Positions 1 through 64,000 of a DNA stretch of 64,000 bases are shown piece after piece. The position numbers were made by a program, and so were the translations under genes. The stretch is from positions 3,224,001-3,288,000 of the forward strand of contig NZ_CP061169.1 of the NCBI RefSeq assembly GCF_011751765.2, written 5' to 3'. Source of the DNA: Paramicrobacterium chengjingii (GTDB taxonomy: Bacteria > Actinomycetota > Actinomycetes > Actinomycetales > Microbacteriaceae). The notes under the pieces were generated by a model. It was not told where the DNA came from, did no database searches, and saw only the letters and a list, made by a program, of their open reading frames with translations. Positions within the stretch are counted from its first letter, which is position 1. Each line of letters opens with the position of its first letter.

Positions 1-166
1 TCACGCCGAGTCCGCGAGCAAGCTCCGGCTCGCTCTTCAGTCGGTAGTTCGCCGGCCACTCCCCCGACGCGATCCGCGACCGAAACCGATCAGAGATCTG
101 GGCGTGAATCGCCACCGGCAGCTCGCGTTGGATTCCTGACCCGCTTGCGGCGGCGTGTTCCCCCAC
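1..166 (-). CDS. GntR-family transcriptional regulator, N-terminal part only
   Basis: Fifty-five codons are visible before the window edge. They translate to the start of a GntR winged helix: a lead-in ELPVAIHAQISDRFRSRI, then SGEWP, then L.SEPELARGLGV, the typical Q-I-x(n)-I-x-x-G-x-L-x-S-E-x-E-L pattern. The GTG at 166-164 is chosen because an AGTGAGGA ribosome site ends 6 bases upstream; a second GTG at 172 lies too close to it. The gene follows deoC in the same direction, after a strong hairpin. It is the obvious candidate to control the leftward sugar operon that begins at 5993. The effector domain is outside the window, so the subfamily (HutC-like by spacing) is uncertain. Confidence 0.8.
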   Translation of the reverse strand, partial: MGEHAAASGSGIQRELPVAIHAQISDRFRSRIASGEWPANYRLKSEPELARGLGV

Positions 167-196
167 TGTCACTCCTCACTCTTCGGCTACTAACAA

Positions 197-238
197 GTAT
201 CACCGCCTGCCCGGCAGAGTCGAGGCAGGCGGTGATAC
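197..238 (-). terminator. Hairpin terminator after deoC
   Basis: A perfect 15-bp inverted repeat: GTATCACCGCCTGCC at 197-211 pairs with 224-238 around a 12-base loop. It lies 7 bases after the deoC stop codon on the minus strand. The bases after it (TTGTTAG) are only mildly U-rich, so it may be partly Rho-dependent or protect the 3' end. Confidence 0.75.
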
Positions 239-245
239 CCAGACG

Positions 246-956
246 TCAGTAGCTCGTCGTGTTTTCGTCCCCGGTGTCGCTGATGATCGACATGCCGGCG
301 CTCGTGCCGAGAAGAACGGCCCCGGCGTCGATGAGGCTCAGGGCCTGACGATACGACTTGATCGAGCCCGACGCCTTAACCTTCACGCCGTCACGCGCAC
401 GCTCGACAAGGTACCGGATGCTGTCAGGGTTCGCCGTCTCGATCTGACCGCTCGACGCATTCTTCAAGAATGCAGCGCCGGCCTCCATCGCGAGCTCTAC
501 CGCGGTCTCTTTCTCGGAGTCCGTGAGCAGCGGAAGCTCAAGCATCACCTTCACGGGGATGCCGCTCGCCTTCACAACACCGGCAATGTCGTCACGGAAC
601 GCATCGTACATTCCGCTCTTGAGCCACCCGACCTGCACGCCGATGTCGAGCTGCGTTGCCCCCTGCTTGGCGATCGCCTCGGCCTCCGCCGCCTTTCCGG
701 CACTGGTCATCACGCCAACCGTCGGAAAGTCGAGTGCCGTGGCAAGCTCTACGCCGGTTCCGGCAAGCTCGGCTGCAACCTCTCGCACCCACGACGCGGG
801 AACCATTGCCGCATTGAAGCCGTGTTCGATCGCTTCACGCGTGTGCGCGATCATCTGGTCACGGGTGATGCCCGTCTCAATCTTCGTGTGCTGAATGTAG
901 GGCGCCAGCTCTGCCGGCGAGAGAGTTGACGTGCCGGTCGCGGTGGTGTCAGTCAT
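246..956 (-). CDS. deoC: Deoxyribose-phosphate aldolase family protein (DeoC-like)
   Basis: Class I aldolase of the DeoC family, 236 residues from the ATG at 956; the longer upstream frame is unlikely because it overlaps rbsD. DERA cleaves 2-deoxyribose 5-phosphate to glyceraldehyde 3-phosphate and acetaldehyde through a Schiff-base lysine. Visible landmarks are LDIGVQVGWLKSG, KVMLELPLLT, AFLKNASSG (the lysine that normally sits in F-K-T-S-T-G), VKASGSIKS (second lysine) and the phosphate-site GTSAG near the C-terminus. Both lysines are kept, but the usual TSTG is replaced by NASSG. This may mean a related aldol substrate. It is the last gene of the rbsK-like operon, so its substrate is probably the product of that kinase. 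Family call is firm, exact substrate is not. Confidence 0.82.
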   Translation of the reverse strand: MTDTTATGTSTLSPAELAPYIQHTKIETGITRDQMIAHTREAIEHGFNAAMVPASWVREVAAELAGTGVELATALDFPTVGVMTSAGKAAEAEAIAKQGATQLDIGVQVGWLKSGMYDAFRDDIAGVVKASGIPVKVMLELPLLTDSEKETAVELAMEAGAAFLKNASSGQIETANPDSIRYLVERARDGVKVKASGSIKSYRQALSLIDAGAVLLGTSAGMSIISDTGDENTTSY

Positions 957-982
957 ATTTATCTTCCTATGTGTTCGAGGTC

Positions 983-1438
983 TTAGAGTTTTGACGCGTA
1001 GTAGTCGGGTGCGACGATGCCGTCGCCGTGGAACCAGCGAGGCACGTCGACTCCGCAGTAGAGCCCGATGTTGCCCCAGGGCTCGAAGGCACCAGTGCGC
1101 ACAATCACTTTGGCCTGCTGTGCAAGCTCGCCGAGCATGTCGGCGTGCGTGCGGGTCGTAAATTCCGCGTCGGTGAAGCGGCCTTGAATCCACTCGTCGA
1201 GACGCGGGTTGTTCGTGGTGACGTCTTCTGCACGCACAACTCCCTCGACGACGAGTTCGTCCGAGAGAAGGCCGAGCACTGTGCGCAGGTCGGGCAGGTT
1301 CTCGGCGATGGCCAGGTCGACACGGTGGGCGTCGCGCGGAATCGGGAAGCCCGCGTCGACCACCATGATCAGGTCTGTGTGGCCGAGGGTGGCCAGCGCG
1401 CCGCTCAGTTCTGCGTTGAGTATGCCGTTGCGTTTCAT
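983..1438 (-). CDS. rbsD: D-ribose pyranase / fucose mutarotase family (RbsD/FucU)
   Basis: A 151-residue protein starting MKRNGILNAELSGALATLGH, the classic RbsD opening in which the early histidine is part of the active site. The C-terminal half carries the RTGAFEPWGNIGLYCGV stretch typical of the family. These enzymes speed up pyranose-furanose (RbsD) or anomer (FucU) interconversion of imported sugars before phosphorylation. The start overlaps the end of the ATPase gene by 4 bases, indicating translational coupling. Forms a decamer in known members. Which sugar it handles is not fixed by sequence. Confidence 0.85.
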   Translation of the reverse strand: MKRNGILNAELSGALATLGHTDLIMVVDAGFPIPRDAHRVDLAIAENLPDLRTVLGLLSDELVVEGVVRAEDVTTNNPRLDEWIQGRFTDAEFTTRTHADMLGELAQQAKVIVRTGAFEPWGNIGLYCGVDVPRWFHGDGIVAPDYYASKL

Positions 1439-2970
1439 AACGTTCCCTTCGTGGAGTTCAGCTCGCCCGCCGACGCGTTGGTGGCGAGCGCCATGATCGA
1501 TTCTTCTGTTGCGTCGCGTGATTCCAGCACGCCCGCAACGCGGCCCTCACGCATCACGAGGATGCGGTCAGTCGCCGTGAGCAGTTCGGGCAGGTCTGAC
1601 GATGAGCACACGATCGCGACGCCACGGTCGGCAAGCCCGAAGAGCTGCTCGTAGATCTCCACCTTCGCTCCCACGTCGACGCCGCGCGTCGGCTCATCGA
1701 GCATCAGCACCTTGGGGTCGATGGACATCCAGCGGGCGAGGAGTGCCTTCTGCTGGTTTCCGCCCGAGAGGCTCGTGATCGGTGTATCGAGGCTCGCCGT
1801 CTTCACCCGCATCCGCTCGGCTAATGCCTGCGCCGATCGGGCGATCGTGCCCTTCTTCAGCATTCCGAGCGTCGAATTCGCCCGAGTGCCGAGCACCCCG
1901 ATGTTCTCGCCGACGGTCATCGTCGTCAAAAGCCCCTGCGCGCGACGCTCGCCCGGTAGAAAGCCAAGCTTGTGCCCGACACTCGCGATCGGTGACCGTG
2001 TGTCATAGGGCTTTCCGTTGAGGCGGACGCTTCCGGAGCGCGATCGCCCGGCTCCGAAAATGTTGGCAAGCAGTTCGACACGGCCGGAGTCCGGCAGCCC
2101 GGCAACGCCGAGAATTTCTCCGGGACGCACCTCGAATGAGACGTCGTCGTGTCGTTTTCCGCTGAGGTCCGTCACCGCGAGGGCTGGCGAATCGCCGCTC
2201 GTCGACGGTCGCTCGGTTCGTCCATCGAACTTACCGAGCTCACGACCGACCATGGCTGCAACGACGTCGTCCGGAGTCACCTCGTCGCGCCGCCACGACG
2301 CCACGTGCTTGCCGTCGCGCAGTACTTCGAGCCGGTCGCAGAGGTCGAAGATCTCTGGCATGCGGTGCGAAACGTAGACCATGGTGGTTCCGTTTGCCTT
2401 GAGCTTCTCCATGAGGGCGAAGAGCCTGCGGGCCTCCGCCGGAGTGAGCATTGCGGTCGGCTCGTCAAGGATGAGCACCGTGCAGCCGCGCGCAATGGAG
2501 CGCGCGACGACAACGAGCTGCTGAATCGCGAGGTCGAGCTGGCGAACGCTCGCGCCGGGGTCGATGTCGAGGTCGAGCTCGGCCAAGAGTGCGCGCGCTC
2601 GAGCATCCATCTGTCGCTTGGATGGGAAGAGCCGCGACCCGGGTTCGATGCCGGCGAGGATGTTCTCGGCGACGGTGCGGTCTTGCAGCAGCGAGAGCTC
2701 CTGCGGCACGATCGCGATCGAGTGCTTCGTGAGCACGGTATTCGGATCGAAGCTCTGTATTTTCTGTCCGTCGACGATCACTTCACCGGAGCTCGGCGGC
2801 TGAAGGCCGGCAAGAATCTTCAGCAGGGTCGACTTGCCCGCGCCGTTCTCTCCGACCAGGCCCGTCACCTCACCGTCGACGATGTCGAAGCTCACCGTGT
2901 CGAGCGCCTTGACCGGGCCGAAACTGCGCGAGAGCTCTCTGATCTCAACGAGCGGAGTGTGGGACGCCAT
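1435..2970 (-). CDS. rbsA: Sugar ABC transporter ATPase, RbsA type (two nucleotide-binding domains)
   Basis: 511 residues with two ABC domains in tandem, the architecture of RbsA/MglA/XylG. The first domain has Walker A GENGAGKS near residue 40 and Walker B ILDEPTA; its signature region (QLDLAIQQLV) is the degenerate form usual for this family. The second domain has LSGGNQQK and MLDEPTRGVDVG. It drives import through the permease at 4069-5079 with the binding protein at 2970-3995. Its first codon shares one base with the binding-protein stop, and its end overlaps rbsD by 4 bases. Confidence 0.92.
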   Translation of the reverse strand: MASHTPLVEIRELSRSFGPVKALDTVSFDIVDGEVTGLVGENGAGKSTLLKILAGLQPPSSGEVIVDGQKIQSFDPNTVLTKHSIAIVPQELSLLQDRTVAENILAGIEPGSRLFPSKRQMDARARALLAELDLDIDPGASVRQLDLAIQQLVVVARSIARGCTVLILDEPTAMLTPAEARRLFALMEKLKANGTTMVYVSHRMPEIFDLCDRLEVLRDGKHVASWRRDEVTPDDVVAAMVGRELGKFDGRTERPSTSGDSPALAVTDLSGKRHDDVSFEVRPGEILGVAGLPDSGRVELLANIFGAGRSRSGSVRLNGKPYDTRSPIASVGHKLGFLPGERRAQGLLTTMTVGENIGVLGTRANSTLGMLKKGTIARSAQALAERMRVKTASLDTPITSLSGGNQQKALLARWMSIDPKVLMLDEPTRGVDVGAKVEIYEQLFGLADRGVAIVCSSSDLPELLTATDRILVMREGRVAGVLESRDATEESIMALATNASAGELNSTKGTL

Positions 2971-3995
2971 TAGTCCTCCACCGTGGCATCGCCGAGGTTC
3001 TCTTTAGTGATGATCTGCGCCCCGGTGTCCACGCTTTCAATCGGCGTGCCGTCTTGCAGGAAGTCCGCGAGCACCTTCACCGCCTGGTACCCCTGTTCCG
3101 CCGGGTTCTGGCTGATCGTGAATGTGACAACATCCTTCTCGATGTAGTCGGCAGTGGTCGACAGCAGGTCGAAGCCGACCATGGCGATCTCGCCCGCGTT
3201 GCCTGACTGAGAGATCCACTTGGCTGCGGCCGTCGTCGAGCAGCAGTCGAGACCGGCGATGGCGACAACATCCTTTTGCCCTGACATCGTCGATTCGACC
3301 GTGTTGTACGCCTCACTCGGCTCGTTGCCCACGTTGACGGGGCCGACGACATCGAGGTCGGTGTCTTTGAGAGCATCCTCGAACCCGCCAAAGCGGTCGT
3401 GCGACCACCCTGCACCGGTGTCGAGCGAGAAGACGACGACTTTGCCCGAGGGGTTGTCGCCGAGGGATTTCAGCAGCTCCTGCGCCTCGGATTCTCCCGA
3501 TGCCGTGAGGTCTTGGCCGACAAAACCGATCTGGTCGGAGCCCGGGTTGTCTGTGTTGAACGAGATAACAGGGATGCCGGCGTCATACGCCTGCGAAATC
3601 ACGGGCTTGAGCGCGTCACTGGATGCTGATGACACGGCGAGCCCGTCGACGGCCTGCTGCTGAATGAGCGTCTGAAGCTCGGACACCTGCTTGGCAGCGT
3701 CGCCGCCCGTCGGGCCGATGAGCTTCACGTCAACGCCGAGCTCGTCGCCCGCCTTCTGCATGCCCGCCTTGATCGGGGTGGCGAATGCGAGGGAGGGGTC
3801 GTGGTAGCTGAGTTTGATGCGCAGCGGCTCACCGTCGTCGATGCGCTGCTGAATGTAATCGGCGAGCTCGAACTTGGCGTCGTCTGCACCGGAGTTTGCC
3901 GGGGTGATCGCGCCGCAGCCGGCCAGCACCATGGCGCTGACAGCGGCGACGGCACCGGTCGCCAGCAGTCGGCGGGCTTTACTCTTCAAAGACAT
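2970..3995 (-). CDS. Sugar-binding lipoprotein of an RbsB-type ABC transporter
   Basis: 341 residues with a lipoprotein signal peptide: basic start MSLKSKARR, a hydrophobic stretch, then the lipobox VLAGC at about residue 26, so the mature protein is anchored to the outside of the membrane. The rest is a periplasmic-binding-protein type 1 fold (Peripla_BP_4): LKLSYHDPS-like first strand, ISFNTDNPGSDQIGFVGQD, and VAIAGLDCCSTTAAAKW in the C-lobe. An A/T-poor AGGA site precedes the ATG. It recognises the sugar for this operon; ribose-like monosaccharides are typical but the ligand cannot be read off. Confidence 0.88.
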   Translation of the reverse strand: MSLKSKARRLLATGAVAAVSAMVLAGCGAITPANSGADDAKFELADYIQQRIDDGEPLRIKLSYHDPSLAFATPIKAGMQKAGDELGVDVKLIGPTGGDAAKQVSELQTLIQQQAVDGLAVSSASSDALKPVISQAYDAGIPVISFNTDNPGSDQIGFVGQDLTASGESEAQELLKSLGDNPSGKVVVFSLDTGAGWSHDRFGGFEDALKDTDLDVVGPVNVGNEPSEAYNTVESTMSGQKDVVAIAGLDCCSTTAAAKWISQSGNAGEIAMVGFDLLSTTADYIEKDVVTFTISQNPAEQGYQAVKVLADFLQDGTPIESVDTGAQIITKENLGDATVED

Positions 3996-4068
3996 CGGTC
4001 CTCCTTTGGTCCGAACTCACGAGGGTCGTGATATGAACTGATTCGAATGGCGAACGGCGCGGCATGAT

Positions 4069-5079
4069 TCACGCCTTGGTCTTTCGTCTGCGCTGCCAGG
4101 TGTCTGTGGCGACGGCCGCCACGATCACGAGGCCCGTGACGACGGTCTGCCAGAACGACGAGATTCCGTTGATGTTGAGAATGTTCTGCAGCAGACCGAT
4201 GAACGCGACACCGATGATGGTTCCCCACATCGTTCCCGATCCTCCGAAGAGCGCAGCGCCACCAATGATGACGGCGGAGATGACGGTCAGTTCGAGGCCG
4301 GTGCCGGTGACGCCCTGCACGTAAGAGAGGAACGAGAGCCCGAGAACTCCAGCAGCAGCGGCGGTGAGGCCCGCGATGATGAAGGCAGTGAGCTTGACGC
4401 CTTTCACTTCGATTCCGACGAGTCGCGCCGCCTCGGGGTTGCCGCCGACGGCGTAGGTGTTGAAGCCAAGGCGCGAGCGAGAGAGCAGAATGACGCCGAT
4501 CGCGGCGATGACGGCGAACACGATGAGCTGCATCGGGATCACGCCGAACAGGTACCCCTGACCGATCAGGTTGAATTCGTCGACGCCTGCCTGGCTCGAG
4601 CTGAGCGAGATGGGCGCACCGTCGGAGATGAGGAGGGCGACCCCGCGAAAGACGCTGAGGGTTCCCAGCGTGACGATGAAGCTCGGCACTCCGAGGAAGA
4701 CAACGGCGAGTCCGTTGAGCAGCCCGGCGATAGCGCCGACGGCGAGGCCGATGATCGTCGCGATCGGCCACGATGTGCCGCTCTCGATTGCGAGACCGGT
4801 CGAGATGGCAGACAACGCGTAGACCGAACCGACGGAGAGATCGATCTCACCGTTGACGATCACGAATGTCGCGCCGATTGCCATGATGCCGATCTGCGAG
4901 ATCTGCTGACCGACAGAGAGCAGGTTGCCCGCCTGCATGAAGCTCGGCGACAGCACGGCGCCGAGAATGAAGAGAAGAACGAGGGCGGCGAACACGCCGG
5001 CTTCGCGAGCGTGGAGCAGCTTGCGCGGGTCGAACGATCCACGCCGTGGGGCAGTAGCGGTGGCTGTAGCTGAGGTCAC
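4069..5079 (-). CDS. rbsC: Sugar ABC transporter permease, RbsC type
   Basis: 336 residues, mostly hydrophobic, with 8-10 predicted membrane segments and the BPD_transp_2 family pattern, including GEIDLSVGSVYALSA and the EAA-like loop GGNPEAARLVGIEVKGVKL that contacts the ATPase. The N-terminal 25 residues are cytoplasmic and alanine/threonine-rich. The start overlaps the kinase stop by 4 bases (ATGA). A 73-base gap without a clear hairpin separates it from the binding-protein gene, which has its own ribosome site. Confidence 0.9.
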   Translation of the reverse strand: MTSATATATAPRRGSFDPRKLLHAREAGVFAALVLLFILGAVLSPSFMQAGNLLSVGQQISQIGIMAIGATFVIVNGEIDLSVGSVYALSAISTGLAIESGTSWPIATIIGLAVGAIAGLLNGLAVVFLGVPSFIVTLGTLSVFRGVALLISDGAPISLSSSQAGVDEFNLIGQGYLFGVIPMQLIVFAVIAAIGVILLSRSRLGFNTYAVGGNPEAARLVGIEVKGVKLTAFIIAGLTAAAAGVLGLSFLSYVQGVTGTGLELTVISAVIIGGAALFGGSGTMWGTIIGVAFIGLLQNILNINGISSFWQTVVTGLVIVAAVATDTWQRRRKTKA

Positions 5080-5993
5080 TGAGACTCTCCGATCGTGGAA
5101 CTCAAGTCGTGGTGGGTAGGGAGGGCCGGAACGACGCCGTTCGTGGCGACCGTGTGCGCACCACCCTGTGCGCCGTATGCGGCGGCGTCGCGAAGCGAGC
5201 TGCCGCCGGCGAGAGAGACCGCGAGTGCGGCATTGAACGAGTCGCCCGCTCCCGTCGTGTCGACGACCTGCGCTGCGCGAATGGGAGCGATGTGCAGGGC
5301 CTCACCGTTCTCGACGACGATCGCGCCGTCGGAGCCGCGCGTCAGAACGACGGCGCCATCGATGCGTTCGGCGATGAGCCGCGCCAGCGCCTCATCGCCA
5401 CTCGGGGCATCGTCGAGATCGAGGATGATGCGCGCCTCGGTCTGGTTGGGCGTGATGATGTCGACGTTGCTGAGCACCTCGGCAGAGAGCGGACGTGCCG
5501 GCGCCGGGTTGAGCACCGTCCGAACGCCCTCTTCCCGGCCGATCCGCAAAGCGGCTGCGACGGCGGAGATCGGAATCTCCATCGAGACGAGCACGATGTC
5601 CGCTGCAGCGATCTCACTGCGGAACGCCTCGACGTGACTCTCGCTCAGAAAGTCAAGCGCGCCGGGTGCGATGGCGATGCGGTTTTCGCCCGAGGGCTCG
5701 ACCATGATGAAGCCGGCCATGGTGGGAGCAGCGTCAGAGATCAGGATGCTGGAAGCATCCACTCCTTCGTCTCTCCACAGCGCGAGGGCGGAGCGGCCGA
5801 AGTCGTCGTCGCCGATCGCGGTCAGCAACGAGACGTCTGCGCCCAGTCGTGCAGCGCCGATGGCCTGGTTGGAACCCTTGCCTCCGGGCCCCGATTCGAA
5901 CGCGTCGCCGGTCAACGTCTCACCGGCTTCTGGCGCTCGCGGCACCCTCATGGTGAGGCCTGCGCCGTAACTTCCGATCACTGCAATCTTCAT
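5076..5993 (-). CDS. Ribokinase-like PfkB sugar kinase with altered sugar pocket
   Basis: 305 residues with the PfkB fold: GGKGSNQAIGAARLG (N-terminal signature near residue 40) and DTTGAGDSFNAAL (C-terminal signature with catalytic Asp near 253). In E. coli ribokinase the sugar contacts include Asn14 and Asp16 in GSINAD. Here the same stretch reads GSYGAG, so both are glycine, while the GGKGxN, Glu (in MEIP) and Asp contacts are kept. That argues for a sugar lacking or differing at the hydroxyls those residues hold. A deoxypentose would agree with the DeoC homologue at the operon end. First gene of the operon; promoter at 6035-6063. Confidence 0.85.
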   Translation of the reverse strand: MKIAVIGSYGAGLTMRVPRAPEAGETLTGDAFESGPGGKGSNQAIGAARLGADVSLLTAIGDDDFGRSALALWRDEGVDASSILISDAAPTMAGFIMVEPSGENRIAIAPGALDFLSESHVEAFRSEIAAADIVLVSMEIPISAVAAALRIGREEGVRTVLNPAPARPLSAEVLSNVDIITPNQTEARIILDLDDAPSGDEALARLIAERIDGAVVLTRGSDGAIVVENGEALHIAPIRAAQVVDTTGAGDSFNAALAVSLAGGSSLRDAAAYGAQGGAHTVATNGVVPALPTHHDLSSTIGESQ

Positions 5994-6023
5994 CGATCCG
6001 AACCAATTTGTATGTGGACAACT

Positions 6024-6063
6024 ATGTACATGCGAGTATGCAAGGACGGCAGGGAAAAGTCAA
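6024..6063 (-). promoter_or_regulatory. Promoter and operator of the ribose-type operon
   Basis: On the minus strand TTGACT (6063-6058) and CATACT (6040-6035) are separated by exactly 17 bases, a good housekeeping-sigma promoter. Immediately downstream, at the expected transcription start, lies the 8-bp palindrome ATGTACAT (6024-6031), with TTGT-N6-ACAA at 6008-6021 beyond it. This position suits a repressor that blocks initiation. The GntR regulator at 1-166 is the likely binder. Confidence 0.6.
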
Positions 6064-6204
6064 TATGGGATGCTCATCGCCACCCGCGAGCATTCGTCAA
6101 CGTGCAACGAGAACGCACAATGAGCACGCAGCCGGCAAGCATCCGCCACTCACCGAATCCGGTGAACACTGAAACGTCAGCGCACGTCTGCGAAGGCAGC
6201 GTCT

Positions 6205-7422
6205 CTACTGAATTCCTGCCCAGATCTTCAGCGCCTCCCACGCGGCGTTCCCGACAACACCGAGCCCGACACTGCCGCCCGCGCGCAGAACGGTGCGAGC
6301 TGCACCCTTGAGCACGCTGCCATCCGGCTCCGGCTGCGCAAGAGCGCGGCGGATCTCTGCCGCAGCATCCCGAATCAATTCCGCATCAGTCTCGTCGACC
6401 TGACGTGCAATTGTCTCGGACGAATCGGCCAAGGTTGTGAGGTTGTTGATGGTGAGCTCGTCGACAGTCACGCTCACGTTGACGTTGGCACTGCCGCTTC
6501 CCGTATTGATTGCCGAGCCGGGGCTGTTGTAGTTCATGTTGCCGTAATTGGTCACATTGCCCTCCTGCTTGGACTGTTCGGCCCCGGCGTAAATCTCAAT
6601 TCCCAACGATCGTGCCTCCTGCGCCAACCAAATGCATCCGGCATTCGTCAGCGTCAGGTACTTCTCCGTGCGAGAGAACCCACCGCGTTCCTGAACCTCA
6701 ATGAGGTTCAACCGCTCTCCGTCTGCCACCGCGCGCTCCGCACGCTGCTGCGACCAGCCGAGTGTGTGCGTGATCGCACCGGCCTTCGACGGCTCGCTCA
6801 CGCTGTTGTCCCACACGCTCTCAACGAGAGTCAGCACATCGAGAGGCGGAGCATCCAGGTACTCGAGGGGCGCACTCCTCGGAATTCGCCACCGTCCGAA
6901 GTTGTCGTGGGGAAAGATAATTCTTGTCGTCGCGTTGAGAGCAAACGTGCGCCTCGTGCCGTCGGCGAGCGCAATCCACACGGGCTTCGCCTGAGCGCCG
7001 TGATGCCTAAACACCGCGATGACAACGCAGGCCATGTCGCTCGGAACGCCCTCACCCCGGCTGTTCTCTCGTCGATCGCTGCAATAGATTGCCCCCGGCG
7101 TGATCAGCGACGCGTCGAACTCTGGGTCCGCGACGAAGGTCGGTGTGCGCCACGCAGCCACGACGCCGAGAACTGCGAGCACGCCGATGACCGGCAGAAA
7201 CCATGCGAACGACCACGCCTGAACGCACACGACAGCTGCCCCAATCAGCAGCGCGCCACCGATCCACATCATCGCGCTCAACCCGGTACTCCAGGTGACG
7301 CTGAATGCGACCCGTCCGCGATCGACAAGCCGCACTTTCCACGGGTCGTAGTCGCGCAGCCCGCGCCAGAATCCGCGCAGCGTGTCGCTCAGCGTGGCTC
7401 TACTGTCTGACGCTCTGGGCAT
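6205..7422 (-). CDS. Uncharacterised membrane protein with winged-helix-like segment and Asn/Gly-rich linker
   Basis: 405 residues, not recognised. Visible parts: a basic N-terminus; two adjacent membrane helices at about 43-91; a mixed alpha/beta region; a segment at about 195-270 that reads like a winged helix (ITHTLGWSQQRAERAVADGE then LTLTNAGCIWLAQEARSLG); an Asn/Gly/Ser-rich stretch around 285-330 (NYGNMNYNSPGSAINTGSGS); and a helical C-terminus with AAEIRRALAQPEPD followed by a Gly/Ala-rich hydrophobic run. This layout (membrane anchor, low-complexity GN linker, short helical tail) recalls modular actinobacterial signalling or conflict proteins, but that is only resemblance. No ribosome site precedes the ATG; a TANNNT box 6 bases upstream suggests a leaderless transcript. 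It is unlinked in function to its neighbours. Confidence 0.7.
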   Translation of the reverse strand: MPRASDSRATLSDTLRGFWRGLRDYDPWKVRLVDRGRVAFSVTWSTGLSAMMWIGGALLIGAAVVCVQAWSFAWFLPVIGVLAVLGVVAAWRTPTFVADPEFDASLITPGAIYCSDRRENSRGEGVPSDMACVVIAVFRHHGAQAKPVWIALADGTRRTFALNATTRIIFPHDNFGRWRIPRSAPLEYLDAPPLDVLTLVESVWDNSVSEPSKAGAITHTLGWSQQRAERAVADGERLNLIEVQERGGFSRTEKYLTLTNAGCIWLAQEARSLGIEIYAGAEQSKQEGNVTNYGNMNYNSPGSAINTGSGSANVNVSVTVDELTINNLTTLADSSETIARQVDETDAELIRDAAAEIRRALAQPEPDGSVLKGAARTVLRAGGSVGLGVVGNAAWEALKIWAGIQ

Positions 7423-7428
7423 GCGACG

Positions 7429-7434
7429 AGCCTA
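7429..7434 (-). promoter_or_regulatory. Possible leaderless -10 box (TAGGCT) for the 6205-7422 gene
   Basis: TAGGCT on the minus strand ends 6 bases before the ATG at 7422, the spacing of leaderless actinobacterial promoters, and no Shine-Dalgarno sequence lies in between. No convincing -35 is seen. Confidence 0.35.
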
Positions 7435-7460
7435 CAGAAGTCTATAGTCACCGCGACGCA

Positions 7461-7497
7461 GGAATGCCCGTGCCGGGTCACGCGGCACGGGCATTCC
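7461..7497. terminator. Hairpin between MHS permease and orphan membrane protein
   Basis: Perfect 14-bp stem: GGAATGCCCGTGCC (7461-7474) pairs with 7484-7497 over a 9-base loop. It lies just beyond the stop of the permease gene (7512) on the minus strand and so should end that transcript. The T-rich tail is on the plus side (GTTCTTT). Confidence 0.7.
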
Positions 7498-7511
7498 GTT
7501 CTTTCCCCCAA

Positions 7512-8819
7512 CTATCGGTGTTGCCGCACCGACTCCTCACTGTGCACTTCATCGTCGGCTTCCGTCGAGGGCAGGAAGTACGTGCCGACAGCACAGATGA
7601 GACACATTGCCGCACAGAAGACGCAGACGAGCCACGGCGATCCAGAGCCCACCGACGTCAGCCACGCGGCGACGAACGGAATGGTTCCGCCGACGAGTGC
7701 TCCCGTGATCTCGCGGCTGAACGTCACAGCCGTGTAGCGAACTCGCACGTGGAACAGCGTCGACATCATCGACGCCTGCGACGCGAGCGTGAGGTCGCAG
7801 CAGAGTGTGAATATCATCACGAGCGCTGCCCACACGACAAGCGGCGTTCCCGTGTCGAGCATGAAGAAGAACGGGAAGAACAGGATTGCACCAGCGACCG
7901 AACCGATCATCATGATGCGGCGAGCGCCGAACTTGTCAGAGAGCCACCCAGCAGTCGGCACCGTCACGAGCTTCAGAAGGTTCGCAATGATGATGCCGAC
8001 GAGTCCGATCCACGCCGGAGCCCCCACCGTCGACGCCAGGTATGTCAGCGCGTAGACCGACGGCAGGTAGCTCAGAATGTTCGGCGCGATGCTCATGAGC
8101 ATCGCCAATGGCACGCGACGTCCGCTGAGCTTGAACATCGTGCGGAACGGCATCCGCACCACCCCACGCAGGTTCATCTCCCGCGTGAACTCGGGGCTGT
8201 CTTCCACCTTGAGTCGAATGATGAACGCGGCGATCGAGAGCACAATGCTCAGCAGGAACGGCACACGCCATCCCCACGCCAGAAATGCCTCGTCCGATAA
8301 GACTGCCTCGAAGAGGAAGAAGATTCCCGTCGCTACGAGTGAGCCCATTGCGTTGCCAACGCTCGGAATCGACGCGTTAAGACCTCGAGTGGTCTTGCCA
8401 GAATGCTCAGCCGACAGCAACATCGCTCCCGCGTACTCGCCGCCCGCGCCCAGCCCCTGCAGAATGCGAAGAAACACGAGGAGCGCCGGCGCGAGAACGC
8501 CGACCTGCGCATACGTCGGCAGAACACCGATGAGAACTGAGGATGCCGCCATCAGCAGTAGCGTCACGAAGAGCATCTGCCGTCTGCCGAAGCGGTCTCC
8601 GAGCACACCGATCAGAACACCGCCCACGGGCCGAGCAAAGAACCCGATTGCGAACGTGGCGAGTGAGGAGAGCGTCGCCACGACGGGATCTGCAGTGGGG
8701 AAGAACACTGCGGGAAGCACGAGGGCTGCCGCAGTTCCGTACAGAGAAAAGTCGTACCACTCCAAGGCCGTGCCGACGGTCGACGCAATCGTCGCCCGTT
8801 TGATCCGTGCTCGCGTCAT
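7512..8819 (-). CDS. MFS transporter, metabolite:H+ symporter (MHS) type
   Basis: 435 residues with about 12 membrane helices. The opening IASTVGTALEWYDFSLYG is the hallmark of the MHS subfamily (shikimate, proline/betaine, dicarboxylate and alpha-ketoglutarate symporters). The loop GVLGDRFGRRQML between helices 2 and 3 and GWLSDKFGARRIM in the second half are the conserved MFS loop motifs. It imports an organic acid or zwitterion with protons. Divergent from the 8921-11343 genes, sharing their operator-rich spacer, so it probably feeds their unknown pathway. AAGGG lies 8 bases before the ATG. Substrate unknown. Confidence 0.88.
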   Translation of the reverse strand: MTRARIKRATIASTVGTALEWYDFSLYGTAAALVLPAVFFPTADPVVATLSSLATFAIGFFARPVGGVLIGVLGDRFGRRQMLFVTLLLMAASSVLIGVLPTYAQVGVLAPALLVFLRILQGLGAGGEYAGAMLLSAEHSGKTTRGLNASIPSVGNAMGSLVATGIFFLFEAVLSDEAFLAWGWRVPFLLSIVLSIAAFIIRLKVEDSPEFTREMNLRGVVRMPFRTMFKLSGRRVPLAMLMSIAPNILSYLPSVYALTYLASTVGAPAWIGLVGIIIANLLKLVTVPTAGWLSDKFGARRIMMIGSVAGAILFFPFFFMLDTGTPLVVWAALVMIFTLCCDLTLASQASMMSTLFHVRVRYTAVTFSREITGALVGGTIPFVAAWLTSVGSGSPWLVCVFCAAMCLICAVGTYFLPSTEADDEVHSEESVRQHR

Positions 8820-8867
8820 CGCAGAACCCTTTCATTCGTGAACAAGACATCACACTAGAAGCAACAC

Positions 8868-8921
8868 AACGTTAAACGCAACCTTTTGTACTTTTCTAAC
8901 GTGATTGCTAACGTTAACGCA
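8868..8921. promoter_or_regulatory. Operator repeats and leaderless-type promoter for the 8921 gene
   Basis: The spacer holds AACGTTAAACGCA (8868-8880), CTAACGT (8896-8902) and CTAACGTTAACGCA (8908-8921), the last containing the palindrome TAACGTTA (8909-8916). TTGTAC (8886-8891), 17 bases and TAACGT (8909-8914) form a promoter whose -10 ends 6 bases before the ATG at 8921, with no ribosome site in between: a leaderless layout. The palindrome covers the -10, so a LacI-type protein (10312-11343) binding it would block the promoter. The 8868 copy could do the same for the permease. Confidence 0.5.
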
Positions 8922-9880
8922 TGACTGACACATCGACCACCGCGTCAGAGCTGCGAACAGCTCTCTTGCGATCGGATCCCAATCTCTCGAAGTTCAATCC
9001 GCTCTCGCGCATTCTCGCGCACGACGACTTCAACACCGGCCTGCACGGCTGGGTCGAGCTCGGCGGCAATTACGACGGGCAGGGCAATCTTGAGTCGCTC
9101 GACCGTCATTTCCGCGACTTCCGCTCGCCACAGCTCTCCACCTGCGACTTCTTCGACGTCGGAACGCACGGCGCCATGTCGGGCACCTACGCGCTTAAAC
9201 TCGCGACGCGCCCTTACCCCGGCCACACGGCCACGGCCATCCGGCGTCTCACCATGAGCGGCCGCGGCCTGCTGCAGATCGAGGCGTACATCGCGTACAA
9301 GGCGGAGGCGACACTCGACGAAGACGACGCCGACAACGCGTTCGGCGACATGGAGTGGGACGGCAACAAGCATCCCTCCGAGGCTCAGTTCGGCGCGTTC
9401 ACCGTCGCAACCGACCTGTGCGGCGATGGTGGTCTGCGCTACCACACGGTGGCGCGCTACCAGAATGCCGACGAAGAGGGCAACATGCTCCGCCAGTGGA
9501 AGTACCCGGTCGTGCCCGAGCCGACGCCGCGCGAGCACTTCGAGGGCAAGGTCGACTACCCCTACGCCACCGATTTCACGGCACCGAACCCTGAAGACTG
9601 GCGCGTGTATGGCGAGCCGCAGGAACTCTGCATGAACGAGGTGCCGACCAAGGTCAACTGGCACTACCTGCGCTGGGTCATCGACACCGATAAGCGAAAA
9701 AACGTCGAGCTGCAGCTCAACGACCGAGTCATGGACTGGAGCCACGTTCCCGTTCCACCGTACGAGGAGCGCTACGGCTCACTCGAGAACCTGCTCAACT
9801 TCTACTTCTCGGTGCGCACCCTCTCGGGAAAGCGCAACTTCCTCTACCTCGATTCAGTCGTCATCTCAGCGGATTGGTGA
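8921..9880 (+). CDS. Conserved-looking protein of unknown function, 319 aa
   Basis: No signal peptide or membrane helix, acidic, rich in aromatic residues and in alternating beta-type stretches. Striking segments are HDDFNTGLHGWVELGGNYDG near residue 35, a core ALKLATRPYPGHTATAIRRL near 95, and a C-terminal NFYFSVRTLSGKRNFLYLDS. The 'DDFN.G..GW' opening is common in beta-sandwich (concanavalin/carbohydrate-binding) proteins and suggests such a fold, but I do not recognise a catalytic motif. It forms a unit with the small gene at 9886 (5-base gap) and with the LacI gene, and faces the MHS permease. I cannot give a function. Confidence 0.75.
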   Translation: MTDTSTTASELRTALLRSDPNLSKFNPLSRILAHDDFNTGLHGWVELGGNYDGQGNLESLDRHFRDFRSPQLSTCDFFDVGTHGAMSGTYALKLATRPYPGHTATAIRRLTMSGRGLLQIEAYIAYKAEATLDEDDADNAFGDMEWDGNKHPSEAQFGAFTVATDLCGDGGLRYHTVARYQNADEEGNMLRQWKYPVVPEPTPREHFEGKVDYPYATDFTAPNPEDWRVYGEPQELCMNEVPTKVNWHYLRWVIDTDKRKNVELQLNDRVMDWSHVPVPPYEERYGSLENLLNFYFSVRTLSGKRNFLYLDSVVISADW

Positions 9881-9885
9881 TCACC

Positions 9886-10209
9886 ATGCGACAGTCACAG
9901 ACAGCGGTCCTCGAGCGCGGCATCACACTCGACGACGTCATTCACACCGAACCGTTCGAAACGGCATGGGCAAGTGAAGCGCGATGGTTCGTGCACTTCC
10001 TCGACCCCGAGGCCGCCGGCACCGTGGCCGTGCAAGCGCAGGTCTCACCCAACGGCATCCAATGGGTGGATCATGAATCGGATGCCGTCACGATCGACGC
10101 TCCGCACCTTGGCACCGGCACGATCCGCGACTTTGGCGGCTGGCTGCGGTTCACGATCACCGGCGACACGTCGCCCCTGATCAAGGTCGTGCTCGCCCTC
10201 AAAGAATAG
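9886..10209 (+). CDS. Small protein of unknown function, 107 aa
   Basis: Starts at the ATG 5 bases after the stop of the 319-residue gene; a GTG at 9877 that would overlap that stop is an alternative. The sequence has an Ig/jelly-roll feel: FVHFLDPEAAGTVAVQAQVS then a GGWLRFTITGDTSPLIKVVLAL ending, with alternating hydrophobic strands and no signal peptide. Its tight coupling to the upstream gene suggests that the two proteins act together, perhaps as two beta-domains of one complex. Not recognised. Confidence 0.7.
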   Translation: MRQSQTAVLERGITLDDVIHTEPFETAWASEARWFVHFLDPEAAGTVAVQAQVSPNGIQWVDHESDAVTIDAPHLGTGTIRDFGGWLRFTITGDTSPLIKVVLALKE

Positions 10210-10219
10210 GAACGCCGAT

Positions 10220-10258
10220 GTGGGCATGGTCGGGTCAATCGGATGCGGTCATGCCCAC
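10220..10258 (+). terminator. Hairpin after the 8921-10209 pair
   Basis: GTGGGCATG (10220-10228) pairs perfectly with 10250-10258; flanking bases extend the stem with a G-T pair. The loop is long (21 bases) and there is no T-run, so it may slow rather than end transcription into the LacI gene. Confidence 0.4.
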
Positions 10259-10311
10259 GTCGCATCGATACAGTACTAAGTAGCTCGCGCACGAACCGAA
10301 GGGGAGATCGC

Positions 10312-11343
10312 ATGGTGAAGCGCCGCCCGACACTCGCGGAACTTGCCGACAACCTCGGCATCTCCGCCAACACGGCGTCGCGCGCACTGACTGGTCGCGA
10401 CGGCGTGAGTCAGCGCACTCGCGAGCTCGTGCGAACCGAGGCCAAGCGCATTGGGTATCTCTCGCGCCGAATCGACGACGACCCGAACGACCGCTCCAAG
10501 AGCATCGCCCTCACAATCCCCTCCCCCATGCACGCGTTCAGCGCCGAGCTGTTCGCCGCGATTGAAGCTGGCGCCCGCGCCGCCGACCGCTCGCTCGACG
10601 TGTACGTGACCGAAGAGAACAGCGCCCGCGAACGCGACATCGTCGACCACATCATGCGCTCCGACGTCGCCGGTGTCATCGCGATCCCCGTGCAGCACGA
10701 CGACAACCCGTGGCCGACACTGGTCGACGCCGACGTGCCGGTCGTGATGGTGAGCCGCGAGGTCGATGCCCTCGACTGCGACTTCGTGGGAGTCGACAGC
10801 GAAGCTGGTCAATACGCAGCAACGCGACACCTCATCAGCCAGGGCTGCCGGTCACTGGTAATTCTCGACGAAGACCTCGAGATCAGCACAGTCGAACAAC
10901 GCCGCCACGGCTTCGACCGAGCACTTTCAGAAACACCGGATGCTGTCGCGCATGCCGTCTCTGTCCCATCACGCCGCTTCGAAGCCGGCCGCGGATCCTG
11001 GCGCGCCGAAGAGGCATACCGCGCCTGCGTCGAACTCATCGCCTCGGGCCATTCCTTCGACGCGATCGCACTCGGTGACGACGACTTCGCGCTCGGCGCC
11101 CTGCGCGCCCTCGACGAAGCCGGCATCCGCACACCGGAAGACGTGTGCGTCACCGGCTACGGCGACCACCCCTACGCCGCCTGGGCCTCCCCGGCCCTCA
11201 CCTCGGTGAAGCTCCCCTCGCGCATCATCGGCGAACTCGCCGTCTCCCGCCTCCTGCAACGCCTCGCCGGCGACACCGGACCCACGATGCGCCGCCAAAT
11301 CGCCCCAGAACTCGTCACCCGAGCCTCAAGCATCCGCCTCTAA
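10312..11343 (+). CDS. LacI-family transcriptional regulator
   Basis: 343 residues from the ATG at 10312, preceded by AAGGGGAG at 6 bases; a longer upstream frame lacks a site. The N-terminus is a LacI helix-turn-helix (TLAELADNLGISANTASRALTG, hinge helix region RTEAKRIGYLSRR at 36-56), followed by a periplasmic-binding-like effector domain with SIALTIPSP, GVIAIPVQHDD and VCVTGYGDHPYAAWASP. The last motif is the usual xTGYDDxxxAxxxxP effector-site region. It probably represses the flanking unknown genes and the MHS permease through the AACGTTAA repeats upstream. Confidence 0.9.
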   Translation: MVKRRPTLAELADNLGISANTASRALTGRDGVSQRTRELVRTEAKRIGYLSRRIDDDPNDRSKSIALTIPSPMHAFSAELFAAIEAGARAADRSLDVYVTEENSARERDIVDHIMRSDVAGVIAIPVQHDDNPWPTLVDADVPVVMVSREVDALDCDFVGVDSEAGQYAATRHLISQGCRSLVILDEDLEISTVEQRRHGFDRALSETPDAVAHAVSVPSRRFEAGRGSWRAEEAYRACVELIASGHSFDAIALGDDDFALGALRALDEAGIRTPEDVCVTGYGDHPYAAWASPALTSVKLPSRIIGELAVSRLLQRLAGDTGPTMRRQIAPELVTRASSIRL

Positions 11344-11391
11344 CACCGAGCACGACACATGCCGGTGAGTTGAACCTCGCACATTTGCCGA

Positions 11392-12318
11392 TCAGTCGAG
11401 CTGGAGCCCAAGCTCCGCTGCTGTCGGAGGGTTCGCCCCCGCACGCGAACACGTGATTGCCGCGGCGAGCGCCGCCTCGTCGAGCATCCTCCTGAGGTCA
11501 TCGGCGGTCAGCGAGCTGAGCACCATGCGCGCTCGTTCTCCAACTGCACCGTGTTGAATTGCCCCGACGATCAGCGCGGCCATCGCGGAATCGCCCGCTC
11601 CGATCGTGTCGACAAGCTGGGTTGACGAAGCCGAAACAGCTACCTCAACACCGCCCGAAGTGATACCCCAAAGGCCGTCTGCGCCACGCGTGACGACAAC
11701 GAGGTTCGCTCCAAGCATCAGCCAGCGTCTAGCGACCTCAGCGATCGGCACACCGGGATACAGCCACTCCATGTCTTCGTCACTTGCCTTGACCATGTCG
11801 CTCGCGGCGACAAACGACTCCGCCTGACGGCACGCAATCTGCGCATCTGGAGTAATCGACGGCCGGCAGTTGGGATCATACGTCGCGAGGGATTTTCCCC
11901 GCCGCGTCGTGAACGCCTCAAGCACTGTGGCCGCTCCGGCTCCGTAGTGCGCCGCGATAGAGCCCGTGTGTACAGCATCCGCGGAATCGAGTGCTCTCTG
12001 CATCTCTGGAGTGAGCTCGAAGGAGCCGTCAATATCGAATTCGTACGATGCGATTCCGTTCGAATCGACCTGTGCACGGGCAACACTTGTTTCAGGCACA
12101 CCATGAAGAATGCCATTCACACCGTCGCCCCGGAGGCGTTCCACGAGCATGTGGCCTCGAGCGTCGGTGCCTATCGAGGTCAGCAAAGACGTGCTCACAG
12201 CAAGCCGAGACACCCCCACAGCAATATTGAACGGGCCACCGCCTGGCGTCTCGCTGACGGTTCCGTCTGCACGACAGGTTACGTCGACCAGCGACTCGCC
12301 GATGATGACCGCGCTCAT
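11392..12318 (-). CDS. PfkB-family carbohydrate kinase, probable fructokinase
   Basis: 308 residues from the ATG at 12318, which overlaps the mannitol dehydrogenase stop by 4 bases; the longer frame runs into that gene. It has GESLVDV and GGGPFNIAVGVSRLA (N-terminal PfkB signature) and DTIGAGDSAMAAL (C-terminal signature with catalytic Asp). The short N-terminal 'GE.L.D' form and the lack of ribokinase features fit fructokinases. Following an enzyme that makes fructose from mannitol, it would give fructose 6-phosphate (or 1-phosphate). Last gene of the SorC-controlled operon. Confidence 0.85.
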   Translation of the reverse strand: MSAVIIGESLVDVTCRADGTVSETPGGGPFNIAVGVSRLAVSTSLLTSIGTDARGHMLVERLRGDGVNGILHGVPETSVARAQVDSNGIASYEFDIDGSFELTPEMQRALDSADAVHTGSIAAHYGAGAATVLEAFTTRRGKSLATYDPNCRPSITPDAQIACRQAESFVAASDMVKASDEDMEWLYPGVPIAEVARRWLMLGANLVVVTRGADGLWGITSGGVEVAVSASSTQLVDTIGAGDSAMAALIVGAIQHGAVGERARMVLSSLTADDLRRMLDEAALAAAITCSRAGANPPTAAELGLQLD

Positions 12319-13802
12319 CGGACGGACACCGGCCCGAGCACGACGCGGACGGCGTTGGTGACCGTGTTGCTCTCGAGAACAGTTCGGCATTGCTCGTACT
12401 GCGCAACAAATGTGGCGTCATTGCCGAGGTCGCCAAAGACGGCCGGATCCCCCAGAAAACCATGAACCCCAGTGGATCCTGCCACGGCACGCTTCCGCAG
12501 AGCATCCGCCCGGTTGTCGTGCTGAATGAGCTCGTCACCGTTGTCGTCAATTCCGCGCACGTATTTTTCCCACGTCGCGACCGTCAGCGCACCCACGGTC
12601 GGCGGAAGTCCACCGGTAAGGCAATCGGCGACGATCGGGAGCACGAACACCGGAATACGGTTTGAGGCATCGGTCGCAAGTCGCTCGAGAGTGTCTCTGA
12701 CGTGAGGGTTGGCGTAACGCGACAGCAGCGACTCCGCATAGTCGACGAAGTTGACACCGGGAATCGGCGTCAAAGTGGGGATCGCCTCGTTCAGCCAGAA
12801 GTGGCGGAGCACGTGACGAAGTGCCTCATCGGCGGCCGCCTCGTGCACGAGCCGATAGCCCGCGACGGAGCCAAGATAGGCGAGTATCTGGTGGCTCGCG
12901 TTGAGCATGCGCAGCTTCATGAGCTCAAACGGCACGACATCACGCACGACCTCAACCCTGGCATCTTCGTATGGCGGGCGGGCGTTGCAAAAATCATCTT
13001 CCAGCACCCACTGAAAGTAGTCTTCGCTGGCAACGGGCCAGGCATCGTCAAGCCCGTACTCACTCCGCAAAACCTCGTGAACCTCGGTTGACGTGGCGGG
13101 AGTGATGCGGTCGACCATCGAGTTGGGAAAGCTGACGTTGTCGGCTATCCACTCAGCGAGATCTGGAGACCTCAGCGACGCATACCCAAGAGCTGCGCTG
13201 CGAGCGACATCCCCGTTTGCTCGAATGTTGTCGCACGACATCACAGTGAAGGGCCGGATGCCGCGGTCGCGACGAAGCCTGAGCGCCTCAACGATATAGC
13301 CGAACGCCCCGCTGGGTACCTCGGGAGATGCGAGATCTGCGACGACTGCCGCTGCTTCCGGGTCGAACCTTCCCGTCGCGTGGCTCTGCAGATAGCCGCC
13401 CTCGGTGACCGTCAGGGAGACGACTCGTGTCGCGGGATCTGTAAGTCGCCGAAGCACCAGTTCCCTCTCCTCGGGGGCGAAGAGGTACTCCACGATCGAG
13501 CCGATCACTCGCACGTCGGTGCGACCGTCTGCAGCTCGAGTCACGTGGGTGTACAACGTGTCTTGGGTGCGAAGGGCATCGCGCATGCGAACATCTCCGT
13601 CGAGCAATCCGACACCGCAGATTCCCCATTCGCTCTGGCCGGATGCCAGAAGATCATCCATAACGACGGCCTGGTGCGCCCGGTGGAATCCGCCGACGCC
13701 GAGATGGACGACGCCTACCGAAACCGTCGCGCGATCGTACTGTGGAACGGCGATCCGCGGGTCAAGCGCGTCGAGGGTAGCTGAACTGAGCGTGGTGGTC
13801 AC
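12315..13802 (-). CDS. Mannitol 2-dehydrogenase family polyol dehydrogenase
   Basis: 495 residues, the standard length of the NAD-dependent long-chain MtlD/MtlK/UxuB family. The nucleotide-binding strand reads VVHLGVGGFHRAHQAVVMDDLL, where the G-x-G-x-F-x-R-A-H-x-A pattern is diagnostic. The active-site region FELMKLRMLNASHQILAYLG contains the catalytic lysine and the N-x-x-H pair of this family. Members oxidise mannitol to fructose, or arabinitol, sorbitol or fructuronate/tagaturonate relatives. Adjacent kinase and importer favour a polyol. 84 bases separate it from the permease gene, with no obvious hairpin. Confidence 0.88.
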   Translation of the reverse strand: MTTTLSSATLDALDPRIAVPQYDRATVSVGVVHLGVGGFHRAHQAVVMDDLLASGQSEWGICGVGLLDGDVRMRDALRTQDTLYTHVTRAADGRTDVRVIGSIVEYLFAPEERELVLRRLTDPATRVVSLTVTEGGYLQSHATGRFDPEAAAVVADLASPEVPSGAFGYIVEALRLRRDRGIRPFTVMSCDNIRANGDVARSAALGYASLRSPDLAEWIADNVSFPNSMVDRITPATSTEVHEVLRSEYGLDDAWPVASEDYFQWVLEDDFCNARPPYEDARVEVVRDVVPFELMKLRMLNASHQILAYLGSVAGYRLVHEAAADEALRHVLRHFWLNEAIPTLTPIPGVNFVDYAESLLSRYANPHVRDTLERLATDASNRIPVFVLPIVADCLTGGLPPTVGALTVATWEKYVRGIDDNGDELIQHDNRADALRKRAVAGSTGVHGFLGDPAVFGDLGNDATFVAQYEQCRTVLESNTVTNAVRVVLGPVSVR

Positions 13803-13886
13803 CGATCGTCCTTCCGGCTGTCGAATGCGTCCGATTACGCCGGCTCAGAAGTGGTGACGCGGGCCGGCGGTTTGCTTTCGCGGCGC

Positions 13887-15578
13887 TCAAATCAAGATCT
13901 CCTCGTTCTTTCCGAATGCCGTCATGAGAATGATCACGGGAATGAGGCTCACGATGATGAGGATCGTTCCCATCGCTGACGCGTTTTCGAAGTGCCCGTA
14001 TGAGACATTGCTGAAGACCTGAACCGTCATTGTCGCAGTCTGGCTGCCATACAAAATGGCGGTTGCGTTGAACTCTCGAATCACCGTCGCCCACGTGAGA
14101 AGCGCACCCGATGCAACAGCGGGCATGATCATGGGAATAGTCACGCGCCAGAACGTCTTCGCGGGAGCAACCCCCAGGTTGACGGATGCTTCCTCCGCCG
14201 ATGTCCCGAGCTGCGAAAGCAGCGACGACACGGCACGGATCGAATACGGAAGACGGCGCATGAAGTAGGCCAGAACGAGGATCGTTCCGGTGCCGGCAAG
14301 GAAGAACGGCGCACTGCCGAAGCCCATACTGAAGGCGATTCCGAAGACAACGCCGGCAACGGCATAGGGCACCATCGACAGCAGGTCAATCGCCGCACCG
14401 AAGCGCGTGCGACGGCGAGCGATCACGTAGCCGACCAGGCAGCCCGCGACCGTGCACATCACTGTGGCAATCGTGGTGAACATCAGAGTGTTCCCGAGCG
14501 ACGACAGCAATGCCGGGTCTGTTGTGTACCCGTCAAACGTGAATTCCGTGGTGAATCGCTGAAACTCAGTTTTGAGAAACGAGGTGACGATCACAGTCAG
14601 AAGCGGAAGAATCGCGATGAGGATGACCGCATAAACGACGGCCGTTGCCAGGGCTCGCTTACCTCCGGTGAGGCGAATCGGGGCCAGCGGGGTCACAGCA
14701 GCAACGCCATAACTGTGCCGCTTGCCGTATGAGCGCTGAATGAGAAGCGCACCGATGCAGACGACGAGCAGAACGACGGAGAGCGAGGCCGCCTGCGAGA
14801 AGTTCGCGCCCTGCGCCTCATTGATGTATGAGTTGTACACGAGCGTCGGAAAGACGCGAACGTTCTTGCCGATGATGGCAGGGGTGCCGAAGTCGGCGAA
14901 TGCCGTCACGAACACCAGCAGCATGCCCGTTGAGATTCCAGAGCGCAGCAGCGGGAGGATTGCTCGAAAGAAGGTGCTCGTGCGGGTGCGACCGAGGTTG
15001 ATCGAGCCGTCTTCGACGCTCTGATCGACGTTCGATAGCGCGGAGCTTGTCATCAGAAAGACAAACGGCAGTCCCTGAAGAGTCAAGACGACGATCAGCC
15101 CCGGGATGCCCACAATAGACGGAAGATCGATGCCGACGCCTTCCAACCCCTTGCGTAGCAGCCCGTTGGCGCCAAAGAGCAGAATCCACGAATAGGCGCC
15201 GATAAACGGCGGCGAAACGAGCGTCAGAACGACGGATGCGCGAACGAAGAGCTTGCCCGGCACGTTGAAACGTGAGACGAGGTAGGCGACGGTGACGCCG
15301 ACAACGCCGGCCAGAATCGTGACAACGACACCGATGAATAGGCTGTTGATCAGTGACTCGTAGTAGTACGCCTTACTGAACAGCTCTGCGTACACGCCAA
15401 GGACATCGGCGTCTGTACCTGTCAAACTCTCGACAAACATCCGCACGAGCGGATAGATGAGAAGAATCAGAAACAACGCAATGGCAAGCAGCGGCATAAG
15501 CGTCCAGAAGTTGAACCCCTGGCGATACTTGGCGAATGCGCTGGTGCGCACCGGCCCCGCGATCATCACCTCGGTCAT
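13887..15578 (-). CDS. ABC transporter permease, two-domain AfuB/FbpB type
   Basis: 563 residues with two copies of the BPD_transp_1 domain, so one chain forms the whole channel, as in FbpB, AfuB and SfuB. About 12 membrane helices; EAA loops are visible as EDGSINLGRTRTSTFFRAILPLLRSG in part one and EASVNLGVAPAKTFWRVTIP in part two. Although annotated as ferric permeases in many genomes, Actinobacillus AfuABC takes up hexose phosphates. The phosphatase, polyol dehydrogenase and kinase here point the same way. One-base overlap with the ATPase stop. Confidence 0.85.
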   Translation of the reverse strand: MTEVMIAGPVRTSAFAKYRQGFNFWTLMPLLAIALFLILLIYPLVRMFVESLTGTDADVLGVYAELFSKAYYYESLINSLFIGVVVTILAGVVGVTVAYLVSRFNVPGKLFVRASVVLTLVSPPFIGAYSWILLFGANGLLRKGLEGVGIDLPSIVGIPGLIVVLTLQGLPFVFLMTSSALSNVDQSVEDGSINLGRTRTSTFFRAILPLLRSGISTGMLLVFVTAFADFGTPAIIGKNVRVFPTLVYNSYINEAQGANFSQAASLSVVLLVVCIGALLIQRSYGKRHSYGVAAVTPLAPIRLTGGKRALATAVVYAVILIAILPLLTVIVTSFLKTEFQRFTTEFTFDGYTTDPALLSSLGNTLMFTTIATVMCTVAGCLVGYVIARRRTRFGAAIDLLSMVPYAVAGVVFGIAFSMGFGSAPFFLAGTGTILVLAYFMRRLPYSIRAVSSLLSQLGTSAEEASVNLGVAPAKTFWRVTIPMIMPAVASGALLTWATVIREFNATAILYGSQTATMTVQVFSNVSYGHFENASAMGTILIIVSLIPVIILMTAFGKNEEILI

Positions 15579-16684
15579 CAGGCAAGCACCTCATCCGCGT
15601 CCGTTGCCGTCGATTCGCCGTCATGAAAGACGGCAGCATCGGCTGCGAGTGCAACTCTGACCGACGACCCCACCACAACGGAACGGGGGCAGAACGCTGC
15701 GGGAACCCGAAGCAGAAGAGATTGTTCGAGGCCGATGTCGACGCGCAGCTGAACGTGAGGCCCAAGGTACGAACGTGAGACGATCGTGCCGTCAAAATCT
15801 GCGCGCTCATCATCCCGCGCGAGGTTCAGCTCCTCGGGCCGCAGGCCGACGTTGCAGGCACCGGATGCTGCGTCAGCGGCACGAACCGGAATGACTGTGC
15901 CGTTCGAGAGAACCGCCGTCCGCCCATCGTCTCGAAGCTGAGCGGGAAGGAAGGTGCCTTCCCCGACGAACTGCGCGACGAAGAGGTGCTGCGGCGTCGC
16001 GTAGATCTCTTCGGGCGCGCCCACCTGCAGCACCTCCCCCTTACTCATTACGGCGATGCGATCAGAGATGTCCAGCGCCTCTTCCTGATCGTGAGTCACA
16101 TAGATTGTGGTGATTCCGAGCTCTTGCTGCAGAGCTCGCACGTCGTTGCGAAGGCGCACACGCAGCTTCGCGTCGAGGTTTGCGAGCGGCTCGTCCATCA
16201 AGAGCACACGTGGCCGAACGACGATCGCGCGGGCGATCACGACGCGCTGCTGCTGTCCGCCGGATAGATTCTGAGGCTTCCGGTCCGCGTAGCGCGTGAG
16301 ATCGACCATCTCGAGTGCTTCCTTCACCCGAGAGTCAATCTCTGTCTTGCTGAGCTTTCGAGCGCGCAATCCGTAGGCGATGTTCTCCCGCACGTTGAGG
16401 TGCGGAAAGATCGCGTAGTTCTGAAACACCATTCCCGTGTCACGACGGTGAGCCGGAAGGTCGTCGATCGTTGTCGAGCCGATCCGAATGGTGCCGGACG
16501 TTTGGCGGTTGAACCCGGCGATCGTCCGCAGCAGAGTGGTCTTGCCGCATCCGCTCGGACCGAGAAGTGTGAAGAACTCACCTGACGCGATCGTAAAGCT
16601 CGCGTTCTTCACGGCAGCATTGCCGCCGTATTCGATGCGAACGTTGTCAAGAGAGACCGAGGAGTCTTGGACTGTTCTCTGCAT
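15578..16684 (-). CDS. ABC transporter ATPase, AfuC/FbpC-PotA type with TOBE domain
   Basis: 368 residues. Walker A GPSGCGKTT near residue 40, Q-loop FQNYAIFPHL, signature LSGGQQQR, Walker B LLMDEPLANLD and H-loop THDQEEAL are all present, so the protein should be active. The C-terminal ~110 residues form the TOBE region found in CUT1/ferric/polyamine ATPases, with VGLRPEELNLA. It energises the two-domain permease directly downstream (1-base overlap). Confidence 0.92.
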   Translation of the reverse strand: MQRTVQDSSVSLDNVRIEYGGNAAVKNASFTIASGEFFTLLGPSGCGKTTLLRTIAGFNRQTSGTIRIGSTTIDDLPAHRRDTGMVFQNYAIFPHLNVRENIAYGLRARKLSKTEIDSRVKEALEMVDLTRYADRKPQNLSGGQQQRVVIARAIVVRPRVLLMDEPLANLDAKLRVRLRNDVRALQQELGITTIYVTHDQEEALDISDRIAVMSKGEVLQVGAPEEIYATPQHLFVAQFVGEGTFLPAQLRDDGRTAVLSNGTVIPVRAADAASGACNVGLRPEELNLARDDERADFDGTIVSRSYLGPHVQLRVDIGLEQSLLLRVPAAFCPRSVVVGSSVRVALAADAAVFHDGESTATDADEVLA

Positions 16685-16736
16685 TAAAGAGCACTTTCAG
16701 ATCGGGTGCGAAGGACGAAGGGCGCGGGGGACTACC

Positions 16737-17720
16737 TCAGTTGACGGACGTCAGAATGCTCGTCCACTCGTCGAGGAACGACGACTTGTCGTCAGTGACG
16801 TCGTCGGGAACGTCGATGATATTCATTGATGACACACCGGGAACGCCTTCGGGGTCCGTCGAGTCAGTGGTCGACGAGCGCATGCCTTTGTGCTCGGACT
16901 GCATCCAGGTCTGCGTGTCGCTCGAGAGCATCCAATTCATGAATGTGTCGGCGGCTTCTTGGTTTGAGCTGTCGGCAATGAGATAGAACATGCCGACGTT
17001 CACAATGATGCCGTCTTCGGGGTACGCAGCCACGATGTCGGTACCGTCTGCGACTTGATACACGGAGTTCTCCGCACCGATGCCGATGGCCGCTTCGCCG
17101 TTGGACAGCGCCTGTATCGGTCCGAGCGAGCTCTGGGCGATAACAACATTCGCGGCGAATTTCTTCACCAGATCCCAGCCTCCAGAGGCGTAAACGGCCG
17201 CGAGTGCGTTGAACGCACTGCCGGATTGCGTTGGGTCGGCGATGGAGATCTCGCCCTTCCACTTCGGGTCGCCAAGGTCTTCCCACGACGTCGGTGCGGC
17301 ACGTCCGTCGAGCACGTCGTTGTTGTATGCGAACACCACCGGGTTCACGATGGTGGGGATGCCGTAGTCGTCGTGCAGATACCGTTCGTCGACATTGGAG
17401 ACGTCGACTGCTCCTTCGAATGCGCGATACAACTCAGGGTGATCATCCGACGGGTACGAGCCCGAAATTGCTACATCGGCCTGAGGGTTGTCTTTCTCCG
17501 CGCTGACGCGGGCATCCGACTGCCCGGAGCTGACTTCGACGACTTCGACGGAGATGCCCTTCTCTTGTTCGAAGCGCTTTGCAAACTCAGGCATTGTCGA
17601 CTCACTCGAATACAGCACAAGTTTTTGGCCGCTGTCGTTCGACTCTGAGGGGGCGCTGCATCCGCTGAGGATGACAGCTCCCGCCGCGATGGCGACGAGT
17701 CCTATCCGCTTAAGCTTCAT
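16737..17720 (-). CDS. Substrate-binding lipoprotein, AfuA-like (SBP_bac_6)
   Basis: 327 residues from the ATG at 17720, with AAAGGAG 8 bases upstream. The lipoprotein signal ends in VILSGC near residue 19. The mature protein follows the AfuA/FbpA pattern: KLVLYSSESTMPEFAKRFE, PQADVAISG, YGIPTIVNPVVFAYN, KWKGEISIADP, then GIIVNVGMFYLIADSSN. No adjacent Tyr-Tyr pair, the usual ferric ligand of FbpA, is seen anywhere in the sequence, which counts against iron. With the neighbouring phosphatase and polyol enzymes a phosphorylated polyol or sugar is the better guess. Confidence 0.85.
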   Translation of the reverse strand: MKLKRIGLVAIAAGAVILSGCSAPSESNDSGQKLVLYSSESTMPEFAKRFEQEKGISVEVVEVSSGQSDARVSAEKDNPQADVAISGSYPSDDHPELYRAFEGAVDVSNVDERYLHDDYGIPTIVNPVVFAYNNDVLDGRAAPTSWEDLGDPKWKGEISIADPTQSGSAFNALAAVYASGGWDLVKKFAANVVIAQSSLGPIQALSNGEAAIGIGAENSVYQVADGTDIVAAYPEDGIIVNVGMFYLIADSSNQEAADTFMNWMLSSDTQTWMQSEHKGMRSSTTDSTDPEGVPGVSSMNIIDVPDDVTDDKSSFLDEWTSILTSVN

Positions 17721-17760
17721 GATGAATTCTCCTTTGAACTGGTGTTTCGGTGTTAAGTGG

Positions 17761-18528
17761 TCAATGCTCCAGCAAACCAGCGCGAAGAGCCGTGATTTGG
17801 GCTTCACTCAAACCCTGGTCGATGAGGAAAGCTTCAGCTGACCCGTGCCGCCTGTTGATCTCGGCAAGCGTCTCCTTGAGATACATCGGCGGTGCCTTGT
17901 GCGGCTCTGTACCCAGAATTGCACCGGGAAGCCCTGCTCGGTTGTAGAGATCGCGAACTGCTCCGTCGAAGTCAATGCCGAGAATGATCTGACTCGCACC
18001 ATAGTCCGTCAGCACAAACTGCTCGTCAACGCCGAGTACCAGGTGCACCAGGGCCGTGACAAGCCCAGTTCGATCCTTTCCGGCCGTGCAGTGCACCACA
18101 ACGGGAGTCTGTGCCGCACAAGCGTCTGAGATCACCGCAATGACTTCTGCGAGCTTTGGAGAGTGATGGTCGAGCACGAGTTGATATTGACCGAGCAGCG
18201 TGGGAAACGCGTCGAAGTCATTTTGAAAGAGGGTCTCTTCGAAAATCGGAATGCGTTGGTACTCGACGCCTTCGGGCAGCAGGTCGGGCGCGGCATCGGA
18301 CTCGATCTTCTCGCGCAGATCGATCACGAGCCCAATCTCACGACGCTTCATTTCTTCAAGATCGTCAGCGGTAAGTGCAGAGAGCGCGTCCGACCGAAAC
18401 AACATTCCTTCGCGCACCTGTGCGCCATTTTCGGCCGGATAACGGCCAGCATCGCGCGCCTGAAATGTGCCCTGAGTCAAGATCCGCCGCTCGGAGGCCG
18501 TTGCGGGAAGGACTGTCGCGTTTGTCAT
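17761..18528 (-). CDS. Tyrosine-phosphatase-fold phosphatase (Y_phosphatase3 family)
   Basis: 255 residues from the ATG at 18528; upstream TTG codons fall in the promoter or lack a site. The P-loop VVHCTAGKDRTG at about 155-165 is the C-x5-R motif of atypical Tyr/Ser phosphatases, with general-acid candidates upstream and IDLREKIESDAAPDLLPEGVEYQRIPI as the family's strand 2-3 region. Family members dephosphorylate proteins, phosphoinositides or small phosphates. It is the first gene of the operon that encodes the importer, mannitol dehydrogenase and sugar kinase, so a metabolic role on an imported phosphate ester is attractive. Its promoter shares the SorC operator. Confidence 0.82.
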   Translation of the reverse strand: MTNATVLPATASERRILTQGTFQARDAGRYPAENGAQVREGMLFRSDALSALTADDLEEMKRREIGLVIDLREKIESDAAPDLLPEGVEYQRIPIFEETLFQNDFDAFPTLLGQYQLVLDHHSPKLAEVIAVISDACAAQTPVVVHCTAGKDRTGLVTALVHLVLGVDEQFVLTDYGASQIILGIDFDGAVRDLYNRAGLPGAILGTEPHKAPPMYLKETLAEINRRHGSAEAFLIDQGLSEAQITALRAGLLEH

Positions 18529-18580
18529 CGAAGAGTGAGGGCCTTTCGTCAAAGAGTCTGTCAGCGTTCGTACCGCATGA

Positions 18581-18613
18581 TTTACAATATGCAATACCTA
18601 TTGCATATTGCAA
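18581..18613. promoter_or_regulatory. Divergent promoters with 26-bp palindromic operator (SorC)
   Basis: CAATATGCAATA (18585-18596), two bases, then its exact reverse complement (18599-18610). Rightward, TTTACA (18581-18586) - 17 bases - CATATT (18604-18609) drives the SorC gene. Leftward, TTGCAA (18613-18608) - 18 bases - TATTGT (18589-18584) drives the phosphatase operon. The palindrome sits across both promoters, so one bound regulator controls both. A 22-of-26 copy lies before the phosphodiesterase gene (21072-21097). Confidence 0.8.
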
Positions 18614-18670
18614 CCCCGGGTAGAATCTGCACAGGGCTCAATGCCCGTCGGCTGAAATTGAGGAGACCAC

Positions 18671-19627
18671 ATGAGCGCACCGGAACGCCGCGGGAAGACA
18701 TCGCTTGGCCGGGCTGATGCCGTGCTTTACGCGGCACGTCGGTTCTACATCGACGGAATTGCGCGGGCCGTCATCAGCGAAGAGCTCGGAATCAGCAGGT
18801 TCCGTGTCGGAGGGCTTCTCAGCGAGGCACGCGACGGTGGATATGTCTCGATTTCGCTGATGCGGCCCGACGGGTTGGATGCTGACCGCTCTCGAGCCTT
18901 GGTAGAGCGCACCTCGGTCGAGCGAGCCATCGTCTGCCCCCCTCTTGTCGAGGGCGACCTCTCGACCGTTCTTGCGGGTGCTGCTGGAGGCTACCTCACC
19001 GAGAACCTCGGGCCCGCCGACATTCTGGGACTCTCCTCGGGGCGCACCACGCATATGATCGGCCGCTCCACCCAGAGGCTGGCGTGCACGGCGATCGTCC
19101 AGACTACGGGCGTTGTCCGCGTCGACACGTTGACGGAGAGTCCCGTGGAGACGATCCGCCGGCTCGCACAGCTTTCCGGCGCCACGAGCTATCCGATGTA
19201 TGCTCCGGGCCTTCTCCCCACGGCCGAGCTCACGCAGCAGATCAACGACGAGCCCGGCATCGCGCGAACTGTGGCGATGTTCCCTAGCATCACGACGCTG
19301 GTCGCATCGATTGCGACATGGGGCGAGAAGACATCAGCGTTCTACGATGCCTGCAACAAGGCCACGCTCGCTGAGCTCCGTGAGGCGAACCCGTCAGCGG
19401 AACTCATCGGAACTCTCCTCACCGCGGACGGAGAGGTAGTTGGGCAGGAGTTCACCCGGCGCTGCGTCGCCATGCAGACAGATCTCCTCCGCGCAGTCCC
19501 CGATGTTGTCGGCATCGGCGGGGGCGAGCATCAGCACGCTGCCGTGCTCGCAGCCGTCCGAAGCGGCATCGTGAATACACTCGTGACGGATGCCGCGACA
19601 GCAGACTTCGTTCTCGCAAACGTCTGA
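18671..19627 (+). CDS. SorC-family sugar-binding transcriptional regulator
   Basis: 318 residues, ATG with GAGGAG at 6 bases. The N-terminal ~60 residues are the SorC helix-turn-helix (AARRFYIDGIARAVISEELGISRFRVGGLLSEARDGGYV) and the rest is the sugar-phosphate-binding domain related to phosphosugar isomerases: LGLSSGRTTHMI, QTTGVVRVDTL, then GDEPGIA-type and the C-terminal VVGIGGGEHQHAAVLAAVRSGIVNTLVTD. Such regulators sense a phosphorylated pathway intermediate. It is divergent from the phosphatase operon and convergent with the phosphodiesterase gene, and matching operators precede both units. Confidence 0.9.
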   Translation: MSAPERRGKTSLGRADAVLYAARRFYIDGIARAVISEELGISRFRVGGLLSEARDGGYVSISLMRPDGLDADRSRALVERTSVERAIVCPPLVEGDLSTVLAGAAGGYLTENLGPADILGLSSGRTTHMIGRSTQRLACTAIVQTTGVVRVDTLTESPVETIRRLAQLSGATSYPMYAPGLLPTAELTQQINDEPGIARTVAMFPSITTLVASIATWGEKTSAFYDACNKATLAELREANPSAELIGTLLTADGEVVGQEFTRRCVAMQTDLLRAVPDVVGIGGGEHQHAAVLAAVRSGIVNTLVTDAATADFVLANV

Positions 19628-19663
19628 ACTGCGACTCGGTCGACGTAAAAGGGCCGATACACA

Positions 19664-19697
19664 GTGCTGCTGGCCGAGTGTCCCCGACCAGCAGCAC
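19664..19697. terminator. Bidirectional hairpin between convergent SorC and phosphodiesterase genes
   Basis: GTGCTGCTGG (19664-19673) pairs perfectly with 19688-19697 over a 14-base loop, midway between the two convergent stops. No long T-run on either side. Confidence 0.6.
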
Positions 19698-19712
19698 AGC
19701 ACCCGCTTCGCG

Positions 19713-21032
19713 CTATGCGACGAAATATGCGTAGATATCCTCCACGACCTTCTTCGGGTTATACAAATAGACGTGATCCGTCAGCGTGTCGCTGAAAATC
19801 TGTTTGGTGAATCCGTTGAAATGAGCGGTCTCGGTATCAGTGCCGGGACCCACGTACACCGTGTAGAAGCTGCCGGCCTCAATGACCGCATCCTCTCCCA
19901 CCTGCAAGACGTTGTAGCTGTAGTCCCGCAACGTGTACCCGCTAATGTCAATTGCCTTTTTCGTTGTGTTTCGAAGCAAGACGTACTCGCCGCCATTCTC
20001 TGCAATGTCGTCACCCTCCGGGTTATAGACGACGCTATCGACGATGACACCGTTGCGGTTCGGCAGTGGGTTCTTGCCCTTGATGACCGCCTTGGCTACA
20101 TCGGGAGCATCCGTGAGCACCACGTCATAGCCCTGGTTCACCGCCATGCCGATGAGTTCTGGGCTGTCCGAGACCTCGCTCACGCATTTGACGCCGAAGT
20201 CGTGCATCCGCTCAATCTGCGGTGCCGTGGAAAGCCCAGGGTGGCACAGAGTGCCGGTTCCCCAGCTGGCAAACTCTTCAAGTTCCTCATCACTCGCTGT
20301 CACGTACGAGTACACCTCGCCGTCGATACCAAACGGATTGACCGGAATATCAGGCAGCAGCTCGTGGAACTGCTTGAGCGGCTCGGGATTGCGAGACTGA
20401 ATCCAGATCTGCGGCGCACCATTCTTCGCTTTACCCTCACTGGTATACCCGAGGTCCTTCAACTCGTTCGCGACGTTCTCGACGATACCCGGGTAGAGTT
20501 CGGGATTCTTGATCTCAGGGTAGAGGCCCACGCGGCGGTCGGTGAACTCGACCCATTCCTGCAGGGTGATCATTTCCTCACCGGCGTATGCCGGGTCAAA
20601 CCATGAACCCGCGTCAAGCTGCTTGATCTCGTCCAGGGTGAAGTCGCGCACATTCCACGGGGCCCGGTCGGGGAAGAGTTCTTCGACATTTGTTGTGCGG
20701 CTCAGCGTGTCGTCGTGAATGATGACAAGCTCGCCGTCTTTGGTCTGAGCGATATCTCCCTCAAGCGTGTCGGCTCCGTCTTTGATGGCCCGTTTGAAGG
20801 ACGCGAGTGTTTCTTCCGGCGCGTATTTCGACGACCCCCGGTGCGCGAACACGAGTGGCTTCTTTCCTTTGTGGTGCCCGGCGGTGACCGAGCTGGCGGT
20901 CTCCCCACCCGATGTGGCTTGTGCGCTCGGGATGGAGGTGTTGATGAATGCCGACCCGGCCAGGGCGAGCGCGCCCACAAGGGTCATCACCACACCCGAT
21001 CGGATCGTGGAGCGGTTGAACGGTAAATGCAC
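19713..21032 (-). CDS. Secreted glycerophosphodiester phosphodiesterase with C-terminal lamin-tail-like domain
   Basis: 439 residues from a GTG at 21032, chosen because AAAGGA lies 6 bases upstream; an earlier GTG at 21047 would read through that site. A Sec signal peptide covers about the first 40 residues (hydrophobic run VVMTLVGALALAGSAF). The GDPD TIM-barrel follows: FAHRGSSKYAPEET (catalytic His with Arg/Glu metal site), EGDIAQTKDGELVIIHDDTL (second His), LYPEIKNP. The last ~110 residues (VIVDSVVYNPEGDD, EYVLLRNTTKKAIDISGYTLRDY) match a lamin-tail domain, an Ig-fold module common on exported nucleases and hydrolases. It should hydrolyse phosphodiesters outside the cell. Promoter and SorC-type operator at 21072-21101. 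Confidence 0.87.
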   Translation of the reverse strand: MHLPFNRSTIRSGVVMTLVGALALAGSAFINTSIPSAQATSGGETASSVTAGHHKGKKPLVFAHRGSSKYAPEETLASFKRAIKDGADTLEGDIAQTKDGELVIIHDDTLSRTTNVEELFPDRAPWNVRDFTLDEIKQLDAGSWFDPAYAGEEMITLQEWVEFTDRRVGLYPEIKNPELYPGIVENVANELKDLGYTSEGKAKNGAPQIWIQSRNPEPLKQFHELLPDIPVNPFGIDGEVYSYVTASDEELEEFASWGTGTLCHPGLSTAPQIERMHDFGVKCVSEVSDSPELIGMAVNQGYDVVLTDAPDVAKAVIKGKNPLPNRNGVIVDSVVYNPEGDDIAENGGEYVLLRNTTKKAIDISGYTLRDYSYNVLQVGEDAVIEAGSFYTVYVGPGTDTETAHFNGFTKQIFSDTLTDHVYLYNPKKVVEDIYAYFVA

Positions 21033-21071
21033 TAGTTGTCCTTTCACAATGAAGCACGGTCAGTTGACTCA

Positions 21072-21101
21072 CATTCTGCAATACCCATTGCAAATTGTAA
21101 A
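21072..21101 (-). promoter_or_regulatory. Promoter and second SorC operator, phosphodiesterase gene
   Basis: On the minus strand TTTACA (21101-21096), 17 bases, CAGAAT (21078-21073): the same -35 and spacer as the SorC gene's own promoter. The covered 26 bases (21072-21097) match the 18585-18610 palindrome at 22 positions, including the core TGCAATACC and ATTGCA. This ties the secreted enzyme to the importer operon 2.5 kb away. Confidence 0.75.
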
Positions 21102-21203
21102 GACTTTCGCAATTGTGTCTTCTTAAACACGCAAATGTCGCTATCTGTGTTCGTCGCACAGTTCTCGCGGTGAGCTGCACGAGGTGAAACTCGCATGATC
21201 CTG

Positions 21204-21272
21204 TTGACAAATGGATTGAGATGGAGTTCTATTCATTCACCACAGTGAAATAATGTTTCACACAATGAAACA
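21204..21272 (+). promoter_or_regulatory. Promoter region and IclR/KdgR-like operators of the tricarboxylate operon
   Basis: TTGACA at 21204-21209 is a clear -35; 17 bases on is a weak TTCTAT. Downstream lie two overlapping inverted repeats: GTGAAA-N5-TTTCAC (21245-21261) and TGTTTCA-N5-TGAAACA (21254-21272). The second has the TGAAACA/TGTTTCA halves of IclR-family KdgR boxes. The IclR gene at 25238 in this operon is the likely binder, and a site downstream of the promoter suits repression. The rest of the 333-base gap 21033-21365 holds the leftward promoter at 21072-21101 and about 95 bases after 21272 with no feature I recognise. Confidence 0.65.
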
Positions 21273-21365
21273 TTGAGCTTCCGCGATCCCCTCACCTTCT
21301 CTGATTCGCGGCACCGAAATGACCGTCTCCGCAACCTTCTTCAAAGGCGAAAGGTTCTGACACAC

Positions 21366-22031
21366 GTGAACTCCCCGACCCCAGAGCGGCATGCGCACGA
21401 TGCCGAGCCGTCGTCGGCCACGGCGACTGACTCCGAAGCACCGCACGGACTGATCATCGGCGCCCAAACCGTGCTTCTCCTCTTATCCGCCCTCATTGCA
21501 TGGAACTCCCTCGATCTGGGGCTCTTCGTCACTCTCGGCCCTGGGGCGGGTTTCTTCCCGTTCTTCCTCAGCATCGGACTATTCCTCTTGGCGTTCGCGT
21601 GGTTCATTCAAACGCAGCGGTCATGGGCGAAAGAACGCCAGGAGCGCACCACACGATCTCTGCACACGGCCGCATTCGACATGGTCGAAGACACAAGTCG
21701 TTCGATCGCCGACCTGGCCCAGCAGTCAGATGCGGATGCACAGGAGACATCGAGAGAAGAACTCGAGGCGTCACGACTCGCCCGCAAACATGTCATCAAC
21801 ATCATCCTGAGTCTCATCGTCTTGGCAATCGTCATGGTTCCTCTCGGCTATCAGATTCCGATGTTCCTCTTCCTCGTCTATCACCTGGGGTTTCGCGCAC
21901 GTCGCCGCTGGTACACGGTGCTCCTGATCGCTCTGGCCGGCAGCATCGGCGTCTTCCACATATTCAATGACTTGCTGTCGGTCGCGCTGCCCTATTCAAG
22001 CTTTGAATTCCTCAACCTGATCGGACTGTGA
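21366..22031 (+). CDS. tctB: Tripartite tricarboxylate transporter small membrane subunit (TctB)
   Basis: 221 residues from the GTG at 21366 (AAAGG about 11 bases upstream); an earlier TTG at 21273 lies inside the operator and is rejected. Four membrane helices, with GLFVTLGPGAGFFPFFLSIG as the TctB signature in the first half, and VINIILSLIVLAIVMVPLGYQIPMFLF in the second. The cytoplasmic loop between helices 2 and 3 is unusually long and charged (about 60 residues, many Glu/Arg/Ser). Forms the membrane complex with TctA, whose start overlaps its stop. Confidence 0.85.
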   Translation: MNSPTPERHAHDAEPSSATATDSEAPHGLIIGAQTVLLLLSALIAWNSLDLGLFVTLGPGAGFFPFFLSIGLFLLAFAWFIQTQRSWAKERQERTTRSLHTAAFDMVEDTSRSIADLAQQSDADAQETSREELEASRLARKHVINIILSLIVLAIVMVPLGYQIPMFLFLVYHLGFRARRRWYTVLLIALAGSIGVFHIFNDLLSVALPYSSFEFLNLIGL

Positions 22032-23539
22032 TCATCGTGGACGTCTTAAACCAGCTGCTCGGCGGGTTCGCGAGTGCGCTCACGCCCGAGAATCTGCTCT
22101 TCGCCCTCATCGGCTGCATCCTGGGAACTTTGGTGGGAGTTCTTCCGGGAGTAGGCCCCGTTGCGGGAACGGCAATACTGATCCCGCTGACGCTGAGCAT
22201 GAACCCAACGAGCGCAATCATCATGCTCGGTGCGATCTTCTATGGCAGCCAGTACGGCGGAACCATTACAAGCGTCCTTCTGAATACTCCGGGAGAAGCT
22301 GCGTCGGCGATCACCGCGATCGACGGTTTCCAGATGACAAAGAAAGGGCGTGCCGGCGTCGCACTCGGCATCGCCGCCATCGGCTCATTCGTCGGAGGCA
22401 TCGTCGCCACAGCAGGACTTGTCATTGCCGCAAAACCACTGGGGTCGCTCGGTCTCAAAGTCGGTCCTCCAGAATTCTTCGGGCTCATGGTGCTGGGAAT
22501 ATCGCTGCTCGTCGCACTCGCGGGCCGGTCGATGGTCAAGGCGCTGATCTCGGGAATCCTCGGCCTCTTGATCGCACTCGTGGGCATCGACCCCGTCGTC
22601 GGCATGCCACGCTTCACGTTCGGCAACGAGCATTTGCTCGACGGAGTCAGCTTCGTCGCCGTCATCGTCGGCATCTTCGGGCTCAGCGAGATTCTCGTGA
22701 GTGTCACCCCGGAAGGGTCAACTCGCGCACTCAAGGGCGGCCTTCGTGCGATGCTTCCGAACAAGACCGACATGCGTCGGGCAGCTCCGGCAATCGGCCG
22801 TGGCTCGATCATCGGTTTTCTTACTGGACTGGTTCCGGGACTCACCGGAACCGTGACCTCACTCCTCTCCTACGGGGCAGAGACCAAGTTCTCCAAGCAC
22901 CGCAAAGAGCTCGGCACGGGTGCTATCGAAGGCGTCGCGGGCCCAGAGACGGCGAACAACGCACACGCGAACTCGGCGCTGATACCCCTGTTCACGCTTG
23001 GCATTCCCGCCTCTCCGACGATCGCCGTTCTGATGGGTGCCTTCCTGCAACAAGGGCTCACACCTGGTCCATCGTTGTTCACGGAGCACGCAGAAATTGC
23101 CTGGGCGATCATCGCGAGCCTCTTCATCGGCAACCTCATCTGCCTGATCTTGAACGTGCCGCTGATCTCCGTATGGACGTCAATTCTGAAGATTCCGCAC
23201 CCCATCCTCTTGGCGGTCATCATGATCTTCCTCGTGGTGGGTTCGTACACCATTAACTACAGCGTGTTCGACGTCTTCGTGATGATCTTCTTCGGCATCG
23301 TCGGGCTGGTCTTCCGCAGGCTCGATGTCCCCATGGCGCCCCTTGTGCTCACGTTGGTTCTCGGGCCGCTCATGGAGCGCTCGCTTCGCGAATCGTTGGA
23401 GATCTCACAGGGCGCGTTCTCCATCTTCGCAACGCGTCCGTTTGCGCTGATCTTCATCCTCATCGGAGTCGCCATCATGCTCACGCCACTGCTCAAACTT
23501 CGTAAGCCGGCGGCACTCACGGCTGACGTCGAAGTCTGA
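22028..23539 (+). CDS. tctA: Tripartite tricarboxylate transporter large membrane subunit (TctA)
   Basis: 503 residues, about 12 membrane helices. Opening LNQLLGGFASALTPENLLFALIGCILGTLVGVLPGVGP and the second conserved block GFLTGLVPGLTGTVTSLLSY are the paired TctA motifs (G-x-x-P-G-x-G). The GTG at 22028 overlaps the TctB stop; a GTG at 22037 is equally possible. Carries out secondary, sodium- or proton-driven uptake of the ligand delivered by TctC. Confidence 0.92.
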   Translation: MIIVDVLNQLLGGFASALTPENLLFALIGCILGTLVGVLPGVGPVAGTAILIPLTLSMNPTSAIIMLGAIFYGSQYGGTITSVLLNTPGEAASAITAIDGFQMTKKGRAGVALGIAAIGSFVGGIVATAGLVIAAKPLGSLGLKVGPPEFFGLMVLGISLLVALAGRSMVKALISGILGLLIALVGIDPVVGMPRFTFGNEHLLDGVSFVAVIVGIFGLSEILVSVTPEGSTRALKGGLRAMLPNKTDMRRAAPAIGRGSIIGFLTGLVPGLTGTVTSLLSYGAETKFSKHRKELGTGAIEGVAGPETANNAHANSALIPLFTLGIPASPTIAVLMGAFLQQGLTPGPSLFTEHAEIAWAIIASLFIGNLICLILNVPLISVWTSILKIPHPILLAVIMIFLVVGSYTINYSVFDVFVMIFFGIVGLVFRRLDVPMAPLVLTLVLGPLMERSLRESLEISQGAFSIFATRPFALIFILIGVAIMLTPLLKLRKPAALTADVEV

Positions 23540-23573
23540 CCCACCGTCAATACCCAATCAAAGGAGAAATGAG

Positions 23574-24566
23574 ATGAAATCAAAGACGATTGCAGCGCTC
23601 ATATCGGTCGGCGCACTCGCCGTCGGATTGACCGCGTGCAGCGCCGGCACAGGAGCCGACGCATCAAGCTGGCCGCAGAAGGGAAAAGCGATCGAGCTCA
23701 TCGTGGCGTATGCGCCCGGAGGCTCAGTGGACACCGCAGCTCGCGTTGTCGCTCCTGAACTCGAGAAAGAGCTGGGTACCACGGTCGAGGTCATCAATAA
23801 GCCGGGTGCGGGCGGCCAGATCGGCTACACCGCAGTGGCCAATGCCAAGCCCGACGGCTACACCATCGGAGCGGTCAGCGCACCTTCCGTCGTCGTCACG
23901 CCCCTTGACGAGTCGCGCGGAGCGACCTGGACTCGCGATAGCTTTCTGCCACTCGCACGTCAGGTCTTCGACCCTCAAGTCATCGCGGTGAAGTCCGATA
24001 GCAAGTTTGAAGACCTCAACTCGCTGATTGACTACGCAAAGGCGCACCCTGGCGAGCTGTCTGCAACCACGACCGGCATTCAGACAGGAGAACAGTTCGC
24101 GATGCTGTCCGTCGAGAAGGCAACGGGTGCAAAGTTCAACCTTGTGGCGTTCTCTGAAGGGGCAGCGTCGGCCATGACGGCATTCTTGGGCGATCATGTT
24201 GACATCTACGTCGGCAATGTCTCCGACATTGTGGACAACGGCAACGAGGATGTGAAGGTGATCGGAGTGATGGATGCCGAGAGAAGCGAGTCGCTTCCAG
24301 ACGCACCGACGTTCAAAGAGTCGGGCTACGACGTCGAAGAGGGCACGGCACGCGGATACGTTGCTCCCGCCGGCCTGCCTGACGATGTAGCCAAGAAGCT
24401 TGAGGATGCTTTCGCGAAGGCCATTCAGAACGCCGATGTCATCAAGCAGATGGACAAGCTCGGCCTCCCCACGGCGTTCCTCGACGCCGCTGACTATGCC
24501 GACTATTGGAAAGAACAGGAAAACACGTATAAAGAACTGCTCCCTGAGATCAAGGCCGGCTCTTAA
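23574..24566 (+). CDS. tctC: Tripartite tricarboxylate transporter solute-binding lipoprotein (TctC)
   Basis: 330 residues preceded by AAAGGAG. Lipoprotein signal ends GLTAC at about residue 22. The mature protein has the Bug/TctC fold: KAIELIVAYAPGGSVDTAARVVAPELEKELG, VINKPGAGGQIGYTAVA, KPDGYTIG, which form the carboxylate-binding loops. Bug proteins bind citrate, tartrate, nicotinate, amino acids and others, so the ligand is open. In a Gram-positive cell it is membrane-anchored by lipid. Confidence 0.92.
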   Translation: MKSKTIAALISVGALAVGLTACSAGTGADASSWPQKGKAIELIVAYAPGGSVDTAARVVAPELEKELGTTVEVINKPGAGGQIGYTAVANAKPDGYTIGAVSAPSVVVTPLDESRGATWTRDSFLPLARQVFDPQVIAVKSDSKFEDLNSLIDYAKAHPGELSATTTGIQTGEQFAMLSVEKATGAKFNLVAFSEGAASAMTAFLGDHVDIYVGNVSDIVDNGNEDVKVIGVMDAERSESLPDAPTFKESGYDVEEGTARGYVAPAGLPDDVAKKLEDAFAKAIQNADVIKQMDKLGLPTAFLDAADYADYWKEQENTYKELLPEIKAGS

Positions 24567-25222
24567 TGAGCGAGCTCCGGCAGCCGACTCCGCCGTCAGA
24601 CACGCACGCGTCGAGCCAAACACTGCAACGCCTCCGTGCACTTCCCGTGGCCGTCGTCGGTGACGTGATGGATCGACTCGGAATCATGAACTCGGCAATT
24701 GGACCGGTGTGGGGTGGCGCTCGCCTCGCAGGTCGCGCGGTGACTGTCTGGACGCGCGCTGGCGATAACAAGACGATCCACGAGGCTTTACCCCTGGTGA
24801 AGCGCGACGATGTCATTGTGGTCAACGGGGAGGGAGATGTCTCCCGAGCCTTGATTGGGGAACTGATCGGGCGTCGCGCACAGGTGGCGGGTGCCGCCGG
24901 TTTCGTCATCGACGGTGCCGTGCGTGACGCGACCGGTCTCGAGGAGCTTGGAGTTCCCACGTTCGCTCGTGCCGTCACCCCTGCGGGACCGTACAAGTTC
25001 GGTCCAGGCCGCATCAATGTTCCGGTCGCCGTCGGAGGCGTCGTCGTCCAACCGGGCGACTACGTATCTGGCGACGAAGACGGCGTCGTCGTTATCTCGC
25101 CGAACCAGATCGACGATGTTCTCGATGCCGCTGAAGCGAAGGCTCGGAGGGAGATTGACATACTGGAGTCCATCGGCAGAGATGCCCCTCCCTCGTCTGA
25201 GCCGGCGCATCAGAACTCGTAG
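24566..25222 (+). CDS. RraA-like aldolase / decarboxylase (HMG or CHA aldolase family)
   Basis: 218 residues, start sharing one base with the TctC stop. RraA fold: VVGDVMDRLG near residue 30, then GAAGFVIDGAVRDATGLEELGVPTFARA, in which D-G-x-x-R-D gives the Arg-Asp metal/substrate pair, and GVVVQPGDYVSGDEDGVVVI. Relatives include 4-hydroxy-4-methyl-2-oxoglutarate / 4-carboxy-4-hydroxy-2-oxoadipate aldolase, which release pyruvate, and oxaloacetate decarboxylase. The catalytic Arg and Asp are present, so it is more likely an enzyme than the RNase E inhibitor RraA. Confidence 0.85.
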   Translation: MSELRQPTPPSDTHASSQTLQRLRALPVAVVGDVMDRLGIMNSAIGPVWGGARLAGRAVTVWTRAGDNKTIHEALPLVKRDDVIVVNGEGDVSRALIGELIGRRAQVAGAAGFVIDGAVRDATGLEELGVPTFARAVTPAGPYKFGPGRINVPVAVGGVVVQPGDYVSGDEDGVVVISPNQIDDVLDAAEAKARREIDILESIGRDAPPSSEPAHQNS

Positions 25223-25237
25223 ATGGAGGAGTAGTCA

Positions 25238-26038
25238 ATGTCAGAAACCAGTCGCGTGGGCGATGCCAGCGAACGCCCGGAAGTCGGCGCAGAGAAGCGC
25301 AGCACAATGCGCTCACTTGACCGCGCTCTCGACGTTGTCGAAGCGCTCGTCAGGGCCGACGGTCCGCAGAGGCTCGTCGACATCGCCCAAGCGACTGGCC
25401 TGTCGTCAGCAACCGCACTGAGAATCTTGACGGTGCTGAAAGAGCGAAAGTTCGTCGCTGCAGACGGGCAGCGCTACCAACTGGGTGTGGCAAATCTGGC
25501 AAGCTCATATGCCTTCATGCGCGACAGCGCGCTTTCTCGTCACGCTAAGCCCTACATGCAAGAGCTTGCAGCTGCAACGAGCCTTTCGGTCGCCCTTTAC
25601 GTGCGTTACGGATTCAGCCGAGTTCAGGTCGTGCGCATCAACGGCAAGGATCCGCTGAGGTACGAGTTGCCGAACGGTCGTCTCCTTCCCCTGCATCTGG
25701 GGCTTGGAAAGGTATTCAGCGCGTATATGGACAGAGACGAGTTCGACGAGTTCGCCGGTGAACTGCCTACCGTGATGCGCACGATACGAGGTGAGACCTT
25801 CTCGGTAGAAGACCTCTGGGCAGAAACGCGACAGATTCGCGAACAGCGCTTTCACGTGTCTCACGAGGAACGAGCATTGGGCACGGTCAGCCTTGCGGCG
25901 CCCGTCGTCGACCCACGGGGGGACTTGTTCGCCGTGCTTGCGCTGCTCGGGCCCACAGAACATTCGGGAAGCATCGGTGACGAGGCACTCGTCGCCGAAA
26001 TCACACGAGCAGCAGGAGCAATTGCTCGAGTTCCCTGA
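25238..26038 (+). CDS. IclR-family transcriptional regulator
   Basis: 266 residues, ATG with GGAGGAG upstream. N-terminal winged helix (RSLDRALDVVEALVRADGPQRLVDIAQATGLSSATALRILTVLKERKFV) and the IclR effector domain (PYMQELAAATSLSVALYVRYGF, LPLHLGLGKVFSAYM, SHEERALGTVSLAAPVVD). IclR proteins sense small acids. Embedded within the operon, it probably acts at the TGTTTCA-N5-TGAAACA sites before tctB. Confidence 0.92.
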   Translation: MSETSRVGDASERPEVGAEKRSTMRSLDRALDVVEALVRADGPQRLVDIAQATGLSSATALRILTVLKERKFVAADGQRYQLGVANLASSYAFMRDSALSRHAKPYMQELAAATSLSVALYVRYGFSRVQVVRINGKDPLRYELPNGRLLPLHLGLGKVFSAYMDRDEFDEFAGELPTVMRTIRGETFSVEDLWAETRQIREQRFHVSHEERALGTVSLAAPVVDPRGDLFAVLALLGPTEHSGSIGDEALVAEITRAAGAIARVP

Positions 26039-26080
26039 GTGGACGAAACCACTCAGATATACAGAAAGGCTAGAACGCTC

Positions 26081-26863
26081 ATGAAGTGTGCCGTTATAGG
26101 TCTCGGCGAGGTTGGTTCGCGATACGCCAGGGCACTGCGCGATGCAGACCATGATGTCATCGGGTTCGATCCCGCTGTGTCGACATCCAGCGATGGGCTG
26201 ACAATCGCCAGCACGTTAGGCGATGCAGTCGACGGCACCGAGATGGTTCTCATCATGACGGGAGCATCGGCTGCGCCGCGCATTGCGGCAGATGCGGCCC
26301 CGCGCTTGTCCCCCGGATGCATCTATGCGGACTTCACATCAGCGTCCCCGAAGGTCATGTCTGAGGTCGGCGACATCGTCAGTGCCACCGGCGCGCGATT
26401 CTGCGACGTAGCGGTGCTCGGGCCGGTCTCTGTTCATGGTCCCAGCGTTCCCGTCATGTTGGCCGGACCCGGCGCCGAAGCAGTGGCGACCGTCTTACTC
26501 GACTTCGGCGGCGAGGTCGAGGTGCTGGAGGACGCTCAGCCTGGGGAGGCCATGGCTCACAAGCTGCTGCGCAGCATCTTCATGAAGGGGTTGGCCTCCA
26601 TCATCTGCGAAGCCGTGGATGCCTCGGAGGCAGCAGGTCTCACCAAATGGACGCGCCAGCAGATCGCAAACCAACTCGCTGGTGACGGCCAGGCGGTCAT
26701 CGATCGCTTCCTCGTCGGAAGCAGAACTCATGCGGTGAGACGAGCTCAGGAAATGCGGGATACCGCCACCTATCTCAACGATCTCGGCGTTCCGAACACA
26801 ATGAGCGCAGCATCCGCTCAGTATCTGGGTGACCTCAGCCAACGGGTGGTTCGACATGAGTGA
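26081..26863 (+). CDS. NAD(P)-binding beta-hydroxyacid dehydrogenase-like protein with DUF1932-type C-terminus
   Basis: 260 residues from the ATG at 26081 (AAAGG about 12 bases upstream); a GTG at 26039 would add 14 poorly conserved residues. The first strand MKCAVIGLGEVGSRYARAL is a Rossmann G-x-G-x-x-G, and YADFTSASPKVMSEVG with CDVAVLGPVSVHGPSVPVMLAG matches the 6-phosphogluconate/3-hydroxyisobutyrate dehydrogenase family. The catalytic-lysine helix reads MAHKLLRSIFMKGL. The C-terminal helical half resembles DUF1932. It likely oxidises a hydroxy acid, or reduces a keto acid, in this pathway; substrate unknown. Confidence 0.8.
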   Translation: MKCAVIGLGEVGSRYARALRDADHDVIGFDPAVSTSSDGLTIASTLGDAVDGTEMVLIMTGASAAPRIAADAAPRLSPGCIYADFTSASPKVMSEVGDIVSATGARFCDVAVLGPVSVHGPSVPVMLAGPGAEAVATVLLDFGGEVEVLEDAQPGEAMAHKLLRSIFMKGLASIICEAVDASEAAGLTKWTRQQIANQLAGDGQAVIDRFLVGSRTHAVRRAQEMRDTATYLNDLGVPNTMSAASAQYLGDLSQRVVRHE

Positions 26864-28085
26864 CGACGGTGGCACCCCACTCCCCCTCGCGGGAGTGCGA
26901 ATTCTGGATATGACCAACGTGCTGGCGGGCCCGTTCGCGAGCTATCAGCTGGGTCTGCTCGGTGCAGAGATCATCAAGATCGAGGCCCCCGGCACGGGTG
27001 ATCTCGCGAGGCAACTCGGGGCGGATGCTGATCGGAACGCTCGCCAAATGGGTGCCTCATTCGTTGCCCAGAACGCAGGCAAGCGCTCCATCACGCTCAA
27101 CCTCAAGTCAGACGCCGGCCGTGACGTGTTCACGAAATTGGTTCGCGGCGCTGACGCGCTCATAGAGAACTTCAGACCCGGCGTACTCGCACGATTGGGC
27201 TTTTCGGACAGCGTGCTTCACAGCATCCACCCCGCACTCATCTATTGCGCCGTCTCAGGATTCGGCGCGACGGGGCCGCTGAAAGACAGGCCCGCCTATG
27301 ACCAGATCATCCAGGGGCTGAGCGGCATGATGTATGCAACGGGCACTGCGGAGTCGGGTCCGCTGCGAGCCGGATACCCCATCGCCGACACACTCGGCGG
27401 CATGGCAGCAGGACTCGCGGTCTCTGCAGCGCTCTTCGAACGGCAACGCTCGGGGCGCGGTGCCACGATCGACGTGTCGATGCTCGAGACCGCAATGACC
27501 TCCATGGGGTGGGTGGTGTCGAACTACCTCGTCGCAAACCAAGACCCCATTCCGCTGGGCAATGAGAATTTCACTGCGTCGCCCTCCGGAACGTTCCACA
27601 CGGGGGACGGCCTTTTGAACATCTCTGCCAACAGGCAAATTCAGTTCGAGACGCTTTGTCGCGTGATCGGGGCCGATTCACTCATCGCGGATGTTCGCTT
27701 CAGCGATCGCGAATCCCGGCTTCTCCACCGCGAAGAACTCCACGGTCTCATCGAGGCTGCGCTCTCTGCGCAATCGTCAGCGGAGTGGGAGGAGACTCTG
27801 TCGCGAGTCGGCGTGCCGGCCGGAAGGGTGCTCACTGTGCCCGATGCCCTTGCTCACGAGCAGGTCACCTCTCGGAATCTTGTTCACGATGTGCCGGATT
27901 GCTCCAGCGATGACGAGCACGATGCCACGGTATCTGTGCTCGGCAACGGCATTCAGATGAACGGCAGAACGAGCAGCCCCTCGTCTGGACCACCCGCTTT
28001 GGGGCAGCACACCGACGAGATCTTGCGCGAGATCGGATTCGACAGTGCACAGATTCAGCAGTTGCGGGCGGAAGGAGCGATATGA
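26856..28085 (+). CDS. CaiB/BaiF-family (class III) CoA-transferase
   Basis: 409 residues from the ATG at 26856, overlapping the dehydrogenase by 8 bases, with GGGTGG before it. Class III signature at the N-terminus: GVRILDMTNVLAGPFASYQLGLLGAEIIKIEAPGTGDLAR. The catalytic Asp is in the IDVSMLETAMTSM region or the earlier ENFRPGVLARLG block, both present. Moves CoA between a donor thioester and a free acid. Followed with a 4-base overlap by a citryl-CoA-lyase-like gene, so the acceptor is probably a hydroxy tri- or dicarboxylate. Confidence 0.9.
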   Translation: MSDDGGTPLPLAGVRILDMTNVLAGPFASYQLGLLGAEIIKIEAPGTGDLARQLGADADRNARQMGASFVAQNAGKRSITLNLKSDAGRDVFTKLVRGADALIENFRPGVLARLGFSDSVLHSIHPALIYCAVSGFGATGPLKDRPAYDQIIQGLSGMMYATGTAESGPLRAGYPIADTLGGMAAGLAVSAALFERQRSGRGATIDVSMLETAMTSMGWVVSNYLVANQDPIPLGNENFTASPSGTFHTGDGLLNISANRQIQFETLCRVIGADSLIADVRFSDRESRLLHREELHGLIEAALSAQSSAEWEETLSRVGVPAGRVLTVPDALAHEQVTSRNLVHDVPDCSSDDEHDATVSVLGNGIQMNGRTSSPSSGPPALGQHTDEILREIGFDSAQIQQLRAEGAI

Positions 28086-28909
28086 GCGAGGCGTCAGAAA
28101 CGACAGTTGACGATGTTCGCGATTGGTGGTCGACGGGTATCAGTGAGATTGCGCCCAACCTGATCAACTTTCGCGGCTATCCGATTCAGGATCTCATCGG
28201 TCACGTCAGCTTCGTCGACACGATTTGGCTTCTCGTGCGAGGAGACCTGCCGACGCCGGGTCAGTCGAAACTTCTTGAAGCGGCGCTCGTCTCGAGTGCA
28301 GATCACGGGCCCCAAGCTCCTTCGATTGCCATCGCGCGCATGTCTGCGACGTGCGGCATCGGTCTGAATAACGCCATGGCGAGCGGGATCAACGCCCTCG
28401 GAGATGTTCACGGAGGGGCGGGGCAGGCGTGTGTCGCGCTGCTGTGGGACATGAAGCAGAGAATGGATGCCGGCACAAACATCGATGATGCCGCGTCCCA
28501 GGTTGTGCAGGAGCATAAGACCCGCCGAGCTTATGTTCCCGGTTTCGGTCATCGCTTTCACACCGTCGATCCGCGTCGAGATCCGCTGCTGAATCTTCTT
28601 GATGATGCTGTCGAGGCAGGCGAAATCTCGGGGGACTACGTTGCGTGTGTTCGCGCACTTGAGCAAGCATTGGGGCGTCGCAGTTCTCACGCAACCCGCC
28701 TGCCCATGAACATCGACGGTGCGACGGCCACCGTCTATGCAGAACTCGGGGTGCCGCCCGAGCTTGCGCGGGGGCTCTTTGTTCTGAGCCGCTCCGTCGG
28801 AGTGCTCGCCCATGCGTGGGAAGAGAAGCAGTCAGGGCGCCGAATCAAGGGACCGATTCCCCCACCACTCACAGCTCCCTATACCGGTCAGGCGGAGCGC
28901 ACGTTGTAG
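28082..28909 (+). CDS. Citryl-CoA lyase-like member of the citrate synthase family
   Basis: 275 residues, much shorter than citrate synthase (about 370-430) and the size of Ccl-type citryl-CoA lyases. It keeps the fold's landmarks: the N-terminal INFRGYPIQDLIGHVSFVDTIWLLVRGDLP block, INALGDVHGGAGQACVALLWDM (His of the CoA/oxaloacetate site), and RRAYVPGFGHRFHTVDPRRDPLL (G-x-G-H-x-x-H/R motif). The large C-terminal acidic residue region is shortened. It would cleave the CoA thioester formed by the preceding transferase into acetyl-CoA (or propionyl-CoA) plus a keto acid. Last gene of the operon. Confidence 0.8.
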   Translation: MSEASETTVDDVRDWWSTGISEIAPNLINFRGYPIQDLIGHVSFVDTIWLLVRGDLPTPGQSKLLEAALVSSADHGPQAPSIAIARMSATCGIGLNNAMASGINALGDVHGGAGQACVALLWDMKQRMDAGTNIDDAASQVVQEHKTRRAYVPGFGHRFHTVDPRRDPLLNLLDDAVEAGEISGDYVACVRALEQALGRRSSHATRLPMNIDGATATVYAELGVPPELARGLFVLSRSVGVLAHAWEEKQSGRRIKGPIPPPLTAPYTGQAERTL

Positions 28910-28984
28910 GCGAGCACTCCGAGGTCGATACCGGGGCCCTAGGCAGGCGACGCCTGTCGCTGTAATCCCCGACAATTTCGAGCA

Positions 28985-30586
28985 TTACGCTGACATAGCT
29001 ATTCCCATCCGGCGAGGATCACCACAAGATCGCATCAACCCCGTATCTGGATCGATCGTGATGCCGTCAAAGTTGCCAGTCATGGAGTTCCAGGGCCCGA
29101 TTTCCCGTAGCCAAAGCCGATTCGCACCGGCCCATTTGCGTACTTCCTTGAGAGTAGTGTTTGAGAAACCGGACTCAAGGGTGGTGCCTGGTACCCAGCC
29201 CAGGGCAGGGTCGTGAGGACGAGCGCCGAACCGCGGTTCGGCTACGCTTTGCTCGATTGGCATTTCAAAGTCAATCAGATTCACAAGGTTTTGAATCACA
29301 CATGCCACGAGCGAGACTGAGGGAGATCCGGATACGATCACTGGCTTGCCATCTCGAAGTACCATGCTTGGCGCGAGATAGACGGTGGCCCGTTCGCCTG
29401 GCTGAGGCATGATGCGCTGGAAGAATGACCCACCGCCACTGAGCTGGAAACCCTCCGCGTATAGCCCGTTGACCCACGGCGAGGCCATATGCGAGTGAGT
29501 GAGTGTGGCCACGTTATTATCGGCATCGATTACGGAAATATGTATCGTTCCCGGAGTCGGCGGAGTCTCGTGCGCCGGGCACGCGAGAGTGTCCAATACG
29601 TCAAAGCGTTGACGGGCGTATGCCTTAGACAGGAGCACATCTGTCACTCGCTTGCTCTCACGAACTCGCTTCTCTCGCGGAGGTGCGTAATAGACAGCAT
29701 TATGTGCAGCAATAAGCGCAGAAAGTGTGCGCGGTGACTCGCTTGCGGGCCCCAGCGCAGCCAAGTCGACATTCTCCAGAATATTGAGCGCTTCAACGAG
29801 CTGCATCCCACCATCATCGGGAGGCGCAGACCCCACAATTTCAAGGCCGCGGTATGTACCTTGAATTGGGTCAGCCCATTCAGGGCGATAAGCTTCGAAA
29901 TCTTCCTTCGTGATAACCCCGCCGTCAGAATCGCTGGCGGCGCAAAACTCTCGCGCAAAGTCACCGAGGTAGTAGTCCATGCCCTCGTCGCTTAGCCGCT
30001 CGAGCGTCCGTGCCACGCGTTTTTGAACGAGCGCCTCGCCTGGGCCAACGAGCGAGCCATCACGGAAGAAGACCTCCCTAGACTGCGCATTGCGACCCAA
30101 GTTCTCTCGCGCCCGATATATCTCACCGAAAAGGTAAGGGGAAACAGCGAACCCGTCACGCGCAACGTCGACTGCAGGTTCGAGTAGCCGCTTGAGTGAC
30201 AACGTCCCGAACCGCTTGTGGGCGGCCTCGAACGCTGGCCACCATCCAGGGACAGGAACTCCGCGAGCTCGAGTGAGGTCGGCTCCGCCGAAATCATTCA
30301 GTTCTGTAAGCGGAGCATTGATGTTTCCTGAGAGGTAGGAGGCCTTCTGCGAACCGGCTTCCCGGTACACGAGAGAGATGCCTCCTGTCAGGGACGTCAT
30401 GTGCGGTTCTGTAACCAGCTGTGTTGCGGCAACTGCCAGTGCGGCGTCGAGTGCGTTGCCTCCATCGCGTAGCACCTCCACTCCAGCCGCGACGGCGATA
30501 GGCTCAGAGCTCACTACCATTCCCTCTGTGCCCGTAGCTACCTGTTTAGAGCCGTAGTGCCCAGGGATTGCGTGCTGACTTTTCAC
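28985..30586 (-). CDS. Gamma-glutamyltransferase family Ntn-hydrolase, cytoplasmic
   Basis: 533 residues from a GTG at 30586, with AGGAC upstream. GGT family: MVVSSEPIAVAAGVEVLRDGGNALDAALAVAATQLV at the start and PGTIHISVIDADNNVATLTHS at the autoprocessing site, where Thr347 would be the nucleophile (TIH instead of the common TTH). Downstream PSMVLRDGKPVIVSGSPSV and the C-terminal glycine-rich loop fit. No signal peptide is seen, unlike classical secreted GGT, so it should act on imported compounds. Linked by a 13-base gap to a peptide ABC transporter. Likely hydrolyses a gamma-glutamyl or related amide bond; true substrate unknown. Confidence 0.85.
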   Translation of the reverse strand: MKSQHAIPGHYGSKQVATGTEGMVVSSEPIAVAAGVEVLRDGGNALDAALAVAATQLVTEPHMTSLTGGISLVYREAGSQKASYLSGNINAPLTELNDFGGADLTRARGVPVPGWWPAFEAAHKRFGTLSLKRLLEPAVDVARDGFAVSPYLFGEIYRARENLGRNAQSREVFFRDGSLVGPGEALVQKRVARTLERLSDEGMDYYLGDFAREFCAASDSDGGVITKEDFEAYRPEWADPIQGTYRGLEIVGSAPPDDGGMQLVEALNILENVDLAALGPASESPRTLSALIAAHNAVYYAPPREKRVRESKRVTDVLLSKAYARQRFDVLDTLACPAHETPPTPGTIHISVIDADNNVATLTHSHMASPWVNGLYAEGFQLSGGGSFFQRIMPQPGERATVYLAPSMVLRDGKPVIVSGSPSVSLVACVIQNLVNLIDFEMPIEQSVAEPRFGARPHDPALGWVPGTTLESGFSNTTLKEVRKWAGANRLWLREIGPWNSMTGNFDGITIDPDTGLMRSCGDPRRMGIAMSA

Positions 30587-30599
30587 GAATTTTCTGTCC

Positions 30600-32375
30600 T
30601 CACTGCGAGTTGCGAGACGTCTCAGACGATTGCGCGAGGTTGCGACGCGCGCGCTGCTTCACTGGATCCGGTAGAGGAATAGCGCCGATAAGCGCCCTCG
30701 TGTACTCGGAAGACGGCGAGCCGAGAACATCCACCGTCCTTCCTGTTTCAACTGCCTCGCCGTCCTTCATCACGAGAATTCGATCTGAGACGGTTGAGAC
30801 CACGTACAGGTCATGGCTGATGAATACGCACGCGAAGTTGTGCTCCTTTTGCAGACGGGCCAGGAGATCCAGGACTTTCACTTGCACCGTGACATCGAGT
30901 GCAGATGTTGGCTCATCTGCTATGAGCACGTCGGGACGGTGCGCGATGGCACGGGCGATAGCCACGCGCTGCCGCTGTCCTCCTGAAAGCTGGTGACGAC
31001 GTCGCTCAATCCACGTCGGATCCAAGTCGACATCACTAAGAAGTTCAGCGGCCTGTGCGCGTAGCTTCCGTCTATCCCGCAACGTCCCGCCGCGCCACAG
31101 CGGTTCAGTGACGATTCTCCATAACGGGAGGCTCGGATCCAGGGACGATGTCGGATCCTGGAACACAGCGCCGACACGTGCAAGAGTTTGGCGACGATCG
31201 CGACGTGATTGCCCAGTCATCTCGATGCCACCGAGCGTGACGATACCCGACGTGATGGGGGTCAGACCGAGGATCGATCGGGCAATCGTCGATTTGCCCG
31301 ATCCTGACTCGCCCACGATGCCTAATGTTTCACCGCGAGAGACCTCGAGAGCGATTCGGTTTACTGCCGCCCTAGTCTCTGGAGCTGTTCGCCTTCTTCT
31401 CGTGCGCTTCTGCTGGTACTGGATCGTGAGTTCGCTGGTAACGAGAGCCGGTTCAGTCGCGGGCGCGTTAGCTTCCAGTACAGCTACACCCACCCTCTTC
31501 TCGGGCGGACCGCTCGAATCGGTGACCGTGAGGGCAGTATCACTGGCACCGTGGAGCGTCTGGGCCGCTCCGAGAAGCATCCGCGTGTATTCATGTTGAG
31601 GATCTGCGAAAACTGAAAAGACATCCCCTGTCTCAACGACTTCCCCGTGCCGCATCACGACGATCGAGTCGGCAATGTCCGCGACGACGCCCATGTCATG
31701 GGTCACAAATATCATCGCCATGTTTTCTTGCTCCACGAGCTGACGGAACATAGTGAGCATCTGACGCTGAGTGGTCACATCGAGCGCGGTCGTCGGCTCA
31801 TCGGCGATAAGAAGTTTCGGCTTCCACGCCACTGCACCTGCTGCCATTACCCTCTGCCGTTGTCCACCCGACAATTGGTGCGGATAACGCTCCAATATTC
31901 CGTTGTGTGACCCCAATCCGACGGCTTCGAGAAGCTCTTGGGGAGTGCGTGCCCTGCTCCTGGTCTCGGGCGTCACATGTGCACCGATTGCTTCCTCGAG
32001 GAAGTCACCAATCGTGTGCAGCGGGTTTAGTGCTGTCATGGGTTCCTGGTAGACGCACGCAACCTCGGCACCGCGGATTCGCCGCATCGCGCGGTCAGAT
32101 GTCTCCAGCAGTTCATTACCATCAAAGCGGATCGACCCACTGCATTCTCCCCCGGGTGGCAGAAGCTGTGGAATCGCCATGGCGGTCATTGATTTTCCTG
32201 CACCAGACTCGCCGACGATCGCGACCACTTCGCCTTTGTGCACGTCGAAGCTAGCTTGATGCACCACGCCGGTGCCGGACATAGAAATGCGAAGATCTTC
32301 GACTCTCAGAAGCACGTCATCCTTCGTCGATGAGCTGACGGCTTCGGGAGAGGCGGCCCTCATTTGATCATTCAT
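30600..32375 (-). CDS. Fused dipeptide/glutathione-type ABC ATPase (GsiA-like, two domains)
   Basis: 591 residues with two complete oligopeptide ATPase domains. Domain 1 (about 20-275) has GESGAGKS and [10 protein letters not shown]; domain 2 (about 315-565) has GESGSGKS and [10 protein letters not shown], each followed by I-A-D-E-P-T. Fused DppD-DppF proteins of this layout include GsiA of the E. coli glutathione importer. Starts 2 bases after the downstream-facing permease gene's stop, so one transcript with 32378-35862. Confidence 0.92.
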
Positions 32376-32377
32376 CT

Positions 32378-33265
32378 TCAGACATCCACCTTCTGCGTGA
32401 GCTCTCGGCGAGTGCGTCGACGGGAGCGGACCTCGCCGCGAGGGTCAAGAAGGTCCCTCACCCAGTCCGCTACATAGCCGAAAACTACGAGGAGAAACAC
32501 GAGGACAATGCTCGGAATCAACAGCTGCCACGGGCTCTGCATGAAATATTGTTGGCCGGTCGCGATCATGAGGCCAAGCGACGGCTCAGGCGGAGTAATA
32601 CCGAGGCCCAGGAAGCTCAAACCTGACTCAAGCCCAACGGCAAAGGCAAGTGTGACGAACGCTTGAGCGAGCACTAGCGGGCCGACTCCTCGTAGTAATG
32701 GTCCTTTGATGACCTGCCAGCGCGTCCCTCCAAACAACTCGGCTGCCTCCACGTAAAGCGCGCTTCTAAGCGACAGAATCTCTCCGTACACGAGACGCGC
32801 AAAAGCAGGAAAGAACACGATGGCGGAAATCGCGACAACGGTCACATTGCTAGCGCCGTATAGAGACACGATGAGCATCGCAAAAACGAGCGTCGGGATC
32901 GCGAGGATGATTTCAACAAAGCGCATGAGGAGCAGATCGGCTATACCTCGAAAATAAGCGGCGAGGATGCCGATGAGGGTACCGATGATTACGGCCAGAA
33001 GTGTGCCGGCGGCGCAGACGATGAGTTCGGTTCGAAGCCCAAAGACGAGACGAGCAAATGCGTCGCGACCAAGATTGTCTGTCCCCAGTAGATGTCCCGG
33101 GTTTAAGACGGGCGCGAATGCGTTCTGAACATCCTGTTCAAGCGGATTCGTATCTGTGGTGAGTGGGTAGATGAAGATGAAGCAGATGACAAGGAACGTA
33201 ATGCACGTGGTGATGAAAAGCCCCGGGCTCGACTTGTTCCACAAAGTTCGGGCGAGATTACGCAT
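32378..33265 (-). CDS. Peptide ABC transporter permease, DppC/GsiD type
   Basis: 295 residues, six predicted membrane helices, with the DppC N-terminal extension and the motif LGTDNLGRDAFARLVFGLRTEL, diagnostic of this subunit. The EAA loop reads YVEAAELFGGTRWQVIKGPLLRGVGP. Pairs with the DppB-type permease 4 bases upstream. Confidence 0.92.
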   Translation of the reverse strand: MRNLARTLWNKSSPGLFITTCITFLVICFIFIYPLTTDTNPLEQDVQNAFAPVLNPGHLLGTDNLGRDAFARLVFGLRTELIVCAAGTLLAVIIGTLIGILAAYFRGIADLLLMRFVEIILAIPTLVFAMLIVSLYGASNVTVVAISAIVFFPAFARLVYGEILSLRSALYVEAAELFGGTRWQVIKGPLLRGVGPLVLAQAFVTLAFAVGLESGLSFLGLGITPPEPSLGLMIATGQQYFMQSPWQLLIPSIVLVFLLVVFGYVADWVRDLLDPRGEVRSRRRTRRELTQKVDV

Positions 33266-33269
33266 TGTG

Positions 33270-34226
33270 CTACCCCTTCACTCGAGGGTCTAGGAACCGG
33301 TATAGAAGGTCGACCACAAAGTTCGACACGATAAAGACGACCGCAAAAACGATCACAATCCCTTGCACGAGTGGATAATCGCGCCCGTTAATCGCGTTGA
33401 GGAGCGTCAGCCCCACACCGGGCCAGTTGAACACCTGCTCGACTAAGACCGTTGCCCCCAGCATCATTCCGAGCTGCAGACCGGATACCGTGACGACAGG
33501 GTTCATTGCGTTTCTAAAGATGTGCCGACGGAACGCTCTCGGTCGCGATAGTCCCATGCCACGAGCGGTCCGAACCCAGTCTTCCCGCCTCACTGCGAGG
33601 ACTGATGTTCGTGTCACCCGACCAAGCATTGCCAAAAATCCAAATGACAGTGCGAGACCGGGGAGAAACGCGTGCCACAGGAATGCTCCGATGCCGTCCT
33701 CGAGCGGCGTAAATCCCAAGGGGGGAAACCATCGAAGGGTAATGCCCAAGAACAGCGACAGGAATATCGCGATAACGAATCCAGGCGTCGATACCGCAAC
33801 GGAAAGAAGCCCAGACAGCACACGATCGAAGACGCTGCCCGGCCAGTTCCCGGCGATCGTGCCAAAAGCAATGCCGACGACGCTTCCAATCACAAGGGAA
33901 ATGATCACCAGAACGATCGTGTTGCCGAAGGGGGCAGCCATCACTTCGCTGACGGGGGCGGAGTATCTGATCGAGTTACCCAAGTCCCCTTTCACAAGGT
34001 CCACCAAATAGACGACATATTGCTCGACAAGCGGACGGTCTAGCCCGAGTTCCTCTTCCAACGCGGCGACAGCGGCGGGATTTACGCCCCCGCCGCCGGC
34101 ACCGCCTTGAAGGATGATGGCCGCGGGCCCTCCAGGCACCAAGTGAAGCGCTACGAAGACTGTCGTAACAACGCCCCATATAGTGACGACACCGAGGCCG
34201 ACACGCGTGAGAATTTGTCGTATCAT
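33270..34226 (-). CDS. Peptide ABC transporter permease, DppB/GsiC type
   Basis: 318 residues, starting MIRQILTRVGLGVVTIWGVVTTVFVALHLVPGGPA, the DppB signature, with ELGLDRPLVEQYVVYLVDLVKGDLGNS and EAA-like YVRTARGMGLSRPRAFRRHIFRNAM. Forms the channel with the DppC-type protein. Confidence 0.92.
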   Translation of the reverse strand: MIRQILTRVGLGVVTIWGVVTTVFVALHLVPGGPAAIILQGGAGGGGVNPAAVAALEEELGLDRPLVEQYVVYLVDLVKGDLGNSIRYSAPVSEVMAAPFGNTIVLVIISLVIGSVVGIAFGTIAGNWPGSVFDRVLSGLLSVAVSTPGFVIAIFLSLFLGITLRWFPPLGFTPLEDGIGAFLWHAFLPGLALSFGFLAMLGRVTRTSVLAVRREDWVRTARGMGLSRPRAFRRHIFRNAMNPVVTVSGLQLGMMLGATVLVEQVFNWPGVGLTLLNAINGRDYPLVQGIVIVFAVVFIVSNFVVDLLYRFLDPRVKG

Positions 34227-34272
34227 TGCGCTCTCATTCGCATCATGATGAAAGGGATCGAGGCCGAGATAA

Positions 34273-35862
34273 TCAGTCGGTCAGTCGAACGGTCTCGAAG
34301 CTGTACAACGACGAGTAGACGAGCGCCCCGCCAATCGTTGTGAAACCCTCGAGAGAATCGGAGTAGGCAAATGCCGTTGTTCCTTGTCCAGTGGTAACAA
34401 ACGGTACATTCTTAAGGAAAATCTCGCCAAGCTCGTGGTAGATCTTTTCGCGTTCCTCGCCATTAGGGGTCTGCGCCCCTTCCGTCAGCAAACTCGCATA
34501 GAGATCTTCATTAATTCCGTAAGAACGAACAAAGCTCGGTCCGCCGATGAACGCACCGGTCAGCGCGGTGGGGTCGCTCATAGCTGCGGGAGGTCCACTC
34601 AAGAGTAGGTCGTAGTCTCCCGAGTCTCCCTTTGAGATGAGGTTCGCATAGTCACCGGTCACAAGTTTCACGTCGATTCCCACCTCGGCAAGGTCGCTCT
34701 TCACGACCTGCGCTCGCTCCGTGTAACCGAAGTACTGTGAAGTGGTGACGAGATCCAGGCTGAACCCGTCGCCATAACCCGCTTCCGCCAGCAAGTCTTT
34801 GGCCTTTTTCGGGTCATGGGAGAAGTGCTTGGCTTGTTTCTCATCGAAGTAGTCGTTGTCTTCCGGAATCGGTAGACCTCCGCCAGGAACGCCGTAGCCC
34901 AGAGTACCTACCTCGTTCAACGACTCGCGGTCGACCGCATAGGCAATCGCCTGCCGCACTTTGGGCTCTGCGAGTGGCCCCTCCGTGAGGTTGAGCAGCA
35001 AAGCCCCATAGAGCCCGGGAACATGATCAAGCGTGACTCCATCAGTTTGTTCGAGGCTCTGGTAATCAGACGCAGGAACGTAATCGATGAACTGCACCTG
35101 CCCACTCGTGAGCGCTTTGACTCGCGTCTGGGCATCCGGCATGAACGTCATCTCGATCGAGTCGAGTTCGACCTTGTCGGCGTTGTAGAAATCAGGGTTG
35201 GGTTCGAGCGTGAAAGATACGCCCTTGCTGTACTCGGTGATCATGAACGGGCCGGCTCCGACTGGGCTGCCTTCACTATCGAGCGGGTCTTCCGGAACGA
35301 TGGCCGACAAAGGATCGGCCAGCACCTGCGGAAATGCCGTCTGCGGCGTGTCAAGAGTTACGATCACGGTTGAGTCGTCTGGTGTGTCAATCTTTGTGAC
35401 GCCTGCGAACTGGCTCTGGTAAGTGGCACCGTTTTCTGGCTCAGCGAAGTACTCGAATGTTCTCTTGACATCTGCGGAAGTCAAGCTGTCACCATTCGAG
35501 AACTTGAGTTCAGGCCGAAGCGTAAACGTGTAATTGAGCCCGTCCTCTGAGACCTCGAATTCTGAGGCCAGCGCAGGAGCAGGCTGCCCATCCGAGTCGT
35601 ACTGAAGAAGGCCTCGACGAACAAGTGCGACGACCTCCTTTGCCGCGGACCCCTGGTCCACGCCAGTCTTGATGTCAGTCGGTTCAGCAGACAGGCCGTA
35701 GCTGAGTGTTTGATCCGAGGCTGCGCCGCTTGATGATGTGTCTGTTGCGCAGCTGGCCAGTGAGATTGCGAGCGCAGTCGCAGTGGCCAGCACTGCAACC
35801 TTCCCACCTAATGAGCGAGTCGAACGCGCTGCGCTCGGGTCACGACGAGTGGTCTTCACCAT
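34273..35862 (-). CDS. Peptide-binding lipoprotein, SBP family 5 (DppA/GsiB type)
   Basis: 529 residues, AAAGG 5 bases before the ATG. Lipobox SLASC at about residue 38 after a basic Tat-free signal. Mature part follows SBP_bac_5: LKFSNGDSLTSADVKRTFEYF (the family signature), VGAGPFMITEYSKGVSFTLEPNPDFYN, AIAYAVDRESLNE, LLAEAGYGDGFSLDL. First gene of the operon that ends with the gamma-glutamyltransferase; the LacI operators at 36062-36122 lie about 200 bases upstream. Confidence 0.9.
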   Translation of the reverse strand: MVKTTRRDPSAARSTRSLGGKVAVLATATALAISLASCATDTSSSGAASDQTLSYGLSAEPTDIKTGVDQGSAAKEVVALVRRGLLQYDSDGQPAPALASEFEVSEDGLNYTFTLRPELKFSNGDSLTSADVKRTFEYFAEPENGATYQSQFAGVTKIDTPDDSTVIVTLDTPQTAFPQVLADPLSAIVPEDPLDSEGSPVGAGPFMITEYSKGVSFTLEPNPDFYNADKVELDSIEMTFMPDAQTRVKALTSGQVQFIDYVPASDYQSLEQTDGVTLDHVPGLYGALLLNLTEGPLAEPKVRQAIAYAVDRESLNEVGTLGYGVPGGGLPIPEDNDYFDEKQAKHFSHDPKKAKDLLAEAGYGDGFSLDLVTTSQYFGYTERAQVVKSDLAEVGIDVKLVTGDYANLISKGDSGDYDLLLSGPPAAMSDPTALTGAFIGGPSFVRSYGINEDLYASLLTEGAQTPNGEEREKIYHELGEIFLKNVPFVTTGQGTTAFAYSDSLEGFTTIGGALVYSSLYSFETVRLTD

Positions 35863-36061
35863 GAAACCTTTCCATTTCTCTCATGCCGACCGGGCACGAA
35901 AGGCTGTAGACGTGCGCTCAATGACGAGCGCCGATGTGATTGCCTGGCTCGAGATACGTTCACCAGGGCAGAAATATTGGGTTCAGACAGGTGGATAGGT
36001 CAGCCTCCTTGCTTCCTCGCCGCTGCTGTGTGCTCACAACAACCGCTTGCCTTGGTTCCCA

Positions 36062-36125
36062 TTTTGGGAACGTTCCCGCTGTATATTGCCTCCACTTTGA
36101 CCCATTTTGGGAACGATGTCAATAT
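36062..36125. promoter_or_regulatory. Paired LacI operators and promoters between peptide importer and LacI gene
   Basis: TTTTGGGAACGTTCCC at 36062-36077 contains the 12-bp palindrome GGGAACGTTCCC. A second site, TTTTGGGAACGATGTCAA, lies at 36105-36122. The shared TTTGGGAACG cores are 43 bases apart, about four helical turns. Leftward TTGACA (36122-36117) and rightward TTGACC (36097-36102)-17-CAATAT (36120-36125) overlap the second site. The same pair occurs before the deglycase operon (43047-43108). The remainder of the 348-base gap 35863-36210 shows nothing I recognise. Confidence 0.7.
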
Positions 36126-36210
36126 GATGGTTCGAGATTTACCAGATGGTGATGAAACGTCATGTGGAGCGGCACGTTTGCTACCATGCGACCGAAGCCT
36201 GGAGGGCCGT

Positions 36211-37311
36211 ATGACACGCGAGTCAGTGACAATCATGGATGTTGCAAGGGAAGCGGGTGTGTCTAAGTCCGCAGCTGCGCGCGTTCTCGCCCGCAATGGG
36301 TCGGCCAGTGCCACAACCCATGAGCGAGTCATGAAGGCTGCGGCTTTCCTAGGCTACCGACCCAATCAGCTTGCACGGTCGATGAAATCGGGGGCCACGA
36401 ACACCATAGGCATCGTCGTTCCGGACGTGATCATCCCATTCTTCTCAGCCATTTTGAGGGGCGTTGCGGACAACGCACGTGCGGCTGGTTTTGAGGTACT
36501 CGTGAGCAACACCGACAATGATCCCGATATTGAGGAACGCTCGCTCGAGTTGTTCGCGGAGAAACGTGTTGATGGAATCGCGATCGCCCCGGTCTTCCAA
36601 CAAGATCCGAGAGCGATCCTCCGACTCGCTGACGAAGGCATGCCCGTTGTGTTGCTCGACCGCCGAATGACCGGGCTTGAGCATTTGCCTTTGGTATCTG
36701 TCGATCATGTCGACGCGGCCGAAAAGGCGGTTGCGGCGTTGGCTGATCTCGGACACGAACGCATCGCGCTCCTCGCCGAATCGGCTCCGGCGCTCGCCAG
36801 ACTTCAAGAGCTCGCTGAGAGCTCCTCAAGCCATCCCCACCTGTCGCTATTACGTCCGTCTGCACAGCGAATCATCGGGTATCTTCGCGCCATTAAACGA
36901 CATGGCATTGAACTTGACGAAGACCTCATCATCCATTCGGGGTACACGACGACTAGTGCGCAGGAGGCGGTGGAACGATTCCTCGCATCTGGCATCGAAG
37001 CCACTGCCCTTCACGCCACCAACGCAGTGCTGACTTCGGGCGCCTATCGTGGGATTCGATCTCGAGGACTATCAGTGCCAGAGGACATGTCGTTTATCGG
37101 CTTCGATGATCAAGAGTGGACAACAATGGTTCAACCCGAGGTCACCGTCGTTGAGCAGCCCAGTCAACAGCTCGGAGCGACGGCGGCGACTGTTCTCACT
37201 AACCTTGTGCGCGGAGCTGCAGCCGATCCGCTTGAGCATCTCCTAGAGGCAGAGCTGCTCATGAGAGATTCGACTGCGAGCCGTGTTCGCCCGTCCATCA
37301 GGCTCGCGTGA
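36211..37311 (+). CDS. LacI-family transcriptional regulator
   Basis: 366 residues from the ATG at 36211, with GGAGGG directly upstream; a longer frame upstream crosses the operators. LacI helix-turn-helix at 7-26 (TIMDVAREAGVSKSAAARVLA) with hinge RPNQLARSMKSG, and effector domain NTIGIVVPDVIIPFFSAILRGV, DGIAIAP, SFIGFDDQEWTTMVQPEVTVV. Divergent from the peptide importer and convergent with the Hyu/deglycase operon. Near-identical TTTTGGGAACG operator pairs precede both, so it most likely controls both. Confidence 0.9.
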   Translation: MTRESVTIMDVAREAGVSKSAAARVLARNGSASATTHERVMKAAAFLGYRPNQLARSMKSGATNTIGIVVPDVIIPFFSAILRGVADNARAAGFEVLVSNTDNDPDIEERSLELFAEKRVDGIAIAPVFQQDPRAILRLADEGMPVVLLDRRMTGLEHLPLVSVDHVDAAEKAVAALADLGHERIALLAESAPALARLQELAESSSSHPHLSLLRPSAQRIIGYLRAIKRHGIELDEDLIIHSGYTTTSAQEAVERFLASGIEATALHATNAVLTSGAYRGIRSRGLSVPEDMSFIGFDDQEWTTMVQPEVTVVEQPSQQLGATAATVLTNLVRGAAADPLEHLLEAELLMRDSTASRVRPSIRLA

Positions 37312-37379
37312 ACTCCATCCACGCAGTTGACGCGCAGCCCGCGGCGATCAGCTTCCTTTCACCGTTGAAGGAGACCGCA

Positions 37380-39059
37380 CTACTCTGAGGTCGTTTCGCT
37401 CCCTCGTGATTTCACATATTCGGATGCCGTCTCAGCAGAGATCTTCGCGTCGCGAAGGTCTTGCTCGACACTTGTCTCGTCTCGGTCACGAGGCTCCCCA
37501 TAACCGCCAGCTCCAGCCGTCTCGATCGAGACGACATCGCCAGTTTTGAGGACGGAGTATCCATGATCGATCGGCTGAGCACCCTCGCTGAGCACGCATG
37601 TTGCCGAAGCTCCTGAGCCTCCGCCAAAGAGTCCCCACGGCTGAGACTTCTGTCTGCTTGTATCGAGCCAGAAGTGAATGTCATCGGCCTCAACTCTGAC
37701 CCGTCGCCGTATTCCAAGTCCTCCACGGAACTCCCCCGTGCCACCAGAGTCGTCTATCAGTTCATACGCCTCGACCATGAGGGGGTACTCGGTCTCAAGA
37801 CTCTCAACCGGCAGATTCGACGTGTTTGTCATATGAACCTGAACGCCGTCCAGTCCGTCTTTTGTGCTTCGAGCCCCGCTTCCCCCACCGATGGTTTCCA
37901 GGTAGACGAAGTCACGAGAGCGCTCCGGATCGCGCCCAGAGAAATGAACCCCAGTGTTCGCACCATTGCTTGCAGCAGTGACACGTGTTGGGACAGCATC
38001 AGCGAGCGCTCCCATGATGAGGTCCACAATGCGCTGACATGTCTCACTCCTCCCGTTCACCGCGGCGGGAGCTTGGCAGTTCACCACCGAACCACGTGGT
38101 GCGTCGATGCGGATGGGGCGATAAAGCCCAGCATTCGGGTCTATATCCGGATCGATGAGCGTCTTCACGGCGTAGTACACGGACGCATACAACCCGGTCC
38201 AGACCACATTGATGCTCGCTCGCACTTGAGGCGGGTTGCCAGCGAAATCAAAGTGCATCTCGTCACCCGCTATAACGATACGAATCTTGAGAGTGAGCTC
38301 GTCGTCAAGTTCCGGGCAGTCAAAGAGGTCCTCGAACTCGTATTCACCGTCGGGAAAATCAGCAATCGCGGCTCGGGTTCGGCGTTCCGTATAGTTGAGG
38401 AGCTCATCGGAGGCGGCCGTGATTGTTGCCACACCGTATCTCTGGCAGAGCTCGCCAAATCGCGTGACAGCAACTCGCAAGGCTGCTTCCTGCGCGCGCA
38501 GGTCAGCTTCTCTCTCCTCGGGAACCTGGCAGTTCAGGAGGATCAACTGCAAAAGCTCATCTTGGGCCACACCGGCGCGAACAAGATGAAGCGGCGGGAT
38601 TCGAATCGCCTCCTGGTAGATATGCGCATGGCCTCGATCGCCAAAATCGGCGTGGTGCGCCAGCGTGGCGGCCCAAGCGACGACCGTTCCCTCCACGAAT
38701 ATCGGCGTGGCCAACACGATGTCCGGCAAGTGCGATCCGCCGCCGGTGTACGGATCATTCCCGATGAAGACGTCGCCTTCGAGAATTTGATCGTCATCGA
38801 ACCGGCTCCGAATGGATGTCACGATTCCCATCAGCGATCCGAGATGGAGTGGCGACCCACCCTCGTCTTGAGCTACTGCCTGGCCAGCGGCGTCGAAGAG
38901 CGAGGCCGTGCAGTCACGTCGCTCCTTGATATTCGGTGAGAAGGCTGCCTTGACGAGGGTCTCGCTCATTTCTTCCACGATCGTCGACATTGCTGCCCCG
39001 ATGACTTCGACGGTCACCGGATCCAAGCCAATTGGTACGGTCACTGCGTTCGCGTTCAT
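37380..39059 (-). CDS. hyuB: Hydantoinase B / 5-oxoprolinase, HyuB-type subunit
   Basis: 559 residues, the usual HyuB length. Family landmarks: VIGAAMSTIVEEMSETLVKAAFSPNIKERRDCTASLFDAAG at the N-terminus, IGNDPYTGGGSHLPDIVLATPIF, LAHHADFGDRG (metal-site histidines) and the C-terminal GGGSGARSTKDGLDGVQVHMTNTSNLPVE and GLFGGGSGASA. With HyuA it makes the ATP-dependent ring opening of 5-oxoproline or N-substituted hydantoins. Last gene of the deglycase operon; 4-base overlap with hyuA. Confidence 0.9.
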   Translation of the reverse strand: MNANAVTVPIGLDPVTVEVIGAAMSTIVEEMSETLVKAAFSPNIKERRDCTASLFDAAGQAVAQDEGGSPLHLGSLMGIVTSIRSRFDDDQILEGDVFIGNDPYTGGGSHLPDIVLATPIFVEGTVVAWAATLAHHADFGDRGHAHIYQEAIRIPPLHLVRAGVAQDELLQLILLNCQVPEEREADLRAQEAALRVAVTRFGELCQRYGVATITAASDELLNYTERRTRAAIADFPDGEYEFEDLFDCPELDDELTLKIRIVIAGDEMHFDFAGNPPQVRASINVVWTGLYASVYYAVKTLIDPDIDPNAGLYRPIRIDAPRGSVVNCQAPAAVNGRSETCQRIVDLIMGALADAVPTRVTAASNGANTGVHFSGRDPERSRDFVYLETIGGGSGARSTKDGLDGVQVHMTNTSNLPVESLETEYPLMVEAYELIDDSGGTGEFRGGLGIRRRVRVEADDIHFWLDTSRQKSQPWGLFGGGSGASATCVLSEGAQPIDHGYSVLKTGDVVSIETAGAGGYGEPRDRDETSVEQDLRDAKISAETASEYVKSRGSETTSE

Positions 39060-41116
39060 GAGGCTTCCCCAATCGTGATCACTAGATTTCCCAACGAATC
39101 AACGATGCATTCGTCGCCGGGCAACAACACCGTTGTGGTGTCCATCTGCTCGATAATGGCCGGCCCGGAGATTCTGTTTCCAGCACGCAGAGCATCACGC
39201 CGATAGACGGGGCACTCTCGATAACCCGTCTCCGGGTCGAAATATGCTTCACGCCCGCTGTCGAGCGCCTGGGACGGGTCGGCCCCCGCGCCTTCGGATC
39301 GTGTCAGCTCAATTGTGGAGCTCTTCCCGACCGCTTGAACTCGGAACGTAACGATTTCGAGCACCGAGTTTTCCAGGCGATAGCCGTACATGCGTTCGTG
39401 GGCAGCGTGGAACTGGTCGATGACGGTTGCCAACGCCTCTGCGTCATTGAGCTTCTCGGGAACCTCGATCGGCAGTTCGAAGTTTTGCCCGGCATACCGC
39501 ATATCGAGGCGCCGGACGATCTTCCGGTCACGAGAATCGATGTTCTCGTCGTCGAACCAGGCAGCTGCCTGCCCTTCGAGCTCTGAGAATGCGGCGTCGA
39601 CCCTTTCGGGCCTGTTCTGGTCCACACGGGTAATCTTCGACTGCATGAAGTCGGCCTTGACGTCAGTCATGAGCAGCCCGAGGGCTGATTGTGCACCAGG
39701 AATCTCTGGAATCACGACGGTGTCGATTCCGAGTTCTCGTGCAAGTCGAGACGCGTGCAAGGGGCCTGCGCCGCCGAACGGAACGAGCGCGTAGTCTCGG
39801 GGGTCGTATCCCCGCTGCACAGAGATGACTCGAATTGCTCGTGCCATATTCGCTGTGACGACGCGGAGCATTCCCAGTGCCGCCTCTTCCGGCTCGAGGC
39901 CCAGGGGAGCACCGATGGCGCGAAGCGCAGTCACGGATGCCTCGCGATCGATCTTCATCTGCCCATTGAGGAGGTACTCGGGGTTGAGAAAACGAAGAAC
40001 GACGTTGGCATCAGTCACGGCTGGCTCGGTTCCATGTCCGTAGCACGCGGGCCCGGGGAATGCGCCTGCGCTTTGAGGTCCAACTCGAAGGTGTCCGCCG
40101 GTGTCGATCCAGCCGAGTGAGCCTCCACCCGCACCGACCGTGTGGATGTCGAGCATGGGGGAACGGATCGGCCGTCCTTCAAACTCCATACCGGAGGTGA
40201 TCTTCGGCTCGCCGTTCTGCACGAGTGACACATCGGACGACGTGCCGCCCATGTCAAAAGTGATGATGTCAGGATGCCCCGCAGCTGCGCAGATCTGCGC
40301 GGCTCCCACAACACCTGTACTCGGGCCAGAGAGCACGAGTCGCACGGGCATCTCCTCCGCAGTTGCGAAGGGAATGACGCCCCCATTACTTTGCGTCACG
40401 TGAGGCGTCGCGGTGAGGCCATCTTCAGCGAGCCGCTCGCGCAGCCGGGAGAGATAGCGGAAGATGACGGGACCAACATATGCGTTAGTCACCACCGTCG
40501 AGAGTCGCTCGTACTCGCGGAATTCAGGGAGAATTTCGGACGACAACGAGATGTGAACGTTGGGGAGAATTTCCCGAATGATCTCAGCGACACGTCGTTC
40601 GTGCTGCGGTGCGAGGAAGCTGTAAAGAAAACAGACGGCGATGGACTCAGCACCCTGCTCGCCGAGAGCTCGAACGGCATCCCGCGTCTCCTGCTCGTTC
40701 AGCGCAATCTCGATGTCGCCGGTGTGTCGAACACGCTCAGTAACCTCGTACCGAAGCTCGCGCGGCACGAACGGCACTGGCTTGTCAGCCTGCGGGTTGT
40801 ACATGTGAGGGCGTCGACCCCGACCAAGCTCAAGGAGGTCTTTGAACCCGCGTGTCGTGATGAGCCCTGTCGTAACTCCGCTGTGCGTGAGCAGAGCGTT
40901 GGTGCCTACCGTTGTTCCGTGAGCAAAGTACCCAACATCAGTGATGCTGCGATCGCCGACCTGGCTGAGAAGTTCGGTCACTCCAGCGAGGATTGCTCTG
41001 CCTGGGTCGTCAGGGGTGCTCGATACCTTCCGAACGTGTACTTCACCCGTCGTCTCATCGAAAGCGCAGACGTCGGTGAAGGTTCCGCCTGTGTCCACTC
41101 CGATACGTAAACTCAT
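39056..41116 (-). CDS. hyuA: Hydantoinase A / 5-oxoprolinase, HyuA-type ATP-binding subunit
   Basis: 686 residues. N-terminal actin-like ATPase motif MSLRIGVDTGGTFTDVCAFDE, then AHGTTVGTNALLTHSG, TFDMGGTSSDVSLVQNG and LVPFGGAGPLHASRLARELGI, all typical of HyuA/oxoprolinase A. It phosphorylates the lactam or amide carbonyl for hydrolysis with HyuB. Overlaps both neighbours by 4 bases. Its placement between a fructosamine-kinase-like gene and hyuB, rather than in a hydantoin cluster, is unusual and shapes the reading of the whole regulon. Confidence 0.92.
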   Translation of the reverse strand: MSLRIGVDTGGTFTDVCAFDETTGEVHVRKVSSTPDDPGRAILAGVTELLSQVGDRSITDVGYFAHGTTVGTNALLTHSGVTTGLITTRGFKDLLELGRGRRPHMYNPQADKPVPFVPRELRYEVTERVRHTGDIEIALNEQETRDAVRALGEQGAESIAVCFLYSFLAPQHERRVAEIIREILPNVHISLSSEILPEFREYERLSTVVTNAYVGPVIFRYLSRLRERLAEDGLTATPHVTQSNGGVIPFATAEEMPVRLVLSGPSTGVVGAAQICAAAGHPDIITFDMGGTSSDVSLVQNGEPKITSGMEFEGRPIRSPMLDIHTVGAGGGSLGWIDTGGHLRVGPQSAGAFPGPACYGHGTEPAVTDANVVLRFLNPEYLLNGQMKIDREASVTALRAIGAPLGLEPEEAALGMLRVVTANMARAIRVISVQRGYDPRDYALVPFGGAGPLHASRLARELGIDTVVIPEIPGAQSALGLLMTDVKADFMQSKITRVDQNRPERVDAAFSELEGQAAAWFDDENIDSRDRKIVRRLDMRYAGQNFELPIEVPEKLNDAEALATVIDQFHAAHERMYGYRLENSVLEIVTFRVQAVGKSSTIELTRSEGAGADPSQALDSGREAYFDPETGYRECPVYRRDALRAGNRISGPAIIEQMDTTTVLLPGDECIVDSLGNLVITIGEAS

Positions 41117-41985
41117 TGGATACCTGCCTTCGTATTCGACGATTCTTTCTTTGCTGCGCGACCTGCATTTCGCGAGCTGAACGGTCGACCATCACCGAAC
41201 GCGCCGTACCTCGTGCAGACTTGGGCTGCGTGCGCGCTCGCGGACGCAAGCACATCTGAAACTTTTCGTCGGTTCAAGAGACCAACGAGAACACTGGCGA
41301 TAAAAGCATCTCCTGCACCCAAGGTGTCCACAACGCTGATTGGCTCAGCATCCTGCCACATGCCGCTCGAGGACTGTGCAAGGTACGCTCCGTTTCGTCC
41401 CCTGGTAACGAGCGCGTGCTTCGCACCATGCTCAATCGCATAGTGTGCGAGCGCCTCCGCTCCAGCGGCATCCAAGTGGCTTCCCGAGAATGACGCAAGG
41501 TAGAGATGCGGGAGCATCGACTGGAGATCCACACTCTCGAGGGTGTATTTCTCCTCCGAGCCGAAGTCGTAAGATACTTTGCTCTCTTCGGCCATAGCGA
41601 CGACCGACGACCCGAATGTGCCTGCGTATCCACTGTGGACAACGTCGAAATCGCTCATGTTTTCGAAGTGGCTCTCCTTCGGCGAGAACGTGGCAACGTT
41701 GGGCTTGGCTCCGACAAACACTCGATCGGTGTCTACGGTCTTGACCTCAGCAAACGCATTCGGTCCTTGAGCGACTTCGCAGAATTCGGTTCCGACGCCC
41801 TCGCGGCGAAGGCTATCAAGCACATACTGGCCCGATAAATCGTCGCCAAGCACACCCATATATGACGATTCCGCTCCGAGCCTCCGGGCGAACACCGCAA
41901 CGTTGACGGCGTTGCCGCCAGGGTATTCGCGGCCAAGAGTTACATACCGGTCGACGACGTTGTCGCCAACTCCAAGCAGCCGCAT
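41113..41985 (-). CDS. PfkB-family kinase of fructoselysine kinase (FrlD) type
   Basis: 290 residues. The opening GVGDNVVDRYVTLGREYPGGNAVNVAVFARRLG is the FrlD form of the PfkB signature (G-D-N-x-V-D ... Y-P-G-G-N-A-x-N-V-A-V). DTLGAGDAFIASVLVG supplies the catalytic Asp. FrlD phosphorylates O6 of fructosamines, the Amadori products of glucose. The start is adjacent to the deglycase stop with no gap. A second kinase of this type lies at 47489-48400, so the two may serve different glycated substrates. Confidence 0.85.
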   Translation of the reverse strand: MRLLGVGDNVVDRYVTLGREYPGGNAVNVAVFARRLGAESSYMGVLGDDLSGQYVLDSLRREGVGTEFCEVAQGPNAFAEVKTVDTDRVFVGAKPNVATFSPKESHFENMSDFDVVHSGYAGTFGSSVVAMAEESKVSYDFGSEEKYTLESVDLQSMLPHLYLASFSGSHLDAAGAEALAHYAIEHGAKHALVTRGRNGAYLAQSSSGMWQDAEPISVVDTLGAGDAFIASVLVGLLNRRKVSDVLASASAHAAQVCTRYGAFGDGRPFSSRNAGRAAKKESSNTKAGIQ

Positions 41986-43005
41986 TCAATACTCCACTTT
42001 GTACATGTAACGCCTGACCGACGTGTCGTGCCCACGCCGTGCGGCCACGTGGTCGAGAATACGTCGTTCTGCACTCATGAGTGCGAGCACGCTGAGGTCG
42101 CCGCGTGCTTCCGGCTTGATTCCGGGAAGCGAGAGGGATGCTGTGTCAACGACCCCAAGCTTGTTGGTGTACGTCTCGCCGAAGCGAACAACGCGCTCGC
42201 CGAGCGACCGAGTCGCGTCTTCCGCGAGCAGAACGACAAGCGGAACATCTTCGCCGATCATTTCGAGCGGACCGTGGAAGAAGTCAGCTCCGTTGATCGC
42301 CGCCGAGTGCATCCACTGCATCTCCATGAAGTAACACCATGCCATCATCTTTGCCATGCCATAGGCCGGTCCGGCCCCGACAATATAGCTGCGTGGGGAG
42401 TCACTCAGAATATCTGCGATGCGCTCTCCCGCCTCGGCGACCTCGTCTTTCGTAGCTCGAAGTGCTCCAGGAAGGGCAGGGATAGAGGCACGAATTTCGG
42501 CGGCCTTCTGCGTTTCTCCGGCACCTTCGAGGAGTGCCAGCGCAACAAGCTCGTTGAGAACCAGCTTGGGCTCGGTGATCGAGATCGTGTCGGGGTAGTC
42601 GAGGTGAAGGTCTCCGAGACGTGAGAGCCCGTTGTCACCCTGACGCGAAATGCCGATAACCGTCGCCCCTGTCGACTTCGCGAACTCAGCAGCTGCCACC
42701 GTCTCCGGTGTGTTGCCGGAGTGCGATGCTGCCACGACCAATGCGTTCGGACCAAGGTCAGCGGGGTTTCGCGACGTCAGCTCTGCACTTGTGATCCGCG
42801 TTGCACCAAAGTCGCTTGTGTACCGGTCGAGCAGCTCGAACGCGGGATAAGTCCCGAAGTGGGACCCTCCGCAGCCAACCAGATAGACATGGTCGAGTCC
42901 CTTACTCTGGACGGAAGATACGAATTCGCGGATTTTGGAATCCTGGTCGATCGCGTGCTGGACGCAGTCTTCGAAATCGTCCGGGACGGGAATGACGTCA
43001 CTCAT
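41986..43005 (-). CDS. SIS-domain fructosamine-6-phosphate deglycase (FrlB type)
   Basis: 339 residues with two SIS domains. VYLVGCGGSHFGTYPAFELLDRY and VVAASHSGNTPETVAAAEFA form the phosphosugar site; MEMQWMHSAAINGADFFHGPLEMI carries the conserved Glu and the His-Gly-Pro loop of FrlB; the chain ends RRYMYKVEY, the FrlB-type tail. FrlB cleaves fructoselysine 6-phosphate to lysine and glucose 6-phosphate. First gene of the operon with kinase, HyuA and HyuB. Promoter region holds the LacI operator pair 43047-43108. Confidence 0.87.
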   Translation of the reverse strand: MSDVIPVPDDFEDCVQHAIDQDSKIREFVSSVQSKGLDHVYLVGCGGSHFGTYPAFELLDRYTSDFGATRITSAELTSRNPADLGPNALVVAASHSGNTPETVAAAEFAKSTGATVIGISRQGDNGLSRLGDLHLDYPDTISITEPKLVLNELVALALLEGAGETQKAAEIRASIPALPGALRATKDEVAEAGERIADILSDSPRSYIVGAGPAYGMAKMMAWCYFMEMQWMHSAAINGADFFHGPLEMIGEDVPLVVLLAEDATRSLGERVVRFGETYTNKLGVVDTASLSLPGIKPEARGDLSVLALMSAERRILDHVAARRGHDTSVRRYMYKVEY

Positions 43006-43046
43006 ATGAGCCTTACACCTTTGTTCGCTGTCTGCATTTAGTCAGT

Positions 43047-43108
43047 GTTTGGGAACGGTCCCAAATTTCTATATTCTTTAGTGAACACGATTTTGGGAAC
43101 GGTGTCAA
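43047..43108 (-). promoter_or_regulatory. Paired LacI operators before the deglycase-HyuAB operon
   Basis: TTTGGGAACGGTCCCAAA (43048-43065) is an inverted repeat with 7-bp arms. TTTTGGGAACGGTGTCAA (43091-43108) matches the 36105-36122 site at 17 of 18 bases. The cores are 44 bases apart, mirroring the 43-base spacing at 36062, and lie in the same order relative to the leftward operon. TTGACA (43108-43103, minus) is a -35 inside the outer site. No other feature is seen from 43109 to about 43270 within the 349-base gap 43006-43354. Confidence 0.72.
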
Positions 43109-43303
43109 ACATGACGCGACGCACCTCCACCACGCGTCGACGGCCATTCGCGCTTGGGCAAGCAGGCGACCACACGCCAACGGCGGGTTTGGCGCACGTT
43201 GAGCCGACTATGACGAGACCGTCGTTGCATGTCGTTACATTTCCGTGACCATAAATATCGATGACAGGGTTTTGCAATCGCGCATGGGCGGCTAATGTAT
43301 AGC

Positions 43304-43333
43304 GTTATAAGACGTCATACTACGTCTCATAAC
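43304..43333 (+). promoter_or_regulatory. Candidate GntR (FrlR) operator before the frl operon
   Basis: GTTATAAGACG (43304-43314) and CGTCTCATAAC (43323-43333) form an inverted repeat with one mismatch, containing the exact AGACGT-N6-ACGTCT at 43310-43327. Upstream, TTGCAA (43272-43277) and ATGTAT/TAATGT near 43293-43300 could be the promoter, which would place the palindrome over the transcription start. The GntR gene at 48418 is the likely binder. Confidence 0.6.
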
Positions 43334-43354
43334 GTATTTTAGAAAGGGGCACAC

Positions 43355-44359
43355 TTGCCTGCCAACGCCGCATTCACCGATTCGACCACTATTGAGAAGC
43401 AGCTCACCGCAGCCAGGGAGGCCATCGCCTCGCTCAAGGGCATCTCGCGAGTTGTGCTCACCGCATGCGGCGGGTCGCACGCCGTCATGATGCCATTTGA
43501 GTACTTCCTTGACACAAACGCATCGTCGTTCGAAGCCAAGGTCATCAACGCTGCCGAGTTCACATCACGAAACTCCTCTCGTATCGACGAGAGCACCGTC
43601 GTCATTCTGTGCTCGCACTCCGGAACCACGCCTGAAACAACCGAAGCCGCACGCTTTGCGCGCTCACGCGGCGCACTCACTGTTGCCTTCACCTTCGACC
43701 CTGCATCCCCTCTGGCCGAGGCTTCCGAACACGTTGTCGCGTACCAACACGGTGAAGGCAAGAGCGAGGCACACATTGCTCCAACCCTCATCCTGCGTCT
43801 TGTCGCCGGCATTCTCGATGATCGTGATGGCACTACGCTTGCCGATTCTGCAACCAAGGCGACAGCCACTCTCAATGACCGCGCCCCGGCGATTCGCGCC
43901 GATTACGCGGACAGAGCTAACCATTGGGGCTTTGAATCTCGCCGCGAACCGTTGATCTACACGATGGCTTCCGGCTCCAACTACGGTTCTGCATATTCAT
44001 TCGCAATCTGCCTGTTGCAAGAAATGCAATGGGTTCACTCGGCGGCTATCCACTCCGGAGAGTATTTCCACGGTCCATTTGAAGTCACCGACTTTGATGT
44101 TCCTTTCATCGCGCTCATCGGTCTCGACGAGACCCGACCAGTTGAGCAGCGTGCCGTCGACTTTCTCCAGAAGTACTCAAAACGTGCGCTCGTCATCGAC
44201 GCGCAGGAATTCGGACTCAGTGACGTCGACGAGAGAGTCCGTCCTGTCTTCACTCACATCATCTTCAACATCGTTCTCCGTGCCTACGCAGACGCCCTCG
44301 CTGACCACCGTGGTCACCCGCTGAGTGTTCGTCGCTACATGTGGCGCATGGAGTACTGA
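43355..44359 (+). CDS. frlB: Fructosamine-6-phosphate deglycase (FrlB), SIS domains
   Basis: 334 residues from a TTG start at 43355, supported by AAAGGGG 5-6 bases upstream. SIS motifs LTACGGSHAVMMPFEYFLD and VILCSHSGTTPETTEAARFA, the catalytic-region EMQWVHSAAIHSGEYFHGPFE and the C-terminal RRYMWRMEY all match FrlB. It splits a 6-phosphorylated Amadori compound into glucose 6-phosphate and the free amine or amino acid. Heads an operon with the same order as Bacillus subtilis frlB-O-N-M-D. Confidence 0.88.
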   Translation: MPANAAFTDSTTIEKQLTAAREAIASLKGISRVVLTACGGSHAVMMPFEYFLDTNASSFEAKVINAAEFTSRNSSRIDESTVVILCSHSGTTPETTEAARFARSRGALTVAFTFDPASPLAEASEHVVAYQHGEGKSEAHIAPTLILRLVAGILDDRDGTTLADSATKATATLNDRAPAIRADYADRANHWGFESRREPLIYTMASGSNYGSAYSFAICLLQEMQWVHSAAIHSGEYFHGPFEVTDFDVPFIALIGLDETRPVEQRAVDFLQKYSKRALVIDAQEFGLSDVDERVRPVFTHIIFNIVLRAYADALADHRGHPLSVRRYMWRMEY

Positions 44360-44395
44360 TCTCTGGCAGATCGACACTGGAATGAAAGGGACGCA

Positions 44396-45679
44396 ATGAA
44401 GCGTGCAAGAACACGGATAATCACGGCAGCGATCGCGGTTGCTGCGCTCGCACTTCCGCTCGCCGCATGTTCGGCTGACGGCGGCGCAAGTGACGGGCAA
44501 GTGGAAATCAGCTTTTTTCACAGGTGGCCTAACGAACCGAAGAAAACATACTACGACGAGATCGTCAAGCAGTTTGAGCAGCAGAATCCTGACATCAAAG
44601 TGAATGTTGAGAGGGTGCTCAACGACTCTTATAAAGACAAGGTGAAGGTCGTCGCGGGGTCCGCGAACGCTCCTGATCTGATGTTCTCGTGGAGCGGCAC
44701 ATTCACAAAGGAACTTGTTGAAGGGGGGAACGTCATGGATCTCGGTCCATGGCTGAAAGAGAACTCCGACTTCGCAGACAGCTTCCATCCGAGTCAGCTT
44801 GAGCCGTTCAACATTGATGGCGCACAGTACGGACTCCCGGTGGGAATGCAGTCGAAGGTCTTCTTCTACAACAAAGACGTCTTTGACGATCTGGGCCTTG
44901 ACGCACCGACGAATTGGGCTGAGTTCACATCCGTGCTCGATTCGATCAAGTCGAAAGATATGACCCCGATCGAGTATGGAGCTCAAGACCAATGGACGAT
45001 CGCGCATTGGGTGGGAACCCTCAATCAGCGCACAGTCAATCCCGACGTTTTCGAGTCCGATCAAGACCCGTCCAAGGGCGAATTCACAGACCCCGGCTAC
45101 GTCACCGCACTCAAGCGGTTCCAAGAGCTGTCGGAGTATATGAACGACGACATGGCTGCAATTAACCATGAGGTCGCTCGAAATTCCTGGGTGGCCGGTG
45201 ATGCACCGATCTTCTACGCCCAAAGCGCTGAAGTGGGCTACTTCGGGGACGCACAGTTCGACTACGGGACATTCAATTTCCCCGCCGTCAAAGGGGGAGA
45301 AGGCGACCCCAAGCAATTGACTGGTGCTCCCGAAGGCTTCGTGATCGCCAAAAACACAAAACATCCCGACGAGACGAAACGCTTGCTTGAGTTCATCTTG
45401 AGCAAGGAGAACGGCGTCAAGTACATGGAGGATACCGGTGAGTTGAGCCCGATCAAGGGAGCGGTTGACGAGGCGGACGTTCCTCAGATCGTCAAGGACA
45501 TGTCCGACGACATCATTGACGCAAGTCAGATGACTCCGTGGCTTGATAACGCGTATGACCCGCAAATCGTTCAGGTCTACCTATCAGAAACTCAACTCAT
45601 GCTCGGTGGTCAGCAGACGCCTGAAGGGGTCATGAAGAAGGTACAGGAGGCGGCGGAACGCACGCGTAACGCCTCGTGA
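44396..45679 (+). CDS. frlO: CUT1-type substrate-binding lipoprotein (FrlO-like)
   Basis: 427 residues, AAAGGG 6 bases before the ATG. Lipobox LPLAAC at about residue 25. SBP_bac_1 family: ISFFHRWPNEPKKTYYDEIVKQFEQQNPDIKV, PDLMFSWSGTF, GLPVGMQSKVFFYNKDVFDDLGLDAPTNWAEF and a C-lobe GAPEGFVIAKNTKHPDETKRLLEFI. Expected to bind glycated amino acids, by comparison with the frl operon. Followed by a strong intercistronic hairpin. Confidence 0.88.
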   Translation: MKRARTRIITAAIAVAALALPLAACSADGGASDGQVEISFFHRWPNEPKKTYYDEIVKQFEQQNPDIKVNVERVLNDSYKDKVKVVAGSANAPDLMFSWSGTFTKELVEGGNVMDLGPWLKENSDFADSFHPSQLEPFNIDGAQYGLPVGMQSKVFFYNKDVFDDLGLDAPTNWAEFTSVLDSIKSKDMTPIEYGAQDQWTIAHWVGTLNQRTVNPDVFESDQDPSKGEFTDPGYVTALKRFQELSEYMNDDMAAINHEVARNSWVAGDAPIFYAQSAEVGYFGDAQFDYGTFNFPAVKGGEGDPKQLTGAPEGFVIAKNTKHPDETKRLLEFILSKENGVKYMEDTGELSPIKGAVDEADVPQIVKDMSDDIIDASQMTPWLDNAYDPQIVQVYLSETQLMLGGQQTPEGVMKKVQEAAERTRNAS

Positions 45680-45684
45680 CATCG

Positions 45685-45716
45685 GGGGCCGTCGGCATGA
45701 CAGTGCCGACGGCCCC
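45685..45716 (+). terminator. Intercistronic hairpin after the binding-protein gene
   Basis: GGGGCCGTCGGCA (45685-45697) pairs perfectly over 13 bp with 45704-45716 around a 6-base loop, followed by a pyrimidine-rich stretch. Such attenuating or mRNA-stabilising hairpins are common after the binding-protein gene, keeping it in excess over the permeases. Confidence 0.65.
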
Positions 45717-45754
45717 GCTGACCCTTCTCTTCTGCTCAGAAATGAGGTGCACTG

Positions 45755-46636
45755 ATGAGACCTCGCACTCGGGCGCTCGGAAACGCTCTTTACGTTCTTC
45801 CAGCCCTCGCACTCATCGGCCTTTTTGTCTACTATCCGCTTGCAGCAAATCTCTACTACAGCTTCTTCTCGTTCAGCGCTGGCGCAGGCGAGATGAAACC
45901 AGTCGGCTTTGACAACATTGTCAGGCTCGTCAGCGATCCGATCATTGCGCAATCGCTCTTGCATAACGTCGTTTATGCGGTCGTATCGATTGTTTTACAG
46001 GTGGGTGGCTCTCTCGTCGTCGCCGCATGGCTCACGCACCTGTTGGGGCCCCGCCTGGGTTCAATTCTCCGGAGCATCTATTTTCTGCCAGCGGTCATCT
46101 CCATCACCGTTATCGCCCTGATGTTCACTTTTGTGTACAACGCGCGCGGTGGTCTCTTAAATGGGGTACTTGAGCTTGTCGGGCTCGAGGGCCTGCAGAC
46201 TGGCTGGTTGGCAAACGTCGATACTGCCTTGGGCTCTGTCATTGCGGTGTCGCAGTGGCAAAGCGTCGGGTACGTCTGCATGCTGTACGTGGTCGCCCTG
46301 CAGCAGATTCCCATCGAGTACTACGAAGCTGCCGCCCTCGACGGCGCGGGACGCGTCCGCCAGTTCTTCAGCATCACAGTTCCGCAATCGAAAGAGATGA
46401 TCTTCGTTGCTCTGATTCTGACGATCACTGGCGCATTTACCGTCTTCAATGAGCCATTCATTTTAACTCGAGGCGGGCCCGGTAACGCGTCACAAGTGCT
46501 CGCGACGTACATGTACAACCAAGGATTCTTTCAGAACCAAATGGGGTACGCATCTGCGATCGCAACCTTCATTTTCGTGATCACACTGATCATCTCGATT
46601 GTGCAGATGCTGTCGTTCCGAAGTGGGAAAGAGTGA
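45755..46636 (+). CDS. frlN: CUT1 ABC permease, MalF type (FrlN-like)
   Basis: 293 residues, six membrane helices. Starts NALYVLPALALIGLFVYYPLAANLYYSFFSF, the MalF/UgpA-type first helix, and has the EAA loop EYYEAAALDGAGRVRQFFSITVPQ that docks to the ATPase. No ATPase gene is present in this operon, so, as in Bacillus frl, a shared MsmX-type ATPase elsewhere must power it. Confidence 0.9.
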   Translation: MRPRTRALGNALYVLPALALIGLFVYYPLAANLYYSFFSFSAGAGEMKPVGFDNIVRLVSDPIIAQSLLHNVVYAVVSIVLQVGGSLVVAAWLTHLLGPRLGSILRSIYFLPAVISITVIALMFTFVYNARGGLLNGVLELVGLEGLQTGWLANVDTALGSVIAVSQWQSVGYVCMLYVVALQQIPIEYYEAAALDGAGRVRQFFSITVPQSKEMIFVALILTITGAFTVFNEPFILTRGGPGNASQVLATYMYNQGFFQNQMGYASAIATFIFVITLIISIVQMLSFRSGKE

Positions 46637-46637
46637 C

Positions 46638-47486
46638 ATGACTGTCCAGAATCTACCGCTCCGTCCTGTAGAGCGCATTCGCCAACTTCCCGTCTACATC
46701 ATTCTTGTGATCTACGCGATCGTCATTGCGTATCCGTTGATCTGGATGGTGATCTCATCGTTCAAGTCCTCGACTGAGATCTTCAGCGATCCGTGGGGTC
46801 TCCCGTCAGTCTGGCTCGTGCAGAACTATGCAGACGCCTGGGAAACGGGGATCTCTGGCTACTTCATCAACTCATTGATCGTGACGATCATCACGACGCT
46901 CGCCACCGTCCTCATTGCTGCGCTCTGTGCCTATGGCATGGTGAGAATGTCGAACAAAGTGGCCAACGTCGTTCTTCTACTTGCGATGGGAGGACTCGTT
47001 GTCGCGCCCCAAGTGAGCCTCATTCCTCTGTACCAAATGCTCGATGCCTTTAACCTGCTCGACACATACTGGGCAATGGTCCTCCCGTATGTTGCCTTCC
47101 GCCTCCCCATGGCAGTTCTCTTGATCCGTTCAGTATTCCTGGCGGTACCCAAAGAGCTCATCGATGCGGCGACAATTGATGGATGTCGGTCACTTGGAAT
47201 CCTTCGACACGTCTACCTCCCGATCAGCAGATCGATATTGACGACCGCGGGCGTGCTCACCGCATACTTCGCGTGGAATGAGTTCCTGTTTGCCATCGTC
47301 TTTGTCAATGATGACGCGATGCGAACGATCCCTGCAGGGCTCATGTCGTTCCGAGACGCTCTTTCGACAGAATGGGGCGTGCTCCTAGCTGGGCTCGTTA
47401 TCGCGGCTCTTCCCATCGTTGTCGCGTTCATCGTGCTGCAACGCTATTTCGTCGCAGGAATTACCACTGGCAGTGTGAAGGGATAG
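46638..47486 (+). CDS. frlM: CUT1 ABC permease, MalG type (FrlM-like)
   Basis: 282 residues from the ATG one base after the previous stop; a longer frame overlaps frlN too far. MalG-type first helix ILVIYAIVIAYPLIWMVISSFKSSTEIF and EAA loop KELIDAATIDGCRSLGILRHVYLPISR. Second half of the heterodimeric channel. Confidence 0.9.
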   Translation: MTVQNLPLRPVERIRQLPVYIILVIYAIVIAYPLIWMVISSFKSSTEIFSDPWGLPSVWLVQNYADAWETGISGYFINSLIVTIITTLATVLIAALCAYGMVRMSNKVANVVLLLAMGGLVVAPQVSLIPLYQMLDAFNLLDTYWAMVLPYVAFRLPMAVLLIRSVFLAVPKELIDAATIDGCRSLGILRHVYLPISRSILTTAGVLTAYFAWNEFLFAIVFVNDDAMRTIPAGLMSFRDALSTEWGVLLAGLVIAALPIVVAFIVLQRYFVAGITTGSVKG

Positions 47487-47488
47487 AA

Positions 47489-48400
47489 ATGTATCTGCCG
47501 AATCAGCTTCGCGAACTTCTCATTCCCGTCGCCGCGCCCTCGTTAGTCGGGGTAGGCGACAACGTGCTCGACTGCTATCTTGACGAAGACCTTGCCTACC
47601 CTGGCGGCAACGCCCTGAACGTTGCTGTCTACTCGCGACTGTTCTTTGGCGGAAAGTCGGGCTTCATCGGCATCATGGGAGATGACCGATTCGCTGAGCA
47701 TCTGCGGCACACTATCGTTGAGGTCGGAGTCGACTGTGAAAGAACTCGCCGAGCACACGGGGCGAACGGAATGGCTTTTGTGTCCCTCGACTCAGATGGC
47801 GACAGACGATTCGTCGGCTCAAACTATGGCGGCGTGCAGCACCAGCTGCGGCTCCGCATGACGGAGCAGGATCACGACTACATAGCGAGATTCGCGCGAT
47901 TGCACACCTCCGTGTACTCATCAATTGAGTCAGAACTTCCGTCGATCGTTGATCGGGGCACCAAAACGTCATTCGACTATTCAAACGACGCGACTGACAG
48001 GCTCATTGCCGAAACGGCTCCGTATGTCGAGGTCGGTTTTTTCTCGGCGGGACAGGCAAGTGCAAGCGAAGTCGATGACCTGGGCCAGCGCGGGATTCGT
48101 GCCGGTATGCAGACAGTCGTGGTCACCCGAGGGGATCAAGGAGCGGTTGCCTATGAGAAAGGAGCGCGGCACCCAGCGGCGGTGAAAGACGTCACCGCTG
48201 TGGATGCTCTTGGGGCAGGCGATGCATTTATCGCCGGATTTCTCGCTGGCCGCGCCGGTGGCCTCGACACGGATGCGTGTATGGACGTCGCGGCGACAAC
48301 GGGGGCCCTCGCCTGCACAATGCGTGGCGCCTTTGGCTACCCTGTGGTTGCGGGGGTTGACGCGCGGAAGCAGATTCTCAGGCGCTATTCCCATACATAA
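47489..48400 (+). CDS. frlD: Fructosamine kinase (FrlD), PfkB family
   Basis: 303 residues from the ATG 2 bases after frlM, with GAAGGGA upstream. GVGDNVLDCYLDEDLAYPGGNALNVAVYSR at the start and DALGAGDAFIAGFLAG near the end are the FrlD-type PfkB signatures. About 20 residues longer at the N-terminus than the copy at 41113. Phosphorylates the imported fructosamine at C6 for FrlB. Confidence 0.87.
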   Translation: MYLPNQLRELLIPVAAPSLVGVGDNVLDCYLDEDLAYPGGNALNVAVYSRLFFGGKSGFIGIMGDDRFAEHLRHTIVEVGVDCERTRRAHGANGMAFVSLDSDGDRRFVGSNYGGVQHQLRLRMTEQDHDYIARFARLHTSVYSSIESELPSIVDRGTKTSFDYSNDATDRLIAETAPYVEVGFFSAGQASASEVDDLGQRGIRAGMQTVVVTRGDQGAVAYEKGARHPAAVKDVTAVDALGAGDAFIAGFLAGRAGGLDTDACMDVAATTGALACTMRGAFGYPVVAGVDARKQILRRYSHT

Positions 48401-48417
48401 GCACGAGAGGCGAAATT

Positions 48418-49140
48418 GTGGTTCGATCATCAGCGTCGCTGCATGAGCAAGTTCGGCTTGCACTTACACAGGAGATAAATGCCGGAAAGTACGACTCCGT
48501 CAGGATGCTCCCGGCAGAGCCCGAGCTCTGCAAACGGTTCGGGGTCAGCCGAATTACAGTGCGACGCGCGGTATCTGACCTCGAAGACCTCGGGCTTGTT
48601 CGCCGCAGGCAGGGCGCCGGCACTTTCGTTACCGGTGGCGGAGAAATGCTCGGAACAATGACGATCGGGGGGTTCGCTGACAAAGTCACCTCGGGGGGCA
48701 CGAAATCCCGGTCCGTGAAGCGATCAGACGTGACACAGGCAGATGCCACGACTGCGCAGTCGCTTCAAATTGAAACCGGGGACACGATCTTTCGCCTTGA
48801 ACGCGTCTTCCTTCTTAATGATGTTCCTCTGTCTCTCGATCGCAGTGTCTACTCGCTCGATCGTTTTCCAGATTTCCAATCAAAGATCGGCGAGGAAACG
48901 TCAACCTACCAAGTGCTTCGTGAACAATACGGCGTTCGCTTTGCAGAGGTCCGGCGTGAAGTGCGCATTGGATACACGACCCGGGAGACCGCGGAATGGC
49001 TGCAGATGCCAGAACACGACCCGCTGATTGTCGTTGAGAAGGTCGCCCTTGATCCCGACGGTGAGGTCATTCACATCTCTCACGTCGAGACTGCACCGAG
49101 CAGAGTGAAACTCAGCATGGTTGCGCGAGACGAGCACTAA
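48418..49140 (+). CDS. frlR: GntR/HutC-family regulator of the frl operon (FrlR-like)
   Basis: 240 residues from a GTG with GAGAGG upstream. Winged helix at 1-70: LHEQVRLALTQEINAGKYDSVRMLPAEPELCKRFGVSRITVRRAVSDLEDLGLVRRRQGAGTFV; UTRA effector domain afterwards (DTIFRLERVFLLNDVPLSLDRSVY, YGVRFAEVRREVRIGYTT). Position after frlD equals that of frlR in Bacillus. Likely represses from the 43304-43333 palindrome. Confidence 0.87.
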   Translation: MVRSSASLHEQVRLALTQEINAGKYDSVRMLPAEPELCKRFGVSRITVRRAVSDLEDLGLVRRRQGAGTFVTGGGEMLGTMTIGGFADKVTSGGTKSRSVKRSDVTQADATTAQSLQIETGDTIFRLERVFLLNDVPLSLDRSVYSLDRFPDFQSKIGEETSTYQVLREQYGVRFAEVRREVRIGYTTRETAEWLQMPEHDPLIVVEKVALDPDGEVIHISHVETAPSRVKLSMVARDEH

Positions 49141-49214
49141 CGCCTTCCACACGCCACAATTTGACCAACAAGACCGAGGATCTCGAGGGCCAAACTGGCC
49201 AGGAATGGAGGCCC

Positions 49215-49871
49215 GTGACTAGCCACATAGACGCCGTGATTTTTGATTGCGATGGTGTTCTCGTCGACAGTGAAGTCCTCACGATGACAGTTGGGCAACG
49301 AGTGCTAGCCGACCTGGGCTGGCACGTCGAGCTATCCACTCTCATCGAAATGTTCGTGGGCTGCACCCATGAATATTACGTCGAGCAGGTCGAGAAGAAT
49401 CTCGGGCGAAAACTGGAGGACGACTGGTCCCTTCCGTATCGACCCTGGTACGACGAGGCGTTTGCAGAAGATCTTCGTGAGATAGAGGGAATCTCGGATG
49501 CTGTTGAGCGTATCGCTCTTCCAACAGCGGTTGCGTCGAATAGTGACCACGAACGGATCCGGTCATCGCTCACGACCGTCGGGCTCTTCGACCGATTTGA
49601 CGGGCGCATCTGCAGCGCCGAGGATGTGCCGGACGGTAAGCCAGCACCCGATGTCTACCTCAAGGCCGCCGAGACACTCGGCGTAGCTCCCGAACGCTGC
49701 ATCGCCGTCGAAGACAGCAACGTCGGTGTTCAGGCCGCACGCGCAGCGGGCATGACGGTCCTCGCGTACGAAACTGACATGACACCCGCGGGCTGGTTCG
49801 ACCGACCAGACATCACGGTCTTCCGGTCAATGGCCGACCTCCCCGCTCTTGTCGATGAACTGTCCAACTGA
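49215..49871 (+). CDS. HAD-superfamily phosphatase/phosphomutase, beta-phosphoglucomutase-like
   Basis: 218 residues from the GTG at 49215, just after AATGGAGG; a TTG at 49161 would add 18 residues. Motif I FDCDGVLVDSE (nucleophile Asp), motif II VASNSD, motif III/IV KPAPDVYLKAAETLGV and CIAVEDSNVGVQAARAAGM. Cap domain in the first third. Members dephosphorylate sugar phosphates or isomerise beta-glucose 1-phosphate. In this operon it could act on glucose 6-phosphate or on stalled sugar phosphates. The 133 bases to the next gene (49872-50004) show nothing recognisable. Confidence 0.85.
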   Translation: MTSHIDAVIFDCDGVLVDSEVLTMTVGQRVLADLGWHVELSTLIEMFVGCTHEYYVEQVEKNLGRKLEDDWSLPYRPWYDEAFAEDLREIEGISDAVERIALPTAVASNSDHERIRSSLTTVGLFDRFDGRICSAEDVPDGKPAPDVYLKAAETLGVAPERCIAVEDSNVGVQAARAAGMTVLAYETDMTPAGWFDRPDITVFRSMADLPALVDELSN

Positions 49872-50004
49872 AGTGCCGTCATTCGTAATTCGTGATGAAG
49901 GCCCCGAGATCAGAGCGACCGAGGCTTCGCGACCGGCCAGCGGTCATCGTTCAGCGTCGGTCGGTATCGTGGCACCCGCAGCTGGAGTTCATGTTCAACG
50001 AGAC

Positions 50005-50970
50005 TCAGGCAATCGGCGCATAGAGCTTCTGGGCTGTGCCAAAGAAGAAGTCGCGCTTCTCAGATGCTGAGAGCCCGCGCGTGATCTGCGTGTAGCCGTC
50101 GACGAGCTCGCGATAGGTCGTGAACATGCCGTCGACAGGGAAGTTGCTGCCGAACATAACCCGCTCAGCGCCAAAGAGCTCGATGATACTCAGCACGATG
50201 TCGCGGTTCAGATCCACAGTCCACGGCTTGCCCTCGACACAAAGACCGGATGCTTTCACGAAGACGTTCGGGCAGACTGCCGCCTGCGCCATCGCCTCAC
50301 TCCATGCTCGGATCGTCTCTGGCTCGCGGTCAAGTAGAACCCCGGAGTGGTTGATGATCAGCGTCGTTGCGGGGTACGTGTCGGCGAGCGCGCATGCTTC
50401 CGGCAGATTCCACCAGGGAGTCTGCAACTCGAAGTGGAGCCCGAAGCGACCGAGCAGCTCGTACCCTCGTCGCCACGTCGGATTGCTCATCAACGTTTGG
50501 TTACCAGCGACAGCATCCGCCCGTGTCGCGGGCCCGCCTGGCTTGTGGCGCACGCTCCGCACGATGTCGAATTCGCTAAGCGCTTCGAGAGTCGATTCAA
50601 CGTCGTCGGCATCTAACCAGGCCTGCGCGGCCATCGCCCCCGGAACTCCCGTCTCTTTCGCGACGCCGGCGATGTACCGAACTTCGCCCAACGCGTCGGT
50701 CGGATCCCACTCAGCTTCCATATACACCGACGACGTCACCCCGACGTCGCTGATGTCGCGCAGGTAGTCGGAGGCGAGATAGTTCTTTTTGATCGCCGAG
50801 TAGTCGCCGTACCGGTGCGGTACATTCCCCGACGGCATCAGCCACGGGTAGAGGTTTTCATCGAGATCCCACACATGGTGGTGAGCGTCGATGATGGGGC
50901 CGCCGTACGCGACTCCGGGTGCAAAGTCCGTCGCCGCGGCGGCATCCGTGGGGTTGGATGGCTCAGGCAC
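50005..50970 (-). CDS. Amidohydrolase-family lactonase (fuconolactonase / PDC-hydrolase type)
   Basis: 321 residues. Metal site IIDAHHHVWDLDENLYPW, then the family's later histidine INHSGVL and a C-terminal FGSNFPVD Asp-like region, as in L-fucono- and L-rhamnono-lactonases of the Amidohydro_2 family. Would open a sugar lactone to the acid. Start overlaps the permease stop by 8 bases. Last gene of the leftward acid-sugar unit. Confidence 0.85.
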   Translation of the reverse strand: MPEPSNPTDAAAATDFAPGVAYGGPIIDAHHHVWDLDENLYPWLMPSGNVPHRYGDYSAIKKNYLASDYLRDISDVGVTSSVYMEAEWDPTDALGEVRYIAGVAKETGVPGAMAAQAWLDADDVESTLEALSEFDIVRSVRHKPGGPATRADAVAGNQTLMSNPTWRRGYELLGRFGLHFELQTPWWNLPEACALADTYPATTLIINHSGVLLDREPETIRAWSEAMAQAAVCPNVFVKASGLCVEGKPWTVDLNRDIVLSIIELFGAERVMFGSNFPVDGMFTTYRELVDGYTQITRGLSASEKRDFFFGTAQKLYAPIA

Positions 50971-52246
50971 GGTCAGTCACCGTGCTCTTCGAGCGTGAGA
51001 AGTTGATCAGCAGTGATGCGACCGTATACACGGCAGCGCACACGGCGAGGAAGACCAAGACGGCGGTGTACCCACCCGTGACGTCGATCAAGATTCCCGC
51101 AACGATCGGAACGATGATTCCCGCCGATGTGCCTGCGAAGTTCATGACTCCCCCGACAAGACCCACCTTGTCGGGCTTGGCGAGCATTGCCGGAATCGAC
51201 CAATACAGTCCGCCGAAGAGGTTGAAGAATACTCCGACGCTGAGCAGCACGATGGCGACTGTCGGGTTGTCCACGAACGGCAAAGCTGCAAGCGGAATGA
51301 AGCTCAGCACGCCTGACCCGCCAAAGAGAATCTTGAACGAGGCGTTGCGCGAGAAGAACCGCTGAAGACGATCCGCAAGAATTCCGCTCAAGATCTCACC
51401 GACCGCTCCACACAGGAAGATCACGAATGTGGCGAAGCCCATCGCGGCGAGGTCAAGCCCGCGAGCATTGGCCAGGTAGCTCGGACCCCACGTGACCAAC
51501 CCCCAGAAGACCATCGCCCACGCAAGTCGACCAACGACCATGGCCGCGATGTTTCCCGCACCGACGCCGGGCTTCTCTTCGTCGGCCTCGACGTCTTGCT
51601 GAATGAGAGCGACTTCTTCCTCATTCACGAGAGGATGCTGCTCGGGGCGGTTACGGATGTACAGAGTGACCAGGATGCCGACAACGACCGTCGTCAGGCC
51701 GATGATGACGAACGACCAGCGCCACGAACCCGTCATGGAGATCAGCCACGCGACGATAAGCCCACCGAAGGCCGCACCGAGCGGCGCACCGCTGTCGATG
51801 AGCGTGATGCCGCTTGCACGTCGCTTCTGCGGCATCCAGTTGGCGACGAGCTTTGATGCCGACGCCATGAACGGAGCCTCGAAGGCACCGAGGCCGAGTC
51901 GCGCGAGAATGAGCATGAATCCGTTCACGGCCAACCCGGCGAACGCGGTGAAGAGACCCCAGATGGCGGCTGCGACGCCGATGACCTTGCGCGGACCGAA
52001 CTTGTCGCCGGCCATGCCCCCGGGAATCTGCAGCAGGCAGTAGGTCCAGAAGAATGCGCTGAGGACGAGGCCCTGAACCGTGGCCGAAATGTGGAACTCT
52101 TCGGTGATCGATGGCAACGCAACACCCAGTGCGCTTCGGTCGATGCAGTTGATCGTGTAGAAGATGAACAGGATCACGACGATTGACCAGCGGACGTTTG
52201 TCGCCGCCCGTCGACCCGTCGATTTCGAAGTTTGTGTCGCACTCAT
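50963..52246 (-). CDS. MFS transporter, ACS family (hexuronate/galactonate type)
   Basis: 427 residues, 12 membrane helices. RWSIVVILFIFYTINCIDRSALGVALPSI at the N-terminus and GDKFGPRKVIGVAAAIWGLFTAFAGLAVNGFMLILARLGLGAFEAP are ACS-family (DgoT, GudP, ExuT) signatures, with the conserved Arg-Leu-G-x-x-E segment. Imports an aldonate or similar acid with protons. Four-base overlap with the dehydrogenase gene upstream. Confidence 0.9.
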   Translation of the reverse strand: MSATQTSKSTGRRAATNVRWSIVVILFIFYTINCIDRSALGVALPSITEEFHISATVQGLVLSAFFWTYCLLQIPGGMAGDKFGPRKVIGVAAAIWGLFTAFAGLAVNGFMLILARLGLGAFEAPFMASASKLVANWMPQKRRASGITLIDSGAPLGAAFGGLIVAWLISMTGSWRWSFVIIGLTTVVVGILVTLYIRNRPEQHPLVNEEEVALIQQDVEADEEKPGVGAGNIAAMVVGRLAWAMVFWGLVTWGPSYLANARGLDLAAMGFATFVIFLCGAVGEILSGILADRLQRFFSRNASFKILFGGSGVLSFIPLAALPFVDNPTVAIVLLSVGVFFNLFGGLYWSIPAMLAKPDKVGLVGGVMNFAGTSAGIIVPIVAGILIDVTGGYTAVLVFLAVCAAVYTVASLLINFSRSKSTVTDRA

Positions 52247-53634
52247 CGCTGAGACTCCTTAGACGTAGAGGGAAGGGAGTGGGGGTGGTGAAATGCTTGC
52301 CATAGTCGGTCGTCGAAGCCATGAAGATCATCGACGGTGATCGTTTGCCCGGCGGGAACATTGCGTACGAGAGTGGCTCCGCCGAGCAGATAGAACGGTG
52401 CCGTATCGGCAGGGAGGTCTTCTCGCGCGCTCAGGAACGGTGCGACACCGTCGATTTCATGGTGGTGTCCCTCGACGCGAAGTCTGGTTCCCGCCTCGAG
52501 TGCCGTGGTCGCCCGGCCGGCGAGCACGACGTGCTGGTCGGGCGCCGGAACGTCGGAGGTTCCGGAGTGTGCCTCGTAGACCGAGAGCGGGGTTTCAACA
52601 CCCATGAGGTGGTAGGGACTGTAAATGCAGGCATATGCGCCATCCGAGCTGACAACGTGCCCCTTGGCCTTGAGGAGTTGCCACGTTTCTGCGTCGCCCG
52701 TCCGCACGATGACGAATTCGCCGCCCGCGAAGCTCGCTTCGCCGGGAAGCCGAAGCATCGTGAAGACGTCGACTACACCGGGGCGTTCGAGCAGTCCCCC
52801 ATCTGCTCGCAGCCTGTAGATGTCGGCAAGCTCACTCGGTCGCGCGACCGGGTAGTGCATGTCATCCCGGTCCGTGACAAATCCCGTGTACTGGGCGACA
52901 ACGGCCATTTCGCAGTAGTCCGCGGCCGCGCTGCGTTTGAACGAGCGCGCAGCTTCCGCACGAGCCGCTACGGTAACGGCAACGTCGGGGCCCAGATCCA
53001 GAAGGCCCGCCAGCTCGGGGACCGTTTCGTGCGCATCGAGCATCGATGCTGTACCAGTCGTCGGATCGAACACGAGGTCGTACTCAGCCGATTTGCCGAC
53101 AGCGACGATGTCGAGGCCCACGGCGGTGATCCAGCTCACAAGCGCGAGCAGGTTGGCCGGCTGATCACCCTTGCCTGGCAGGTAGCGCAAGCCGCGTGAA
53201 CGCGCGACGCCGGCGAGATGTACGCCCGCGACCGACTCGACTTCTTTGCTGACCATGACGACATGGCGATCATCATCAAGAGCGCGCAACGCGAGCGCGA
53301 AACCGACGCTCACGTTCCCCGTGGCCTCCACGAGTACGTCGTACGCGTGCGGTGCGAGAAGAGCGCCATCGGCGATGAGAGCCGTGCGCCCTGCGGCCAC
53401 CGCGGCCTCGACGTCGCGTGTATCGCGACAGACGGCCCATGACGACCGCGAATACCCGAGTTTGTCGAGCATGACAGCGAGAGAATCGAGGTTCAGGTCG
53501 ACAAGAACAGACGGCTTCATACCGCTGATGCGGCTCAGCTGTGCCAGAAAGCTGCGCCCGAATCCTCCGCCCGCCCCGGAGAGCGCCACGCCGATCGGGG
53601 CATCCCCAACCCGCGCATCCGAGTTTGTCTTCAT
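52243..53634 (-). CDS. Homoserine-dehydrogenase-like oxidoreductase with C-terminal SAF domain
   Basis: 463 residues, AGGAGCAAAGG before the ATG. N-terminal Rossmann domain (GVALSGAGGGFGRSFLAQL), the VEATGNVSVG and VSKEVESVAG turns of homoserine-dehydrogenase-like NAD(P) enzymes, and RYLPGKGDQPANLLALVSW. From about residue 355 it continues as an SAF (antifreeze-like) domain with EAGTRLRVEGHH and RNVPAGQTITVDDL. Shared promoter region with an OtnK-type kinase and OtnC-type decarboxylase places it at the oxidation step of an acid sugar, where most clusters have an LtnD/DenD dehydrogenase. Substrate not determined by sequence. Confidence 0.75.
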   Translation of the reverse strand: MKTNSDARVGDAPIGVALSGAGGGFGRSFLAQLSRISGMKPSVLVDLNLDSLAVMLDKLGYSRSSWAVCRDTRDVEAAVAAGRTALIADGALLAPHAYDVLVEATGNVSVGFALALRALDDDRHVVMVSKEVESVAGVHLAGVARSRGLRYLPGKGDQPANLLALVSWITAVGLDIVAVGKSAEYDLVFDPTTGTASMLDAHETVPELAGLLDLGPDVAVTVAARAEAARSFKRSAAADYCEMAVVAQYTGFVTDRDDMHYPVARPSELADIYRLRADGGLLERPGVVDVFTMLRLPGEASFAGGEFVIVRTGDAETWQLLKAKGHVVSSDGAYACIYSPYHLMGVETPLSVYEAHSGTSDVPAPDQHVVLAGRATTALEAGTRLRVEGHHHEIDGVAPFLSAREDLPADTAPFYLLGGATLVRNVPAGQTITVDDLHGFDDRLWQAFHHPHSLPSTSKESQR

Positions 53635-53673
53635 GTTGACCTTTGCTCCTGCCTCAGCCTCACTGACGAGTCG

Positions 53674-53732
53674 TTCACATCACTTCACATACCGTAGACG
53701 CGCTCGTAAACACTTGTCAATATTATTCACAT
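53674..53732. promoter_or_regulatory. Divergent promoter region with three TTCACAT repeats
   Basis: TTCACAT occurs at 53674-53680, 53684-53690 (exactly one helical turn apart) and 53726-53732. Leftward TTGACA (53720-53715) - 18 bases - TACGGT (53696-53691) would drive the dehydrogenase operon; TTGTCA (53714-53719) could serve rightwards, though its -10 is weak. Direct repeats with this spacing are typical DeoR-family operators; the regulator at 55825 is the candidate. Confidence 0.55.
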
Positions 53733-53846
53733 ATTTTAACACTCGGCTGATACACTTCCCACAGATGGCCCGTTCAGATCACGAGCCACATGTGCCGAGA
53801 CTCCACGACGACAATCCGTGGTTGTTACACCCTGAGGAGAAACAGC

Positions 53847-55097
53847 ATGAGTCAGCTTGGCGCGATTGCTGACGATTTCACAGGAGCCACCGACCTGGCC
53901 ACGAACCTCGCCGCTCACGGCTTCCGCACCCTCGTGGTTACAGAGCACGGCGTGCGCTCCGGAGCGCTGACCATGTCAACGGCCGAGCAGTTCGACGCAA
54001 TCGTCTGCGCTTTGAAGACACGAACCGCTCCCACGGAGCAGGCAGTTCAAGACAGCCTGGATGCTGTGAACGCTCTTCGCGAAGCCGGATGCTCCCGTTA
54101 CTACGTTAAATACTGCTCGACCTTCGATTCCACCGACCGAGGCAATATCGGAACTGTGCTCGATGCCGTCAGTTCGGAGCTGGGCGCCGACCGTGTTGTT
54201 GTCGTCCCGTCCTTCCCCGCCAACGGGCGCACCGTCGAGGGCGGGATGCTCAGAGTACACGGTGATCTTCTCGAGAATTCACCGATGCGTCATCATCCGC
54301 TGACGCCAATGGCTCGATCTCGTGTCTCGGAGCTCTTGCAGCCTCAGACGTCTCATTCAGTCGCCGAAATCCATCTCGACATCGTCAGGCGTGGCCCTGA
54401 CGACGTAGCCGCAGCGCTCTCCGGCCAATCAGCGCGGTACGTCGTCGTCGATGCGGTCGCTGACAGCGATCTCGTCGCCATCGCCCAAGCGACACGCGAC
54501 AGCATCCTCGTCTCTGGCGGCTCTGGGCTTGCACTCGGACTCTCGGGACCACTTGCCTCAGACGCCGCCCAGATTCCACACGTGACAGGAAGACGGCTTG
54601 TGCTCGCTGGCAGCGCCTCCGAGGCGACGCGGGGTCAAGTGAACCATGCCAAGCATCAGCTGCCCTGGTTCAAGATCAACACCGAGAAGCTGATGGACGA
54701 CGAGCAAGCCGTTCTCACCGAGTCGCTGGCATGGCTGGCGGCTCAACCTGACGACGCTCCCGCCCTGATCTATGCCGTGGACTCGCTCTCCGACGTGAAG
54801 GGGTCGTCTCCCGAAACGGCAGAGAGCATCGAACGGCTCTTCGGCTCGATTGCCTCGCACTCGACTCATGGAGACCTCAATGTGTCGCAGCTGATCGTCG
54901 CCGGTGGCGAGACGTCCGGCGCCGTCGTCTCGGCCTTGGGTATCGACCGGATGTCGGTCGGCCCGCAGATCGCACCTGGAATTTGCTGGGCGCACGCTCG
55001 CACCTCTGCGGGTGCGCACGTGAATCTTGCCCTCAAGTCGGGCAACTTCGGCGATGAGAACATGTTTGCGACCGCGTGGGAGGTACTCGAACGATGA
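53847..55097 (+). CDS. Four-carbon acid sugar kinase, DUF1537 (OtnK type)
   Basis: 416 residues, GAGGAG 7 bases before the ATG. N-domain begins LGAIADDFTGATDLATNLAAHGFRT and has the YYVKYCSTFDSTDRGNIG loop; C-domain carries LVLAGSASEATRGQV and LIVAGGETSGAVVSALGI, the nucleotide-binding motif. These kinases phosphorylate 3-oxo-tetronates (OtnK), D-threonate or D-erythronate. Followed by an OtnC-type decarboxylase, so 3-oxo-tetronate 4-kinase is the best reading. Confidence 0.87.
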   Translation: MSQLGAIADDFTGATDLATNLAAHGFRTLVVTEHGVRSGALTMSTAEQFDAIVCALKTRTAPTEQAVQDSLDAVNALREAGCSRYYVKYCSTFDSTDRGNIGTVLDAVSSELGADRVVVVPSFPANGRTVEGGMLRVHGDLLENSPMRHHPLTPMARSRVSELLQPQTSHSVAEIHLDIVRRGPDDVAAALSGQSARYVVVDAVADSDLVAIAQATRDSILVSGGSGLALGLSGPLASDAAQIPHVTGRRLVLAGSASEATRGQVNHAKHQLPWFKINTEKLMDDEQAVLTESLAWLAAQPDDAPALIYAVDSLSDVKGSSPETAESIERLFGSIASHSTHGDLNVSQLIVAGGETSGAVVSALGIDRMSVGPQIAPGICWAHARTSAGAHVNLALKSGNFGDENMFATAWEVLER

Positions 55098-55786
55098 GCT
55101 TGATGGGCACACGACCGGTCGGCAACGCTGACGTGGCTGCGCTGATCGAACAGGCATCAGCTGACCTTGTTGCAACAGGCGCAGCGATCGAAACAGCAGG
55201 GCTCTGCCGCGGTTCGAGCGGCAATATGTCACTTCGCGTTGGCGACGACCTGCTCGTGATGACGCCGAGTGGATCGCTCCTGGGAGACCTCGACCCCGGC
55301 GCACTGTCCGTCGTCGCATTCGACGGCCGGCACCTCGCCGGCGAAGCCCCGTCGAAGGAGCTTCCGCTACACCTGGAGATGTACCGCAAGAACCCGAGCC
55401 ACCGTGCCGTCATCCATGTTCATTCCCCGTTCGCTATCGCGGCCTCGTGCCTCGAACCATGGTCGGAATTCAGCGCACTTCCCCCACTGACTCCGTACTT
55501 CGTCATGCGAGCAGGTCAGACGCCGCTCGTGCCATACGCGCACCCTGGCTCCAACGAGCTGGCCGGGCACCTGAGACAGATTAGCCGTCCATTCTCATCG
55601 GCTCTTCTGCAGAATCACGGCCAGATCACGAGCAATGCCACGCTTGAGAGCGCGCTGGACTCGGCAATTGAGGTGGAAGAGGCCGCACGGGCGACGCTCC
55701 TCACCGCAGGGAAGCGGGCGCGAACCCTCACACCTGACGAAGCCTGCGAGCTCGCAGAGCGCAACGGCACAATGTGGACGCCATAG
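55094..55786 (+). CDS. Class II aldolase, 3-oxo-tetronate 4-phosphate decarboxylase (OtnC) type
   Basis: 230 residues, ATGA overlap with the kinase. Class II aldolase/adducin fold: CRGSSGNMSLRVGDDLLVMTPSGSLLGDL, metal ligands Glu and His in KELPLHLEMY and VIHVHSPFA, later LLQNHGQI. OtnC converts 3-oxo-tetronate 4-phosphate to dihydroxyacetone phosphate and CO2. Pairing with an OtnK-type kinase makes this assignment likely over fuculose-phosphate aldolase. Confidence 0.85.
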   Translation: MSLMGTRPVGNADVAALIEQASADLVATGAAIETAGLCRGSSGNMSLRVGDDLLVMTPSGSLLGDLDPGALSVVAFDGRHLAGEAPSKELPLHLEMYRKNPSHRAVIHVHSPFAIAASCLEPWSEFSALPPLTPYFVMRAGQTPLVPYAHPGSNELAGHLRQISRPFSSALLQNHGQITSNATLESALDSAIEVEEAARATLLTAGKRARTLTPDEACELAERNGTMWTP

Positions 55787-55824
55787 ACTTACTAGCCTGA
55801 TCGCAGCTGAAGGGAACACACGGA

Positions 55825-56625
55825 ATGGCAGCACGACGCGCCGACGCATCGCCACTCATTCCTGACCAGCGCCGCGAAGCCATCATGCGTCATCTTCGGC
55901 GCGATCAGGTGCTCAGCTTCAAACAGCTTTCTGACCTTCTCGGCGTCAGCCACATGACAATCCGCCGCGATGTGTCGCAGCTCGAAGAAGACGGCCATGC
56001 GATCTCGATTCCCGGTGGCGCGAAGATCGCCAGCCGCCTGGTCAGCGAGCCGAGCCACGAGCAGAAAACGCTCATCGATTCGGCGGAGAAGGCCGCGATG
56101 GCTCAGCTCGCAAGCTCGATCGTGCGACCGTCCATGGCGATCTATCTTGATGCCGGAACGACGATGCTCGCTATGGTGCCGATGCTCGCCGAGATTGACG
56201 ATCTCACGATCGTGACGAACGACCTCATGACTGCCCACAGCGTGCTGACGAATACATCAGCAGAGCTGATTACCGTCGGTGGCCGTGTCGACCGCGACAA
56301 TCAATCGACGGTCGGTCTGCTCGCCGCAAACATGCTCGACGATCTCGCCGTTGACATCGCGCTTCTTTCCACAAGCTCGTGGGATCTTCGCCATGGAGTC
56401 ACCACGCCATCGGAAGCCAAGGTGGAGGTGAAGCGAGCAGCCCTGCGCATGTCGTCACAGGCAGTCCTCGTCGCAGGCTCGTCGAAGTACGGCTCGTTCG
56501 GCAAGTACAAGGCGCTCGACCTTTCCGAGGTCGATATCGTTGTCACGGATGGTGGTCTGAGCGACGGTGCCGCAGCGGGCATCCGTGCTCTGAACGTCGA
56601 CGTTCGCCAGGCAATTCAGGAATAA
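55825..56625 (+). CDS. DeoR-family transcriptional regulator
   Basis: 266 residues, AAGGGAA about 10 bases before the ATG. DeoR winged helix at 14-70 (RREAIMRHLRRDQVLSFKQLSDLLGVSHMTIRRDVSQLEEDGHAISIPGGA) and the isomerase-like sensor domain with YLDAGTTMLAM, IVTNDLM, TVGGRVDRDNQSTVG and DGGLSDG. Third gene of the rightward unit; likely senses the phosphorylated acid sugar and acts at the TTCACAT repeats. Confidence 0.9.
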   Translation: MAARRADASPLIPDQRREAIMRHLRRDQVLSFKQLSDLLGVSHMTIRRDVSQLEEDGHAISIPGGAKIASRLVSEPSHEQKTLIDSAEKAAMAQLASSIVRPSMAIYLDAGTTMLAMVPMLAEIDDLTIVTNDLMTAHSVLTNTSAELITVGGRVDRDNQSTVGLLAANMLDDLAVDIALLSTSSWDLRHGVTTPSEAKVEVKRAALRMSSQAVLVAGSSKYGSFGKYKALDLSEVDIVVTDGGLSDGAAAGIRALNVDVRQAIQE

Positions 56626-56661
56626 TCACGACACCCTAGGCAATGTCTCCCGAATGTGTAA

Positions 56662-59568
56662 TTAACCGCGAGCGCTGTCGCGCAGGCCACCAGCACTCGA
56701 TGTACGAGAGGCAAGCAACTCGGCGAGGTGGATGCCCGTCACGTCACTGAGTTGCTCGGCCTGTGTGCGACACGAGAAACCATCCGCGAGAAAAACCGAC
56801 TTCTCGCTCGCATCACGGAGCGCAGGAAGAAGCGCATTTTCGGCCACGGCCGTCGAAACGTCGTAGTGGCCCTTCTCCATTCCGAAGTTGCCGGCAAGCC
56901 CGCAACATCCATTGAGCTGTGTGATGGACGCGCCCAGTTCGTTCAATAACGAGGCGTCGGCGCTGAAGCCCATGACCGAGTGCTGGTGGCAGTGCGGCTG
57001 CACGACAATTTCAACGTCATCCAGGCGAGGAAGCTCCGGCGCATCTTCAGGCATGTGTTTCGACGCGAGCAATTCGGCCAGAGTAAATGTGTTGCGCGCA
57101 ATTGCGATTGCACGTGGGTCGTCGGGGAACAACTCGCGTAGGTCAGAACGCAGCACAGCGGTGCACGAGGGCTCAAGGCCGAGCACCGGAATCCCCGCCT
57201 CGACGACAGGGGAGAATTCTTCAATGAGTTGGCTCAGTCGCCTCCGCGCACCGTCGAGCTGTCCCGTGGTGATCCACGTCAGTCCGCAGCAGACCGGTCG
57301 CGCTGGAAGCACAACCTCAAATCCCGCATGCTCGAGCACCACTTGCGCAGCGCGGGCGATCGTCGGGGAGAAATTGTCAGAGAACGAGTCGACCCACATC
57401 ATCACCTTTGGGCTGCCCTTTGCCGCAGAATTCGCTGGCTGTCGACTGCGACTACGAGCACGACTGAACGACGTTGTTGCAAACATGGGAATGCGGCGAC
57501 GCGTATCCATTCCTCCGATTCCAAGCACAAGCTTTTCGAGCGGTCGGAAAGACGTGATCGCGTTGACGACGCGTGCAAAGGGCGAAGCGAGTCGCGCCCA
57601 GCGGGGAAGCCAGCCGAGCACGTAATGAGTTATCGGGCGGAGTCTACCTTTGTATGACTGGTGGAGTACCTCTGTTTTATACGCGGCCATGTCTACGCCC
57701 GCCGGGCAGTCGTTGGAGCACGCCTTGCAGGACAGACACAGGTCGAGAGCTTCATGCACCTCGGGCGCTCTCCAATCGCGTTGCACGATCGAACCGTTGA
57801 GCATCTCCTGCAGAACGCGCGCTCGCCCTCTCGTTGAGTCCTTCTCGTCTGCGGTTGCCAGATATGAGGGGCACATGAACCCACCGGATGCCGCATTGTC
57901 CGCGCGGCACTTTCCGATGCCGACGCATCGGTGTACTGCAGCGGTGAAGTCACCGCCATCATTGTCAAAAGCAAGGCCGTTCACGCTTAACAGAGGCAGA
58001 GCGGCCGGACGTCTCAAATCTTCGTCGATGGAGCGGGGGCGCACGACAACACCGGGGTTCAGAATGTCTGCCGGATCAAAGAGTTGTTTGAACTCCCCGA
58101 AGGCGTCAATTGCCTCCTGTGAGTACATGTATGGCAGAAGCTCGCTTCGAGCCCTGCCATCGCCGTGCTCACCAGACAAGGAGCCGCCGTGTGACGCGAC
58201 AAGCTTCGCGGCATCGGTCATGAGCGCGCGAAGAGTGTCTCCGTCTCGCTCCAGCGGAATGTCAAGCCGAACGTGAATACAGCCATCGCCGAAGTGACCA
58301 TATGGCATGCCTTCAACGCCATAGCCATCAATAAGCTCCTCAAAATCGCGCAGATACTGACCGAGGTTTTCAGGGGGCACGGCGGCATCTTCAAAACCAG
58401 GCCATGCTTGCTTGCCAGACGGCGTTCTGCCGGCGAACCCGGCACCGTCTTCACGGATTCGCCAGACTGCGCGCACGTCACGCTCGCTGTCAATGATGCG
58501 AGAAGATTGGGCTCCGGATTCTTTGACGAGGTTTCTCGCTCGCGAACGCGATTCGACTGAATCATCGCCTGAGATTTCAACGAGCAGCCAGCCCTCGCCG
58601 TCAGGAAGAGCCGCAACAGCGTCTGCGCCCCGATGGCCCCGAACAGCGTCTACCAGTCGAGGATCAAGCCCTTCGATCGCACCAGGGCGGTGTTCGATGA
58701 GGCTGGGAACATCGTCTGCTGCTGCGATCATGCTCGGGTAGCCGAGCACGACAAGCAGAGGCCGCGAGGGTACCGGAACTAAAGACACTGTCGCGTCGAG
58801 AACCGTGACACAGGTGCCTTCGGTGCCCACAAGCGTCTTTGTGAGATCGCGACCGTTCTCAGGCAGAAGATGTTCAAGTGAGTAGCCCGACACCTGTCGG
58901 CCGAATCTGCCGAGTTGCGTCCGGATCGTGCTGAGCCGACGCTCCGTCAGTTCTTCGAGTCCCAAAACTGCATCAAAGCCAGAGCTGGTAGAGAACCGGC
59001 GACCGGTACCGTCGATGACGTCGAGCTCACGAACGTTCTCAGCTGTTCTTCCGAACTGCAAGGAGTGTGATCCACACGCATTGTTGCCGATCATTCCACC
59101 AATAGTGCAGCGCGCCCACGTGGACGGATCGGGTCCGAAGCGGAGCCCGTGCGGAGCCGCCGCCGTCTGCAACGTTGCCATGACGGTGCCCGGCTGCACG
59201 CGCGCAATGCGAGATTCAGGGTCCAGGTCGAGAACACGGTTCATGTGTCGTGAAAAGTCAATGACGATTCCGGGCCCGATCGAGTTGCCGGCAACAGAAG
59301 TACCGCCGCCACGCGATGTAATGGGCGTTAATGTCGATCTTGCTACGTCTTCGACCGCAAGCACGTCATCGATGTCCCGTGGGAAGACGACAACCTCGGG
59401 AACGACGCGATAGTTCGACGCGTCTGTCGAGAACTCGGCGCGACGTCGTTTTGAATCGTCGACGGTTCCCGAGACGTCAGAGCGAAGGCGGTGCACCAAA
59501 TCAGAGAGTCGGCCATCAGCGGCGATTCGCTCCGCGGAGGGATCGGTTTTCACTGATCGATCACTCAT
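56662..59568 (-). CDS. FAD-linked 2-hydroxyacid dehydrogenase fused to Fe-S domain (GlcD-GlcF / YdiJ type)
   Basis: 968 residues. N-terminal PCMH FAD domain (VVFPRDIDDVLAVEDVARS, TSRGGGTSVAGNSIGPGIVIDFSRHMNRVL, GNNACGSHSLQFG), FAD-oxidase C domain with GDGCIHVRLDIPLERDGD and SLSGEHGDGRARSELLP, then ferredoxin motifs CVGIGKCR and CLSCKACSNDCP and two CCG-type cysteine boxes (CCGLTWITTG, GCCGLAGNFGMEKGHYD). This fusion matches D-lactate / D-2-hydroxyglutarate dehydrogenases that pass electrons to quinone or another carrier. Four-base overlap with the cyclase-family gene. Confidence 0.88.
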   Translation of the reverse strand: MSDRSVKTDPSAERIAADGRLSDLVHRLRSDVSGTVDDSKRRRAEFSTDASNYRVVPEVVVFPRDIDDVLAVEDVARSTLTPITSRGGGTSVAGNSIGPGIVIDFSRHMNRVLDLDPESRIARVQPGTVMATLQTAAAPHGLRFGPDPSTWARCTIGGMIGNNACGSHSLQFGRTAENVRELDVIDGTGRRFSTSSGFDAVLGLEELTERRLSTIRTQLGRFGRQVSGYSLEHLLPENGRDLTKTLVGTEGTCVTVLDATVSLVPVPSRPLLVVLGYPSMIAAADDVPSLIEHRPGAIEGLDPRLVDAVRGHRGADAVAALPDGEGWLLVEISGDDSVESRSRARNLVKESGAQSSRIIDSERDVRAVWRIREDGAGFAGRTPSGKQAWPGFEDAAVPPENLGQYLRDFEELIDGYGVEGMPYGHFGDGCIHVRLDIPLERDGDTLRALMTDAAKLVASHGGSLSGEHGDGRARSELLPYMYSQEAIDAFGEFKQLFDPADILNPGVVVRPRSIDEDLRRPAALPLLSVNGLAFDNDGGDFTAAVHRCVGIGKCRADNAASGGFMCPSYLATADEKDSTRGRARVLQEMLNGSIVQRDWRAPEVHEALDLCLSCKACSNDCPAGVDMAAYKTEVLHQSYKGRLRPITHYVLGWLPRWARLASPFARVVNAITSFRPLEKLVLGIGGMDTRRRIPMFATTSFSRARSRSRQPANSAAKGSPKVMMWVDSFSDNFSPTIARAAQVVLEHAGFEVVLPARPVCCGLTWITTGQLDGARRRLSQLIEEFSPVVEAGIPVLGLEPSCTAVLRSDLRELFPDDPRAIAIARNTFTLAELLASKHMPEDAPELPRLDDVEIVVQPHCHQHSVMGFSADASLLNELGASITQLNGCCGLAGNFGMEKGHYDVSTAVAENALLPALRDASEKSVFLADGFSCRTQAEQLSDVTGIHLAELLASRTSSAGGLRDSARG

Positions 59569-60530
59569 TTCAGCGCGAGGGCATTCGCCGGCGAGCCGAT
59601 CCCGCCGACCTTGTGGAGGGGCGCCGCTGTGAAAAGCCCTTCATAAATCTCGTCTGTCGCGCAGTCTTCTGCGAGCGCAGCAAGATCAAACATCTCCCCA
59701 AGTGCCATCCCCAGCAGTGGGATGAGCCGGTAGTGAAGAAATCCATCGGCGTCGCCCGTGTAAAAAGGCATGGCCTCGACCGCAGGGCAGTCGGCGACAA
59801 TCGCCGAGACATGTCTGTCCCACAGCCACTCGGCGCTCGCCCGCTCATTCGCGAGTCCTGGACAGGCGAACTGCTCACCGTCTCCCATTGCCTGACGTGC
59901 ATCGGGAGAGAGCCCTTCGTACCATTGCGTCCATCCGAAGTGCAAAAGCAGAATGTCTCCTATGCGCAGCTTGACACGCTGCCAGTCGAGCACATCGTCG
60001 ATTTCCGCTACTGTAACCGGCGTTCGCTGCGAGCAGTCGAGTTCATCTCCGTGCACTTCGCGGTAGCGGGCGATATCGGCGAGAACGAATCTCCCGGCAA
60101 TGCCGCGGCGCGCCCAATTATGGATGCCGAGTCGAGTGTCCGATGCGCCACTGACATCATCGTGGGCGAACCCGTTGTAGTGGCCATGCAGAGGGTGCTT
60201 TACGTGAGCTAATGAATCCCACTGGCTGGATGCCTGAGGATACAGCATTGTGTAACGATCATCGAGTCCAGCATCCTGCACTATCACCTCGTGTTGGGGC
60301 GAGCCTCGGCCAAGAATGGCCGGGCCTGGAAGTTCAAGATTCCAATTGAGCGAGAACACCTTGCCCTGAGTGACTGCTGCCGCAGCATCGCGCACGCGAT
60401 CAGGCGAGAGAAGATTGAGAGTTCCAACCTCATCGGCTTCGCCGAACACACCCCACGATGACTCGTCTGGACTGCCGTTTTGGCCCAGCTGCCGATACTC
60501 GGGCAGCTGGGCTCCGCCTGTCTGGTTCAT
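59565..60530 (-). CDS. Cyclase-family metal hydrolase (kynurenine formamidase-like)
   Basis: 321 residues from the ATG at 60530, GGAGAG 5 bases upstream; an upstream frame would overlap the DeoR gene. Cyclase family (PF04199): QWDSLAHVKHP (His/Asp metal site, H-x-x-x-D variant), GIHNWARRGIAGRFVLADIARY, LRIGDILLLHFGWTQWY, VADCPAVEAMP. Members hydrolyse formamides, lactones or lactams. Longer than KynB (about 210) and closer to the 300-residue branch. Role here unknown; perhaps opens a lactone before oxidation. Confidence 0.8.
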   Translation of the reverse strand: MNQTGGAQLPEYRQLGQNGSPDESSWGVFGEADEVGTLNLLSPDRVRDAAAAVTQGKVFSLNWNLELPGPAILGRGSPQHEVIVQDAGLDDRYTMLYPQASSQWDSLAHVKHPLHGHYNGFAHDDVSGASDTRLGIHNWARRGIAGRFVLADIARYREVHGDELDCSQRTPVTVAEIDDVLDWQRVKLRIGDILLLHFGWTQWYEGLSPDARQAMGDGEQFACPGLANERASAEWLWDRHVSAIVADCPAVEAMPFYTGDADGFLHYRLIPLLGMALGEMFDLAALAEDCATDEIYEGLFTAAPLHKVGGIGSPANALALK

Positions 60531-60567
60531 CTTCTCTCCATACGCACGCCTGCCCTCGGCAACGCGA

Positions 60568-61356
60568 CTATTCTCGTTTTCCACGTTTGACGCTTCGCGT
60601 CGTCTCAACGCGGATGCCACTCTTTTTCAGTTCCGCGACCTGCTTACGGTCGGCTTTTGCGTCAGTGATGAGCACATCCACGTCTTCAAGAGGTGCGAAG
60701 ACAGACATATGCGATTCACCAATCTTGCTGCTGTCGGCGACGACAATGACCTTCTTCGCACATCTGACCATCGCCCGCTTCACCGCCCCTTCGAATGAAT
60801 CGGGCGTTGAGAATCCTCGGGTGAGAGAGACCCCATACGTTCCCATAAACGCTACGTCGATGTCGAGAGATTTCAGCTGTTCAAGCGCCCAGTGGTCAAC
60901 AGTTGCGAGCGTTGTAGAACGCAGACGACCACCGAGAACGTGCACGGTCAGCAACGGGTGGCGCACAAGGCTCTCCGCGATCGGCATCCCATTCGTGACG
61001 ACCGTCATCTCTCGGTTTTCGGGGATCATTGCAGCCACCTGAGCGGTCGTCGTACCCGCGTCAATGAGAACGGTGCCGTGCTCGGGTAAATGGGCGAAGG
61101 CCGCTTTGCCGATTGCACGTTTGGCGCCCGCCTGGATGTCGGTGCGCTCATCCACGTCTGGCACCGACGCAACAACTTCAACAGGGACGGCGCCGCCGTG
61201 AACCCGTTTGAGTAGGTTCTGCTGTTCGAGGAAGGTCAGATCACGCCTGACCGTCTCACTGGACACCCCTGTGTTCTCGGCTACGTCAGCGACGTCAACA
61301 CGCCCATGTTCGCGAGCTTCCTTCACGATGAGCTGCCTTCGCTCCAAAGCAAACAT
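60568..61356 (-). CDS. DeoR-family transcriptional regulator
   Basis: 262 residues from the ATG at 61356, with GGGAGAGGA upstream (an earlier frame start at 61380 lacks one). DeoR winged helix (ERRQLIVKEAREHGRVDVADVAENTGVSSETVRRDLTFLEQQNLLKRVHGGA) and sensor domain (LIDAGTTTAQVA, VVTNGMP, HVLGGRLRSTT, DVAFMGTYG). First gene of the leftward DeoR-cyclase-FAD dehydrogenase unit; promoter at 61433-61461. Confidence 0.9.
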   Translation of the reverse strand: MFALERRQLIVKEAREHGRVDVADVAENTGVSSETVRRDLTFLEQQNLLKRVHGGAVPVEVVASVPDVDERTDIQAGAKRAIGKAAFAHLPEHGTVLIDAGTTTAQVAAMIPENREMTVVTNGMPIAESLVRHPLLTVHVLGGRLRSTTLATVDHWALEQLKSLDIDVAFMGTYGVSLTRGFSTPDSFEGAVKRAMVRCAKKVIVVADSSKIGESHMSVFAPLEDVDVLITDAKADRKQVAELKKSGIRVETTRSVKRGKRE

Positions 61357-61432
61357 CTTGTCCTCTCCCACTATCTGCACCGCATCCGCCTCCTAGCGCA
61401 GGGACGGTTACCCGGTCTGCGAGCAACCGCCC

Positions 61433-61461
61433 CTCATACTTCACCCATCAGGAGGGTACAA
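61433..61461 (-). promoter_or_regulatory. Promoter of the DeoR-cyclase-dehydrogenase unit
   Basis: Minus strand TTGTAC (61461-61456), 17 bases, TATGAG (61438-61433), giving an untranslated leader of about 70 bases. It overlaps the end of the hydratase gene by its position only (stop at 61463), so the unit is separately promoted. Confidence 0.5.
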
Positions 61462-61462
61462 T

Positions 61463-62434
61463 TCACTGCAACTCGGTCGTCGCCTTTGCCCAAGCAACCG
61501 CCACGAGACGGCCGTCCTGGTCCTTCGCCCACAGTTCGGTGAGGGTTGTCGTTCTGTCCCCTTCACTCGACTCCTGCCCAGCAATCTTCCCCGTCACAGT
61601 GATCGTCGAATCGGGGTAGACCGGAGCGAGAAACTTTGTCTTAATGTAGCCACTCGTAAACCAGTCCGCACCGAAGAACTCTGTGCAGAGCTCAGAAAAG
61701 TAGCCCGCCGTCTGCAAGCCTTGGGCAATTGTGCTGTCGAGCCCATGGCTTTTCGCGAGTTCCAAATCGTTGTGGAAGTTGTGCTCGTGCTCGCCCACGA
61801 AAGAATACACAGAAATCTGATCCTGAGTGAGCGTCTTCGACAGACGGGGCAGCGGCGCACCGACGTCGAGCCTGGCTGCCGGCTTCGACACGACGGAGGC
61901 GCTGGATGCCTCAGGAACGATCCGATCAGCGGACGGTTCTGCGCTCGACCGACCAACGACGTCGCCGGGATGCACCTCCATCACCTCTGCTCCTCTGTGG
62001 GAGATGAGGAGTTTTCCACTGCTGTCGCGTGCCTCGGCTTCCATCACGATCACGCCGCCACCGCGGCGCACGTACTTGTCGACATAGCGACCGGTGATTG
62101 TCACTGTCTCGCCGACGGGAACGGGCGCGTGAAATGTCAATTCCTCCTCAGTGTGCAAAGCCGAGCCAACGCGCTCGTAGACGGTGCAGTAGATCGTGAG
62201 CAAGTCGTTTGCCAGAAGAGAAGCGTGTGCAACGGGGCCGCCGAAGGGCGAGCGGTCGAAGTGCCACGATCGATAGTCATCCATGCAGAACGCATAGCGT
62301 TTGATGAGCCCATCCGTCACATCAACCGTGATCGGCCCTAGTTCCTCCGGAGTCTCAACTCCAGCGAATGTCTGCGGTTTCGTGCCTGAATCTCTGGTGA
62401 GATAAGTCTTCTCGTCCACGTTGATATTCGACAT
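61463..62434 (-). CDS. MaoC-type double-hotdog hydratase (mesaconyl/itaconyl-CoA hydratase-like)
   Basis: 323 residues with two hotdog halves. The first (about 1-160) has DDYRSWHFDRSPFGGPVAHASLLANDLL and HTEEELTFHAPVPVGETVTITGRYVD; the second (about 195-323) carries the hydratase motif FVGEHEHNFHNDLELAKSHGLDSTIAQGLQTAGYFSEL, in which Asp/Asn-x4-His placement is MaoC-like. Shares one base with the CoA-transferase stop, and the pair resembles transferase/hydratase pairs for mesaconate or itaconate. Substrate is inference. Confidence 0.82.
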   Translation of the reverse strand: MSNINVDEKTYLTRDSGTKPQTFAGVETPEELGPITVDVTDGLIKRYAFCMDDYRSWHFDRSPFGGPVAHASLLANDLLTIYCTVYERVGSALHTEEELTFHAPVPVGETVTITGRYVDKYVRRGGGVIVMEAEARDSSGKLLISHRGAEVMEVHPGDVVGRSSAEPSADRIVPEASSASVVSKPAARLDVGAPLPRLSKTLTQDQISVYSFVGEHEHNFHNDLELAKSHGLDSTIAQGLQTAGYFSELCTEFFGADWFTSGYIKTKFLAPVYPDSTITVTGKIAGQESSEGDRTTTLTELWAKDQDGRLVAVAWAKATTELQ

Positions 62435-63660
62435 CAGATGACGCCCTTCTTGTGTAGTGATTCGATTCGTTCGGATGGAATGCCGAGAATGTCGGCGAAG
62501 ACAGACTGGTTGTGCTCCCCTGCCTGCGGCGGCGCCCAGCGGAATTGCACGGGTGACTTCGAGAGTTTCACCGGATTGCCATAGAGCACCAACTCGTCAC
62601 CCTCAGTGTCGACGGTCTTGATGAGCATGTCGCGCTCCCATACCTGCGGGTTGCTGACCGCGGTGGGAACATCAGCGACGACTGCACACGGGATGCCGAC
62701 GCGAGCGAAAACCTCCTCGACCTCCGCCCCGGTTCGTGTAGACGTCCACTCTGTGACCAGCGCTTCAGTTGCCGTCTGGTTTGTCATGCGAGCACCCACA
62801 GTATTGAAGCGCGAATCACTGACCAGTTCCGGTCGCTCAAGGATTTCTATGCACAAACGCGCCCAGAAAGCCTGCGTCCCCGCGTGAAGATACACGTATC
62901 CATCTGTTGTCGCGAAGATATTCGCCGGCGAATTGTAGTCGTCCCGATTGCCGTTATTCGGTGGCAGTTCCCCTGTGACCAGGTAACCGGGCAAGGAGGT
63001 TCCCATCGCAGCCATGAGTGCGTCGAACACGGCAAGGTCGACAACCTGCCCCTCGCCCGTCTTCTCACGATGGTGAAGCGCGGCGAGCGCTCCTACCGTC
63101 GCGTACGCCCCGGCAAGCGAGTCCGCGGGGAAGATCTTGGTCAAGATCGGCACCAGGTCAGGCTGCGCATTGATGTTCATCAATCCGGAGGATGCCTGGG
63201 CAATGCAGTCGAACAGAACTTTGTCGCTCAGCGGACCGTTCTTTCCGAAGCCGGAAATTGAAACGACGATGATGTCCTCGTTGACCCTCCGCAGTTCCTC
63301 GAGACCAAGCCCCATCTTGTCGAGCGTCCCCGGGCGAAAATTCTCGACAATGATGTCAGCCCACTCGGCGAGTTGAAGCAGGATCTCTTGGCCCTCGACA
63401 CTGCGCGTATCAATGGTTACTGCGCGCTTATTGCGGTTGAAGAGTGCCGTGTAGAGACTCTTCTCTTTGTACTGAGGCTCGTTTCTGCGCGTGTCTTCAC
63501 CGCCTAGACGCTCGACCTTGATCACGTCTGCCCCGAGATCACCGAGATTCTGTGCACACTGAGGACCAGCGATGAATCGCGACAGGTCGAGCACCCGCAC
63601 GCCAGTCAATGCACCCTCTCGGGTCGAATCCCACGATGCCGGCGTCATACCGGACAACAT
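62434..63660 (-). CDS. CaiB/BaiF-family CoA-transferase
   Basis: 408 residues from the ATG at 63660 (AGGAG about 11 bases upstream); a TTG at 63687 has no site. GVRVLDLSRFIAGPQCAQNLGDLGADVIKVERLGGEDTRR is the class III signature; VDLAVFDALMAAMGTSLPGYLV and the C-terminal VQFRWAPPQAGEHNQSVFADILG fit the family. Second CoA-transferase in the window; this one is paired with a MaoC hydratase rather than a lyase. Confidence 0.88.
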   Translation of the reverse strand: MLSGMTPASWDSTREGALTGVRVLDLSRFIAGPQCAQNLGDLGADVIKVERLGGEDTRRNEPQYKEKSLYTALFNRNKRAVTIDTRSVEGQEILLQLAEWADIIVENFRPGTLDKMGLGLEELRRVNEDIIVVSISGFGKNGPLSDKVLFDCIAQASSGLMNINAQPDLVPILTKIFPADSLAGAYATVGALAALHHREKTGEGQVVDLAVFDALMAAMGTSLPGYLVTGELPPNNGNRDDYNSPANIFATTDGYVYLHAGTQAFWARLCIEILERPELVSDSRFNTVGARMTNQTATEALVTEWTSTRTGAEVEEVFARVGIPCAVVADVPTAVSNPQVWERDMLIKTVDTEGDELVLYGNPVKLSKSPVQFRWAPPQAGEHNQSVFADILGIPSERIESLHKKGVI

Positions 63661-63752
63661 TTCGTTAAGCACTCCTACTGTCTCCAATCATGAAAGAAGG
63701 TTCGTTTATGTGTCGCATCGAACCGGGCGAAACGGTCCGCAGTCGCGTCTGA

Positions 63753-64000
63753 CTAATCGATGCCGATGTAGACGGATTTTGTCCAGGTAAAGAAATCGAC
63801 TGCATGTGCGCCCTGCTCTCTATAGGTGTTCGTCGAAGAGTTCTTGACGCCGCCAAACGGCACGTTCAAATCGACACCGCCCGTTGGACGATTGACTTTG
63901 ACGACGCCGGCTTGAATGGAGTTCGCAAAACGGTGAATCGCCCGGGCATTGTTCGTGACGAGCCCGGCCGAGAGGCCGTACTGCGAATCGTTGGCAATCT
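63753..64000 (-). CDS. Aldehyde dehydrogenase, C-terminal part
   Basis: 82 codons before the window edge: NDSQYGLSAGLVTNN near the start, VVKVNRPTGGVDLNVPFGGVKNSS, then HAVDFFTWTKSVYIGID and a stop. The P-F-G-G-x-K-x-S motif and the W-T-x-x-K-x-V-Y ending are typical of the ALDH superfamily, close to 2,5-dioxovalerate / succinate semialdehyde enzymes. Same strand as the CoA-transferase and 92 bases upstream of it, so probably the same transcript. Confidence 0.88.
   Translation of the reverse strand, partial: IANDSQYGLSAGLVTNNARAIHRFANSIQAGVVKVNRPTGGVDLNVPFGGVKNSSTNTYREQGAHAVDFFTWTKSVYIGID

Follow-up and report, generated by a model that had tools for sequence, protein, structure and literature searches.

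Two LacI-controlled operons with a probable role in the uptake and breakdown of N-(1-deoxyfructosyl)-5-oxoproline

Background

A secondary amine beside the side chain of glutamine readily cyclises to a lactam, and lactamised Amadori compounds such as N-fructosyl-5-oxoproline are usually treated as end products. By its mechanism, a fructosamine deglycase should be inactive on the lactam. A comparable ring is presumably handled by the agropinic-acid (aga) region of Ti plasmids, since we take agropinic acid to be N-mannityl-5-oxoproline; the roles of the aga genes and the name AgaE for the oxidoreductase are likewise assumed here, and dfop we take to have been identified as an opine. The lactam opening by HyuAB on Ti plasmids has earlier been proposed for succinamopine lactam (PMC6733357), and the HyuAB family is known to include 5-oxoprolinases (PMC8453981). 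Glutamine-derived Amadori compounds are known from decaying plants, tobacco roots and crown galls (santhopine; PMC4231840, PMC8262997); the first of these papers equates DFG with santhopine and describes the catabolism of fructosyl-glutamine by Agrobacterium plasmid genes. In the Salmonella fra system FraE removes the amide, after which FraD and then FraB act (PMC9609667).

Here we describe a locus in a 64-kb stretch of DNA of a soil-type actinobacterium of the Microbacteriaceae (the window, meaning the whole stretch analysed) that combines elements of these systems. Two LacI-controlled operons probably serve the uptake and breakdown of N-(1-deoxyfructosyl)-5-oxoproline, and probably also of open fructosyl-glutamine and fructosyl-glutamate. 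Every substrate and the order of the steps are what we infer from gene content, operon structure, operator, catalytic residues, Ti kinship and recurrence, all of which can be read from the sequence itself.

Organization and regulation of the locus

Operon 1 runs leftward from 43005 to 37380 and encodes, all on the minus strand, an FrlB-like SIS deglycase (41986..43005; PF01380), an FrlD-like fructosamine 6-kinase (41113..41985; PF00294, best NCBIfam model fructoselysine 6-kinase), and HyuA (39056..41116; PF01968/PF05378/PF19278) and HyuB (37380..39059; PF02538, 574 bits), the ATP and metal subunits of a predicted ATP-dependent lactamase. The first-pass annotation had described these four genes as one leftward operon with junctions of 0-4 bases, and genes, strands and junctions are as it claimed, with a 0-base gap between SIS and PfkB and 4-base overlaps at both PfkB/HyuA and HyuA/HyuB. 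The second leftward operon that it had described, with a peptide-type importer and a GGT homologue, likewise lies wholly on the minus strand (35862-28985). It comprises a substrate-binding lipoprotein of the SBP5 type (34273..35862; PF00496), a B-type permease (33270..34226; PF00528, PF19300), a C-type permease (32378..33265; PF00528), a fused double ATPase of an Opp-type importer (30600..32375; PF00005 twice and oligo_HPY, with the YejF and GsiA models best and both below their own cut-offs) and a GGT-fold (Ntn amidohydrolase) protein (28985..30586; PF01019, 262 bits), a putative deamidase or amidase of the pathway.

Between the operons lies a plus-strand LacI-family regulator gene (36211..37311). 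Its ORF is open from 35977 and the LacI-type DNA-binding domain (PF00356, residues 85-130) begins only at residue 85 of this long ORF; translation therefore probably starts at ATG 36211 and not at 35977. Sites resembling TTTGGGAACGNTCCCAAA occur in pairs, ahead of the SIS gene (43048..43065, with no mismatch to the pattern, and 43092..43109, plus strand) and between SBP5 and LacI (36063..36080 and 36106..36123, plus strand). When the whole 3.62-Mb genome was scanned for the operator pattern with up to three mismatches, five places were found, four of them the sites of operons 1 and 2; the pattern read backwards gave one match. LacI regulators 47-67% identical are present in seven related loci, and a paired operator is predicted in all 14 of their promoters (raw scores). 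The proposal that both operons form one LacI regulon is supported by these predicted pairs.

The best solved match of the SIS protein is 3eua, a putative fructose-aminoacid-6-phosphate deglycase (E 7e-55). Its E228 and H244, 16 residues apart, fit the Glu/His spacing of a deglycase, for which we presume FraB E214/H230 to be the reference residues, and 21 of the 22 rows aligned have both residues, the remaining one (L003) reading X at both positions. The kinase has the GAGD catalytic motif of PfkB kinases, with Asp226. The NCBIfam equivalog cut-offs for E. coli FrlD and FrlB are missed (kinase 147.5 against 247 bits, SIS 106 against 430), so the two proteins are relatives of FrlB/FrlD and not equivalogs.

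A divergent plus-strand operon of the frl type (about 43355-49871) had been overlooked. It opens with a second FrlB-like SIS deglycase (43355..44359; PF01380; fructoselysine-6-P deglycase model 111 bits, below the cut-off of 430), followed by an FrlONM-like sugar-type ABC importer (44396..47486; SBP_bac_1 and two permeases), a second FrlD-like kinase (47531..48400, start approximate, ORF open from 47372; PF00294) and an FrlR-like GntR/UTRA regulator (48418..49140), all on the plus strand. Deglycase, sugar-type binding protein, two permeases, kinase and GntR regulator thus stand in one cluster, as in frlBONMD-R. The importer gene order is the same in Bacillus loci L060, L067, L072 and L076, and the second kinase groups with Bacillus FrlD in the kinase tree (support 100/97).

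The lactamase and the binding protein

Both hallmarks of an ATP-dependent lactamase are present in the HyuA/HyuB pair. HyuA D8 and D288 align with D11 and D295 of CapA, the ATP-site Asp pair, and HyuB D49, H110, D113 and H135 align with the Asp-His-Asp-His metal ligands of the caprolactamase CapB. The best scored models are N-methylhydantoinase and caprolactamase, with the NCBIfam CapA/CapB equivalog cut-offs of 1000 bits not reached (614.5 and 264.4 bits). HyuB carries the motif NIKERRD at residues 43-49, in which Glu46 aligns with the pocket residue Leu38 of CapB. NIKERxD, beside the metal ligand D49, is found in all 37 readable frl- or aga-type HyuB rows and in none of nine unrelated rows (the HyuB of L003, without its N-terminal part, was excluded from this count), and it also distinguishes window-type HyuB from the N-methylhydantoinase chain 7hk5. 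Chain 6yra, labelled 5-oxoprolinase, is probably CapAB itself, because its 696 and 581 residues and a loop correspond to those quoted in PMC8453981.

HyuA and HyuB share 52-54% identity with the pairs carried by the octopine-type Ti plasmid (NC_002377) and by pAoF64/95, where they adjoin an Opp importer and a FAD oxidoreductase, and the Ti HyuA nests within the 36-row clade of the window's HyuA (support 100/100). The binding protein points the same way. Its best solved match is AgaA (6hlx, E 1e-88), followed by YliB (1uqw, 6e-42), and it is 36% identical to Ti AgaA and 27% to a second Ti binding protein. The importer had been called GsiABCD-like; it is of the peptide (Opp) class, but its binding protein is AgaA-like and far closer to AgaA than to GsiB, and the GsiABCD identity was rejected.

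These data bear on the possibility that HyuAB opens some other ring of a glycated substrate, such as that of a glycated hydantoin or of a diketopiperazine derived from an imported N-terminally glycated peptide. N-methylhydantoinases and caprolactamases belong to the HyuAB family and supply the best scored models, the importer belongs to the peptide class and the GGT-fold protein would suit peptide processing. We nevertheless consider this unlikely, as the nearest plasmid homologues of HyuAB include Ti-plasmid pairs that lie beside an AgaA-type importer, the binding protein is closer to AgaA than to any solved peptide-binding protein, and NIKERxD sets window-type HyuB apart from 7hk5 and the nine unrelated rows. 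The same kinship with the Ti agropinic-acid region would suit degradation of an N-mannityl opine lactam, be it agropinic acid or a different one, in place of a fructosyl compound. FrlD/FrlB act on fructosamines, the ketose form, however, neither operon has an oxidoreductase that would turn a mannityl amine into a fructosamine, and an AgaE orthologue is absent from the genome (best match 31%, 61 bits, partial). Agropinic acid was for this reason rejected as the main substrate, and the wider N-mannityl reading seems very unlikely. With FrlB/FrlD in place of an AgaE-type oxidase, and with aga-like HyuAB and SBP5, N-(1-deoxyfructosyl)-5-oxoproline is the most likely substrate.

Recurrence of HyuAB with fructosamine genes

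Kinase similarity alone was used to fetch 79 loci, and HyuA was then sought in each fetched stretch. It was found in 28, from Actinomycetota and Pseudomonadota, 25 of which have the order SIS-kinase-HyuA-HyuB. Lack of a conserved SIS-FrlD-HyuA-HyuB neighbourhood had been named beforehand as grounds for rejecting the proposal, and the neighbourhood recurs. Judged from the raw count, the linkage is far above chance, and a chance neighbourhood was rejected. The order HyuAB-SIS-FrlD-Opp importer-AgaA-like protein is found on pTi14-818c, its HyuAB-SIS-FrlD portion in five further Agrobacterium records, among them the chrysopine-type Ti plasmid pTiChry5, the order SIS-HyuAB-PfkB on a Priestia plasmid and kinase-SIS-HyuAB in a Rhodospirillales genome, so that the gene set is seen in three bacterial phyla and at least four gene orders. 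In eight proteobacterial loci a single HyuAB pair is surrounded by FrlBD and an AgaE-like oxidase (56-60% identity), as if one lactamase served both mannityl and fructosyl substrates. The HyuA tree (51 rows) and the kinase tree (83 rows), from which the short duplicate loci L001, L002 and L082-L085 were excluded, each force at least five changes (gains or losses) of linkage; the plasmid HyuA rows are 19 hand-picked from the 919 records having a match. In the Terrarubrum locus L091 SIS-PfkB lies about 10 kb from HyuA, yet the HyuA tree scores this locus as lacking frl linkage and the kinase tree does not include it, which means that linkage is slightly undercounted.

The first-pass annotation knew of no described operon with this combination. 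The combination is present on the sequenced pTiChry5, but no functional description of it was found in the open-licence literature, where nothing was found on deoxyfructosyl with oxoproline and dfop/chrysopine yields only Ti-plasmid papers of relevance. The one paper there that brings together hydantoinase and Amadori compounds concerns a rideopine region.

HyuAB might also recycle free 5-oxoproline arising from liberated glutamine or glutamate, with FrlB/FrlD handling an ordinary fructosyl amino acid, and the 5-oxoprolinase activity known in the family (PMC8453981) speaks for this. Free 5-oxoproline is not peculiar to Amadori catabolism, and such a role would leave both the repeated tight kinase/deglycase linkage and the AgaA-like importer unexplained, and we think it most doubtful. 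That HyuAB are mere passengers with no functional link, Hyu genes being common in bacteria, is already contradicted by the conservation (28 of the 79 loci, three phyla, at least four gene orders and a common operator pair) and is scarcely credible.

Other findings count against the pathway that we favour. In 51 of the 79 kinase loci the fetched stretch has no HyuA, so fructosamines do not in general require it. FrlD-like kinases (E <= 1e-40) occur in 6 of 396 genomes of a same-phylum sample, and the five loci outside the window's genome (3.7-3.9 kb each) have SIS and kinase with no HyuA match, which indicates that simple frl pairs do occur on their own, with no HyuAB. Conversely, two Microbacteriaceae genomes with same-clade HyuAB have no FrlBD match in 18-kb stretches; in the one such stretch scanned (L106) a DAO oxidase lies nearby. 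L021, L022 and L029 have AgaE-like matches (48-49%) and FrlBD with no HyuA match. An SBP5 match to the window's binding protein is found in only 12 of the 28 HyuA-bearing loci. There is none in the fetched stretches of the nine Streptomyces/Streptosporangium loci among them, of which the one scanned (L017) has an MFS transporter, nor in that of the Priestia plasmid, which also has an MFS transporter.

The GGT-fold protein and the proposed pathway

The product of 28985..30586 had been regarded as a cytoplasmic GGT homologue acting on gamma-glutamyl bonds. A cytoplasmic location is plausible because no signal peptide is evident by eye, and the catalytic Thr is kept as T347; it is Thr in all 11 close homologues and aligns with an Ala of 2e0w, which we take to be the T391A mutant. 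The gamma-glutamyl-binding residues, presumably R114, S462/S463 and D433 in E. coli GGT, are not kept but replaced by motifs common to the same 11 homologues, so the protein need not act on such bonds. Plain GGT function was rejected; TIGR00066 gives 248 bits against a cut-off of 357.85. More weakly, we suggest that the protein may deamidate fructosyl-glutamine. Of 18 cluster-bearing genomes searched for its gene, 13 lack it, and in the same-phylum sample it was found in one of 396 genomes, the window's own; like the FrlD-like kinase, it is therefore rare.

In the pathway that we propose, the AgaA-like binding protein and the Opp-type ABC importer would take up N-fructosyl-5-oxoproline, HyuA would activate the lactam carbonyl with ATP, and the metal enzyme HyuB would open the ring to N-fructosyl-glutamate. 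The GGT-fold amidohydrolase would strip the side-chain amide of fructosyl-glutamine, giving the same N-fructosyl-glutamate, which the FrlD-like kinase would phosphorylate at O6 and the FrlB-like SIS deglycase would convert to glucose-6-phosphate and glutamate. On chemical grounds ring opening should precede deglycation, because the lactam nitrogen cannot form the needed imine. The original suggestion of a fructosyl-glutamine, -glutamate or -5-oxoproline substrate, with HyuAB opening the lactam before deglycation, gains support from the Ti kinship of HyuAB and SBP5, the pTiChry5 set, the repeated linkage and the operator pair. A dedicated ring opener would explain bacterial access to lactam carbon and nitrogen, would provide a testable substrate for HyuAB genes, whose usual annotation goes no further than 'hydantoinase/oxoprolinase', and would connect actinobacteria with opine catabolism as encoded on Agrobacterium plasmids. 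We are evenly divided on a broader reading, in which lactamised Amadori compounds would have a dedicated bacterial route, assembled on several occasions by joining an opine-lactam hydrolase to a fructosamine kinase/deglycase, NIKERxD HyuB would be a lactamase class specific for N-sugar (and N-alkyl) 5-oxoprolines, and the GGT-fold subfamily would be a fructosyl-glutamine amidohydrolase.

Comparison with known systems

With the CapAB/N-methylhydantoinase/5-oxoprolinase family the window's lactamase shares the ATP-site Asp pair and metal tetrad, and differs in missing the CapA/CapB cut-offs. The frl operons of Bacillus subtilis (frlBONMD) and E. coli have the SIS deglycase and PfkB kinase, and it is the divergent operon that follows frl order; unlike operons 1 and 2, they have no HyuAB, AgaA-like importer or GGT-fold protein. 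Salmonella fra resembles our proposal in that the amide is removed before kinase and deglycase yield glucose-6-phosphate and an acidic amino acid (PMC9609667). Aspartate, however, forms no five-membered lactam, and FraE is a periplasmic asparaginase whereas the candidate amidohydrolase here is a GGT-fold protein, plausibly cytoplasmic. The soc/moc genes of Agrobacterium plasmids serve fructosyl-glutamine catabolism, as proposed here, and share a SIS and kinase with the window. NC_002377 carries SIS and 'fructoselysine 6-kinase' genes, which we take to be moc genes, and this module, unlike the window's, has no HyuAB within it.

The pTiChry5 (KX388536) cluster has HyuA, HyuB, SIS, FrlD, an Opp importer and a binding protein in common with the window, but differs in gene order and in its LysR regulator, and it adjoins a putative glutamine amidotransferase. 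In the pTi14-818c copy the binding protein is 67% identical to Ti AgaA, the HyuA does not belong to the 36-row clade of the window's HyuA, and the kinase is on a separate branch. The aga region (NC_002377, pAoF64/95) shares with the window an Opp importer with an AgaA-type protein, a HyuA/HyuB pair of the same clade and a nearby LacI regulator, and the substrates of both would presumably have a lactam ring on the glutamate part, the aga sugar part being, we assume, mannityl and not fructosyl. In place of the FAD oxidoreductase beside HyuAB in aga, the window has a SIS deglycase and a kinase. Having no AgaE orthologue, the system described here is aga-like at uptake and ring opening and is not an aga system.

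Two fructosamine systems back to back

The two-operon gene set is confirmed, and its map, as proposed in the first-pass annotation, is borne out in gene order and junctions by gene calls and coordinates. The first operon, on the minus strand, begins with an FrlB-like SIS deglycase gene (41986-43005), followed by the genes for an FrlD-like PfkB kinase (41113-41985), HyuA (39056-41116) and HyuB (37380-39059), with junctions of 0 to 4 bases. The second leftward operon (35862-28985, minus strand) encodes an SBP5 binding protein, two permeases, a double ATPase and a GGT-fold protein, and a LacI-family gene lies between the two on the plus strand, in the opposite orientation. The earlier annotation had not included a second SIS gene, divergent from the first, which heads a plus-strand operon (43355-49871) resembling frlBONMD-R: SIS, sugar-type SBP, two permeases, FrlD-like kinase, GntR/UTRA regulator and HAD phosphatase. 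As far as the kinase its order is identical to that of Bacillus frlBONMD (L060, L067, L072, L076), and in the kinase tree its kinase clusters with Bacillus FrlD (support 100/97). The cell therefore holds an ordinary fructosamine operon, with the unusual one back to back. The genome has a third FrlD-like kinase match (G000:C1:2785656-2786456), with one TAG within the matched stretch. On the far sides lie a separate sugar-acid pathway (50005-56625; 3-oxo-tetronate kinase, class II aldolase/decarboxylase, DeoR regulator, DRL-type oxidoreductase, MFS transporter and amidohydrolase) and a putative catabolic operon (24566-28909, plus strand) with consecutive genes for RraA-like, IclR, 6-phosphogluconate-dehydrogenase-like/DUF1932, class III CoA-transferase and short citrate-synthase C-terminal-domain proteins.

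The two leftward operons had been assigned to a single LacI regulon. The near-palindrome TTTGGGAACGNTCCCAAA is paired before both of them, at 43048 and 43092 and at 36063 and 36106. With up to three mismatches allowed, this pattern occurs at five places in the whole 3.62-Mb genome, four of which are the paired operon sites, while the pattern read backwards, as a control, gives one match. A paired operator is also found in 14 of 14 promoters, both promoters of seven related loci, with 12 or more of 17 positions matched at every site in a comparison made without a shuffled control (L004-L009 and L012, in which the promoters are present: five Microbacterium, one Aeromicrobium and one Nesterenkonia; L003 is cut off and was left out). 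Because the operator pairs are near-exclusive in the genome and kept in related loci, the predicted single regulon is well supported. Nine Streptomyces/Streptosporangium loci have another tandem near-palindrome upstream of SIS.

Recurrence and repeated assembly of the gene block

Loci from other genomes were chosen by alignment of the kinase only (the best 80 of 474 confirmed matches, 79 distinct), so that HyuA had no influence on the choice. HyuA lies within the fetched stretch in 28 of these 79 loci and has no match there in the other 51. The order is SIS-kinase-HyuA-HyuB in 25 of the 28 and kinase-SIS-HyuA-HyuB in one (L078); in two (L049, L061) HyuA-HyuB is upstream on the same strand, with a reverse GntR gene between it and SIS-kinase. 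The HyuA-bearing loci come from Actinomycetota (Microbacterium, Aeromicrobium, Nesterenkonia, Streptomyces, Streptosporangium, Solirubrobacterales) and Pseudomonadota (Bosea, Acetobacteraceae, Luteimonas, Sphingobium and others). The neighbourhood that the first-pass annotation proposed to look for is thus conserved, and plasmid cases add to it. On the Priestia filamentosa plasmid pBEH4 (L096), a Bacillota case assembled separately, the order is SIS-HyuA-HyuB-PfkB-GntR and the FrlD kinase is of Bacillus type; on a Terrarubrum plasmid SIS-PfkB lies about 10 kb from HyuAB. The distribution of the system is patchy: a HyuA match at E <= 1e-170 occurs in 3 of 299 Microbacteriaceae genomes, including the window's own, and the four other genomes listed from the same genus have none at that threshold.

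A putative single origin with strict co-inheritance of HyuAB and kinase does not fit the trees. In the HyuA tree (51 rows) the window falls in a 36-row clade (support 100/100) that holds 18 of 18 actinobacterial rows linked to SIS-kinase (frl-linked) and 8 of the 13 others. Nested within this clade are HyuA sequences of octopine/mannityl-opine Ti plasmids, and outside it fall the frl-linked HyuA of pTi14-818c (pTiChry5 type), Priestia, Sphingobium, GS6 and Rhodospirillales. The HyuAB-linked kinases occupy four places in the kinase tree (83 rows), namely an actinobacterial clade, a proteobacterial clade, Priestia among Bacillus FrlD, and pTi14-818c alone. Each tree, on its starred branches in the case of HyuA, forces at least five changes of linkage; these can be gains as well as losses, and the placement of some long branches is uncertain. 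Such repeated assembly is strong evidence that the HyuAB and kinase/deglycase activities belong together.

A parallel arrangement on chrysopine-type Ti plasmids

Deoxyfructosyl-5-oxoproline is one of the chrysopine-family opines. Opines of this family are of Amadori type, as a paper title (Chilton et al. 1995) indicates. The HyuA-HyuB-SIS-kinase segment of pTi14-818c is found at 100.0% identity in six Agrobacterium records, itself and pTiChry5 (KX388536) included, and at 82-84% in four Neorhizobium records, where the match reaches over the kinase only in EC2-8. On pTiChry5, described as a chrysopine-type plasmid in an excerpt of PMC6733357, a putative glutamine amidotransferase (assigned to PF07090 on pTi14-818c) comes before the HyuAB-SIS-FrlD set, which runs on into genes for an Opp importer and a binding protein. 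The set is one of three neighbouring modules (L116, KX388536 46827-88511); the second has LacI, an FAD oxidoreductase and an amino-acid-type ABC importer, and the third LacI, SIS-PfkB-peptidase and a polyamine-type ABC importer. All three are likely to be of Amadori type. Ti-plasmid HyuAB has been proposed to open the lactams of succinamopine and succinopine (excerpt of PMC6733357) and of rideopine (excerpt of PMC8554961); among the matches listed from the open-licence literature we found no paper tying HyuAB to Amadori compounds.

Conserved residues and the GGT-fold protein

HyuAB belongs to the ATP-dependent lactamase family, and SIS and PfkB belong to fructosamine families, all as relatives and not equivalogs. 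In an alignment to 6yra, which is labelled 5-oxoprolinase/hydantoinase yet fits CapAB (caprolactamase) in chain lengths and loop, HyuA D8 and D288 correspond to CapA D11 and D295, and HyuB D49, H110, D113 and H135 to the CapB metal ligands, mutation of which abolished caprolactamase activity (excerpt of PMC8453981). Beside D49, HyuB carries a NIKERxD motif, which all 30 readable frl-linked rows, all 7 aga-type rows and 4 related rows share and none of 9 unrelated rows has. Glu46 of the motif aligns with Leu38 of the hydrophobic CapB pocket, a replacement that would suit a polar substrate. A second HyuAB pair in the genome (L107, G000:C1:3451773-3453326), 39% and 30% identical to the window pair, is without the motif. 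The SIS protein has E228 and H244 at a spacing equal to that of the catalytic residues E214/H230 of FraB, and the kinase has a GAGD motif with D226.

In the GGT-fold protein the nucleophile Thr347 is kept and a signal peptide is not visible by eye. Fixed motifs (GTIH, THSHM, GFQLSGGGSFFQR, YLAP and SGSPSVS) are common to it, nine Streptomyces/Streptosporangium copies and two Luteimonas copies, and are lacking in remoter relatives in L069 (32%) and L022 (27%). The gene occurs in 5 of 18 searched cluster-bearing genomes, and all six copies adjoin the cluster by coordinates, the contig identity of L007 being inferred; at E <= 1e-100 the only match among 396 sampled genomes of the phylum is the window's own. 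The link to the pathway is genuine, though the gene is optional. As an amidohydrolase it would convert fructosyl-glutamine to fructosyl-glutamate, a tentative assignment that we hold to be slightly more doubtful than probable, and the step with the weakest support. Salmonella FraE carries out an equivalent amide removal on fructosyl-asparagine (excerpt of PMC9609667), and the pTiChry5 glutamine amidotransferase perhaps has the same fructosyl-glutamine role.

Kinship to the agropinic acid system

Agropinic acid (N-mannityl-5-oxoproline) is mannopinic acid in lactam form. The very top plasmid homologues of the window HyuA/HyuB are from Paracoccus and Terrarubrum, and the nearest also include pairs (52-54% identity) encoded by pAoF64/95 and by NC_002377, an octopine-type Ti plasmid, next to genes for an Opp-type importer and for an FAD oxidoreductase. 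These importer and oxidoreductase/HyuAB genes we take to be agaABCD and agaEFG, gene assignments reportedly made by Lyi et al. 1999. Independently of the HyuAB kinship, the best solved relative of the window SBP5 is 6hlx (AgaA; E 1e-88), and the next is YliB (GsiB; 6e-42). Agropinic acid import is, by its title, the subject of a structure paper (Marty et al. 2019). Of the 28 HyuA loci, 12 have an SBP5 match: seven from Microbacterium/Aeromicrobium/Nesterenkonia and five from Bosea. The best SBP5 of each locus and the pTi14-818c copy (67%) are 35-67% identical to Ti AgaA vs 24-31% to the second Ti binding protein, a type of which L031 and L069 have an additional copy.

In eight proteobacterial loci (L031, L039, L069, L070, L077, L078, L080 and L081, from Bosea, Acetobacteraceae, Rhodospirillales and an alphaproteobacterial MAG) an oxidase resembling AgaE (56-60% identical to the Ti protein) and SIS-kinase surround a single HyuAB pair, which suggests one locus for mannityl and fructosyl lactams. 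Two Microbacteriaceae genomes (L105, L106) have HyuAB of the window's clade with an SBP5-type importer and no SIS-kinase match within 18 kb; L106, the one scanned, has a DAO oxidase beside HyuAB, and these are possibly actinobacterial agropinic-acid-like loci. L021, L022 and L029 speak against a strict rule: each has an AgaE-like match (48-49%) and SIS-kinase, and HyuA gives no match in the fetched stretch. Most simply, a single lactamase would serve N-sugar-5-oxoprolines and be coupled to an oxidase for the mannityl product, to kinase and deglycase for the fructosyl product, or to both. At the level of substrate class, the fructosyl-glutamine, -glutamate or -5-oxoproline compounds first proposed thus gain support from the kinship of HyuAB and the AgaA-like protein to aga genes and from the repeated linkage.

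No AgaE orthologue was found in the window's genome (best match 31%, 61 bits), and identification of the cluster as an aga system is rejected because AgaE is missing. The likeness to the aga system lies in uptake and ring opening: the cluster would work like agropinic-acid uptake and ring opening, joined to fructosamine phosphorylation and deglycation.
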